NCBI GenBank assembly: GCA_949291515.1
Contig: CASEVY010000003.1
Location: 1-41,222, forward strand
Direction of reading: 5' to 3'
DNA from: an uncultured bacterium
GTDB lineage: Bacteria > Elusimicrobiota > Elusimicrobia > Elusimicrobiales > Elusimicrobiaceae
DNA: 41,222 bases
Below, piece after piece: positions 1 to 41,222 of the stretch; positions within the stretch are counted from its first letter, which is position 1, and the number at the start of each line of letters is the position of its first letter. Below the pieces are notes generated by a model. It was not told where the DNA came from and did not search any database. It worked only from the letters and a program-made list of their open reading frames with translations. The translations under genes and the position numbers were made by a program.

Positions 1-1
1 G

Positions 2-73
2 CTTCCGTTTGACAGGAACCCTTTAGATGAAAGGGTGGCGCAAATGAGAGGTAGTGGGAACTACTTAAAGTAG
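2..73 (+). CDS. Truncated 3' end of an unknown reading frame (possibly a transposase tail)
   Basis: Frame 2 is open from the window edge to a TAG at 71-73 and gives 23 residues, beginning LPFDRNPLDERVA. No domain can be assigned from so short a tail. It ends 39 bases before the strong hairpin at 113-131. Closely following hairpins are typical of IS200/IS605 ends, and TnpA-type transposases often end in short charged tails, so a transposase C-terminus is one possibility. It could equally be chance. This is inference from position only. Confidence 0.25.
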   Translation, partial: LPFDRNPLDERVAQMRGSGNYLK

Positions 74-112
74 TAGCTAGTATAGTGAGGGGTATGCCCG
101 TATTGTGAAAAA

Positions 113-131
113 CCCCCGGCTAGGCCGGGGG
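113..131 (+). repeat. Edge hairpin, copy 1 (CCCCCGGC-TAG-GCCGGGGG)
   Basis: A perfect 8-bp stem with a TAG loop, preceded by TTGTGAAAAA and followed by a T-rich stretch. The same element recurs at 41124-41142 in the same orientation, with the third pair from the loop changed from G-C to A-T on both arms. That compensated change shows the structure is conserved. It could act as an intrinsic terminator. It could also be the ssDNA hairpin of an IS200/IS605-like element end. Confidence 0.6.
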
Positions 132-433
132 ATTTTTATTTTTATAACGCATAAAATTTCTGGAATGTGTAAAAATTCCTGCGGTTCCCTAGTCAAACTA
201 CTCCGATAATTTAAAAATTTTCATTTGCCACACGCTTATCCTTAGAACAGAAAGATTTTTAATAATTACCGTTTTTAAATACTTGACAATTTTTATATTC
301 ATTTTAAAACTTGCGATGCTTAAGGCTAAATGGCAAGAATATGCACAATAAAAATATGGACAAGCATAATCCTGAAGAAAACGACTGTTGGAGAAAAAAT
401 TTAAATGAGAATAATGTTTTAATTCTAAAAACA

Positions 434-464
434 CCCCCGGGTATCCGCCGGGGGATATTTTTAT
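434..464 (+). terminator. Terminator-like hairpin CCCCCGG/CCGGGGG
   Basis: CCCCCGG (434-440) pairs with CCGGGGG (448-454) around a 7-base loop, then GATATTTTTAT follows. A TTGACA hexamer lies at 283-288 upstream without a convincing -10 box. A short non-coding transcript of roughly 150 bases is possible but unsupported. The open frame on the minus strand across this hairpin (198-476) is not credible as a gene. Confidence 0.45.
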
Positions 465-682
465 AAAAATACCCATTTATAAAACGGGATTTAAACTAAC
501 CGCCCTCGTTTAAAGTATAAGGCCTTTTGGTCGGCAAATCAATGGCAAGTGTTAATATTAAGAAATACCAAAAAGTCAATAAGACTTAAAAAGTAATTTG
601 CACCGCAGCAATTTCACTGAAAATGCTCTATTTTCGCTAAAAATGAGCTATAAAAGGTTTTTATGCTTTTAAGTATGAGGAA

Positions 683-957
683 TACCCCCAAAATCTTTAA
701 AAAGATATTATTTCGTTTAAAATTTACCCCCAAAACATTTAATTCATATAAAATAATAACTCCAATTCTTTAAAAATAATATTCTTTCGTATCCTTCTCC
801 AATAAAGAATAATTTGTTTGCTTTAGTCTATAGGTTGTAGAATTTAATTTATTCTATAATAGATAATAAATTGTTTTTTTATTTCAAATAGCTGCTTAAA
901 ATGGAAAAAGAGGAAAGATCGTTCTAAAATAAAAATATATACTCTTTTTTGGGGGTA
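683..957. repeat. Three copies of TACCCCCAAAA
   Basis: Exact 11-mers at 683-693 and 725-735 on the plus strand and inverted at 947-957. They flank the start of the ATTCTATAA array. A run of five C in otherwise AT-only DNA makes chance recurrence unlikely. No known regulator is assigned. Confidence 0.5.
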
Positions 958-1307
958 CATATTATAATTTTAGAATGAAATTTATTCTATAAATAAAATT
1001 AAATTAAAATTTTCTTTTTATTCGCAATTATAGAATATATTCTATTCTATAACTTTTAAAATAATTCGTATAATTTTGTAGTTTATTTTATAGTTATAGA
1101 ATTATAAAATGCTTACAATTGAATTTTTATTTATAAATAATACTTTGTAAAATAATTTTATTATTGAAGATATATTTAAATTCTATAATTGCTATTAAAA
1201 TATGGAATATTAATAATGCTATAATATGTAAATTATATATCTATTGGTTTAAGAATAAAAATAACGCTTTTATTATTAATAGTTTTAGATATTTTTTAAT
1301 TCTATAA
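851..1307. repeat. Dispersed ATTCTATAA / TTATAGAAT array
   Basis: Seven exact copies of the 9-mer lie within 457 bases. Direct copies are at 851-859, 984-992, 1044-1052, 1180-1188 and 1299-1307. Inverted copies are at 1028-1036 and 1094-1102. One-mismatch or close relatives are at 835-843, 968-976 and 1412-1420. Two inverted-direct pairs sit close together (1028/1044, and around 1084-1110 where a near-palindrome forms). The motif contains a C:G pair, so it is not explained by AT-richness alone. Function unknown; iteron-like or protein-binding boxes are possible. Confidence 0.6.
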
Positions 1308-1838
1308 TTTTCAAATATTTGTTTAATTGGTAATTGAGTTTTCACATTAACTATAATATTTACAGATTTTTGATGTTGCCTGCGTTTTGATATTTTTTAT
1401 TTTTTAACGATATTTAGAATTATGATGTAAGATAAAAAATTTGGGGTAATATTAATGTTTTCTGAAATTCCTGGATTTGGGGGCGGCTGATATATTTAAG
1501 GCAATTAGAAGGGGATTTTTTTCGAGTGGAAAGGGGCTGGCGGAGGGGAGGCTTTGTAATTTATATTCTCCTTTTGGGTTTCTAATGCAATATGGTTTCG
1601 GATAATGGATTATACGATATTAAAGGAGGGTTAATTGGGGGAAATATTGTATTTGGATAATATAAAGGCGTTAATATTGCGGGAAGGAGGAATTTTTAGT
1701 GCATTTTTGGAAAAAATATATATATTAATATCACTTAAAAAGGGCTTTTTTATTTGATACAATTCTTCTAGCCTGTTTTTCCGTTCGTTTTAGGCTAATA
1801 TATTTGTATGGATTTATAATATTTTGAAGAGGGTTGTT

Positions 1839-2342
1839 ATGAATATAAAGGTACTGGAAGGGGATATAACGCTTTTGAAGGTGGACGCTATAGTAAACGC
1901 TGCGAACAGCAGTTTGCTTGGCGGCGGCGGGGTAGACGGTGCGATTCATAAGGCGGCAGGGCCAAGGTTGTTGGAAAAGTGTAAAACTTTGGGCGGCTGC
2001 AAAGCTGGAGAAGCCAAGATGACCAGGGGCTATGATTTGCCCGCCGCATTTATTATACATACGGTCGGCCCTATGTGGCACGGCGGCGGAAGCGGCGAGG
2101 AAGAAACCTTGAGAAAATGCTATGAAAACAGCTTGAAACTGGCCGAGGAAAACGGTTTAAAGAGTATCGCCTTTCCGTGTATATCTACTGGGGCGTATCG
2201 CTTCCCTGCGGAGAAAGCTGCGCATATCGCTTTTGATGCGGCTAAAGAATTTCTTAAGGATAAAACGGACTTTACGGTTTATTTTGTCTGTCATAACGGG
2301 GCGGATTACAAACTTTACAAAAATATTGAAGCCGCTTTGTAA
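1839..2342 (+). CDS. Macro-domain protein (YmdB/MacroD-like ADP-ribose hydrolase)
   Basis: A single macro domain fills the protein (167 residues). The hallmark stretches are visible: the N-terminal GDIT and [23 protein letters not shown] block that binds ADP-ribose, a central IHTVGP, and the phosphate-binding [10 protein letters not shown] loop. Family members bind ADP-ribose and often hydrolyse O-acetyl-ADP-ribose or mono-ADP-ribosylated proteins in the cytoplasm. The ATG at 1839 is chosen over an in-frame TTG at 1824 because GAAGAGGG (1826-1833) gives a Shine-Dalgarno five bases ahead. The next gene starts three bases after its stop, so the two are probably cotranscribed. The exact substrate cannot be told from sequence. 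Confidence 0.93.
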
Positions 2343-2345
2343 GTT

Positions 2346-2834
2346 ATGCTGAGGAGTTTTGCCGCCGTTACCGACGATAATACCGAGATATTGACGGTGG
2401 GTACCATGCCCGGCGCGGCCAGTTTGGCGGCGGGCGAGTATTATGCTTATAAGCGCAATCATTTTTGGCCGATAATATTTGCGTTGTTTAACGGCGGCGA
2501 ACCATTAAATTCGTACGAGCAAAAGATTTCTCTTCTTTTATCGCATAAAATAGGGCTTTGGGACAGTCTTCAATATTGTGACAGGCAAGGCAGCCTGGAT
2601 AAGGATATTCGTCGCGAAAGCCCGAATAATTTTAAAGTTTTATTTAAGCGCCGCCCCAAGATAAGAAGGGTGGTGTTTAACGGCCTTGCGGCGCGCAGAT
2701 ACTTCCTTAAGTATAATGATATTTCCGACGGACTGGAATATGTTTTAATGCCTTCGACAAGCCCGGCCAACGCCTCGAAGTCTTTTGAAGAAAAACTTGC
2801 TTTGTGGCGTAGCGTCTTAAAGCCAGGCAGGTAG
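2346..2834 (+). CDS. Uracil-DNA glycosylase superfamily protein, hypoxanthine-DNA glycosylase type
   Basis: 162 residues. An N-terminal VGTMPGAASLAAGEYYAYKR block and HFWPI match the first motif of the hypoxanthine-DNA glycosylase (family 6 UDG) group. The C-terminal LMPSTSPANAS matches the motif that inserts into DNA. Family members excise deaminated adenine (hypoxanthine) or related bases to start base-excision repair. The central LWDSLQYCDRQGSLD segment is also typical. It is translationally coupled to the macro-domain gene (three-base gap). Substrate preference between hypoxanthine and uracil is inferred from the motif pattern only. Confidence 0.85.
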   Translation: MLRSFAAVTDDNTEILTVGTMPGAASLAAGEYYAYKRNHFWPIIFALFNGGEPLNSYEQKISLLLSHKIGLWDSLQYCDRQGSLDKDIRRESPNNFKVLFKRRPKIRRVVFNGLAARRYFLKYNDISDGLEYVLMPSTSPANASKSFEEKLALWRSVLKPGR

Positions 2835-2969
2835 AATTTGTATGGCAGTGTTATATTTAGGACTTGAGCTATATCCCCTAGCCAACAGACAATGAAGTAA
2901 TTTTATTGTGCTTTTGTGGAAATTTTACCGGCGTTTGCATTCTCGTTTTTTATTATGTACTGAATAAAA

Positions 2970-2995
2970 AACCCCGACTTAAAAAAGTCGGGGTT
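2970..2995 (-). terminator. Intrinsic terminator, bidirectional
   Basis: AACCCCGACTT pairs perfectly with AAGTCGGGGTT around AAAA. Read on the minus strand it is followed by TTTTTATTC, a good T-tract for the lipoprotein gene at 3013-3996. On the plus strand the T-tract is short, so it may also serve the glycosylase gene. Confidence 0.85.
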
Positions 2996-3012
2996 TCGTA
3001 GTAAAAACATAA

Positions 3013-3996
3013 CTAATTCATATATTCGCCGTTTACGATGCTTATCGCGGCGGTGTCTATCGGCGTTACCGTCTTCTCGTCCAAATTGACTTCATAGGAA
3101 CCGCAAGAAATCGGGAACTCTTTCATCGTTGAAGGGGTCTTCCCCAATTTGCCGTTTACCTTGCAGGTCACTTTATAGATCGGCGTTCCGATTTTTACTG
3201 TAGTCCAATCTCTGTCGTTTGACATAAGTACAAGGCCCTGCGCTCTTTTTGCTTTGTCTATGGCGAGAATATATGCGTCTATTTCTTTATTGTAGAACCT
3301 CTTGAGGAGGAGAACCGCCTGTCGTCTTTCATAGGAAAGTTTCTTTTTCAACAGTTCCTGCCTTGCCGAATCGGACAGATCGTTATAATTTGTTTCCTCT
3401 TCGTCGTCCGTTTTTATGTCGGTGTATATTTCGGGTGTGGTATCGGGTTTCTTTTCCGGGGCAAAGAGATAAGTGCCTTGTTTTGTATCAGAATCTCTGT
3501 ATAATTTGGCCGTTTGCGTACCGAAATCCAAATCGAGGAATTGATCCGGTTTGGTTACCTGATCATATTCCAGTTGTACGATTCCGTCGGATTTAATTAC
3601 ACCTTTTTGTTCGGCTTTTGCGTGTATAGTTTTAAGGAAAGGAGAATAACTTACATTGACGGTAAGTATTTCTGGCTCATATTTTTTTGCCGTACCGTTT
3701 TCTACCAAATCGTCGGCGAAACCAGCATTGAAGTCCATCTGTACGGATTTATTTTCGCTATACCAGCAGCAGCGTGTAATGCAAGCTCTGTCGGTATCAA
3801 TACGGTCTTCCGCTTCCGCGGGGTTAAAGCGCAAGTTTAATTTATAACAAACGTCGGCGGTGGAACCGTCCAAATCCGACTTGGAAGAAACAATGGAAAT
3901 CCATTGTTTTGTTGAACTGCCGTCCGTGGTACTCATTCCCACGCAGCCGCAAATAAGCAGCGGCATCATTAAGATAGTAGGTAAAAATTTTCTCAT
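3013..3996 (-). CDS. Large lipoprotein of unknown function
   Basis: 327 residues. A short basic start (MRK), a hydrophobic stretch and ICGC with Cys18 form a lipoprotein signal. The rest is hydrophilic, with several Cys in the first third (CYKL, CITRCCW) and an acidic Asp/Glu-rich middle around residues 180-205, before a Lys/Arg-rich helix. I recognise no domain. The gene is monocistronic, with its own terminator at 2970-2995. It has no Shine-Dalgarno; instead TATAAT lies exactly six bases before the ATG, suggesting a leaderless mRNA. It is divergent from another small lipoprotein gene. Confidence 0.8.
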   Translation of the reverse strand: MRKFLPTILMMPLLICGCVGMSTTDGSSTKQWISIVSSKSDLDGSTADVCYKLNLRFNPAEAEDRIDTDRACITRCCWYSENKSVQMDFNAGFADDLVENGTAKKYEPEILTVNVSYSPFLKTIHAKAEQKGVIKSDGIVQLEYDQVTKPDQFLDLDFGTQTAKLYRDSDTKQGTYLFAPEKKPDTTPEIYTDIKTDDEEETNYNDLSDSARQELLKKKLSYERRQAVLLLKRFYNKEIDAYILAIDKAKRAQGLVLMSNDRDWTTVKIGTPIYKVTCKVNGKLGKTPSTMKEFPISCGSYEVNLDEKTVTPIDTAAISIVNGEYMN

Positions 3997-4002
3997 ACTT
4001 TG

Positions 4003-4008
4003 ATTATA
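4003..4008 (-). promoter_or_regulatory. -10 box TATAAT six bases before the start codon (leaderless)
   Basis: Minus strand reads TATAAT-CAAAGT-ATG. Initiation seven bases after the box would fall on the A of the ATG. No good -35 hexamer is seen at 17 bases. One of five units in this window with identical geometry. Confidence 0.6.
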
Positions 4009-4129
4009 TCCTATTTTTAAGATAAATTATAAGATAATTCATAATAGCATTTTATTCAAGACTTTTTATAAATTATAATATAATATATACATATATTAAA
4101 GGATCGGACGCTGTTTTAAGGAGGGATAG

Positions 4130-4402
4130 ATGAAATATTTATTAATGGTTGCAATAGCTTTAACGGTTATGGGCGGATGCGCGTCTAGCTCCGCCAAAGG
4201 CGAAGAAGATGCAAAATACTCCAATAAAGTTTCGGCCGAGGATAAGACTCAAGGCAATGTGATTATCGACGAGGAATTTGATTTGTTGGTCGCGCCGGAG
4301 TATGATTACGAAACCGAAGTTCCTTACGCCGAGCAGATAAAAAATCAACCTGTTAAGAAGCAAGCCAAAAGCGCCAAGAAACCCGTGGCGGTAAAGAAGT
4401 AA
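4130..4402 (+). CDS. Small lipoprotein with Lys-rich tail
   Basis: 90 residues. MKYLLMVAIALTVMGGC ends in a clear lipobox with Cys17, followed by a Ser-rich linker and an acidic middle. The last 20 residues are Lys/Ala/Val-rich (AKSAKKPVAVKK). AAGGAGGG precedes the ATG. No domain is recognised. The polybasic tail could contact acidic surface polymers or LPS, but that is a guess. It lies four bases before nadA and is probably its promoter-proximal cistron; AT-rich TATAAT-like strings at 4074-4084 could be the shared promoter. Confidence 0.75.
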   Translation: MKYLLMVAIALTVMGGCASSSAKGEEDAKYSNKVSAEDKTQGNVIIDEEFDLLVAPEYDYETEVPYAEQIKNQPVKKQAKSAKKPVAVKK

Positions 4403-4406
4403 CAAA

Positions 4407-5453
4407 ATGCGGGAATCGACGTCTGCGCAAATAGAAGAGGAAGCGCAAAGGCTATACGGCTTATTGGGCAATGTTACCGACTTTAAAACCGGCTGTAAGT
4501 ATACTCTTGAACATTGTAGGGCGGCAGCTCCTCTGACTTTGGCCGCAAATAATCTTAAGAAAGAAAACGACGCCGTAATTTTGGCGCATTATTATTGTGC
4601 GCCGGAAATAGTTTACGGCGTCGCCGATTTTAAAGGCGATTCTTACGCCTTGGCGAAAAAAGCGGCGGAGTTTGACGGCAGGAATATAATATTTTGCGGG
4701 GTTTATTTTATGGCTCAAACGGCCAAGATAGTAAATCCAAACAAAAGGGTTTACCTCCCGCCGATATCTGCCGGCTGCTCTCTAGCCGACGGCATTGACG
4801 CGGAAACCGTATCGGAACTAAAAAATAAATATCCCGCCGCGGCTTTTGTATGTTATATAAACAGCACTGCGGAAGTTAAAGCTCTTTGCGACGTATGCGT
4901 TACGTCTTCAAATGTGTACGACATAACCGCGGCTTTGCCAAACAGGCAAATAGTTTTTATACCGGATTTGTTTATGGCGGACAATATCCGCGCCGAACTC
5001 AAAAAGCGCGGGGTGGATAAAGAGATCTTGTCGTTCGGGGCCACTTGCTGCGTTCACGATAAATATACGGTGCGGGACGTTGAGGAACTGCGCGCGGCTC
5101 ATCCACTGGTAAAAATAATAAGCCACCCGGAATGTCCTTTGGCGGTGTGCGAAATCAGCGATTATTGCGGCAGCACTTCGGGTATGTTGGACTATGTAAA
5201 GAAGTCCGACGCAAAGGAATTTGCGGTTCTGAGCGAAGACGGGATAGTAAATTCTTTGGAATTGGAAAACCCGTCAAAAAAATTTTATGCGGTCAGCAGG
5301 GCTTGCGCGCAAATGAAGCGCAATACTTTAAACAATATAGTTGGCGTTTTGAAGAATATTGACACTGCTCCGCAAGTTGAAGTGTCTTGCGATACGGCGC
5401 AAAAGGCCAGAAAATGCATAGACAATATGTTTAAAATGGCAGGTAAGAAATGA
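4407..5453 (+). CDS. nadA: Quinolinate synthase
   Basis: 348 residues, the usual length for the long NadA form. It condenses iminoaspartate with dihydroxyacetone phosphate to quinolinate using a [4Fe-4S] cluster in the cytoplasm. Visible signatures are LAHYYCAPEIVYGVADFKGDS near residue 55, SAGCSLAD, a middle CVTSSNVYDI, and HPECPLAVCEISDYCGSTSGM. The Cys of these three blocks are the expected cluster ligands. It overlaps nadC by an ATGA junction. The oxygen-sensitive cluster suits an anaerobe. No nadB (aspartate oxidase) or aspartate dehydrogenase is present nearby, so the iminoaspartate source must lie elsewhere. Confidence 0.96.
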   Translation: MRESTSAQIEEEAQRLYGLLGNVTDFKTGCKYTLEHCRAAAPLTLAANNLKKENDAVILAHYYCAPEIVYGVADFKGDSYALAKKAAEFDGRNIIFCGVYFMAQTAKIVNPNKRVYLPPISAGCSLADGIDAETVSELKNKYPAAAFVCYINSTAEVKALCDVCVTSSNVYDITAALPNRQIVFIPDLFMADNIRAELKKRGVDKEILSFGATCCVHDKYTVRDVEELRAAHPLVKIISHPECPLAVCEISDYCGSTSGMLDYVKKSDAKEFAVLSEDGIVNSLELENPSKKFYAVSRACAQMKRNTLNNIVGVLKNIDTAPQVEVSCDTAQKARKCIDNMFKMAGKK

Positions 5454-6280
5454 TAGATAAAATAATAGAGTTGGCTGTTGAAGAAGACTTTGGCTTGGGC
5501 GATATAACTACGGATAATATTTTCGGCCCGACGTACTTGATAAAAGCCGTTTTCGTAGCCAAAGACGATATGGTAGTCTGCGGCGGAGAAGTGGCTAAGG
5601 CGGTATTCGGCTATGTCGATTCTTCAATAAAATTCAAGATGTTGAGAAAAGAAGGCGAATATATAAAGAAAGATACCAAACTGGCGGAGGTAAGCGGTCC
5701 GGCGCTCGGCGTTTTAAAGGGGGAGCGTCCGGCACTTAACTTTATGCAGAGAATGAGCGGCATAGCGACGATGTCATTCGAGCTTAACAAAATAGCAAAG
5801 AAGTATAAAGTAATGTTGGTAGATACCAGGAAATCCTTGCCGGGTATGCGTAAATTCGACAAATACGCCGTAAGAGTAGGCGGAGCCAAAAATCACAGAA
5901 TGTCATTATCGGACAGCGTGATGATAAAGGATAATCATATAGCCGCGTGCGGCGGAATAGAAAAAGCCGTCAAACTGATAAAGAGCAAGATAGGACATAC
6001 GCCTAAAATAGAGGTGGAAACCACGAACTTGAAAGAGGTTAAGGAAGCGTTAAAGTCCGGCGCCGACATAATTATGCTGGACAATATGTCCATATCTGAT
6101 ATATTGAAAGCAAAAGCCTTGATAAACGGCAAAGCAATTATAGAGGTATCCGGCGGAGTAAACAGGAATAACCTGGAGGAATACTGCAAGACTGGCATAG
6201 ACGTAATATCAATGGGTGCGCTTACCCATTCCGTACCCGCGAAAGATATAAGTATGCTGGTATCGGAGATAAAGAGATAA
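5450..6280 (+). CDS. nadC: Nicotinate-nucleotide pyrophosphorylase (quinolinate phosphoribosyltransferase)
   Basis: 276 residues, full length. It converts quinolinate and PRPP to nicotinate mononucleotide with loss of CO2. The family block DTRKSLPGMRKFDKYAVRVGGAKNHR and MIKDNHI, plus the barrel strands IEVETTN and IMLDNMS, are all present. Start ATG overlaps the nadA stop, so the two are translationally coupled and catalyse consecutive steps. Confidence 0.97.
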   Translation: MIDKIIELAVEEDFGLGDITTDNIFGPTYLIKAVFVAKDDMVVCGGEVAKAVFGYVDSSIKFKMLRKEGEYIKKDTKLAEVSGPALGVLKGERPALNFMQRMSGIATMSFELNKIAKKYKVMLVDTRKSLPGMRKFDKYAVRVGGAKNHRMSLSDSVMIKDNHIAACGGIEKAVKLIKSKIGHTPKIEVETTNLKEVKEALKSGADIIMLDNMSISDILKAKALINGKAIIEVSGGVNRNNLEEYCKTGIDVISMGALTHSVPAKDISMLVSEIKR

Positions 6281-6291
6281 GGAGTTGAAAT

Positions 6292-7503
6292 ATGAAAGAT
6301 TTTTCACATTTGTTGGCGAAGGTAAACGGAAGAGCGACGGCATCAGTAATAAGGGAATTGCTAAAAATGACAAGCGTTCCCGGTATGATATCTTTTGCCG
6401 GGGGAATGCCGGCTCCGGATTTATTTCCCGCCGAAGAGATCGGCGAGATAGTAAAAGACGTGATAGTCAAAGAGCCAAACATCGCTTTACAGTACGGCTG
6501 TACGGAAGGTGAGGCGGGCTTTAAGGCCGAGCTTATCAAGCTGCTAAAAGCGGACGAAGATATAGAGGTTACGCCCGAGGAACTTATAGTGACGTCGGCC
6601 TCTCAGCAGGCTTTGGATATAGTTAGCAAAGCCTTCGTAGATCCGGGCGATGCGATAATAGTAGGCAAGCCGACGTATTTGGGCGCATTGCAGGCTTTTG
6701 AAACGTACGGCGCCGATATGATAGGCGTTGAGAGCGACGACTTCGGTATAACGGCGGAATCTTTGGAAGAGAAATTGGAATCTCTCAAGAAAGAAGGGCG
6801 CGTATGCAAGTTTATATATATCGTTCCCGATTTTCAAAATCCGACGGGTACGACCATTCCTACCGAACGGCGCGTAAAGATATTGGAACTTGCCAAGAAA
6901 TACGGCACGGTAATTTTGGAAGATTCTCCGTACAGGAAAATACGGTTTAAAGGCGAACATCAAAAGACTTTTTACGCTTTGGATAAAGGCGAGGGCAACG
7001 TAATAACGATGTTTACGTTTTCAAAGACTTTTGTTCCCGGTTTTAGATTGGGTTATATAATAGCCGATAAGGATATAATCAGGAAGTTCGCGATACTGAA
7101 GCAGGCAATGGATTTGTGCAGTTCGCCTGTATGCCAAGCGATAACGGCGGAATATTTAAGGCAGGGCAGGCTTGAAAATCACGTCAAGAAACTTGTTAAG
7201 GTTTACAGCGAAAAGCGCGAAGCAATGCTAAAGGCTTTGGAAAAATATATGCCGCAAGGCGTGACGTGGACTAAGCCGGAAGGCGGTCTGTTCCTGTGGG
7301 TGGTATTGCCGGAAAATATAGACGCGGAGAAGATGTTCATAACGGCGGTAAAGAACAATGTCGCGTATGTGATAGGTTCTGCATTTTATCCCGACAAGAG
7401 CGGGAAGAATACGCTTCGCTTGAACTTTTCTTATGCTTCTTTCGAACAGATAGAAGAAGGCATAAAGCGTTTGGGCAAGGCGATAAAGGAATACAAAGCC
7501 TAG
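6292..7503 (+). CDS. PLP-dependent aminotransferase, class I/II (2-aminoadipate transaminase/LysN-like)
   Basis: 403 residues. Fold-type I features: GGMPAPDLFP near residue 38, substrate-binding NPTG at 183-186, D211, and the Schiff-base Lys245 in FTFSKTFVPGFRLGY. The closest family pattern is the MocR-like/LysN group of standalone aminotransferases that use aromatic, branched-chain or 2-aminoadipate donors. AAGGAG lies ahead of the ATG, 11 bases after nadC, so it is probably the last gene of the NAD operon, ended by the terminator at 7527-7554. The true amino-donor is not deducible. Confidence 0.88.
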   Translation: MKDFSHLLAKVNGRATASVIRELLKMTSVPGMISFAGGMPAPDLFPAEEIGEIVKDVIVKEPNIALQYGCTEGEAGFKAELIKLLKADEDIEVTPEELIVTSASQQALDIVSKAFVDPGDAIIVGKPTYLGALQAFETYGADMIGVESDDFGITAESLEEKLESLKKEGRVCKFIYIVPDFQNPTGTTIPTERRVKILELAKKYGTVILEDSPYRKIRFKGEHQKTFYALDKGEGNVITMFTFSKTFVPGFRLGYIIADKDIIRKFAILKQAMDLCSSPVCQAITAEYLRQGRLENHVKKLVKVYSEKREAMLKALEKYMPQGVTWTKPEGGLFLWVVLPENIDAEKMFITAVKNNVAYVIGSAFYPDKSGKNTLRLNFSYASFEQIEEGIKRLGKAIKEYKA

Positions 7504-7526
7504 AACTTAAATCGGCTTTAAGACAA

Positions 7527-7554
7527 AATCCCCTCTAAATAGCGAGAGGGGATT
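7527..7554 (+). terminator. Intrinsic terminator of the nad operon
   Basis: AATCCCCTCT pairs with AGAGGGGATT around an 8-base loop, followed by ATTATTTG. Confidence 0.8.
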
Positions 7555-7636
7555 ATTATTTGTAACAATTGCTTTGTGAAGCTATAATTTTAATAGCGTG
7601 TTTGATCTGACATTTGAGTATAATTAGTTTGGCCAT

Positions 7637-7668
7637 AAATATCCCGCTTTTTAAAAAGCGGGATATTT
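7637..7668 (-). terminator. 32-base perfect palindrome, terminator of ald
   Basis: AAATATCCCGCTTTTT is followed directly by its reverse complement. It lies 31 bases beyond the ald stop and points to termination of the minus-strand transcript. It may also block read-through from the left. Confidence 0.75.
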
Positions 7669-7698
7669 ATTTCTGATCTATCCGATAAAACAATTTCG

Positions 7699-8820
7699 CT
7701 AAAGGTTCAAAGCCTTTAATGGCGGCATATATACTTTTTCCAAGCCGAAGGCTTGCGCCACGGGTTCATAAGTGATAAAACCGCCGTAAGTATTAAGGCC
7801 AGATAATAAGGCCTTATTTTCGATACAGGCCTTTTTTACGCCTTTGGCGGCCAGCTGCAGGCCGTAAGGCAAAGTGGCGTTGTTTAGCGCGAATGTGGAG
7901 GTTCTGGCATAAGCGCCCGGCATATTGGCCACGCAGTAATGGATAATATTGTCCACGGTATAGACGGGATCGGAATGGGTAGTCGGGCGGGACGTTTCGA
8001 AACAGCCTCCCTGATCTATTGCGACATCTACCATAACCGCGCCGCTCTGCATTGTTTTAAGGTCTTCTTTTTTTACGAGTTTAGGTGCTTTTGCGCCGGG
8101 TATGAGTACGGCGCCTATCACTATATCGGCTTTTTTGAGTTCGGTTTTTATTGTCAGCGGGTCGCTGTAAAGGCAGGTAACGTTCGGGGGGAGAATTTCA
8201 CTTAAAAATTCCAGCCGCGCCAAATTTAAATCGCATACCGTTACTTTCGCGCCCAAGCCAGCGGCCGTTTTAGCGGCATTGGCGCCGACCGTTCCGCCTC
8301 CCAATATCAGCACTTGCGCGGGAGCTACTCCCGTAACTCCGCAGGGCAGTATCCCGCGTCCCTGATAATGTTTGCTGAGATAATAGCTGCCCATTAAAGC
8401 CGACATTCTGCCCGCCACTTCGCTCATCGGTTTGAGTAAGGGGAGGGTATGGTTTTCCTCCACCGTTTCATAGGCTTCGCTTGTTATTTTTTTATTCAGA
8501 CATACGTCGAGCAGTTCTCTGTCTGCGGCGAAGTGGAAATAGGTAAAAATCAACTGTCCGTTTTTCATCAGGTCATATTCCTGTTTAAGAGGTTCTTTAA
8601 CTTTTACTATCATATCCGCTTGCGACCATACCTGCGCCGCAGTTTTAAGTACGGTGCAGCCTGCGGCTTCGTATTCGCTGTCGGGCAGAGCCGAACCCAA
8701 GCCAGCGCCGCTCTCTATAAATACGCTGTGCCCCGCTTGTATATAAGCGTGTGCGGCATTGGGGGTAAGACCTACTCTAAACTCATTGTTTTTGATTTCT
8801 TTCGGACAGCCTATTTTCAT
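7699..8820 (-). CDS. ald: Alanine dehydrogenase
   Basis: 373 residues, the usual length. It interconverts L-alanine and pyruvate plus ammonia with NAD(H). The N-terminal MKIGCPKEIKNNEFRVGLTP and HVSVFIESGAGLGS-type block, the ILGGGTVGANAAKTAAGLGA nucleotide-binding loop and VDVAIDQGGCFETSRPTTHSDP are diagnostic. AAGGAGC precedes the ATG. A promoter with TTGCAA and TATAAA (18-base spacing) lies upstream. In a fermenter it could run toward alanine and re-oxidise NADH; that direction is inference. Confidence 0.96.
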   Translation of the reverse strand: MKIGCPKEIKNNEFRVGLTPNAAHAYIQAGHSVFIESGAGLGSALPDSEYEAAGCTVLKTAAQVWSQADMIVKVKEPLKQEYDLMKNGQLIFTYFHFAADRELLDVCLNKKITSEAYETVEENHTLPLLKPMSEVAGRMSALMGSYYLSKHYQGRGILPCGVTGVAPAQVLILGGGTVGANAAKTAAGLGAKVTVCDLNLARLEFLSEILPPNVTCLYSDPLTIKTELKKADIVIGAVLIPGAKAPKLVKKEDLKTMQSGAVMVDVAIDQGGCFETSRPTTHSDPVYTVDNIIHYCVANMPGAYARTSTFALNNATLPYGLQLAAKGVKKACIENKALLSGLNTYGGFITYEPVAQAFGLEKVYMPPLKALNL

Positions 8821-8873
8821 TTTTCGCTCCTTTTGGATAATTCTTTTTTAAATTTGATATATTCTTAAATTCT

Positions 8874-8903
8874 TTTATATATTTTATCGGATTTAATTTG
8901 CAA
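8874..8903 (-). promoter_or_regulatory. Candidate ald promoter
   Basis: On the minus strand TTGCAA (8898-8903) and TATAAA (8874-8879) are 18 bases apart, about 50 bases before the ald ATG. The hexamers are moderate matches in AT-rich DNA. Confidence 0.4.
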
Positions 8904-8910
8904 GCCCGAA

Positions 8911-8939
8911 AAAAAGCCCCGCCGTAAGCGGGGCTTTTT
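8911..8939 (-). terminator. Intrinsic terminator of the lpxL-pyrG operon
   Basis: AAAAAGCCCCGC and GCGGGGCTTTTT pair perfectly around CGTAA, with T-runs on both sides, 14 bases beyond the pyrG stop. Confidence 0.9.
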
Positions 8940-8952
8940 TTCGTTTTAATAA

Positions 8953-10539
8953 TTATTTCTTCTTGTTCTTTAAAGCCGCTTTGACAATCCCGTCGAATAG
9001 CGGGTGCGGCTTAAGCGGGCGGCTGGCGAATTCCGGGTGGAATTGCACCGCTATAAAGAACGGGTGTTTGGAATACTCTACTATTTCCGGCAGAAGCTCC
9101 TTATGCCAAGCGCTCACTTTAAGGCCGCATTTTTCCAGCAGGGGAACGAATTGCGGATTGTATTCGTAGCGGTGGCGGTGTCTTTCTTCTATGGCGTCTT
9201 TCTTGTAGAGTTTATGAGCGAGAGTTCCCTTGCGTATTTTAGCGCCGTAATTGCCAAGACGCATTGTCCCGCCGAGTTTCTTTATTTTCTTTTGTTCTTC
9301 CATCATAGCTACTACGGGATTTTTGGTATCGGGATTAATTTCCGTGGAATCGGCGTCTTTCAGGCCGGCCAAGTTGCGTGCGGCCTCTATAACGGTGCAT
9401 TGCATACCGAGGCATATCCCGAGGAACGGGACTTTGTTCTCTCTGGCGTACTTTATTGCTTCTATTTTACCGGGTATTCCGCGTTTGCCGAAACCGCCCG
9501 GCACTATAATCGCGTCCATTCCTTTAAGCGCCGCCGGTATGGAGTCTTTTTGGGTGTTTACGTATTTTACTTTTACCGATACTTTATTTGACATTCCGGC
9601 CAAATATAAAGACTCCGCGACCGATTTATAAGCGTCTTTAAGCTCGGCATACTTGCCCGCTATGGCGACTGTTATTTGTTTTTTGGGGGAAGTGGCCTTT
9701 CGTACAAATTCAAACCATTTGCCGTCGTTTTTCTTTTTTGCTTTAAGGTTTAATCTCTTAATAACCAAATCCGTAAGGCCTTGTTTTTCCAGTTCTTCCG
9801 GTACGAGGTATATCGAAGGGGCGTCCATAACTTCTATTACTGCGGCGGGTTCTACGCTGCAGAAAAGCGAGAGTTTATTTTTCATCGAATCGGATATATG
9901 ATGTTCCGTTCGGCAGGCAAGGACGTCCGGCTCTATGCCTATTTCGCGCAGCTTGTTTACCGAATGTTGAGTTGGTTTTGTCTTAAGTTCGCCCGCGGAC
10001 GATATGTAAGGGACCAAAGTGGCGTGCAGCGTCATAACGTTTTCGCGGCCGCGTTCGACTCTGAACTGTCTTGCCGCTTCCAAGAATGGCAAGCCTTCGA
10101 TATCGCCGACGGTACCGCCGATTTCTATTATGGTAACGTCGAAATCCTTGTCAAAGGCGGCAAAACGTTTCTTTATCTCGTTTGTTATGTGCGGGATTAC
10201 TTGCACCGTTACGCCGTTATAATCGCCTCGTCGTTCATTGTCGATGACCGTTTGATATATTCCGCCTGCGGTATTGGTATTGGCTTTAGTCATTGGAACG
10301 TCCAAGAATCTTTCGTAGGTGCCGAGGTCCAAATCAGCCTCCGCGCCGTCGGCCGTTACGAAAACCTCGCCGTGCTGATAGGGGCTTAAGGTGCCTGGGT
10401 CTATATTGATGTAAGGATCGCACTTTATCATATTGACCTTAAAGCCGCGCAGCTGCAAAAGTTTCGCCAGACTCGCGCCCGTTATCCCCTTGCCGAGCGA
10501 GCTTACCACTCCGCCCGTAACAAATATAAATTTCGACAT
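8953..10539 (-). CDS. pyrG: CTP synthase
   Basis: 528 residues, full length. It aminates UTP to CTP using glutamine and ATP. The N-terminal synthetase domain starts [23 protein letters not shown] with the P-loop. The C-terminal class-I glutaminase domain has [10 protein letters not shown] with the nucleophile Cys and a terminal HPEF. AAAGGAGC precedes the ATG, 13 bases after kdsB. It is the last gene of the envelope operon. CTP is the co-substrate of KdsB, so the pairing is metabolically sensible and common in Gram-negatives. Confidence 0.98.
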
Positions 10540-10552
10540 TTAATTTGCTCCT

Positions 10553-11299
10553 TTACTGTTCTTTAGAAATTTTTACAAATTCTTTCGCCCGTTCCAAATC
10601 CGCCGGCGTATCTATGGCGGGGCCCGTTTTTACCGTCAATACCGATTTTATAATCATTCCCGCTTCAAGCGCGCGCAGCTGTTCCAGTTTCTCCAGCTGT
10701 TCCAGCGGGCTGGGCGGCAGTTTGACAAAACGCTCCAGCGCCGCTCTTTTATAGCCGTATATCCCGCAATGAATATAATATGGCGCTTTTTCGCTCTGCG
10801 GAGTTTTTTCCCTTTTGTAAGGCACTATCGAGCGGGAAAAATATAAAGCCCGCCCGTCTTCGGCCAGCACCGCTTTTACGTGGTTGGGATTGTCGACCTG
10901 CCCAAAATCCGTGGTAGGTATACAAGCCGTTGAAATATCGGTCTCAGCGTCTTTTTTCAGAAGTTCGGCTGCGGCTCTTACGGTTTTTGGCAGGACGAAA
11001 GGTTCGTCGCCCTGTACGTTGATTATATAATCTGCTTGCAAACCTTTAGCCGCTTGGTAAATTCTGTCTGTTCCGCTGGGACAGTCCGAAGGCGTCATTA
11101 CGGCCTTGGCGCCAAAATTCTGCGCCGCTTTCGCTATACGCTCGTCGTCCGTAGCGATAATTACTTCCCCGCAGTCGGCCTTTTTGCAGGCTTCGTATAC
11201 CCATTGTATTATAGGTTTGCCGTAAAGGTCGGCCAAAGGTTTGCCGGGAAACCTGGTGGAGCCGTATCGCGCGGGTATTATTATTAAAGTGTCGCTCAT
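10553..11299 (-). CDS. kdsB: CMP-Kdo synthetase (3-deoxy-manno-octulosonate cytidylyltransferase)
   Basis: 248 residues. IIPARYGSTRFPGKPLADLYGKPIIQWVYE is the cytidylyltransferase start. VVMTPSDCPSGTDRIYQAA and INVQGDEPF (metal/nucleotide binding) follow, with the late HCGIYGYKRAALERFV. It activates Kdo with CTP for inner-core LPS. The start overlaps the upstream kinase stop (ATGA). kdsA and the Kdo transferase are not in the window. Confidence 0.96.
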   Translation of the reverse strand: MSDTLIIIPARYGSTRFPGKPLADLYGKPIIQWVYEACKKADCGEVIIATDDERIAKAAQNFGAKAVMTPSDCPSGTDRIYQAAKGLQADYIINVQGDEPFVLPKTVRAAAELLKKDAETDISTACIPTTDFGQVDNPNHVKAVLAEDGRALYFSRSIVPYKREKTPQSEKAPYYIHCGIYGYKRAALERFVKLPPSPLEQLEKLEQLRALEAGMIIKSVLTVKTGPAIDTPADLERAKEFVKISKEQ

Positions 11300-12285
11300 A
11301 AAACCTCTTTGATTTCCTCTACCGACGCGGTCGCCGTACCGAGTTTCGCCACCACTATGCCCGCCGCCTTGTTGGATATATAAGCCGCATCGGGCAGAGT
11401 AGCGCCGCAGGCCAAAGCCAAAGTGAGTACCGATATTACCGTATCGCCCGCGCCCGTTACGTCGAATACTTCTTTGGCGGTAGCTTTTATGGTTGTAACT
11501 TTGGGTCTGGCGCCTTTTTCAAACAAGGTCATACCTTCCGCGCTTCTGGTTATAAGAATCGATTCCGCGTCTAAAGTCTTTAGTATTTTCTTGCCGAGAT
11601 TGATTATGGCGCTATTGTCTTTTTTAGGAGGCAGGCCCATTCCTTCCCACGCCTCTTTTGTATTTGGCGTCATACAGGTAATGCGTTTGTATTTGAGGAA
11701 GTTGTCTATCTTTGGGTCCACGCAGACGGGAATATTTTTGGCTCTGCATATATTTATTATTTCTTCTATGTTATGGTCGGAAAGCATACCCTTCCCATAG
11801 TCCGACATTACGACGCCTTTGGCGGTTTTTACAGCTTTCTTAAAATTCTTCATACATTCTTTGGCGATAGGCGGGCAGATGCGTTCTTTGCTTTCTCTGT
11901 CAACCCTTACCACCTGCTGGCGTTCGGCTATTATGCGTACTTTTTGGGTTGTGGGCCTGTTGTCGTCGGTTACCAAAGCGCTTACGTCTACGCCTTTATC
12001 TTTAAGGTAGTTCTTTAAAATGGAGCCTTTTAAATCTTTGCCTATAACCGATAAAATTTTGGGTTTGGCGCCGAGCACCGCCAAGTTTACCGCCACATTG
12101 CCCGCGCCGCCCGCGATGAAATCTTCCTCCTCAACGTGAACGACAGGCACCGGCGCTTCGGGCGATATCCTGCTGACGGACCCTTTTACGAACTGGTCCA
12201 ACATAATGTCGCCTATTACTATTATCTCTTTTCCTTTAAAGCTGTTTATAATATTGATGAAATGACTTCTCTCTTTGTTTTGCAT
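11296..12285 (-). CDS. D-glycero-beta-D-manno-heptose-7-phosphate kinase (single-domain, HldA/RfaE1 type)
   Basis: 329 residues, a PfkB-type kinase. VIGDIMLDQFVKGSVSRISPEAPVPVV is the characteristic RfaE start. GGAGNVAVNLAVLGA is followed by the late DVTGAGDTVISVLTLALACG with the catalytic Asp. It phosphorylates heptose-7-phosphate at O-1 in ADP-heptose synthesis. Only the kinase domain is present: the nucleotidyltransferase half found in fused HldE is absent, so a separate adenylyltransferase must be elsewhere. Nine-base gap from the DUF3108 gene, with AAGGAG in front of the ATG. Confidence 0.93.
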   Translation of the reverse strand: MQNKERSHFINIINSFKGKEIIVIGDIMLDQFVKGSVSRISPEAPVPVVHVEEEDFIAGGAGNVAVNLAVLGAKPKILSVIGKDLKGSILKNYLKDKGVDVSALVTDDNRPTTQKVRIIAERQQVVRVDRESKERICPPIAKECMKNFKKAVKTAKGVVMSDYGKGMLSDHNIEEIINICRAKNIPVCVDPKIDNFLKYKRITCMTPNTKEAWEGMGLPPKKDNSAIINLGKKILKTLDAESILITRSAEGMTLFEKGARPKVTTIKATAKEVFDVTGAGDTVISVLTLALACGATLPDAAYISNKAAGIVVAKLGTATASVEEIKEVL

Positions 12286-12294
12286 AAAAGCTCC

Positions 12295-13548
12295 TTACTT
12301 TGTTTCGCTTGGGTTTGACTTTTGCTCGGAGATGGAATATTCCGTCAGTTCCGCCGTTACGCTGCCTATGAACACTTCCACCGACATTTTTACCGGCAGT
12401 CTGCGTTCGTCGTCTGTAAGCCATACCTTCAGGCTTTTGCCTTTGGCGGTAAATATACCCTCGCCGCTAAATTGCGGCTCAACTACTATACAATTAAATT
12501 CGCCCGCTTTAACTTTAACTTTCTTCTTGCCCAAAACGGTAACTTTCAAAGGATATTGTTTCTGGCGGTTGACGATGTCAAAATAAATTTCGCCTTTTTC
12601 CGGCAACTCCTGCAATCTTACGTAGTACAGAGCGGAAAGCATATCCAAAACTTCCTCGCCTTCAAAAACCATTTTTTGGGTTTTTATGTTGCCTTCTCTG
12701 TCCTGTCTGTGATTGTTGTAAGTATTGTTCGCATAATTAAAAGTGAGCCATTCGTCGCGTGCGTATTTGCCTTCCCTTACGCTTTGCCAATAGCCCAGAG
12801 ATTTTTTTGCGCCAATGTCCAGCCAGGATATATTTATGTCCCTTACTTTAAACAATGCGTCTATTATGCTGTGGGAGCTGGCGTCGGCCCTGAGTTCATA
12901 GGCCAAAGTGCCGTTGCTATCCACTATTCTGGTCGTTTGGAGCTGCGCCACTCCCGCCACGATAAAAGACCAGCCGATATTGTATTTTAAAGTCTCGCCG
13001 AACCATATGGGTTTTTTTAAGGATTTAGTTTGTTCGTCTGCCGCGTCCTGCGCGAAGTAGAAGGGGGAAGTCAAACGGCCTTCTTCCGTTTTTAATATTA
13101 CGGCTTCAGGGTCGTCATAGGCGTTCATCTCGGGAAATTGTGTTTGGTTTCCCTCGGAAGGAGTTTCGGCGTTTTTATCCGTATTTTCGGGTTTAGACTG
13201 CGATGCGTTCTCTTTGGATTGTTGTTCGGAGGCGGTTTTATTCGTTTCTTTTTGTTCGGCTTTTTGCTCAGAATCGGATTGTTCTTTCTTCATTTTCTCT
13301 TTTTGCGAGGGCGAAGGCGACGGCGAGAAGAATTTTATAAGAGATTGGGTAAAAGTCTGAGGTTCTTCCTCCGTTTCCTTTACAGCGGGGGGCTCTTGCG
13401 CTGGCTCTTGTTTTTCTTCCGGAACCTGCTCGGCGGCGGGTTGTTGCGCCGCGGGGCTCTGCTCTTGGGCCGGGGCTTTGCTGTTCTTTGTCGCGCAGGC
13501 CGGCAGCAACAGCACCGAAGATAGTATAAGTATTGTTAAAAATCTCAT
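12295..13548 (-). CDS. DUF3108 lipoprotein with Gln/Glu/Pro/Ser-rich linker
   Basis: 417 residues. Cys18 in LLLPAC forms a lipobox. Residues about 20-150 are low complexity, rich in Gln, Glu, Pro, Ser and Lys, and would make a long flexible tether. The C-terminal part (about 180-410) has the DUF3108 pattern: FGETLKYNIGWSFIVAGVAQLQ, a middle DINISWLD, and a late KVTVLGKKKVKVKAGEFNCIVVEPQ and KVWLTDDERRLPVKM. DUF3108 proteins are periplasmic or outer-membrane-associated with no firmly known activity. Its place between LPS-core genes, overlapping gmhB by four bases, suggests an envelope role. Confidence 0.88.
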   Translation of the reverse strand: MRFLTILILSSVLLLPACATKNSKAPAQEQSPAAQQPAAEQVPEEKQEPAQEPPAVKETEEEPQTFTQSLIKFFSPSPSPSQKEKMKKEQSDSEQKAEQKETNKTASEQQSKENASQSKPENTDKNAETPSEGNQTQFPEMNAYDDPEAVILKTEEGRLTSPFYFAQDAADEQTKSLKKPIWFGETLKYNIGWSFIVAGVAQLQTTRIVDSNGTLAYELRADASSHSIIDALFKVRDINISWLDIGAKKSLGYWQSVREGKYARDEWLTFNYANNTYNNHRQDREGNIKTQKMVFEGEEVLDMLSALYYVRLQELPEKGEIYFDIVNRQKQYPLKVTVLGKKKVKVKAGEFNCIVVEPQFSGEGIFTAKGKSLKVWLTDDERRLPVKMSVEVFIGSVTAELTEYSISEQKSNPSETK

Positions 13549-14096
13549 TTTGAAATCTCCTTAATATATTTTGCCGCCCCGTAAATATCCAAACATATTT
13601 TTACGTCTTTAAGTTGCGGAGCGTATTTTTGTTTTTGGCGTTTGCCGTTGGCCGTTAGCACCATAATGCCGCGCATTCCGATATTGGCGGCGAAATCCAT
13701 ATCCGATTTTTTGTCGCCTATCATAAAGGAATTGGCGACGTCGATATTATGTTCTTTTATCAATTTAAGGCCAAGGCCCGGCGCCGGTTTTCGGCAGGAA
13801 CAATTTTCATTCGGTGCGTGCGGACAATAATATATACCGTCAATATCGGCGGCAGACTCAAGCAGTTGACACATTTTTTTGTTTACCGCGTCCACCTGTT
13901 GCGGTCCGAAGTAGCCTCTGCCTATGCCCGATTGGTTCGACACTATAAAAAGTTTATAACCCATCTCCTTAAAAAGTCGAAAAGCCTTTAAAGTGTTTTT
14001 ATATAGTTTTACGCTTTTTGGGTCGCACAGATAAGTGCCGGGTTTTTCCTTTATTACCGTTCCGTCGCGATCCATTAAAATGGCTTTATTTTTCAT
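13545..14096 (-). CDS. gmhB: D-glycero-D-manno-heptose 1,7-bisphosphate 7-phosphatase
   Basis: 183 residues, a HAD-family histidinol-phosphatase-like enzyme. ILMDRDGTV gives D9 and D11 as nucleophile and acid/base. SNQSG is motif 2. CPHAPNENCSCRKPAPGL is the zinc-binding Cys cluster with the motif-3 Lys, and MIGDKKSDMDFAANIG is motif 4. It removes the 7-phosphate made upstream of the kinase step in ADP-heptose synthesis. It overlaps lpxL by 11 bases and the DUF3108 gene by four. Confidence 0.94.
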   Translation of the reverse strand: MKNKAILMDRDGTVIKEKPGTYLCDPKSVKLYKNTLKAFRLFKEMGYKLFIVSNQSGIGRGYFGPQQVDAVNKKMCQLLESAADIDGIYYCPHAPNENCSCRKPAPGLGLKLIKEHNIDVANSFMIGDKKSDMDFAANIGMRGIMVLTANGKRQKQKYAPQLKDVKICLDIYGAAKYIKEISK

Positions 14097-15048
14097 TGGC
14101 GCTGTCCTTATGTTGATTGATATTGTTTTCGTTTAATTCCGCCTGTTGTATTTTCATCGCTTCTATGCAGTCTTTTTCGCGTTTCCAGCGGTTATGGCCC
14201 CAAAGCCAGGTTTCTGGCGCCATTTTTATATAGTCTTCAAGTTTAGATTTGAGCAATACGGTATAATCGTAAACGGCTTTATGGGAATACTCGATTTGCG
14301 GCGGAAGAAAGGTATCTGTCCTTTCCACTATTATTTTTTTGCCGCGCCTGTATATTCTTATGGCATATACCGGCACTTGCGCTTTCAGCGAAAGCACCGC
14401 AGTGAGCGGAGCGACTTCAGCCGCCCTTCCCAAGAACGGCATATACAGTTTTGAAGCGTGTACGCTTTGATCGCTTAAAATCGATATTAAACCGCCTTTT
14501 TTAAGCGCTTTAAAACAGGAAAAGAAAGGATTGTATGCGCTTATGTAGCGCGCCCCGCGTATGGAGCGAAGGCGGTTTACTTCTTTGTCGACGTAAGGGT
14601 TAGTTTGGGGTTTGGCTATGAAGCATACGTTTTTGAAAAGAATGCTTACGATTAAGCCCGCTATTTCCCAATTTGTAAAATGTCCCAAATGCAATATGCA
14701 GCCTTTGCCGGCGGCATTTTGAGCGGCAACCTCTTCCATTCCTATCAGCTCCACTTTTGAAAGGACGTCCTCGTCCTTCATATAAGCCGCTTTAACAAAT
14801 TCCGCAGACAATCTCCCGATATTGCGCCAAGATTCCAAGGCTATATAGTCCACTTCCTTTTCGGATTTTTCCGGGAAGGCTTTTCTTATGTCTTCTTTTG
14901 TTCTTAAGTAGCGTTTACGGATTACGAGGGTAAGAGCGGAACCCAGCAATTCGCCGAATTTAAGGGCAAAACTCCACGGCATTAAGCGAATAGCGAAAAT
15001 CAATGCCTTAAGCCCGAGGTACTGGCAATAGAAGTTTAAATCCCGCAT
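14086..15048 (-). CDS. lpxL: Lipid A biosynthesis acyltransferase (LpxL/HtrB family)
   Basis: 320 residues. The acyltransferase HX4(D/E) motif is H123-FTNW-E128 in LHLGHFTNWEIAG. An N-terminal amphipathic/hydrophobic segment anchors it at the inner membrane, and DQSVHASKLYMPFLGRAA is the expected second motif. It adds a secondary acyl chain to lipid A. It is the first gene of the six-gene envelope operon. It has no Shine-Dalgarno, and TATAAT sits six bases before the ATG. Which of the LpxL/LpxM/LpxP activities it has is not clear. Confidence 0.92.
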   Translation of the reverse strand: MRDLNFYCQYLGLKALIFAIRLMPWSFALKFGELLGSALTLVIRKRYLRTKEDIRKAFPEKSEKEVDYIALESWRNIGRLSAEFVKAAYMKDEDVLSKVELIGMEEVAAQNAAGKGCILHLGHFTNWEIAGLIVSILFKNVCFIAKPQTNPYVDKEVNRLRSIRGARYISAYNPFFSCFKALKKGGLISILSDQSVHASKLYMPFLGRAAEVAPLTAVLSLKAQVPVYAIRIYRRGKKIIVERTDTFLPPQIEYSHKAVYDYTVLLKSKLEDYIKMAPETWLWGHNRWKREKDCIEAMKIQQAELNENNINQHKDSANEK

Positions 15049-15054
15049 ATTTAG

Positions 15055-15060
15055 ATTATA
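15055..15060 (-). promoter_or_regulatory. -10 box TATAAT six bases before lpxL (leaderless)
   Basis: Minus strand reads TATAAT-CTAAAT-ATG, the same geometry as four other units in the window. The -35 region is poor. Confidence 0.6.
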
Positions 15061-15181
15061 TCAAAAAGGGTTATCATTAGCGTTCATATTTAAAACGGCG
15101 CGCGTATTAAGAGTGGTTATTTATTGGCGGCGGCGAAAATAATATAATATAATGTCGGCACAATAATTGGGGAGTTTTTAT

Positions 15182-16273
15182 ATGGATTTCATAAAATTAA
15201 GGGAAAAGCTATTGAACAATACCGCAGGCCGCCTGTTGTTGGCTTTTGCGGCTTTTATTTACGGTTTGGGCGTAAAATTTGTATTGCTTGCCTATAAGAA
15301 AGGCTGGCGCGCGCAGAAAGCGGTAAACAGCAGAGTTGTATGCATAGGCAATATAACGGCTGGCGGAACCGGTAAGACGACGGCAGTCCTTTTGTGCGCC
15401 TCAAAGCTGAGCAAGGCCGGAATAAGGACGGCGGTTGTGTCGCGCGGATACAAAAGGAGCGCAAAAAAAGACGAAGTGGTGGTGCTCTTTGACAAAGATT
15501 TGCTTAATTGGCGCGAAAGCGGCGATGAACCTTATATGATGAGCCAGCTTCTGGCCGACGATAAAGTGCCGGTGGTGGTCAGCTCAGACAGATACGCCGC
15601 GGCCAGTCAGGCGGTAAAGGAATTTAGAAGCCAAGTGATACTGCTTGACGACGGTATGCAGCATCATCGTTTAAAAAGGGACGCCAATGTCGTTTTGATA
15701 GACGCGGTAAATCCATTCGGCGGGGAGGAGCTTCTGCCTTTGGGCACCTTGCGCGAGCCTATGACCGCTTTAAAAAGAGCTTCTTTGGTTGTTATAACGC
15801 ACAGCGATTTGGTACCCGCCCGCGAACGAGAGGATATAAAGGATACAATTCGTCTTATTAACGACGAGATAGAAATAATAGAAGCCGTACACAAGCCCGA
15901 TTATTATTTCGACGTGACGACAAAAACGAAAGTGGCTCTTAAAGATCTTAAAGGCGACGCCGTCGCGTTTTCCGCCATAGGGGATCATTCCAGCTTTGAG
16001 CAGACTTTGCGCAATTTGGGGCTAAACTTGAAGCAGACTTGGCGCTTCCCCGATCACGGTACTTACGATATGGAACAGATGGAAACTTTCGCCTCGTCGC
16101 GCGGCGATCTTCCTTTGATTACCACTTTTAAGGACTACGTAAAATTTCCGGAGGGCTGGCAGGACGTCATTAAAGACAAACTATATATTTTATCCATAAA
16201 TATGGAGATACTTAACGGCGAGGAAAACAAACTTTTGGAAGTGCTTTATCCGGGTATATCCAAGAAAAAGTAG
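15182..16273 (+). CDS. lpxK: Tetraacyldisaccharide 4'-kinase
   Basis: 363 residues from the ATG at 15182, preferred over a TTG at 15167 because GGGGAG (15169-15174) is then a well-placed Shine-Dalgarno. It phosphorylates the lipid A precursor at the 4' position. An N-terminal membrane-associated helix is followed by the Walker A CIGNITAGGTGKTT (about residues 54-67). The LpxK signature DDGMQHHRL and a C-terminal FPDHGTYDMEQ are present. It is divergent from the lpxL operon and monocistronic. AT-rich TATAAT strings at 15143-15153 are a possible -10 region. Confidence 0.96.
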   Translation: MDFIKLREKLLNNTAGRLLLAFAAFIYGLGVKFVLLAYKKGWRAQKAVNSRVVCIGNITAGGTGKTTAVLLCASKLSKAGIRTAVVSRGYKRSAKKDEVVVLFDKDLLNWRESGDEPYMMSQLLADDKVPVVVSSDRYAAASQAVKEFRSQVILLDDGMQHHRLKRDANVVLIDAVNPFGGEELLPLGTLREPMTALKRASLVVITHSDLVPAREREDIKDTIRLINDEIEIIEAVHKPDYYFDVTTKTKVALKDLKGDAVAFSAIGDHSSFEQTLRNLGLNLKQTWRFPDHGTYDMEQMETFASSRGDLPLITTFKDYVKFPEGWQDVIKDKLYILSINMEILNGEENKLLEVLYPGISKKK

Positions 16274-16297
16274 TTCTTTATAGTTTGGCAATTTGTT

Positions 16298-16325
16298 AAA
16301 CTCCCGCATTTCCACGCGGGAGTTT
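16298..16325 (+). terminator. Intrinsic terminator of lpxK
   Basis: AAACTCCCGC pairs with GCGGGAGTTT around ATTTCCAC, followed by TTTATTTTT. Confidence 0.9.
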
Positions 16326-16459
16326 TTTATTTTTGGGGGAAAATATTGCCTGTGACTCAGTCGGGATTTTTTAGGTTTTGTTTATCGCGGCGTTCCTATT
16401 TATATCGGGACAGGAAAAAATGAATTCGCTTTTGATGTGTCCCCGCGTAAAAAGCGCGT

Positions 16460-16483
16460 AAAGCCGCCCCGCGGGGCGGCTTT
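16460..16483 (-). terminator. Intrinsic terminator of malQ
   Basis: AAAGCCGCCCC and GGGGCGGCTTT form an 11-bp stem around GC. It is followed on the minus strand by a CGC-interrupted T-run. The rest of 16326-16509 shows no gene. Confidence 0.75.
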
Positions 16484-16509
16484 GGGCAAATAGCGCTGAA
16501 AGTTTTACT

Positions 16510-19164
16510 TTAAAGCCTGCCGCTTTGCGCGGTAAGCGCGCGCATTTTGTAATTCAACTCATTGTCGAATATAAGATCCTCGAGGTCGATATGCATACGG
16601 TAACGCCAATAATGCTTGGGATTGGCGGGTATATTGATGCGTTCGCTTTCTATATCGGGCAGACGCCGTTTTTCGTCCATACCGAGCCAATCCTGAAAAG
16701 AATTTAAACACAGCATAGAAGGCGCGGCGAGATTTCTTCTCAGCACTTCCTCGCATATTTTGCCGTCGGCCTCCTGCGGGGCGGGCCCTTCAAATCCCAA
16801 GGCTTGATTATAAAAAGACTGGGTTTGCTCCGAGTCTTCCAGCCACCAGCCGCGCAGGGTGGACATATCGTGCGTCGATATGGTGCAAACAGAAAGATAT
16901 GGATATTTGGAAATGTCGCCAAAGCGTTCCTGCGGGCTTTTGGGCATACGCTGTATTTCCAAGCTCAATATTTGAAGTTCGTTCATCACTTCGGGCACGC
17001 AGGCCGGTATCATACCCAAGTCCTCCGCGCAGGAAAGCATAGGGGTGCAGCGTACAAGCGTGGGCAGCTTTGCCAAGGCTTCCTGCTTCCAAAATTCATT
17101 GTGCCTATGGTAAAAATAATGATTGTACAGATTTGTATAGGCTTGTTTTTTATCTTCGGGCAAGGCATAGAAAGCCGATGATTTTAAGGCCGAAATACGA
17201 GGGTGGTACATATCTGCCTTCTTCTTATCCGCGACAAAAAGCACATTGTTTATAAGGGTATAGAGCCCTTCTTTTAAAATTTGGCTTTCGGCGTCGGTTT
17301 TTTCCCTAAAATACTCTTCGGTTTTGCGCTGGGTGTTGAAAGGCTCTTTAAGTTCATAAAGGCCGCCTTCAATGGGGGTAAGATATTCTGATTTTACCTG
17401 TTCCGATTTTTCCCGGAACAGCGCCTTAAGGATTTTATCATCTATGAAAGGCCTAAGATATTGTTCTTTAAATTCAAAGCCGAAGTTTTTAATTTCTTCC
17501 GCGTCCATAGGCATAGCGGGTGAAAATTGGCCCAGCAGCCCGTGTACGGAATTAAGCGGTATATCCCATATTCTGAAAAATCCCAAAATGTGGTCTATAC
17601 GGTATGCGTCGAAGTATTCGGCCATTTTTTTAAATCGTTTCTTCCACCAAAGATAACCGTCTTTTGCCATTTCCTCCCAGTTATAGGTTGGGAACCCCCA
17701 GTTTTGCCCGTTGACGGAGAAATCGTCTGGCGGCGCGCCGGCCTGGCTTTGCATATTGAAGTAATGCGGCTCAGTCCAAGCCTCTACGCTGTTTCTTGAT
17801 ACTCCTATCGGTATATCGCCTTTTAAAATCAAGCCTTTGCTTCTGGCGTAATTGGCCGCGTCCAAGAGCTGCAGATGCAGATTATATTGTGTAAAATAGT
17901 GCAGGCGGATTTCCTTATAGGCTTTGCTTTTGGGGGAGGTAAGTTCGTAGATGCGAGCTTTGTCGTAGCTGCGGTATGCGGCTGGCCATTTGGAAAAATC
18001 GGAAGTTTTGTATTTGTCCCTCAAATAGCAGAAAGCGGCGTAAGGGCGGAGCCATTCTTTATTTGCCTCGAAAAATTTTAGGTATCCGTCGTCGAGCGGA
18101 AACTCCTTGTATCTTTCTCTGTATGCCGTTTTGATATAGGCTTTTTTTAATGCGTTTACCTGTTCGTATTCCACTTGCTTGGCGGCGTTAAGACGGCGCC
18201 GCTCCAAATCGAACCAATATTGTTTGTTTTTGTTTTTGAGCGGGCCTAAGGCGTTCAAGTCCATATACATCGGGTGTATGGCGTAAATGGAAATGCTTGC
18301 GTAGGGATAAGAATCCGTCCAAGTGCCGGTTATGGCGGTATCGTTTATGGGGAGTATTTGTATTACTTTTTGGCCCGCGGCCGCGGCCCAGTCGGCAAGT
18401 TTCTTTAAATCGCCGAAGTCGCCAACGCCGAAGCTCTCTTTGCTCCTTAAAGAGAATACTGGCAGCACTATCCCGCTTTTGCGCGGTAGCGGGATATCGA
18501 AAACGGGGAAATAATCGTTTTTAACCAAAACCTCTTTTGATTGTATATCGGCGTTAAGGCGGCAATTTTCGCCTTTTTGCCAAAATATTTCTTCGCCTTG
18601 CAACAGTAGGAATTTAAACTCCAGCGGGAAGCTGACTTCCGATGCGTCCAAAGCTATACTCCACTCGTTATGCGCGGTTCTTTGCATAAGCGGTGCGGCT
18701 TGAGGATTCCAGCGTCCCAAATTTTCGTCCGAGCCGCATATTTTTAATACGGCGTTTCCGCTTGCTTGCGGGGCATAGGCTTTTATCAGCAGGGTTTTGT
18801 CGCATACGGAAAGTTCTGCTCCCGCTTTAAAGCCGTCGTTAAAAGCCGAGGAGTACAAAAAAGAATTTGGCGGCACGTCGCGCCAGGAATCCTGCACGTC
18901 TAGGGTATAATCCAAGGGAATGTCTGCCAGTGATATTTCCCTTTGGGGGAAGGGGTATTCTCTTCTTTTTTCTCGGTCGTTTTGATATACGGCGTAGGAG
19001 TATTTGATATAAGGTATGTAATTTTGGCCCAAATCCAACCGGGCGGACCAAAGTCCGTTTCCGTTGTCTTCCATACGAAGCGGAAAAACTTTTTTGTTTT
19101 CCAACAGCAAGGCCAGGCATTCGTCATGGCCCGCGAAATAATTTAAGGAAAATGTAATCTTCAT
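16510..19164 (-). CDS. malQ: 4-alpha-glucanotransferase with two N-terminal starch-binding domains (DPE2-like)
   Basis: 884 residues, far longer than the roughly 500-700 of ordinary MalQ. The first about 220 residues look like two CBM20 starch-binding modules: the second has VLKICGSDENLGRWNPQAAPLMQ and the closing EFKFLL. The GH77 domain follows, starting GIVLPVFSLRSKESFGVGDFGDL. Catalytic residues are visible: nucleophile Asp in YRIDHILGFFR, acid/base Glu in CAEDLG, and Asp in STHDMSTLRGWW. It moves glucan chains between maltose/maltodextrins and glycogen-like polymers in the cytoplasm. A typical GH77 insertion splits the domain. Monocistronic; extended -10 promoter at 19196-19204. Confidence 0.93.
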   Translation of the reverse strand: MKITFSLNYFAGHDECLALLLENKKVFPLRMEDNGNGLWSARLDLGQNYIPYIKYSYAVYQNDREKRREYPFPQREISLADIPLDYTLDVQDSWRDVPPNSFLYSSAFNDGFKAGAELSVCDKTLLIKAYAPQASGNAVLKICGSDENLGRWNPQAAPLMQRTAHNEWSIALDASEVSFPLEFKFLLLQGEEIFWQKGENCRLNADIQSKEVLVKNDYFPVFDIPLPRKSGIVLPVFSLRSKESFGVGDFGDLKKLADWAAAAGQKVIQILPINDTAITGTWTDSYPYASISIYAIHPMYMDLNALGPLKNKNKQYWFDLERRRLNAAKQVEYEQVNALKKAYIKTAYRERYKEFPLDDGYLKFFEANKEWLRPYAAFCYLRDKYKTSDFSKWPAAYRSYDKARIYELTSPKSKAYKEIRLHYFTQYNLHLQLLDAANYARSKGLILKGDIPIGVSRNSVEAWTEPHYFNMQSQAGAPPDDFSVNGQNWGFPTYNWEEMAKDGYLWWKKRFKKMAEYFDAYRIDHILGFFRIWDIPLNSVHGLLGQFSPAMPMDAEEIKNFGFEFKEQYLRPFIDDKILKALFREKSEQVKSEYLTPIEGGLYELKEPFNTQRKTEEYFREKTDAESQILKEGLYTLINNVLFVADKKKADMYHPRISALKSSAFYALPEDKKQAYTNLYNHYFYHRHNEFWKQEALAKLPTLVRCTPMLSCAEDLGMIPACVPEVMNELQILSLEIQRMPKSPQERFGDISKYPYLSVCTISTHDMSTLRGWWLEDSEQTQSFYNQALGFEGPAPQEADGKICEEVLRRNLAAPSMLCLNSFQDWLGMDEKRRLPDIESERINIPANPKHYWRYRMHIDLEDLIFDNELNYKMRALTAQSGRL

Positions 19165-19195
19165 AAAGGACTATCCCCCGTAGCGTATCAAATTT

Positions 19196-19204
19196 ATTAT
19201 AACA
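19196..19204 (-). promoter_or_regulatory. Extended -10 promoter of malQ
   Basis: The minus strand reads TGTTATAAT (TG-N-TATAAT) about 32 bases before the ATG. The wider 15-mer TTGTTATAATAAATT is repeated exactly at the right edge (41186-41200), which supports its being a strong core promoter. Confidence 0.55.
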
Positions 19205-19225
19205 ACTTTTTTGCGCTTGGGGCTT

Positions 19226-20440
19226 TCAGTTTATTGGGGGAGTGCTTTCGCTTCTTCTGGCCCAAACGGCGGCGCCTATCAGCAGTGCGAAGAATATCAG
19301 CACCGCCAGCAGGGTATTGAACAGCCCGCTCACTTTAAGCAGCAGCGCGATTATTAAAATGAAAACGCTTTCTATAAACGCGGCGCCCGCGGCGAAAAGG
19401 CCCAAGGTTTTGCCTCTTGTTTCTTCCTGCGCGCGGGAAAGTATAATGGTAATTACCATCGCGCTGAAGGCTCCGAACGGCAAGCCGCACAGGCCTGTGG
19501 CGGCTATTACCAGCGTTTTGGGCAGATTGTACATCAGCACCAATACCGAAAGTGCGTAGGCCGAGTAGTTTACTACGGAAAGAGTGAAGAATTTAAATTT
19601 CTTGCCCGCCGCCGCGTAATATACCGCCCCGATAAAAGCGCCCAGCCCGAACGCCGCTTCCAACATACCGAGGAACAGCGATCCGTGCTTAAATTCGTGT
19701 ACGTAGCTGGGCAGAATGAGCAGTTCCCACGACTGGCCAAGTATAAAAAGCGGCAAGGTAATCAAAATAACTTTAAGCAGGAAAGGGTCTTTGGTAAGAT
19801 TGTCCCACGCGGTTTTGTAAGTGGTGGGATTTGGGCGTATACGCGGCTTTCTGGCATTGAATATTTTTAGCGCGATAGCAACTATCGCCAGACACAGAAT
19901 TGCGGCGCAGAGCCATGCTTGCAAAGTGCCGTAAAGCGCGATAATAAGCCCGCCGGCCAAAGGGCCTCCTACGGCCATAATGCCGTCCAAAGCCTCCCTT
20001 ATTCCGGTAACCCTGTGCAGAGGCATCGCGGCCAGGCGGGCGTAAGTGGGCATTAAAGACTGCCTCGACATTTGACCCGGCTCGTCGAAGAACGCGCAGA
20101 AGAATATTATGACGGAAATCAACCAAGGTTTTGCGCAATCGAATATTATAAGCGCTGGTATGGCGGCGATAAGGACAAGCTGGGAGGCCTCGCATATCAG
20201 CATAGTTTTTGCGCGGCCCAGCCTGTCTATGACCGCGCCGCCCCAAAGCGAAGAAAAAATGCTCGGCATAATCGTCGCAAAGCCCGCTATACCCAGCCAA
20301 ATTACGGAATCCGTGCTGACCAGTATATACCACGGAAGCAATATCTGAAACAGCTGATTTACCAAGGAGGATAAAGCCTCCATAGTTAATATCAGCTTAA
20401 CGGGTGTGGCGTTGTATTTTATTTCCGCGTTCGCTACCAT
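19226..20440 (-). CDS. Major facilitator superfamily transporter
   Basis: 404 residues with about 12 hydrophobic segments. The loop GGAVIDRLGRAKTM after helix 2 is the MFS motif A. LHRVTGIREALDGIMAVGGPLAGG and a second RAQEETRGKTLGL loop are typical of the macrolide-efflux/enterobactin-exporter-like MFS group. Substrate unknown. On the minus strand TATAAT (20452-20457) lies 11 bases before the ATG with no Shine-Dalgarno, a very short leader. Divergent from cbpA, so the two promoters overlap. Confidence 0.88.
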   Translation of the reverse strand: MVANAEIKYNATPVKLILTMEALSSLVNQLFQILLPWYILVSTDSVIWLGIAGFATIMPSIFSSLWGGAVIDRLGRAKTMLICEASQLVLIAAIPALIIFDCAKPWLISVIIFFCAFFDEPGQMSRQSLMPTYARLAAMPLHRVTGIREALDGIMAVGGPLAGGLIIALYGTLQAWLCAAILCLAIVAIALKIFNARKPRIRPNPTTYKTAWDNLTKDPFLLKVILITLPLFILGQSWELLILPSYVHEFKHGSLFLGMLEAAFGLGAFIGAVYYAAAGKKFKFFTLSVVNYSAYALSVLVLMYNLPKTLVIAATGLCGLPFGAFSAMVITIILSRAQEETRGKTLGLFAAGAAFIESVFILIIALLLKVSGLFNTLLAVLIFFALLIGAAVWARRSESTPPIN

Positions 20441-20489
20441 AAGGTAAATAAATTATATAAAATGATTTCATAAGGAAGGGGGGAAATAT

Positions 20490-21494
20490 ATGTCAGAATA
20501 TAAAGACTATTATAAGATATTGGGCGTCGGCAAAAACGCCAGCGAGGCCGACATAAAAAAGGCTTTTAAAACTCAGGCTCGCAAATATCATCCCGATATG
20601 CACCCTGAGAACAAAAAGGCCGAGATGACCGAAAAGTTCAAAGACATTAACGAGGCCTACGAAGTCCTTTCCGACAAACAAAAACGCGCCATTTACGATC
20701 AGGTCGGCAGCGGCGGATACCAAAATTATGCGCGCGGCGGCGGGGCATCTACCGGGCGCGGCAGCTCTTCTTACGGATCCTCCGGCGCCGGCGGCGCGCA
20801 ATATTATCAGTATTCCGGCGGCAACCCGTTTGGCGGAGGCGGAGTCCATTTTAACGGGACGGGCGGGTTTAACGCTTCGGATTTCAGTGATTTCTTTCAG
20901 CAGATATTCGGAGGTATGGGCGGATTTTCCGGCCGGGGCAGACGATCCTCCGGAGGGGCTAATCCTTTCGCCGGTTTTGGCGGAGCCGCCGCTCAGGGCG
21001 CGGACAACGGCGACAGCGAGGCAAATTTATCGCTTGATTTGGCGGAAGCCTATCGCGGCGGCCTGGTAAATCTTACGCTGCCCAACGGCAGGAACGTACA
21101 GGTTAAGTTCCCCGCCAAGATAGCGGACGGCGCCAAAATAAAACTTAAAGGGCTCGGCAATCCCGGCCCCAGAGGCAGCGGCGATTTATACGTAAACGTA
21201 AAGATAGCGCCCAATCCTCATTTCAGGCTGGACGGCAAGGATATTTATAAAGTTATAGACATTATGCCTTGGACAGCCGCTTTGGGCGGCAATGTTTCGG
21301 TGCGTATGCCCGACGACAGTTTGGTAAAAATCAAAGTGCCCGCCGGCTCGCACAGCGGCCGCAAACTTAAGTTGAGCGGCAAGGGCTTGGGCAAGAACGG
21401 GGATATGTATGTGCAGCTTATGATAAACAATCCCAATATACTCACCAAACGCCAAAAGGAATTGTTTACTATGCTTAAAGAAACGGAAGAATAA
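20490..21494 (+). CDS. cbpA: DnaJ-class co-chaperone, CbpA type
   Basis: 334 residues. The N-terminal J domain (about residues 5-70) has the HPD tripeptide in [12 protein letters not shown] long Gly/Ser/Phe-rich linker (about 75-165) follows, then the two beta-rich substrate-binding domains. The four CXXCXGXG zinc repeats of true DnaJ are absent, which makes it a type II (CbpA-like) Hsp40. It would stimulate DnaK ATPase. Strong purine Shine-Dalgarno (AAGGAAGGGGGG) ahead of the ATG. No DnaK gene nearby. Confidence 0.93.
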
Positions 21495-21512
21495 ATTCAG
21501 CCGTATTTTTAT

Positions 21513-21539
21513 AAAGCCTCGGTTTCCCGCCGAGGCTTT
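21513..21539 (+). terminator. Intrinsic terminator of cbpA
   Basis: AAAGCCTCGG pairs with CCGAGGCTTT around TTTCCCG, followed by TTATTTTT. Confidence 0.9.
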
Positions 21540-21615
21540 TTATTTTTAAATTTTTATATTTTTAGCTATTTGTTAAAATTAAAATAGATTAAGGCAAAGG
21601 GGTTTTAATACAGAT

Positions 21616-22491
21616 ATGAAAAATGGAATTAAAGTGGTCGGAATAGGCGAACTGCTGTGGGATATGCTGCCAGAGGGCAAAAGAGCGGGCGGCGCGCCGA
21701 TAAATTTTGTTTATCACGCCGCGCGCTTAGGCGCGCGTGGCTGCGCCGTAAGCGCGGTCGGCCGCGATGCCTTGGGCGAAGAAATTCTTGATCAGCTTGA
21801 CAGGAACGGTATCGAACATTGTATAGCGCGCAGTGATTATCCTACTGGTACGGTATTGGTCAAGCTGGACGATAAAGGCGTGCCTTCTTATGAAATTACG
21901 GAAAATGTAGCCTGGGATAATATCCCGCTTAGCCAAGAGGCTTTGTCCGCCGTATCCGAGGCCGACGCGGTCTGTTACGGCACTTTGGCTTCCAGAAGCG
22001 GGAAAAGCGCCGAAGCCATAGAAAAGCTGCTGAGCGCGGCTCCTAAGGACGCAATCTTATTTTATGACGTCAATTTGCGGGGAAGATATTATAATGCCGA
22101 ATTGCTAAGGAAATTACTGGTCTTTGCGAATGTTTTTAAAATAAACGATGAGGAGATTATAATATTAAAGGATATGCTCGGCCTAAAAGGTGACTGCTCG
22201 CAAATGTGCCGCGCTTTGCTGGAAGAATATAATCTTAAATATCTTATACTTACCGCAGGGTCGAAATACAGCGAGGTATATTGGCGCGGCGGTTTTTCCC
22301 GCGTGGATACTCCAAAGGTTAAAGTGGCGGATACGGTGGGCGCGGGCGATTCGTTTTCCGGCGCTTTTGTGTATGGTATTTTAAGCGGAATGTCTGTGGA
22401 GCAAGCGCATAAGCTGGCGGTAAAAGTGTCGGCTTATGTCTGCACGCGCAGCGGCGCGTGGCCGAAATATGAGAGGGGGCAATTCTTATGA
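21616..22491 (+). CDS. PfkB-family sugar kinase (fructokinase-like)
   Basis: 291 residues. The N-terminal GIGELLWDMLPEGKRAGGAPINFVYHAARLGA is typical of bacterial fructokinases and related kinases. Late DTVGAGDSFSGAFVYG contains the anion hole and catalytic Asp. It phosphorylates a free sugar after import. It overlaps the downstream MFS permease by an ATGA junction, so kinase and transporter probably handle the same sugar; fructose is the best guess. The start lacks a well-spaced Shine-Dalgarno. Confidence 0.88.
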   Translation: MKNGIKVVGIGELLWDMLPEGKRAGGAPINFVYHAARLGARGCAVSAVGRDALGEEILDQLDRNGIEHCIARSDYPTGTVLVKLDDKGVPSYEITENVAWDNIPLSQEALSAVSEADAVCYGTLASRSGKSAEAIEKLLSAAPKDAILFYDVNLRGRYYNAELLRKLLVFANVFKINDEEIIILKDMLGLKGDCSQMCRALLEEYNLKYLILTAGSKYSEVYWRGGFSRVDTPKVKVADTVGAGDSFSGAFVYGILSGMSVEQAHKLAVKVSAYVCTRSGAWPKYERGQFL

Positions 22492-23651
22492 CCGACAGCA
22501 ATAAATCTTCGCTTATTGTTAAATTGATACCTGTAATGCTGGCGTTTTTCGCGATGGGTTTTGTAGATATGACGGGCATAGTCAGCAATTACGTGCAGAA
22601 GGATTTTAATCTTTCGCATACTACGGCGGGATTGCTGCCGTCGATGGTATTTTTCTGGTTCTTGGTTTTTTCGGTGCCTACCGGTATTTTGATGAACAAG
22701 ATAGGGCGGCGCAAGACTGTTCTTCTCAGTCTGGCGGTAACTTTGGCGGCTTTGATTTTGCCTTTTGTTCATTATAATCTTGCGTTTATGTTGGCGGCTT
22801 TGTCGCTGTTGGGGATAGGCAATACATTGATGCAGGTTTCGCTTAATCCGTTGGTATCTAATATAGTCAGCGGCGATAAGCTGGCGAGTTTTATGACTTT
22901 CGGCCAATTTGTTAAGGCGATAGCTTCGTTTATCGCGCCGATTATAGCGGCTTGGGCCGCTTTGCGTTTCGGCAACTGGAAATTGCTGTTTCCGCTTTTT
23001 GCGCTGGAGGGTTTGCTCGCTTTAATCGCTTTAGCCAAGACGGAAGTAAAAGAAACGCAGAGCGTAAGCAAAAATTCCGGTTTTAGGGAATGTTTCGCTC
23101 TGCTGGGCGAGCGGACGGTGCTTTTATTCTTCATCGGGATAATATGCCACGTCGGCATAGATGTCGGCACCAATTTGACGGCCCCTAAAATCCTTATGGA
23201 AAGACTGGGGTGGGATCTTACCGCCGCTTCCGCGGGCGCGAGCGTATATTTTTTGTTCCGTACTATAGGTTGTTTTGCGGGTTCTTTCCTGCTTGCCAAG
23301 ATAAACAACGGCGTAATATTCGCCGTAAGCGTGATTTTGATACTTGCGGCTTGTTTGGGGCTTTTGGCCGCACCGTCAAAGAGCTTGATATATCTGTGCG
23401 TGGCGATGATAGGCTTGGGTAATTCAAACATATTCCCGATAATATTTTCCCGCGCGATATTAAGCGCGCCGAGCAAGCAAAACGAAGTTTCGGGCCTGAT
23501 GATAATGGGGTTGGTGGGGGGTATGATATTCCCGCCGATAATGGGCGCGGCTTCGGATTTATTCGTTTCGCAAAGCGCGGCCGCGGCGGTATTGGCTTTG
23601 GGCGCGGCCTATCTGCTGTTTATAATTAAACTTACTTTCAATAAGGCTTAA
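22488..23651 (+). CDS. MFS sugar permease (FucP/GluP-like)
   Basis: 387 residues with about 12 transmembrane segments. FAMGFVDMTGIVSNYVQKDFNL at the start, the loop GILMNKIGRRKTVLLSL (MFS motif A) and GGMIFPPIMGAASD near the end resemble the fucose:proton symporter family. It is translationally coupled to the PfkB kinase, which supports sugar uptake. The specific sugar is not visible. Confidence 0.85.
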   Translation: MTDSNKSSLIVKLIPVMLAFFAMGFVDMTGIVSNYVQKDFNLSHTTAGLLPSMVFFWFLVFSVPTGILMNKIGRRKTVLLSLAVTLAALILPFVHYNLAFMLAALSLLGIGNTLMQVSLNPLVSNIVSGDKLASFMTFGQFVKAIASFIAPIIAAWAALRFGNWKLLFPLFALEGLLALIALAKTEVKETQSVSKNSGFRECFALLGERTVLLFFIGIICHVGIDVGTNLTAPKILMERLGWDLTAASAGASVYFLFRTIGCFAGSFLLAKINNGVIFAVSVILILAACLGLLAAPSKSLIYLCVAMIGLGNSNIFPIIFSRAILSAPSKQNEVSGLMIMGLVGGMIFPPIMGAASDLFVSQSAAAAVLALGAAYLLFIIKLTFNKA

Positions 23652-23654
23652 ATT

Positions 23655-23685
23655 ATTCCGCCCCGGTATTATGGCGGGGCGGAAT
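23655..23685. terminator. Bidirectional terminator between permease and terL
   Basis: ATTCCGCCCC pairs with GGGGCGGAAT around an 11-base loop. It sits in the 35-base gap between two convergent stop codons and is the only spacer there. Confidence 0.75.
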
Positions 23686-23686
23686 T

Positions 23687-24883
23687 TCAGAAGAAAGTCA
23701 AAGAAGGCGCGGCGGCGTTTTGGATTTCCTTCTTATAGCTGTATATGGCGTAGCGCAAGGCGTCAAGGGCGTGGTCGTTGGATTTTAGCGGCTCTTCCAG
23801 AATATTGCCGTTAAGGTCGCTCTTCCAGCTGTAAGACTCTATTTCCCGAATAAGATTTACGGAACTTTTGGTTATCAGCAATTCGCCGCAGCTTTTCACC
23901 GCCATTATCCCGTTAAGAATGTTTTTGTCTGCCGCTTTTACGTTAAATCCAGCGCGGTATATGGCTTCTATGCGGGCGGGTTCGGCGGTGTCGGCGTATA
24001 TGGTTTGGGCGCGGTCTTCGGGCGGGATTATTTTCTTTAACTCCTCTATTAGAGCGTCGTTTGTCAGTCCGGCGCGGTATAGTTTTTCTTCCGCGCAGAA
24101 AGCGGCGTCTTTTATATATACTTTTACCAAAGCCGAAGGATTGTTAAATCCGAAATCCAATCCCCAAATAATTTCCTGCGGGTCGATGAAACTATCTTCA
24201 ACGCTGCGCCAGCGGGAATATATTGTTTTGTCGCTTCGCCCCCAGTTGCCCAAAGCATAGACCTCATAGGCGTTTTTGTCGTATTCTTTCAAAGAAAGAA
24301 GCGTATCTATATATTCCTTGGAAAGGAAAGGATTGTCCTTGTAGCTGCTTCGTATGACTTTTATCCCTTTGCGGTTTATCAGCTTTTTGGCTATCCAGCT
24401 GTTGGCGTCGGTAGGGTTGAGAGTAAGGAAAATTTGGTTTGTCATATCCGCCGCTTTGGGCGCGGAAAGGCGGGTGAGAAGTATAAGATAATCCTGATAG
24501 GTAAATTCGGTGGCTTCTTCCATCCAAATATAGTTGAACTCGGAAGATTTTATCTTCTCGGGGTCGTCGAGCGAAAAGAACTGTATTCTGCTGTTGCCGA
24601 GCAGATAAAAATTTTCCGTCTTATTCAATTTCCCGCTGTTGAAGAGTCCGTATTTTGCCAGCAGTTCCATTATCAGTCTGAAGGCCGTCATTTTAAGGGC
24701 GGGCATAGTCTTTCTGGTTATGGCGATAAGCGCGGTTTGGTTCAGCGCCCGCATTATCAGCAGCTGGGCTATGGCGTAGCTCTTGCCCGATCGCGCGCCG
24801 CCGATATTGATCACAGTCTGTTCGCGGGCGGAGAAACTTTCCCGGAATATTCTGCCCACTTTAAATCTGTTTGTCGCTTTCAT
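23687..24883 (-). CDS. Phage terminase large subunit (TerL, PBSX-like)
   Basis: 398 residues, full length for the family. The ATPase part has Walker A GGARSGKS (28-35) and Walker B FNYIWMEEAT with Glu122/123. The RuvC-like nuclease has WGLDFGFNNPSA with Asp243, IYADTAEP with Asp298, and SNDHALDALRYAI with Asp370/374. All catalytic positions are retained, so it looks functional rather than decayed. TerL packages DNA into phage or phage-like heads. It overlaps the small-subunit-like gene upstream by 23 bases. No portal, capsid, tail, lysis or integrase gene flanks it. Confidence 0.93.
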   Translation of the reverse strand: MKATNRFKVGRIFRESFSAREQTVINIGGARSGKSYAIAQLLIMRALNQTALIAITRKTMPALKMTAFRLIMELLAKYGLFNSGKLNKTENFYLLGNSRIQFFSLDDPEKIKSSEFNYIWMEEATEFTYQDYLILLTRLSAPKAADMTNQIFLTLNPTDANSWIAKKLINRKGIKVIRSSYKDNPFLSKEYIDTLLSLKEYDKNAYEVYALGNWGRSDKTIYSRWRSVEDSFIDPQEIIWGLDFGFNNPSALVKVYIKDAAFCAEEKLYRAGLTNDALIEELKKIIPPEDRAQTIYADTAEPARIEAIYRAGFNVKAADKNILNGIMAVKSCGELLITKSSVNLIREIESYSWKSDLNGNILEEPLKSNDHALDALRYAIYSYKKEIQNAAAPSLTFF

Positions 24884-25202
24884 ATATTATTTTGCTTGGT
24901 GTTTCGGGCCTTTTGGCGCTCTCTTTCGGCGATTTATTGTACTTCTTTGGCAGGCGGTTCGTCAGGGAAAAGCATAATATCCCCGCGGTTTTGGATTTTA
25001 AAGCCGCTTCTATAAGCGCGATTTCCAGTTTAAGATTTATGATTTTGTCAAAGGCTTTAAGAAAGGCCTTGTCTTGCGCCAAAGCCGAACAGAGCATATT
25101 TTTGGGGAAAGAGGAAAGCTCCAAAGCTTCGGTTATAGTGTCGGATTCCTGTAAGGTTTTTAGGAAGTTTTCTTTGAGGGTTTTGTCTGTATCTTTTTGC
25201 AT
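24861..25202 (-). CDS. Terminase small subunit-like protein (TerS)
   Basis: 113 residues from the ATG at 25202; a TTG 16 codons upstream is possible but unlikely. The layout fits small terminase or phage HTH proteins: a predicted helix-turn-helix near the N-terminus (ENFLKTLQESDTITEALELSS), a central KAFDKIINLKLEIALIEAAL helix, and ILCFSLTNRLPKKYNK, which mirrors the family's LLMFLLKARxPExYR. It would recognise the packaging site and partner TerL, whose start lies inside its 3' end. A TATAAT box lies at 25236-25241 on the minus strand. Confidence 0.75.
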   Translation of the reverse strand: MQKDTDKTLKENFLKTLQESDTITEALELSSFPKNMLCSALAQDKAFLKAFDKIINLKLEIALIEAALKSKTAGILCFSLTNRLPKKYNKSPKESAKRPETPSKIIYESDKQI

Positions 25203-25333
25203 ATTGCCGTCGTAGAAACAATCGTGACGGCTATAATTATATAATAGCAAATTATTACTTTTCCTTCAAATGGGCGCAAAGCGGGCCAGCGAAAAACAAA
25301 CTTTTTCGCGCGGGAGCGCGCTAAGATTTTTAT

Positions 25334-26092
25334 TTATTTGTTTTTGTATATTTCCCAGAGTTTCGCATATTTTACCGAGGGATAGAAACTGCTGAACAAA
25401 GCCCACAGAAAGCCTTGTATTCCGTCCAGGAAGCCCATCTTGAGAATGTATATCTTAAAAAATTCCAGCGGCGGCCTGATAAGCTGAACGGCTTTAAATT
25501 TCTTGCCGCGTTCCGCCATTGTCTGCGCCGCCAAAGAGGTATATCTGTTAAACTTATTGAAATATTGCTCTATTGACGTGTAGGTATTGTGCATAAAAAC
25601 ATTTTCCAATTCGCCCGTTTTGCCTTGCGTTTGCAGCACTTCGTGTACCCGTCCTCCGACGTAGCGAGCCGAATCGGCCTTTACCAGCCTTAAAATCTTT
25701 TCGTTGTGTACTCCGCCGTGTTTCATCTCTCTTCCCAAAAACACGTTAGAGCGTTTAAGATAGTAGCCTTGGCACAGATCCATATCTTTTGAGCTTAAAA
25801 GTTCTTTTATTTCTTTAAGCAAGGCGGGTGTAAGATATTCGTCGGCGTCCAGGCTGAGAGCCCAAGGTTTGGAGCACATTTGAAGGGCGGCGTTTTTCTG
25901 TTCGGTAAAAGAGGTAAATTCCTTAAAAGCCGTTTTCGCGCCGAATTCTTCTGCTATGGGCAAAGTTTGGTCGGTGCTGCCGCTGTCGAGAACGATAATC
26001 TCGTCGGCTATTTCCTTTACGCTTTGCAGGCAGGTTCTAAGATTTTTTCCTTCTTGTTTTGTTATTAAAAAGACCGACAGTTCTCTCTTCAT
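25334..26092 (-). CDS. Glycosyltransferase family 2, WaaE/KdtX-like
   Basis: 252 residues from the ATG at 26092, preferred over an upstream alternative at 26140 because AAGGGGA precedes it. A GT-A fold: IIVLDSGSTDQT nucleotide-binding segment, metal-binding SLDADEYLT, and a C-terminal RPPLEFFKIYILKMGFLDG typical of the LPS-core beta-1,4-glucosyltransferase family. It probably adds a hexose to inner-core heptose. It overlaps the upstream GT9 gene by about 55 bases. Confidence 0.88.
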   Translation of the reverse strand: MKRELSVFLITKQEGKNLRTCLQSVKEIADEIIVLDSGSTDQTLPIAEEFGAKTAFKEFTSFTEQKNAALQMCSKPWALSLDADEYLTPALLKEIKELLSSKDMDLCQGYYLKRSNVFLGREMKHGGVHNEKILRLVKADSARYVGGRVHEVLQTQGKTGELENVFMHNTYTSIEQYFNKFNRYTSLAAQTMAERGKKFKAVQLIRPPLEFFKIYILKMGFLDGIQGFLWALFSSFYPSVKYAKLWEIYKNK

Positions 26093-27095
26093 TAAAAATC
26101 CCCTTGTTCTTTTTGCTCTTTTGTGCGAATATTGTATCAAAAACCTCGCAAGTTTGCGTAAGCGATATTTCCTTAAGGCAGAATGCGCGGCAGTCGCCCA
26201 GGCAGGAGCCCTCGCATTGTTGTGCTTTGGGTTTGATAAGCGCAGATACCGGCGATGGCATTTCCAAAAAATCCTCCGCTTTTAACGGGGCGAAAACTAT
26301 GGCTTTCTTGCCTAAAGCGGCAGCCAAATGGGCCGGCAGTCCGCAGTTGCCGATAATGCCCTCGCTTCTGGCTATTACCGCGCTTAAAATCGAGATGTCG
26401 GGCGCGGTTCTTATTACCGCCGGTTTTTTTATTGTCAGCCAAAAAATTTCGTTAACGGTATGTGATGATTGTTTGTCCGTAGCGATAAAAAGGATTTTCA
26501 GCTCTTGGTGTTTGATGGCTGTTTTGTCGTTTAGTTTGGCGTAAAATTCTTTGCCGCAGTTAAGGTGCGGCGCTTTAGCGCCTGGAAATATACAGACGAA
26601 TTTGTCTTTAGCGCTTATGCCCACCTCTTTAAGCAGGTCAAGCGCGGCGGCGTCTTCGGTTTTGTCTACAAACAGCTGGCTTTTCGCGGGGAAAAGGTAA
26701 ATGAACAAAGGTTTGAGCAGGGCTATGTTTATGTCTTGTGGTTTTGTTTTTCCATCAACCTTTACCGAGGTGCCCGCAAATAGCGCGGTGAGCGCGGAAT
26801 ATGGCATAATACGTCTTTTTATTCCGGCGGCAAAAGCGGCAAAGGCATATTTAAAAATCGGTTTGGTTAATATCAGGAGGTCATATTTCTCCTCTTTGAG
26901 AAGAGCGTATAGTTTGCCTATGCCCATAACTGGCAAAGCTCTGAACACTGCCGAATTGTTTTTAAACAGGCCCGGATAATCGGATATTACGCTTATTTGC
27001 GCGCGCGGGAAATTGCGCTTGAGTATGCTTAAAGCAGGCGTAAGCGCGAGAGTTCGTTCTGGTGTGTCTGTGCAAATAAGCAATATATTGTTCAC
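26037..27095 (-). CDS. Glycosyltransferase family 9 (heptosyltransferase-like)
   Basis: 352 residues, GTG start at 27095. The N-terminal ILLICTDTPERTLALTPALSILKRNFP matches the acceptor-domain start of ADP-heptose:LPS heptosyltransferases. The C-terminal half has CIFPGAKAPHLNCG and the donor-binding IIGNCGLPAHLAAALGKKAIVFAP. A Cys-rich tail follows (CEGSCLGDCRAFC), seen in many GT9 proteins. Family sequence is divergent here, so the sugar transferred is uncertain. The start is preceded by TAAAAT six bases away and no standard Shine-Dalgarno. Confidence 0.82.
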   Translation of the reverse strand: MNNILLICTDTPERTLALTPALSILKRNFPRAQISVISDYPGLFKNNSAVFRALPVMGIGKLYALLKEEKYDLLILTKPIFKYAFAAFAAGIKRRIMPYSALTALFAGTSVKVDGKTKPQDINIALLKPLFIYLFPAKSQLFVDKTEDAAALDLLKEVGISAKDKFVCIFPGAKAPHLNCGKEFYAKLNDKTAIKHQELKILFIATDKQSSHTVNEIFWLTIKKPAVIRTAPDISILSAVIARSEGIIGNCGLPAHLAAALGKKAIVFAPLKAEDFLEMPSPVSALIKPKAQQCEGSCLGDCRAFCLKEISLTQTCEVFDTIFAQKSKKNKGIFNEERTVGLFNNKTRRKKS

Positions 27096-27101
27096 CTATA
27101 T

Positions 27102-27107
27102 ATTTTA
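27102..27107 (-). promoter_or_regulatory. -10 box TAAAAT six bases before the GTG start (leaderless)
   Basis: Minus strand reads TAAAAT-ATATAG-GTG. Same spacing as in four other units; the start codon here is GTG. Confidence 0.5.
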
Positions 27108-27181
27108 ACATTTAAGGCAAATATTTAAAAAAGAATAAAATTATGCTAGATTTATTTTATCCGTTGAGGGAGGGGATTTTA

Positions 27182-27769
27182 ATGAAGAAATTGACGATGT
27201 TTCTTTTAGCTTGTTTCGTTTTCGGCGCCTGCGCCGGCGTAAGCGTGGATAAGAGTACGGAGTATTTGGCTAAGGGTGAGATGTATCATAAAATCGGCCG
27301 CGCGCAGAAGGCTCTTAAATACTTGAACAAGGCCATTGCGGAGGATCCGTCAAATGCGCAGGCGTATTTGTCGCGCGGTTCTCTTTTGTATTCGGTCGGC
27401 GAATACGATAATGCGATAGCGGACTTCAACGTGGTTTTGGAGGCCGATAAAAACGTGCCCGAACTTTATGCCGCTTTGGGGGCCGCCTATGCCGCTAAAG
27501 GGGAGTATAAAGAAGGGCGTGAGGCTCTGTTGAAATCTTTGGAGTTGTATCCGAATAATGTCGCGGCTTTAAATTCTTTAGGGGGGATATATTATTCCAC
27601 CGGCAACTATAACGCCGCTATAGAACAATATAGCAAAGCGCTGGCGCTAAGGCCCGTAGCCGAAGTTTTATATATGAGGGGCCTGTGTTACGAAAAACTC
27701 GGTATGAAAGATAAAGCCGCCGCAGATTTTACGGAGGCTGATTCTTTGGCGGGGATTTCGGTTGAGTAA
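27182..27769 (+). CDS. TPR-repeat lipoprotein
   Basis: 195 residues from the ATG at 27182, chosen because GAGGGAGGGG precedes it. The signal MKKLTMFLLACFVFGAC ends at Cys17. Five consecutive tetratricopeptide repeats follow: AKGEMYHKIGRAQKALKYLNKAI, LSRGSLLYSVGEYDNAI, AALGAAYAAKGEYKEGREALLKS, NSLGGIYYSTGNYNAAIEQY, and MRGLCYEKLGMKDKAAAD. TPR solenoids mediate protein contacts; a PilF/Pgb-like assembly role is possible but not shown. Monocistronic with its own terminator. Confidence 0.87.
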   Translation: MKKLTMFLLACFVFGACAGVSVDKSTEYLAKGEMYHKIGRAQKALKYLNKAIAEDPSNAQAYLSRGSLLYSVGEYDNAIADFNVVLEADKNVPELYAALGAAYAAKGEYKEGREALLKSLELYPNNVAALNSLGGIYYSTGNYNAAIEQYSKALALRPVAEVLYMRGLCYEKLGMKDKAAADFTEADSLAGISVE

Positions 27770-27801
27770 ATCTTTTATTCCTCGTAGTAATTTTTTAAAT
27801 G

Positions 27802-27830
27802 AAAACCCGCGGTGAAACGCCGCGGGTTTT
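27802..27830 (+). terminator. Intrinsic terminator of the TPR gene, bidirectional
   Basis: AAAACCCGCGG pairs with CCGCGGGTTTT around TGAAACG. T-rich on both sides; it lies between convergent genes. Confidence 0.9.
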
Positions 27831-27856
27831 TGTTTGAAGCTGAAATTTAAACGCTG

Positions 27857-29092
27857 TTATTCAAATCTAAGCGCGTCTATCGGGTTGAGAGTCGATGCCT
27901 TATATGCCGGGAAAAAACCGAAGCATATTCCCACCAAACCAGAAAATGCGAAAGATATCACCATCGGGAATATGGTTATGCCTATCGGCAGGAAGTCCGG
28001 CGCGAATGTTTTTATGCCCAGCGCCACCGATATTCCCAAAGCTATCCCAAGCAAGCCGCCGGTAAGCGAAAGCACCAAAGCCTCCACCAAAAACTGCAGC
28101 CTTATATCCCACGCTTTGGCGCCTATGGCCATACGTATGCCGATTTCTCTTGTCCTTTCCGTCACCGATACCAGCATAATATTCATAATGCCTATGCCGC
28201 CTACCAGCAAAGATATTGACGCTATCGCCGCCAGCAGAACCGAAAACGTTTGGCTGGCTTCCATCGCGCTTTCCATCATCTGGGTAAGGTTGCGGATAAT
28301 AAAGTCGTCTTCTTTTTTGCCGGTAATGTTATGGCGCTGCCTTAGAAGAATGGCTATTTCCTCTTCCGCGGCGTCAAGCTCCTCGGTGGAGTTTGCCTGT
28401 ACCATAATATTGTTTACCGTACCGGGAAACTGCGAACCGAATAATTTTTTTGAGGCCGTACTTACGGGTACTATAACGGTATCGTCTTGGTCGGTGCCGA
28501 AGGCGGACTGTCCCATCGATTTAAGCACGCCTACTACCTTAAAAGGCATATTGTTTATTCTTACGTTTTTGCCTACCGGATCTACTACGCCGAAAAGGTT
28601 CTCGACCACAGTTTCGCCCAATATCGCCACGCTTGCGGCCTGCCTTACGTCTTCATCGGTAAAAAGAGAGCCGTTTTCCACTTCCCAAGAGCGGATATAG
28701 AATAAAGACGGCATTGTGCCCTGCACTTGCGTGGCCCAGTTCTGATTGCCGTAAACTATTTGCCCCGTACCGTTTACGCTGGCGGAAACTTGATTGACGT
28801 GGAGAGCGTTTTTCTCTATCGCGTAAGCGTCATTTAAGGTCAAAGTCGGTTTGGAGCCGTGGCCCGTCCTCGCTCCGCTGGAAGTTACCGAGCCGGAGCG
28901 TATCATAAGCAGATTGCTGCCCATACTGGACATTTGGTCGGAAATCCTTTTCTTCGCGCCTTCGCCTACCGCAAGCATTACGATTACCGCCGCCACGCCT
29001 ATGATGATACCCAAACTGGTCAGCACCGAGCGCAGTTTATTGGTCCAAATCGCTTTAACCGCTATTTTAAAGATGGTAAAAATATCTATCAT
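27857..29092 (-). CDS. MacB-type ABC transporter permease
   Basis: 411 residues. A first transmembrane segment (LTSLGIIIGVAAVIVMLAVGEGA) is followed by a large periplasmic MacB-PCD domain. Three C-terminal transmembrane helices with the FtsX motif (ERTREIGIRMAIGA) complete it. The ATPase that E. coli MacB carries in the same chain is a separate gene here, overlapping by four bases. With the adaptor and TolC upstream it forms a tripartite machine that pushes substrates from the periplasm through the outer membrane. Substrate unknown (lipopeptide, toxin or siderophore are all known for the family). Confidence 0.93.
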   Translation of the reverse strand: MIDIFTIFKIAVKAIWTNKLRSVLTSLGIIIGVAAVIVMLAVGEGAKKRISDQMSSMGSNLLMIRSGSVTSSGARTGHGSKPTLTLNDAYAIEKNALHVNQVSASVNGTGQIVYGNQNWATQVQGTMPSLFYIRSWEVENGSLFTDEDVRQAASVAILGETVVENLFGVVDPVGKNVRINNMPFKVVGVLKSMGQSAFGTDQDDTVIVPVSTASKKLFGSQFPGTVNNIMVQANSTEELDAAEEEIAILLRQRHNITGKKEDDFIIRNLTQMMESAMEASQTFSVLLAAIASISLLVGGIGIMNIMLVSVTERTREIGIRMAIGAKAWDIRLQFLVEALVLSLTGGLLGIALGISVALGIKTFAPDFLPIGITIFPMVISFAFSGLVGICFGFFPAYKASTLNPIDALRFE

Positions 29093-29793
29093 TCCACTAT
29101 CGTCCTATGATTGTTTTGTTCGTCGCTTACCAGCTCGCCGTCTTTAAAGCGGATAATGCGCTTGGCGTAATCGGCGATGTCCTGTTCGTGCGTTACGAGG
29201 ATTATGGTTTTGTTCTGCTCGCTGTTAAGTTTGGCGAAGCTGCACATAACTTCTATACTGGTCTTCGTATCCAGGTTGCCGGTAGGCTCGTCGGCGAAGA
29301 TTATCGGCGCGTCGTTTACTATCGCCCTTGCTATGGCCACGCGCTGCTGCTGGCCGCCGGATAATTGATTGGGCATATGTTCCAGCCTCTCGCCCAAGCC
29401 GACGGATTTTAAGGCCTTTATCGCTTTTTCCCTTCGTTCGTCTGAGGGTATTCTTGCGTAAATCATCGGCAGTTCCACATTCTCTATCGCTGTCGTTCTG
29501 GAAAGCAAGTTAAAACCCTGAAACACAAAACCTATTTTGCGGCATCTTATGTCGGCCAATTCGGTTAGGCTGGATTTGGTTATATCCAAGCCGTCCAAAT
29601 AATATTTGCCGCTGGTCGGTTTATCCAGGCAGCCCAGCATATTCATAAACGTACTCTTTCCGCTTCCGCTGGGGCCCATTATGGCGACGAATTCGCCGTG
29701 CTCTATCGTCAAATTGACGTCTTTGAGCACCTGAAGCGGAATATCGCCCAAATTATAGGTTTTGTATATGTGTTCTACTTTGATTAAGGACAT
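29089..29793 (-). CDS. ABC transporter ATPase, MacB/LolD type
   Basis: 234 residues. Walker [10 protein letters not shown] (about residues 40-48), Q-loop FQGFNLL, signature [14 protein letters not shown], Walker [13 protein letters not shown] and switch His in VTHEQD are all intact. The [24 protein letters not shown] block is typical of MacB/LolD ATPases. Sits 20 bases after the adaptor gene. Confidence 0.96.
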
Positions 29794-29813
29794 TGTCTTA
29801 TCCTCCGCCCGCG

Positions 29814-30977
29814 TTAAAAGCCGGGAGGGCCCATTCTCCTGCGGTTATTGTTTGTTTCGGTCTTTACCAAAGCGCTGCTGACTATTTCCGTATTCTCCGG
29901 GAGATTGTCGCTAAGTATTTCCGTTCTGCTGCCGTTGGTTATGCCGGTGGTGACTTCTATGCGTTCTATCTCGCCGGTGTTTTTGTCTTGAATCCAAACG
30001 CCCTGTCCCTTATAGGCTTTTTTACCCTCGGGCGAGGAGTTCTTTATAATGGCATTATCCGGAGGAACGAACCTCAGCGACTGGTTCGATACGCTTAAAG
30101 CGTCTTCCCTGATTGCCGTTATTATGGAGGCGTTGGCCGTCATACCGGGCTTGAGTTTAAGATCGCTGTTGTCGACAGACACCACTACGGTATAAGTTAC
30201 GACGTTTGAGGTCGTCAGAGGGGAGTTCCTAACCTGTATAACCTTGCCCTTGAATGTAGTTGTCGGGTAAGCGTCGACGGTAAAATTGACGTCTTGGCCT
30301 TCGGCTATTTTGCTTATGTCCGCCTCGGAAATATTTACCTCTATCTGCATTTTGGTTAAGTCTTCCGCTACGGAGAAAAGCGTCGGTGTATTAAAGCTGG
30401 CCGCCACCGTTTGGCCCAGTTCCACTTCTTTTGAAATTACTATTCCGTTTACCGGAGAAACTATTTGGGTGTAGCCCAAGTCGATTTTGGCTTTGTCCAA
30501 AGAGGCCTGCGCCTGTATCACTTGCGCTTTGGCCTGAAGGTAGGCGGTTTCCGCGTCGTCGAGTTCGCTTTTGGCGACCAGTTCCTGCTGATACAATTGT
30601 TTATAGCGGTTATAATTGCGTTCTTGATTTTTGAACTCGCTTTCCACTTTAAGCAAACTGGCTTCCTGCTGGACTACCGCAGACTCATAAGTGGAGGGAT
30701 CGATAACGGCCATAAGATCGCCTTCTTTTACTATGGAGTTAAAGTCGACCAAAATTTCCTGTATTTTGCCCGATACCTGCGTACCTACGCTGGTTTCGGT
30801 GGTAGGGTTAATCGTGCCGGAGGCTTCCACCTGCTCCACTATTTTTGCCCGTCTGACAAATTCCGTCGAATAGAAGTCGGTTTTAGGTCCGGCGGTGAGT
30901 TTAAAATACAATCCTGCGGCGGCCGCTATTATGAGTACGGCCAATATTATTTTCCAAGTTTTCTTTTTCTTTCTCAT
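29814..30977 (-). CDS. Periplasmic adaptor (HlyD/MacA family membrane-fusion protein)
   Basis: 387 residues. An N-terminal transmembrane anchor follows MRKKKK. A lipoyl-like half (GTQVSGKIQEILVDFNSIVKEGD) comes next, then a long coiled-coil hairpin rich in Gln/Glu/Ala (about 110-185), and the second lipoyl half (YTQIVSPVNGIVISKEVELGQTV). The beta-barrel domain completes it. It bridges the MacB-like pump to TolC. Two bases after tolC stop. Confidence 0.94.
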   Translation of the reverse strand: MRKKKKTWKIILAVLIIAAAAGLYFKLTAGPKTDFYSTEFVRRAKIVEQVEASGTINPTTETSVGTQVSGKIQEILVDFNSIVKEGDLMAVIDPSTYESAVVQQEASLLKVESEFKNQERNYNRYKQLYQQELVAKSELDDAETAYLQAKAQVIQAQASLDKAKIDLGYTQIVSPVNGIVISKEVELGQTVAASFNTPTLFSVAEDLTKMQIEVNISEADISKIAEGQDVNFTVDAYPTTTFKGKVIQVRNSPLTTSNVVTYTVVVSVDNSDLKLKPGMTANASIITAIREDALSVSNQSLRFVPPDNAIIKNSSPEGKKAYKGQGVWIQDKNTGEIERIEVTTGITNGSRTEILSDNLPENTEIVSSALVKTETNNNRRRMGPPGF

Positions 30978-30979
30978 AG

Positions 30980-32266
30980 TTATATAATCCCCATAGCTTT
31001 ATTGAGCGCCGCTATCGACAAGGTATAGTCGAAAACGGCTTGTATATAAGCGAGTTTGGCGTCGCTTAAGGTGGTTTCTGCGTCTTTAACTTCAATATAA
31101 TTGCCCACGCCCACTTTATAGCGGCCTACGGCCAGTTCGTAGTTTTCCTGCGCTTGGGTGCGGGTTATTTCCGCCACCGGTATTTTGGATTTTGAGTCTT
31201 GCACGTTAAGGTAAGCCTCTTTTATTTCCAGTAAAATATCCTGTTCGGCGGAAGTTAAATTGTAGTATGCGCTGAGCATATTGTTCTGCGCTTCTTTCAC
31301 GCTGTTGTAGGTGCTTAAACCCGAGAATATCGGTATCGATACGCCCGCCCCGACGCTCCATCTGTCGTAGAGGGGGAAATCTCCTCCGCTCCAGCCGTAA
31401 GAGCCGGTGGCGTTTATGCTGGGGGCGTAGCCCGTTCTTGAAAGTTTTACGTTCTGCCGCGCGCTTTCCAACTTTAATTTGTAGCCTAGCAAATCCTGTC
31501 TGTTCTTCATAGCGGTATCAAGGGCTTGCTCTTCCGTCAGGGAAAACTCCGGCAGGGTATTGTTCATCTGGAGCGAAAACTCCGGAGAAGGATCATATAT
31601 GCCCATAACGTTCAGCAGCACGTGGTAAGATTTCTTTAGGGAATTTTCCGCCTGTATCAAATTGAGTTTCGCGTTGTTCAGGTTTACCTGCGCGGTGGTA
31701 ACGTCGATTTTTGGTCTTGTTCCCACCTGATAATAAGCCTGCGCTCTTTTTAATTGCTCTTGATACTGCTCGACGGATTGTTCATATACGTGTTTGCTTT
31801 CTCTGGCGAGCAGAGTATCGTAGTATGCTTTTTTTAGTTCGTATATGGTATTGATTATCAAATTTCTTGTATCGGCTACGGCGGAGTAATAGGAGTTTTC
31901 CTGTATGTCGGAGGAAAGGCCCGTCTTGCCAAAGTCGTAGATAAGCTGTTTTGCGTTTATCGAAGAGGAATATCCGTCCTGTGCGCCGCCCCAGCCCTTT
32001 TCCGATTCGGAATCGCTTCTGCTGTAATTTGCGCTGGCGTCGATCTGCGGTAGATAGGAAGATCTCGTTTGAGACAATCTGTTGCGCTGAGCTTCCTGCG
32101 AAGCGAAGGAAGATGAAATCGCGGGATTGTTCTTTAAAGTGATGTCGATACAATCCTCCAGCGAGAGGACGGTATCTTTTTTTATAGTTTCCTGAGCCGC
32201 CGCCGCATTGGGATATAAAAGAACGGCCAAAGCCGTAACAATAGGAATAATATTTTTTATTTTCAT
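30980..32266 (-). CDS. TolC-family outer-membrane efflux protein
   Basis: 428 residues. A Sec signal ends near ALAVLLYPNAAAA. Two repeats of long alpha-helices with a short beta-strand are visible (LSLEDCIDITLKNNPAI, AEQDILLEIKEAYLNVQ, TLSDAKLAYIQAVFDYTLSIAALNKAMG). It would form the trimeric outer-membrane channel of this export system. First gene of a four-gene operon (tolC, adaptor, ATPase, permease). No Shine-Dalgarno, with TAAAAT six bases ahead of the ATG. Confidence 0.94.
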   Translation of the reverse strand: MKIKNIIPIVTALAVLLYPNAAAAQETIKKDTVLSLEDCIDITLKNNPAISSSFASQEAQRNRLSQTRSSYLPQIDASANYSRSDSESEKGWGGAQDGYSSSINAKQLIYDFGKTGLSSDIQENSYYSAVADTRNLIINTIYELKKAYYDTLLARESKHVYEQSVEQYQEQLKRAQAYYQVGTRPKIDVTTAQVNLNNAKLNLIQAENSLKKSYHVLLNVMGIYDPSPEFSLQMNNTLPEFSLTEEQALDTAMKNRQDLLGYKLKLESARQNVKLSRTGYAPSINATGSYGWSGGDFPLYDRWSVGAGVSIPIFSGLSTYNSVKEAQNNMLSAYYNLTSAEQDILLEIKEAYLNVQDSKSKIPVAEITRTQAQENYELAVGRYKVGVGNYIEVKDAETTLSDAKLAYIQAVFDYTLSIAALNKAMGII

Positions 32267-32272
32267 AATAAT

Positions 32273-32278
32273 ATTTTA
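32273..32278 (-). promoter_or_regulatory. -10 box TAAAAT six bases before tolC (leaderless)
   Basis: Minus strand reads TAAAAT-ATTATT-ATG. Nearly identical to the hydrogenase promoter (TAAAAT-ATCATT-ATG). The -35 region TTAATA is weak. Confidence 0.6.
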
Positions 32279-32392
32279 ACACTTATGAAATCGATTATTA
32301 AGCATTTGTGGCCAATAAAAGTGGAAGCCTGTTTTGAAGGGAAATAGTCTTCCGACGTAAAATTAAAAAATATGCAATAAATTAACGAGTAT

Positions 32393-32411
32393 AAGCGTTT
32401 TAAAAACGCTT
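32393..32411. repeat. 19-base perfect inverted repeat upstream of the rfbD promoter
   Basis: AAGCGTTTT-A-AAAACGCTT. It lacks a T-tract, so it is not a good terminator. It ends 14 bases before the -35 box of the candidate promoter, a position expected for an activator or repressor site. Confidence 0.5.
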
Positions 32412-32425
32412 GAGTAAAAATAGGA

Positions 32426-32454
32426 TTGATAAAAATCGAATAATAATGTATTTT
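32426..32454 (+). promoter_or_regulatory. Candidate rfbD promoter
   Basis: TTGATA (32426-32431), a 17-base spacer and TATTTT (32449-32454), about 36 bases before the rfbD ATG. The rest of 32279-32480 shows no gene. Confidence 0.5.
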
Positions 32455-32490
32455 ATGTTAGGACATTAAAGAGATATACGAGGTGAAGAT

Positions 32491-33339
32491 ATGATTTTGG
32501 TTACCGGCTCAAAAGGACAGATGGGGCAGTCTTTAAAGAAAGTTTTTCCCGCGGACAAAGTTATTTATACCGATATAGAAGAGCTTGATATCACCGTCTA
32601 TGACAGCGTTGAGAAAATGGTGCGGGAAAATAATATCTCCACCATAATAAACGCCGCCGGCTATACCGCGGTGGATTCGGCCGAACAGAATATGGACCAA
32701 GCCTATGCGGTAAATGCGTTCGGCGCGCGCAATTTGGCTATGGCGGCCGCGAAATACAATTTGGGAATGATACAAATGTCCACTGATTTTATCTTCGACG
32801 GCAACAACTTTAAACCTTATACCGAAAACGACAAGCCCCATCCTCTGTCGGTATACGGACAAACTAAACTTGAGGGCGAATTGTTTGTCCTGAAGAACGC
32901 TCCGCAGTGCATAGTCTTGAGGACTTCCTGGCTTTACAGCGAGTTCGGTACCAATTTCGTTAAGACGATAATATCGCTTGCCAAGAAGCAGGACGAAATA
33001 AAGGTAATTTACGATCAAATAGGTTCGCCGACTTATGCCGGCGATTTGGCGGCCATTGTAGAAGGTATGGTGCCGGTGGTAAAAAACGGCGTAAAGAAAA
33101 TATACAATTATTCCAACGAGGGAGTATGCTCTTGGTACGGATTCGCGAGGGAGATTGTCAGTCTAAAGAAACTTAAATGCGAAGTCTTGCCGATAGAATC
33201 GCAGGAGTATCCCGCTTCCGCGCAGCGTCCGCATTATTCCGTGCTGAGCAAAGCTAAAATCAAGAGGGAATTCGGCATCAAAATACCCTATTGGCGCGAC
33301 GCTTTGCAAAAAGCGATAGTCCGTATAGACGCAGATTAG
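32491..33339 (+). CDS. rfbD: dTDP-4-dehydrorhamnose reductase
   Basis: 282 residues, normal length. An NADPH-binding Rossmann start ILVTGSKGQMGQSL, INAAGYTAVDSAEQN, STDFIFDG and the catalytic YGQTKLEGE (Tyr-XXX-Lys) identify RmlD/RfbD. It makes dTDP-L-rhamnose for surface polysaccharide. The other three rml genes are not here, which is unusual because they are often clustered. GAGGTGAAG precedes the ATG. Single-gene unit with a strong terminator. Confidence 0.94.
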   Translation: MILVTGSKGQMGQSLKKVFPADKVIYTDIEELDITVYDSVEKMVRENNISTIINAAGYTAVDSAEQNMDQAYAVNAFGARNLAMAAAKYNLGMIQMSTDFIFDGNNFKPYTENDKPHPLSVYGQTKLEGELFVLKNAPQCIVLRTSWLYSEFGTNFVKTIISLAKKQDEIKVIYDQIGSPTYAGDLAAIVEGMVPVVKNGVKKIYNYSNEGVCSWYGFAREIVSLKKLKCEVLPIESQEYPASAQRPHYSVLSKAKIKREFGIKIPYWRDALQKAIVRIDAD

Positions 33340-33362
33340 AATATATCGACAAAAATATTTAC

Positions 33363-33397
33363 CCGCGCTTTATCTTGTATAAAGCGCGGATTTTTTT
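33363..33397 (+). terminator. Intrinsic terminator of rfbD
   Basis: CCGCGCTTTAT pairs with ATAAAGCGCGG around CTTGT, followed by ATTTTTTT. Confidence 0.93.
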
Positions 33398-33471
33398 GTC
33401 TTTTTCGGTAAATTTCGGCTGTGGGAAAATAGCAAGGTTTCTCAATAATACCTCATAACATTATCGCCCTC

Positions 33472-33502
33472 TTGACTTGGAGTAAACTCCATAGTTTATA
33501 CT
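33472..33502 (+). promoter_or_regulatory. MerR-type promoter with 19-base spacer and central dyad
   Basis: TTGACT (33472-33477) and TATACT (33497-33502) are separated by exactly 19 bases. The spacer holds the perfect dyad TGGAGTAAACTCCA (33478-33491). A -35/-10 pair stretched to 19 bases with a dyad between is the hallmark of MerR-family activated promoters. The core resembles operators of aldehyde- or thiol-responsive MerR proteins such as AdhR/NmlR. The regulator gene itself is not in the window. Confidence 0.85.
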
Positions 33503-33533
33503 TTATATAGGTTCTAAAAAGGAGCGTAAAACA

Positions 33534-34019
33534 ATGTCGAAGAAAAAAACAGCCGCCATATTGCTGGCGGGTTTGATATGCGGTTTTATACTTGGGAAAA
33601 TAACGGAGAACAAAATAATGAAAGATAAAAATATAGATACGATATTTGCAATGGGGGAGGAAAATCCTTACGGCAAATTCTTTACCGGCAGGACATATCT
33701 TAATATGCTTAGCCAAGGCGATGAAATATTTAACGCGCCGATAGGCAATGTCACTTTCGAGCCTGGCGCGCGCACGAATTGGCACAAGCACAGCGGCGGG
33801 CAGATATTGCTTGTGTTGGCGGGTGAAGGGCGCTATCGGGAGCGGGGCGGAGAAATACGCATTCTTCGCAAAGGCGATGTGGTAAGAATAGCGCCGGAAG
33901 TAGAACATTGGCACGGAGCCGCGCCGGATAGTTGGTTTACTCATATATCTTTAGAAACCAATGTGCCCAACAACAAGGCGCAATGGCTGGAGCCTGTCGG
34001 CGACGAGGAGTATAAATGA
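33534..34019 (+). CDS. Membrane-anchored or exported cupin protein
   Basis: 161 residues. MSKKKTAAILLAGLICGFILG is an N-terminal membrane segment without a clear cleavage site or lipobox. A single cupin barrel follows: NWHKHSGGQILLVLAGEG (His-X-His, Gln in place of the usual Glu) and PEVEHWHGAAPDSWFTHIS. These ligands would bind one divalent metal. Such cupins are often paired or fused with carboxymuconolactone-decarboxylase-like domains, and the next gene is exactly that, overlapping by ATGA. AAGGAG precedes the ATG. Reaction unknown. Confidence 0.87.
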   Translation: MSKKKTAAILLAGLICGFILGKITENKIMKDKNIDTIFAMGEENPYGKFFTGRTYLNMLSQGDEIFNAPIGNVTFEPGARTNWHKHSGGQILLVLAGEGRYRERGGEIRILRKGDVVRIAPEVEHWHGAAPDSWFTHISLETNVPNNKAQWLEPVGDEEYK

Positions 34020-34807
34020 AAAAAGGAATAATATTTTTGTTTGCGGTTTTTTGGGTAATAGCCGCGGCATTATTTTTGGAATGTAAAAGAGAGGGGTGTT
34101 CGTATATGACAAACGAGGAAGTTAAATCAGACGAGATTATGCAAGTATGGAATGATTTTTTGGAGCGCGACGTAAAGCCCTACGGCTCCTTGGACAAAAA
34201 GACGAGGTATCTTGTTCTTTTGACGGGTAACGCCGCGGCGCAGGGATTCGCTTCCTATGAAGATATTCTAAAGGAATCTTTAAAAGAAGGTGTAAAACCC
34301 GAGGAAATAAAAGAGAGTTTATATCAGGCCGTTCCTTATGCCGGTATGGCCAAGATATATGATTTTATTATCCTTACCGATAAAGTGTTGGAAGAGATGG
34401 GTATAAAATTGCCTTTGGAGAAAGCTGGCCGCGTAACTGAAGAGACAAGATTTGAGCAAGGTCTGAACGTCCAAAAGGAGATTTTTGGTTCTGAGCATAT
34501 CGACAGCATGCGCGCAAACGCACCGGCAGAATTAAAGCATATACAGGATTATCTTTCGGCCAATTGTTTCGGTGATTATTATACCAGAGGCGTACTGGAC
34601 ATAAAGACGAGGGAACTGCTTACTTTTGTGGCATTGGTATCAATGGGGGGAGCCGATCCTCAAGCCAAGGCTCATGCTGGCGGCAACAAGAACATCGGCA
34701 ACAGCCGAACTCTGTTAATAGAGAGCGTTACGCAGCTTCTGCCATATATCGGTTATCCGCGCGCCTTGAATGCCATAAGCGCGATACAATCCGCTTACGG
34801 AGCTTAA
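34016..34807 (+). CDS. Exported two-domain carboxymuconolactone decarboxylase/AhpD-like protein
   Basis: 263 residues. A hydrophobic N-terminus (IIFLFAVFWVIAAALFLEC) predicts a membrane anchor or signal. Two CMD-like helical domains follow: about 45-130 (DKKTRYLVLLTGNAAAQGFASYEDILKESLKEGVKPEEIKE) and about 170-260 (LDIKTRELLTFVALVSMGGA, AHAGGNKNIG). The CXXC thiol pair of AhpD-type peroxidases is missing, so thiol peroxidase activity is unlikely. MerR-type regulation suggests a stress or electrophile response together with the cupin. Confidence 0.87.
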   Translation: MKKGIIFLFAVFWVIAAALFLECKREGCSYMTNEEVKSDEIMQVWNDFLERDVKPYGSLDKKTRYLVLLTGNAAAQGFASYEDILKESLKEGVKPEEIKESLYQAVPYAGMAKIYDFIILTDKVLEEMGIKLPLEKAGRVTEETRFEQGLNVQKEIFGSEHIDSMRANAPAELKHIQDYLSANCFGDYYTRGVLDIKTRELLTFVALVSMGGADPQAKAHAGGNKNIGNSRTLLIESVTQLLPYIGYPRALNAISAIQSAYGA

Positions 34808-34875
34808 GCCCGGCCCTTTGATAAGGGAAAACGCCTTCTGCCTTTTAGAGCCGCCGCAAACTGATGGATAGTTTA

Positions 34876-34937
34876 TTGCTCGGATAAAAAGTTTAGGGAA
34901 AGACTCCGCTTAGGGGGACTCTTTGGAATGCGAGCAA
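34876..34937 (+). ncRNA. Candidate structured RNA element in the CMD 3' region
   Basis: TTGCTCG (34876-34882) pairs with CGAGCAA (34931-34937). Inside, AAAGACTCC (34899-34907) pairs with GGACTCTTT (34916-34924), with one C-C mismatch. GAATG (34926-34930) could instead pair with CATTC (34943-34947), giving a mutually exclusive fold. A terminator follows at 35016-35045. It may be a 3'UTR-derived RNA or only a processed tail; no known RNA family is recognised. Confidence 0.25.
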
Positions 34938-35015
34938 TGCGCCATTCAGCTGGCTAAGCTCTTGATTGGGCAATTATGTGGCGATAAAGCAGATAGATAT
35001 ATTATTAAGGCATAA

Positions 35016-35045
35016 AAAAACCGGTACTTTAAAGTACCGGTTTTT
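35016..35045. terminator. 30-base perfect palindrome, bidirectional terminator
   Basis: AAAAACCGGTACTTT is followed directly by its reverse complement, giving T-runs on both strands. It separates the CMD gene from the convergent hydrogenase gene. Confidence 0.92.
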
Positions 35046-35061
35046 GCGTTTAAATGCTTTT

Positions 35062-36534
35062 TTATTCCGAAGCCTTTACCTGGAAGCTCTCTACGCCGGC
35101 TTTTTGCGCGTAAGCCTCTTCCTGTTCTCTGGCCTCTTTGATGGGCTTTATCGTAGAGCAGCCGCCGACGCATCCGCCGGGGCAGCACATAACTTCCACC
35201 AAATTGCCGGCAGATTTGCCGGTCTTTGCATAGGCTTTAAGTTTAAAGATATTCTTTTTGTCTATGCCGGCGATAAGTTCTTCTTTAATTAAAGCCGCGT
35301 AGTCGCCCGCCGCTTTTTTGACGGTTTGGGTTACTCCGCCGGTTATGCCGAACTTTAAGGCCTCTACCGTGGCTTTGCGGTCGAATTCCGTTTCGGCGCA
35401 AGCCTCAAGGTTTATGCCTTTGCCGAATATCATCGCTTTAAGCTCTTCATAGCTTATTACGTAATCGACATATTCGTCGGTCTGGGCCTCTTTGCGTTTG
35501 GAAAGGCAAGGCCCTACGAAGACCGTTATTGCCTCCGGTATCTCTTTCTTTACCAGCTGGGCGGTATAGTGCATAGGCGTACCGGTGTCGGAGATATATT
35601 GCAGCAATTCCGGGATATGTTTCTTGGCCAAACGCGTATAGGCGTGGCAGCAGGAAGTAGTCATAAAGGGCCGTTTTTCGTCTACCACTTTCTCTATAAA
35701 CTCTGCCGCTTCTTTCTGTGCGGTGATATCCGCGCCGAGTGCTACTTCGTATACGTGGGTAAAACCCAACTCTTTTATGGCGGTGGCGAGCTGCCCTACC
35801 GATATGCCGAATTGTCCCGCTATCGAAGGCGCTACCATAGCCACCAAAGGTTTACCCGCTTTGGTCTGCTTCAGCACGTCCAAAATTTGGCTGCGTTCCA
35901 TAATCGCGCCGAACGGGCAGTTCTTCATACAGTTGCCGCAGCTTATGCATAATGAATGGTCTATTTTTGCGATGCCTTTTTCGTTCTTCTTTATGGCGTT
36001 TACGGGGCAGGATTCCTCGCACGGTACGGTAAGTTTAAGTATTGCGCCGTAGGGGCACGCGTCTTTGCACTTGCCGCAGCTTTTGCATTTGTCCTGGTCG
36101 ATATGCGCCTTATGATTGCTTACGGTTACGGCGTTAAAGAAGCAGGCGTTTTCGCACTTTCTGGCCAGACAGCCTTGGCAAAGTTCGCTTACCATATATC
36201 TGCTTTTTACGCAGGCAGAGCAGGCGCTTTCCAAAACTGTCAGCAATTTATTGCTTTTGTGGTCAAACTGAGGATTATTCTGTCCTACATATTCGTTTAA
36301 AGGGATTGCTTCGTCGACTTCGTTGACGGAATAGCCGAAAGCGGCCAAAGCGCGAAGTTTCAATATTGCGCGTTCCTTATATACGCAGCAACGGAACGCC
36401 GCTTCGCTGCCTTTGGGGATAATATTCCAAGGAAGGTGGTTGATGTCCTTTTCCAATGTGCCTTTATAGAACATTGAACAGATTTCTTCCAGCACTTCCA
36501 TTTTAAAGTGTTCGGAGTAATTTCTTTTTGTCAT
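35062..36534 (-). CDS. Monomeric [FeFe] hydrogenase, group B-like
   Basis: 490 residues. An N-terminal Cys block (CSACVKSRYMVSELCQGCLARKC, residues 105-127) precedes two 4Fe-4S ferredoxin motifs (CKSCGKCKDACP 150-161, CISCGNCMKNCP 196-207). The H-cluster domain has all ligands: TSCC (293-296), GPCLSKRKEA (C343) and MCCPGGCVGGC (C451, C455). The layout matches group B hydrogenases of gut anaerobes. Position 297 is His where TSCCP is usual. The maturases HydEFG and a bifurcating partner are not in the window. It probably handles ferredoxin-linked H2 turnover. Leaderless-type start. Confidence 0.88.
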   Translation of the reverse strand: MTKRNYSEHFKMEVLEEICSMFYKGTLEKDINHLPWNIIPKGSEAAFRCCVYKERAILKLRALAAFGYSVNEVDEAIPLNEYVGQNNPQFDHKSNKLLTVLESACSACVKSRYMVSELCQGCLARKCENACFFNAVTVSNHKAHIDQDKCKSCGKCKDACPYGAILKLTVPCEESCPVNAIKKNEKGIAKIDHSLCISCGNCMKNCPFGAIMERSQILDVLKQTKAGKPLVAMVAPSIAGQFGISVGQLATAIKELGFTHVYEVALGADITAQKEAAEFIEKVVDEKRPFMTTSCCHAYTRLAKKHIPELLQYISDTGTPMHYTAQLVKKEIPEAITVFVGPCLSKRKEAQTDEYVDYVISYEELKAMIFGKGINLEACAETEFDRKATVEALKFGITGGVTQTVKKAAGDYAALIKEELIAGIDKKNIFKLKAYAKTGKSAGNLVEVMCCPGGCVGGCSTIKPIKEAREQEEAYAQKAGVESFQVKASE

Positions 36535-36540
36535 AATGAT

Positions 36541-36546
36541 ATTTTA
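36541..36546 (-). promoter_or_regulatory. -10 box TAAAAT six bases before the hydrogenase start (leaderless)
   Basis: Minus strand reads TAAAAT-ATCATT-ATG. This gives the hydrogenase its own transcript, separate from rex upstream. Confidence 0.6.
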
Positions 36547-36620
36547 GCATATTGGAAGGGTCGGAAAAAGCGGGCAAAATGCTCTTTCGGATAGCGGCTT
36601 CGGCGCTTAAATTTTAAATA

Positions 36621-37244
36621 TTAGTTTTTGAGTTTCAGGCAAAGCAGCGCCAAACCGATGCTTAGATCCTCGTTTTGCAGCGCTATGTGCTGTGGGACTT
36701 TAATATCCGCCGGCGAGAAATTCCAAATAGCCTTTATGCCTGCTCCGACCAAAGTATCGGCTACGCCCTGCGCCGCGTAGGCTGGTACGGATATTATTGC
36801 GGTGGTGATTTTATTTGTTTGAACGTAAGAAGCCAAATGCTCTATGTGCAGTACGTTTTTATTGTCGGCTTTGGTTATATCGGTATCGAAGGCGGCTACC
36901 ATATTAAAGCCGTGTTTTTTAAAGCCTTCGTAATGGAACAAAGCCGAGCCCAATTTGCCGTAACCCACAAGACAAACGTCTCTTTCCTTCTGCCAGCCCA
37001 AAAAATGCTGTATGGCGGCTATGCTGCCCTTTACGTTGTATCCGAGTCTGGTTTTGCCCGGCGCTTTGGCCAGCAGCATATCTTTTTTGACCAAAATCGG
37101 CCTTAGGCTTAGTTTTGAGGCTATCTCTACCGAAGATATATACTGTCTGCCGTAGCGGAACATATCGTTAAAGAGCCTCAAATATTGAGGCATACGTTTA
37201 ACCGCTTGGATATTACCGGCGTTTTGTTTTTCGGATTTGTTCAT
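36621..37244 (-). CDS. rex: Redox-sensing transcriptional repressor Rex
   Basis: 207 residues, typical length. A winged-helix DNA-binding half (QYISSVEIASKLSLRPILVKKDM, residues about 35-58) precedes the Rossmann domain with VCLVGYGKLGSALFHYEGF (GXGXXG). A C-terminal swapped helix follows. Rex senses the NADH/NAD+ ratio and represses fermentation genes such as adhE and hydrogenases, exactly its neighbours here. It lies after an adhE terminator. No consensus Rex palindrome is seen in the flanking spacers, and no Shine-Dalgarno or -10 box directly precedes the ATG. Confidence 0.93.
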   Translation of the reverse strand: MNKSEKQNAGNIQAVKRMPQYLRLFNDMFRYGRQYISSVEIASKLSLRPILVKKDMLLAKAPGKTRLGYNVKGSIAAIQHFLGWQKERDVCLVGYGKLGSALFHYEGFKKHGFNMVAAFDTDITKADNKNVLHIEHLASYVQTNKITTAIISVPAYAAQGVADTLVGAGIKAIWNFSPADIKVPQHIALQNEDLSIGLALLCLKLKN

Positions 37245-37274
37245 TGCTTTGATGATTTTTGCGTATTTTGATAA

Positions 37275-37302
37275 GAGGCCGCCGCTTTTGTACGGCGGCC
37301 TC
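37275..37302 (-). terminator. Intrinsic terminator of adhE
   Basis: GAGGCCGCCG pairs with CGGCGGCCTC around an 8-base loop; the minus-strand tail is TTATCAAAA. Some read-through into rex is possible because the T-tract is poor. Confidence 0.75.
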
Positions 37303-37310
37303 TCTGATAT

Positions 37311-39971
37311 TTATTTCTTTGCGGCTTTCGCCTTTTTCTGAGCGACCAATTCTTCCCCGTAGTAAGCCTTGAGGAACAGTTCCTTTATTTCGCTTACCAA
37401 AGGATATCTGGCGTTGCCGCCCGTACATTGATCGTCGAACGCGAGTTCTGACATTTCGTCGAGTTTCGCCAAGAAGTCCGCTTCCGGTATGCCGTACTCT
37501 TTAATGGAAGTCGGTATATTAAGCCCTCTTTTGAGTTTTTCTATCTCAAGTACGAGCTTATCGACTTTTTGGCCCTTGTCGTCTTTGGAGTTGTCCAACC
37601 CGAGGAAATGCGCGATCTTGGCATAGCGTCCTTTGACGAAAGGATATTTATACTGAGGGAACAAACCTTGTTTCGTCGGTTTTTCCGTAGCGTTGAACTC
37701 TATTACGTAGCTGATGAGCAAGGCATTGGCCAAACCGTGCGGAACGTGGAATATGCCGCCCAATTTATGCGCCATGGAGTGGCACAGTCCCAAGAACGCG
37801 TTGGCAAAAGACATACCGGCTATCGTAGCGGCATAGTGCATTTTCTCGCGGGCGTTGGGGTTCTGCGCGCCTTCGTCGTAGGATACTTTAAGATATTTAA
37901 ATACCAATCTTAAAGCCTCCAGAGCCTGCCCCTCGGTGAAGTTCGTGGAGAATATGGAAGTGTAAGATTCTATCGCGTGTACCATAACGTCCAAGCCCGA
38001 GAAAGCGGTCAGGGATTTTGGCATATTCATTACGAATTCGGGATCGACGATTGCCATATCCGGCGTTAAGGCATAGTCCGTAATGGCGTATTTGGTGTTT
38101 GTCCTCTCGTCGGTGATAATCGTGAAGGGAGTTACCTCCGAACCGGTGCCGGAAGTGGTGGGTATAGCCACCATAACGGCTTTTTTGCCGAGCTCCGGCA
38201 GAGGATAAATTCTCTTCCTTATGTCCATAAAACGCGCGGCGATGTCGTCAAAGCTCATATTCGGGTTTTCGTACATAAGCCAAATCATTTTGCCGGCGTC
38301 CATAGGCGATCCGCCGCCAAGCGCGATGATCAAATCGGGCTGGAAGGAATCGGTAATGTGCAAGGCTTCGTGAATGGTTGCCAAGTCCGGATCGGGCTTT
38401 ACCGCGCTGAATACTCTTATCGACATTCCGAGGTTTTCAAGCACGTCTCTTACCATTGCCACGTAACCGAAAGTTTCCATCGATTTGTCAGTTATGATGA
38501 AAGCTCTTTTCTTGTCTTTGAGCTCTTCAAGGGCGAGTTTTAAAGCGCCTCTCTTAAAGTAGATTTTCTTGGGTACTTTGTACCAGTACATATTTTCTCT
38601 TCTTTCGGCAACGGATTTAATGTTCATAAGGTGTTTTACTCCGATATTTTCGCTGACGGAGTTACCGCCCCAGGAGCCGCACCCCAAAGTGAGGGAAGGC
38701 GCAAGCCTGAAGTTGTAAACATCGCCAATGGCGCCCTGCGAAGAGGGCATATTGATAAGAGTTCTGCCGGTGTGCATCGTCTTTTGGAAAAGCTCGATAT
38801 GCTTTTTGTTGGCTTCGTCCGTATAAAGAACGGACGTATGGCCCGCACCGCCCAGCTCGATGAGAGCTTCGGCCGTATCTACGGCGTGCTCAAAAGAGTC
38901 GGATTTGTAAAAGCCGAGTATCGGGGAGAGTTTCTCGTGCGAGAAAATTTCCTCGTCGCCGACTACCGAACATTCCGCTATAAGTATCTTGGTATGTTCC
39001 GGCACTTTTACGCCCGCCATCTGCGCTATTTTGTAAGCGCTCTGCCCGACTATCGCGGCGTTTAATTTGTGCCCGTCCGGCATAATAAGTTTGCCGACTG
39101 CGGATTTTTCCTTCTTGCTCAAGAAGTAGCAGCCTCTTAAAACGAATTCGTCTTTGACGGCTTCGTAAATGGGGGCTTCAACTATTACGGATTGTTCGCT
39201 CGCGCAAATTACGCCGTTGTCAAAGGTCTTGCTCATAATTACCGAGCTTACCGCCATTTTAATATCGGCCGTAGCGTCTATCACTACCGGAGTGTTGCCC
39301 GCGCCGACGCCGATTGCCGGTTTGCCGGAGCTGTATGCCGCATGTACCATACCGGGGCCGCCCGTAGCTAAAATCAAGTTAATGCCGGGGTGGCGCATAA
39401 GCGCGTCGGAAAGCTGCATAGTAGGCTCTTCTATCCAGCCGATGATGTTCTTGGGCGCGCCGGCTTCCACCGCCGCGTTGAGTACTATTCTGGCGGCTTC
39501 TATCGTGCATTTCTTGGCGCGCGGATGCGGGGAAAATACTATGCCGTTCCTCGTTTTTAAGGCCAAAAGCGATTTGAATATTGCCGTAGCCGTCGGGTTA
39601 GTCGTGGGAACTACGCCCGCGATTATGCCGATAGGCTCCGCTATTTGTTTGTATCCGAAAGAATCGTCGTCCGTTATCACGCCGCAGGTTTTTGTGTCTT
39701 TATAACTGTTATATATGTATTCCGAAGCGAAATGGTTCTTTATAACTTTATCTTCCATTATGCCCATTCCAGTTTCGGCAACCGCGAGTTTTGCAAGATA
39801 TATGCGGTTTCTGGCCGCGGCCATCGCCGCCGCCCTGAATATCTTGTCTACGGATTGCTGGTCAAAGTTGGCGTACTCTTTTTGCGCCGCTTTGACTTTT
39901 TCGACTACGGCATTAAGCTGTTTAAGTGCCGCGTCGTCGTTTTGAGTCGTGTTTTTTTTGGTTTCTGCCAT
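37311..39971 (-). CDS. adhE: Bifunctional aldehyde/alcohol dehydrogenase
   Basis: 886 residues, full length. The N-terminal CoA-acylating aldehyde dehydrogenase (about 1-440) has GIVFSPHPRAKKC and the catalytic Cys256 in NGVICASEQ. The C-terminal iron alcohol dehydrogenase (about 465-875) has IALGGGSPMDAGKMIWLMYE, TSGTGSEVTPF and the His-rich HSMAHKLGGIFHVPHGLANAL metal site. It reduces acetyl-CoA to ethanol with two NADH and forms spirosome filaments. The Lys/Ala tail is unremarkable. A good promoter and two copies of an unassigned repeat lie upstream. Confidence 0.97.
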   Translation of the reverse strand: MAETKKNTTQNDDAALKQLNAVVEKVKAAQKEYANFDQQSVDKIFRAAAMAAARNRIYLAKLAVAETGMGIMEDKVIKNHFASEYIYNSYKDTKTCGVITDDDSFGYKQIAEPIGIIAGVVPTTNPTATAIFKSLLALKTRNGIVFSPHPRAKKCTIEAARIVLNAAVEAGAPKNIIGWIEEPTMQLSDALMRHPGINLILATGGPGMVHAAYSSGKPAIGVGAGNTPVVIDATADIKMAVSSVIMSKTFDNGVICASEQSVIVEAPIYEAVKDEFVLRGCYFLSKKEKSAVGKLIMPDGHKLNAAIVGQSAYKIAQMAGVKVPEHTKILIAECSVVGDEEIFSHEKLSPILGFYKSDSFEHAVDTAEALIELGGAGHTSVLYTDEANKKHIELFQKTMHTGRTLINMPSSQGAIGDVYNFRLAPSLTLGCGSWGGNSVSENIGVKHLMNIKSVAERRENMYWYKVPKKIYFKRGALKLALEELKDKKRAFIITDKSMETFGYVAMVRDVLENLGMSIRVFSAVKPDPDLATIHEALHITDSFQPDLIIALGGGSPMDAGKMIWLMYENPNMSFDDIAARFMDIRKRIYPLPELGKKAVMVAIPTTSGTGSEVTPFTIITDERTNTKYAITDYALTPDMAIVDPEFVMNMPKSLTAFSGLDVMVHAIESYTSIFSTNFTEGQALEALRLVFKYLKVSYDEGAQNPNAREKMHYAATIAGMSFANAFLGLCHSMAHKLGGIFHVPHGLANALLISYVIEFNATEKPTKQGLFPQYKYPFVKGRYAKIAHFLGLDNSKDDKGQKVDKLVLEIEKLKRGLNIPTSIKEYGIPEADFLAKLDEMSELAFDDQCTGGNARYPLVSEIKELFLKAYYGEELVAQKKAKAAKK

Positions 39972-39999
39972 TGTTTGGTTTCTCCGGTTTTACTGCTTC

Positions 40000-40140
40000 T
40001 AAGTATAAAGTAATTGGTATACTTATGTATCTATTATAGCAATTACATCTTTACAATGCAACAACTAAACAAAACTTTAAATTCTCGTTAGTAATATTGA
40101 GTATATTTAAAGTTAATTGGTATCTTTTAGTATCTAATAT
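40000..40140. repeat. Two-copy operator-like repeat around the adhE promoter
   Basis: TAATTGGTAT, then TT at the same spacing, then GTATCTA occurs at 40011-40037 and again at 40114-40140 (103 bases apart). Each copy has two GTATNN half-sites ten bases apart. The proximal copy overlaps the start of transcription and is enclosed in the inverted pair TAAGTATA (40000-40007) / TATACTTA (40018-40025). The distal copy lies about 53 bases upstream of the -35 box. It does not match the known Rex consensus. Confidence 0.55.
40033..40061 (-). promoter_or_regulatory. adhE promoter
   Basis: On the minus strand TTGCAT (40056-40061), a 17-base spacer and a perfect TATAAT (40033-40038). Transcription would start near 40026, about 55 bases before the ATG. 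Confidence 0.65.
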
Positions 40141-40298
40141 GTGGTTTTATTTGTTTTGCGTTCCATTGTAAATCCCGTTTTAAATCAGTGGGGAATTTAT
40201 TTATATCCTTTATTGGGCTGAGTTAATAATTGCAGGGCTTTTAAAAATTGATTAAATATCTCTTTTTTTCAAACAAGTTCTGAAACGCAAAAAAACGC

Positions 40299-40326
40299 TT
40301 GACTGTTTTTTTTTTTTTGATAAATT
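40299..40326 (+). promoter_or_regulatory. Candidate promoter with a 13-T spacer
   Basis: TTGACT (40299-40304) and TAAATT (40321-40326) are 16 bases apart. The spacer is G, thirteen T (40306-40318), then GA. One extra T would bring the spacing to the ideal 17. The Cys-rich gene starts about 100 bases downstream. The remaining 40141-40428 holds no gene. Confidence 0.45.
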
Positions 40327-40428
40327 TCTTCTGTAACACTAGCTCATATTACTGTAAATGTTTTTATTTTTCCGAGATTGCTTTATGAGCCTTTTTTCAT
40401 AGATAGGATATAAAAAGGAGGAGATTGA

Positions 40429-40965
40429 ATGGATATGTTAATAAAAAAAGTTTCTATGAAGATGTTTTTTATGGTTTTGTGTTTTCTTCCGGCTTCGGTT
40501 TTGGTTTATGCGGAGAGTTGTTCTTCGGTTGGAAAAATAGAATATAAATATACAGCCAAAGGGTGCAGTTATATCACAGAAAAGAGGACCTGCTGTGCTA
40601 ATAAAACTTGGAGTGCTTGGAACGGGAAATGTCCCATTGCTCCAGTTTCATCTTCGATAGTTCAACATCTGGAGTGCAAGGGTACAAGCTATATCTATGA
40701 ATCGTTTGGGAACGGTATGTTTCAAGATTCATATCCACCTACATTTACTATACCTTATCCAAAATGTTCGACCAGTAATATTTGTTCGGGAAAATCTGAA
40801 GGTTATATCTGTTACCAAAGTTATACCGCTAAGGAGGAACAATGTTATCGAGATGTTGATTGCAGATATTGGTCGGAGGATGGAACCTTTGATCAAAGCA
40901 AAGAATGCTATTGGGGAGGTTCGGCCGATGTTACCATTAAAATTGTTACTTGCAAATCTTCTTGA
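40429..40965 (+). CDS. Cysteine-rich secreted protein of unknown function
   Basis: 178 residues. A Sec signal ends at VYA28 before ESC. The mature part holds 13 Cys, including a CC pair in RTCCANKTWSAWNGKCP, a short Cys/Trp repeat style seen in surface or pilin-like proteins of some gut lineages. No domain is recognised. AAGGAGGAG precedes the ATG. Many disulfides imply an extracytoplasmic place; adhesion or a toxin-like role cannot be distinguished. Composition is more AT-rich than the metabolic genes, which fits an accessory gene. No neighbour shares an operon with it. Confidence 0.75.
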   Translation: MDMLIKKVSMKMFFMVLCFLPASVLVYAESCSSVGKIEYKYTAKGCSYITEKRTCCANKTWSAWNGKCPIAPVSSSIVQHLECKGTSYIYESFGNGMFQDSYPPTFTIPYPKCSTSNICSGKSEGYICYQSYTAKEEQCYRDVDCRYWSEDGTFDQSKECYWGGSADVTIKIVTCKSS

Positions 40966-41020
40966 TAAAGAGGAGTTAACTTATATTGGTTGTGCCGCCA
41001 ATATATGTGCAGGTTAGGAG

Positions 41021-41109
41021 GTTGAGTTTTGGTTTTATAAAAAGATTTACCGAAGAAAAAATCTTCGGCTCTCAACTAACTGCCCCGCCGCTAAAACGGC
41101 GGGGTTTTT
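41021..41109 (+). terminator. Nested hairpins and intrinsic terminator after the Cys-rich gene
   Basis: GTTGAG (41021-41026) pairs with CTCAAC (41071-41076) and encloses the hairpin CCGAAGA-AAAAA-TCTTCGG (41050-41068). Then CCCCGCCG (41083-41090) and CGGCGGGG (41097-41104) form a terminator stem followed by TTTTT. It could be a small RNA with its terminator or simply the 3' end of the Cys-rich transcript. Confidence 0.6.
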
Positions 41110-41123
41110 GTATGTTGTGAAAA

Positions 41124-41142
41124 CCCCCAGCTAGGCTGGGGG
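41124..41142 (+). repeat. Edge hairpin, copy 2 (CCCCCAGC-TAG-GCTGGGGG)
   Basis: The counterpart of 113-131 in the same orientation, preceded by TTGTGAAAA. One base pair is changed on both arms and the TAG loop is identical. A second small hairpin, GGTAAA/TTTACC, follows at about 41147-41161. Confidence 0.6.
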
Positions 41143-41186
41143 TTCGGTAAAGGTTTTACCGTTGCCCAAAATAGAAAAACTCCTTT

Positions 41187-41221
41187 TGTTATAATAAATT
41201 GCCTGTGCTAGCAGGCAATTT
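41187..41221 (+). promoter_or_regulatory. Extended -10 promoter with a palindrome at its start point
   Basis: TG-T-TATAAT (41187-41195) is followed at once by the inverted repeat AAATTGCCTG (41196-41205) / CAGGCAATTT (41212-41221) with a six-base centre. The palindrome would cover the start of transcription, an operator position. It would drive a gene beyond the right edge. Confidence 0.45.
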
Positions 41222-41222
41222 A

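What the first reader, a model, noticed from the sequence alone, without database searches (positions are those of the whole stretch)
23687..25202. Isolated, apparently intact phage terminase pair with no other phage gene
TerL retains every catalytic residue (Walker A/B, three nuclease Asp clusters) and overlaps a TerS-like gene. Yet they sit between a sugar permease and an LPS glycosyltransferase, with no portal, capsid, tail or integrase. A decayed prophage normally loses catalytic motifs. Retention suggests selection: a split gene-transfer-agent locus, a satellite packaging module, or a domesticated DNA-processing motor.
Basis: partly seen in the sequence, partly recalled or inferred. Interest (0 to 1): 0.6.

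Follow-up and report, generated by a model that had tools for sequence, protein, structure and literature searches.

The report
Scattered gene transfer agent in Elusimicrobia
The lone phage DNA-packaging gene pair is one piece of a complete, intact virus-like particle gene set that is scattered over at least three distant places in the chromosome and inherited like ordinary genes across a bacterial family, so these gut bacteria very probably make gene transfer agents, particles that carry pieces of their own DNA to other cells.

Summary
An intact TerL (23687-24883, -) overlaps a TerS-type gene (24861-25202, -) between host genes, with no other phage gene in the window. "No other phage gene" is not true of the genome. 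Single-copy portal+protease genes (contig C2) and a capsid-neck-tail operon (C11) lie at other, unlinked host loci. The same set occurs in 20 Elusimicrobiaceae genomes of five genera. In a closed 1.64-Mb relative the three loci are 164-407 kb apart; two genera keep the canonical phage order in one place. Portal and tape-measure genes co-occur perfectly with TerL; the whole set is lost together in one genus and one subclade. Trees of all three loci follow the host tree. All 16 genes are under purifying selection (dN/dS about 0.04-0.30). The scattered operons start with a similar leader: promoter, GAGYCGYC box, hairpin. This box is statistically firm for portal and capsid, weaker for terS. No integrase or replication gene was seen beside the loci examined. 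Best explanation: a domesticated, dispersed gene transfer agent (GTA), not a decayed prophage. DNA packaging and transfer remain untested. A different, podovirus-like set marks the sister genus that lost this one.

The parts
23687..24883 (-). terL: large terminase (ATPase + RNase H-like nuclease), 398 aa, Terminase_3 / PBSX type
   Evidence: orthologue in 20 Elusimicrobiaceae genomes
24861..25202 (-). terS: putative small terminase, 113 aa, overlaps terL by 23 bp
   Evidence: position and conservation across the family; AF2 model with helices 2-19/23-30/34-43 (HTH-like) then long helix 45-69; weak best match Sf6 gp1
25206..25231 (-). leader hairpin GCCGTC...GACGGC containing the GTA leader box (AGCCGTC, 25226-25232), 3 nt upstream of the terS ATG
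   Evidence: dG -10.5 kcal/mol, z -2.2
25241..25269 (-). putative promoter of terS-terL: -35 TTGAAG (25264-25269), 17-bp spacer, -10 TATTAT (25241-25246) preceded by TTTGC
   Evidence: sequence; pattern recovered genome-wide

Best explanation
terS-terL is one of at least three unlinked operons that together encode a complete, domesticated siphovirus-like particle, a gene transfer agent of the family Elusimicrobiaceae. Locus 1 (this window) is the packaging motor. Locus 2 is portal + prohead protease. Locus 3 is HK97-type capsid, head-tail adaptor, closure, neck, terminator, tail tube, chaperone, a very short tape measure (238 aa), distal tail/hub proteins and two small membrane proteins; an M15 endolysin is in this operon in some genera and at a fourth locus in the window's genome. 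Proposed mechanism: a common signal or regulator acts on the promoter/leader of each operon (box + hairpin, followed by a T-run in portal and capsid leaders, like an attenuator) so that all parts are made together; heads assemble; TerS-TerL loads host DNA through the portal; short tails attach; cells lyse; particles deliver DNA to kin. Shown by sequence: gene set, dispersal, vertical descent, purifying selection, all-or-none loss, a leader box shared by portal and capsid. Inferred: membership of terS in the leader regulon, co-regulation, attenuation, particle formation, random packaging, transfer.
For: Complete set in the own genome: portal PF04860 4e-73, capsid PF05065 7e-53; protease PF04586, adaptor PF05135/phrog_442, neck phrog_5, tube phrog_2175, tape measure phrog_24. 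Nearest solved relatives of portal and capsid are the R. capsulatus GTA proteins (3e-31, 1e-13). Distribution: TerL, portal and tape-measure orthologues in exactly the same 20 genomes and none of the other 40 searched for all three (Fisher 2e-16, not corrected for phylogeny); all 20 have a capsid too. Portal orthologues in no other genome of 341 in the phylum. Dispersal: three contigs in the own genome, each gene at least 14 kb from a contig end; 164-407 kb apart in a closed genome; one cluster in canonical order in G019 and, over two contigs, G021. Vertical descent: trees share 11-12 of 16 splits with gyrA+rpoB, random mean 0.2, maximum 4. dN/dS 0.04-0.30 for 16 genes in three clades, host genes 0.02-0.09, host-like GC3. 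Two losses explain the absences. Leader box in a leave-one-locus-out test: portal and capsid leaders beat all 216 background upstream regions in most species, the distant E. minutum clade included. No phage or viral contig carries the module closely: TerL at most 50%, portal at most 41%.
Against: No experimental evidence of particles, packaged host DNA or transfer. Most genomes are MAGs, and only one relative is a single contig. terS does not stand out in the leave-one-out box test in most species (best hit at the expected -33 to -36 position), and the lysin leader is not significant. Folding energy of portal and capsid leaders does not exceed shuffles strongly (z -1.1, -1.5). No regulator was found. 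TerS keeps an N-terminal helix bundle that could bind DNA, whereas TerS of known GTAs are reported to lack a DNA-binding domain (PMC11841831). TerL of G021 is not grouped with the others in the tree, though one clade is not rejected (p-AU 0.41). A few well-supported rearrangements of branching inside the rumen clade suggest recombination.
Confidence: 0.84

Rival explanations
1. Remnant of a defective prophage whose parts have been scattered by rearrangement and not yet lost.
For: Phage-derived genes, no early genes, and MAG assemblies of varied quality.
Against: Genes of the set open in 20 genomes of five genera, dN/dS 0.04-0.30, single copy, co-descent with the host, loss of the whole set together although unlinked.
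Confidence: 0.04
2. An active prophage or phage family that repeatedly infects these hosts and whose genome is split only in assemblies.
For: Real prophages with related TerL (32-43%) exist in the same hosts (G007, G017, G029, G030).
Against: The three loci sit mid-contig between host genes; in a closed genome they are 164-407 kb apart. No integrase, repressor or replication genes were seen beside the loci examined. Trees match the host, and the prophages of these hosts are far away in the TerL tree.
Confidence: 0.03
3. Domesticated phage particle with another job (antibacterial or signalling particle, or DNA handling) rather than gene transfer.
For: Function was not tested; short tails and lysis genes also fit killing particles.
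Against: Known tailocins keep tail genes but not terminase, portal and capsid (general knowledge). Here capsid, portal and terminase are among the most constrained genes, which argues for DNA-filled heads.
Confidence: 0.08
4. Satellite (PICI-like) packaging module parasitising helper phages.
For: A terminase gene without capsid genes beside it is typical of some satellites (general knowledge); observation.
Against: No integrase or primase beside terS-terL; the host encodes its own matching portal, capsid and tail; the pair keeps its neighbours in the closest relatives.
Confidence: 0.01

Closest known systems
RcGTA-like GTAs of Alphaproteobacteria (Rhodogtaviriformidae)
   Same: HK97-type portal/capsid, short tape measure, vertical inheritance, lack of replication genes, parts at several loci; its portal and capsid are the best matches in the PDB
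   Different: RcGTA keeps terminase, capsid and tail in one main cluster with accessory genes elsewhere (cluster layout from memory; five loci per PMC9662315); here the terminase, the portal-protease and the capsid-tail operons are themselves unlinked. TerL is of the PBSX/Terminase_3 type; host phylum Elusimicrobiota
Caulobacter GTA (CcGTA) control by GafYZ activation and antitermination (PMC11150451)
   Same: A terminator early in the transcript that has to be passed would be the analogous logic
   Different: Here hairpin + T-run lie in the 5' leaders of portal and capsid operons and a related box precedes terS; no GafY/GafZ homologue was searched for; attenuation is inferred only
Brachyspira VSH-1/BhGTA
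   Same: GTA of a gut bacterium, probably dispersed over several loci (PMC9662315)
   Different: Different phylum; not tested here for homology
PBSX-type and HK97-type prophages (e.g. the prophage in G007:C2, L047)
   Same: Same fold families and similar gene order within the ancestral cluster
   Different: Fused 694-aa portal, long tape measure (670 aa), repressor and recombination genes, TerL only about 41% identical

Membership tests
Gene transfer agent (criteria of PMC9662315) | Particle proteins derived from tailed phages (Caudoviricetes) | tested here: met
   terminase, portal, protease, capsid, neck, tube, tape measure by Pfam/PHROGs/PDB
Gene transfer agent (criteria of PMC9662315) | Genome fully endogenised in the host, often over multiple loci | tested here: met
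   three unlinked loci in the own genome, G001 and a closed relative; no mobility genes beside the loci examined
Gene transfer agent (criteria of PMC9662315) | Mostly vertical inheritance, co-diversification with host | tested here: met
   11-12 of 16 splits shared with gyrA+rpoB tree, random mean 0.2; two clade-wise losses
Gene transfer agent (criteria of PMC9662315) | Own genome not or not fully packaged because the head is too small | not testable with these tools
   head size unknown; dispersal over more than 400 kb makes co-packaging of the set very unlikely (inference)
Gene transfer agent (criteria of PMC9662315) | Encapsidates mostly random host DNA | not testable with these tools
   needs particles and sequencing
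Gene transfer agent (criteria of PMC9662315) | Delivers DNA to other cells | not testable with these tools
   needs a transfer assay
Gene transfer agent (feature reported in PMC11841831) | TerS without a DNA-binding domain | tested here: inconclusive
   no domain hit; AF2 model shows an HTH-like N-terminal bundle, PDB matches weak
RcGTA-like (Rhodogtaviriformidae) | Single main cluster holding terminase, capsid and tail | tested here: not met
   dispersed in g1 and g2; contiguous only in G019 and, over two contigs, G021
Active prophage | Contiguous unit with integrase/repressor/replication genes | tested here: not met
   flanks are host genes (FtsK, ClpP, FeoB, hydrogenase, PfkB, GT2); distances
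Decayed prophage | Pseudogenes and relaxed selection | tested here: not met
   open frames, dN/dS 0.04-0.30

The most novel reading that the evidence does not exclude
Elusimicrobiaceae have kept GTA-type particles throughout their history, and the ancestral siphovirus-derived GTA, lost in one large genus, was replaced there by an independently domesticated podovirus-type set, so that two unrelated GTA lineages occupy one family in mutually exclusive fashion; the older one is scattered over the chromosome and held together as a regulon by a shared leader box/attenuator.
Probability: 0.45. Interest if true: 0.88.

Novelty: new member of a known kind. Interest (0 to 1): 0.76.

Why it matters
GTAs have been shown in few lineages, and their true spread is an open question because scattered loci look like prophage debris (PMC11841831). 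This case adds a phylum, shows an ancestral compact cluster and its dispersed descendants in one family, and gives a sequence handle (leader box) for asking how unlinked GTA operons are co-regulated. If the closed relative is Elusimicrobium minutum, a cultured species, the prediction can be tested directly. Orphan terminase genes in other genomes could be re-read the same way.

Tried and rejected
(1) Orphan motor or satellite: rejected once portal, capsid and tail genes were found unlinked. (2) Searching for further leader-box loci by pattern: one search found the three known loci and three others in the own genome; one outside hit (G017:C6) lies inside a coding frame; one search was no better than its reversed control. 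(3) Lysin leader as a fourth box site: same position but not significant. (4) A phage ancestor among viral contigs: none closer than 50% in TerL. (6) Literature searches for a GTA in Elusimicrobiota found nothing relevant; the library holds open-licence papers only. (7) Rfam was not searched with the leaders.

Full report
1. What is there. TerL at 23687-24883 (-) is a full Terminase_3-type large terminase. In 19 orthologues the Walker A region, E122/E123 and the nuclease aspartates D243, D298 and D374 are invariant, apart from G33, which is nearly so. The upstream gene starts at the ATG at 25202; the longer TTG start lies in the promoter. It has no family hit, but it stands beside TerL throughout the family and its AF2 model resembles, weakly, the Sf6 small terminase. 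Its neighbours are ordinary host genes.

2. The rest of the particle. The window's genome (1.50 Mb, 13 contigs) has one TerL, one portal at C2:56110-57063 and one HK97 capsid at C11:22836-23705. Beside the portal is a prohead protease (PF04586). Downstream of the capsid are adaptor, closure, neck protein, terminator-like protein, tail tube, chaperone-like protein, a 238-aa tape measure, two distal-tail proteins and two small membrane proteins. The names of the terminator, distal-tail, hub and holin-like proteins rest mainly on gene order. Flanks are FtsK and ClpP (portal) and FeoB and an iron hydrogenase (capsid). Each locus is at least 14 kb from its contig ends.

3. Distribution. Orthologues of TerL, portal and tape measure occur in exactly the same 20 genomes, in five genera of one family, and in none of the other 40 searched for all three; all 20 also have the capsid. 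Outside them, only prophage-type portals (32-37%) were found in 341 genomes of the phylum. Public titles name the hosts as Elusimicrobiaceae/Elusimicrobia MAGs, several of them from rumen. G018, a single 1,643,562-bp contig, I take to be Elusimicrobium minutum Pei191 from its length, from memory only.

4. Dispersal. In G018 the loci are 164, 239 and 407 kb apart. In G001 all three lie on one 647-kb contig, 33 to 464 kb apart. In G006, G007, G009, G013 and G020 portal-protease is next to terS-terL. In G019, and over two contigs in G021, everything is in the standard phage order, which I read as the ancestral state. The G021 cluster begins next to a pilin-like host gene and ends with an M15 lysin and a small gene of holin-like size before a DinG-like helicase gene; no integrase or replication gene was seen.

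5. Descent and selection. Trees of TerL, of portal+protease and of capsid-to-hub share 11, 12 and 11 of 16 splits with gyrA+rpoB (random mean 0.2, maximum 4) and 12-13 with one another. Most disagreements are on weak or deep branches or within one rumen clade. dN/dS (Nei-Gojobori) of 16 genes in three clades is 0.04-0.30, against 0.02-0.09 for ten host genes. On a GyrA tree the absences need two losses: the large genus g6, and the subclade G008/G012/G015, whose genomes are 69-86% complete.

6. Regulation. Upstream of terS, portal and capsid lies a sigma-70-like promoter followed at once by a box, consensus GAGYCGYC, that forms the 5' arm of a hairpin. In portal and capsid leaders of most species a T-run follows; in terS the hairpin touches the start codon. 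In a leave-one-locus-out test against 216 other upstream regions, portal and capsid boxes beat all or nearly all of them in most species, E. minutum clade included; terS boxes do not stand out in most species. The boxes were anchored by hand, so this test is not blind. Single-leader folding z-scores are modest (-2.2, -1.1, -1.5). The reading as attenuators opened by a GTA-specific antiterminator is inference, by analogy with the Caulobacter GTA (PMC11150451).

7. Lysis. An M15_3 endolysin is in the capsid operon of g2 and g4 and near the end of the g5 cluster. In the window's genome an M15_3 gene (42% identical to the operon copy of G018) is at a separate place, C6:10392-10646. The family was absent from the three g6 genomes tested.

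8. Comparison with known kinds. The formal definition of GTAs (PMC9662315) has six features: three are met here, three need experiments. The nearest solved structures of portal and capsid are those of the Rhodobacter GTA, but TerL is of the PBSX type and the core structural genes are unlinked, so I do not file this under the RcGTA family. I found no earlier report for Elusimicrobiota in the open-licence library.

9. A second set. Genus g6, which lacks this GTA, carries a podovirus-type set: TerL, connector, scaffold/protease, capsid, tubular tail proteins, internal virion protein, fibre. Its capsid is in 33 g6 genomes at 83-100% identity and in none of the 20 genomes with the first set. Clades share insertion sites, two of them monophyletic with full support, and in some genomes TerL is displaced. 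Some copies lie near an S24/HTH repressor, so a prophage family is not excluded.

10. Verdict. The orphan terminase is the packaging locus of a dispersed, conserved gene transfer agent candidate (0.84). Transfer of DNA is the untested step.

Noticed in passing
L298 (G022:C10:5001-22000) 2862-16208; L297 (G024:C2) 1468-13244; L363-L382: Conserved podovirus-type head-tail gene set in the sister genus g6 (33 genomes, one copy as a rule, capsid 83-100% identical), absent from all genomes with the siphovirus-type GTA; clade-specific sites, TerL sometimes displaced. Candidate second, independent GTA or a very stable prophage.
   Followed up: partly
L309 6284-6700 (G000:C6:10284-10700): M15_3 endolysin at a separate locus in the window's genome; in g2 and g4 the same family sits inside the GTA tail operon. 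Its leader has GGAGAGCC after the promoter but the box is not statistically significant.
   Followed up: partly
L047 (G007:C2:186500-206400), L101 (G029:C3), L301 (G017:C39), L300 (G030:C9): Prophages or prophage-like regions with related but distant TerL and fused about 700-aa portals in the same host family.
   Followed up: partly
L064 11244-11300 and portal leaders of relatives: A GCCCGCC element recurs between the leader hairpin and the portal start codon in most species; it could pair with the 3' arm of the hairpin (alternative structure).
   Followed up: no
L065 upstream of capsid, sequence TTTGATACATTTGTATCAG: 14-bp perfect palindrome GATACATTTGTATC (GATACA-TT-TGTATC) overlapping the -10 region of the capsid promoter, conserved in much of genus g1; possible operator.
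   Followed up: no
window 501-1500: Stretch of 21% GC in a 45% GC window, near the contig start.
   Followed up: no
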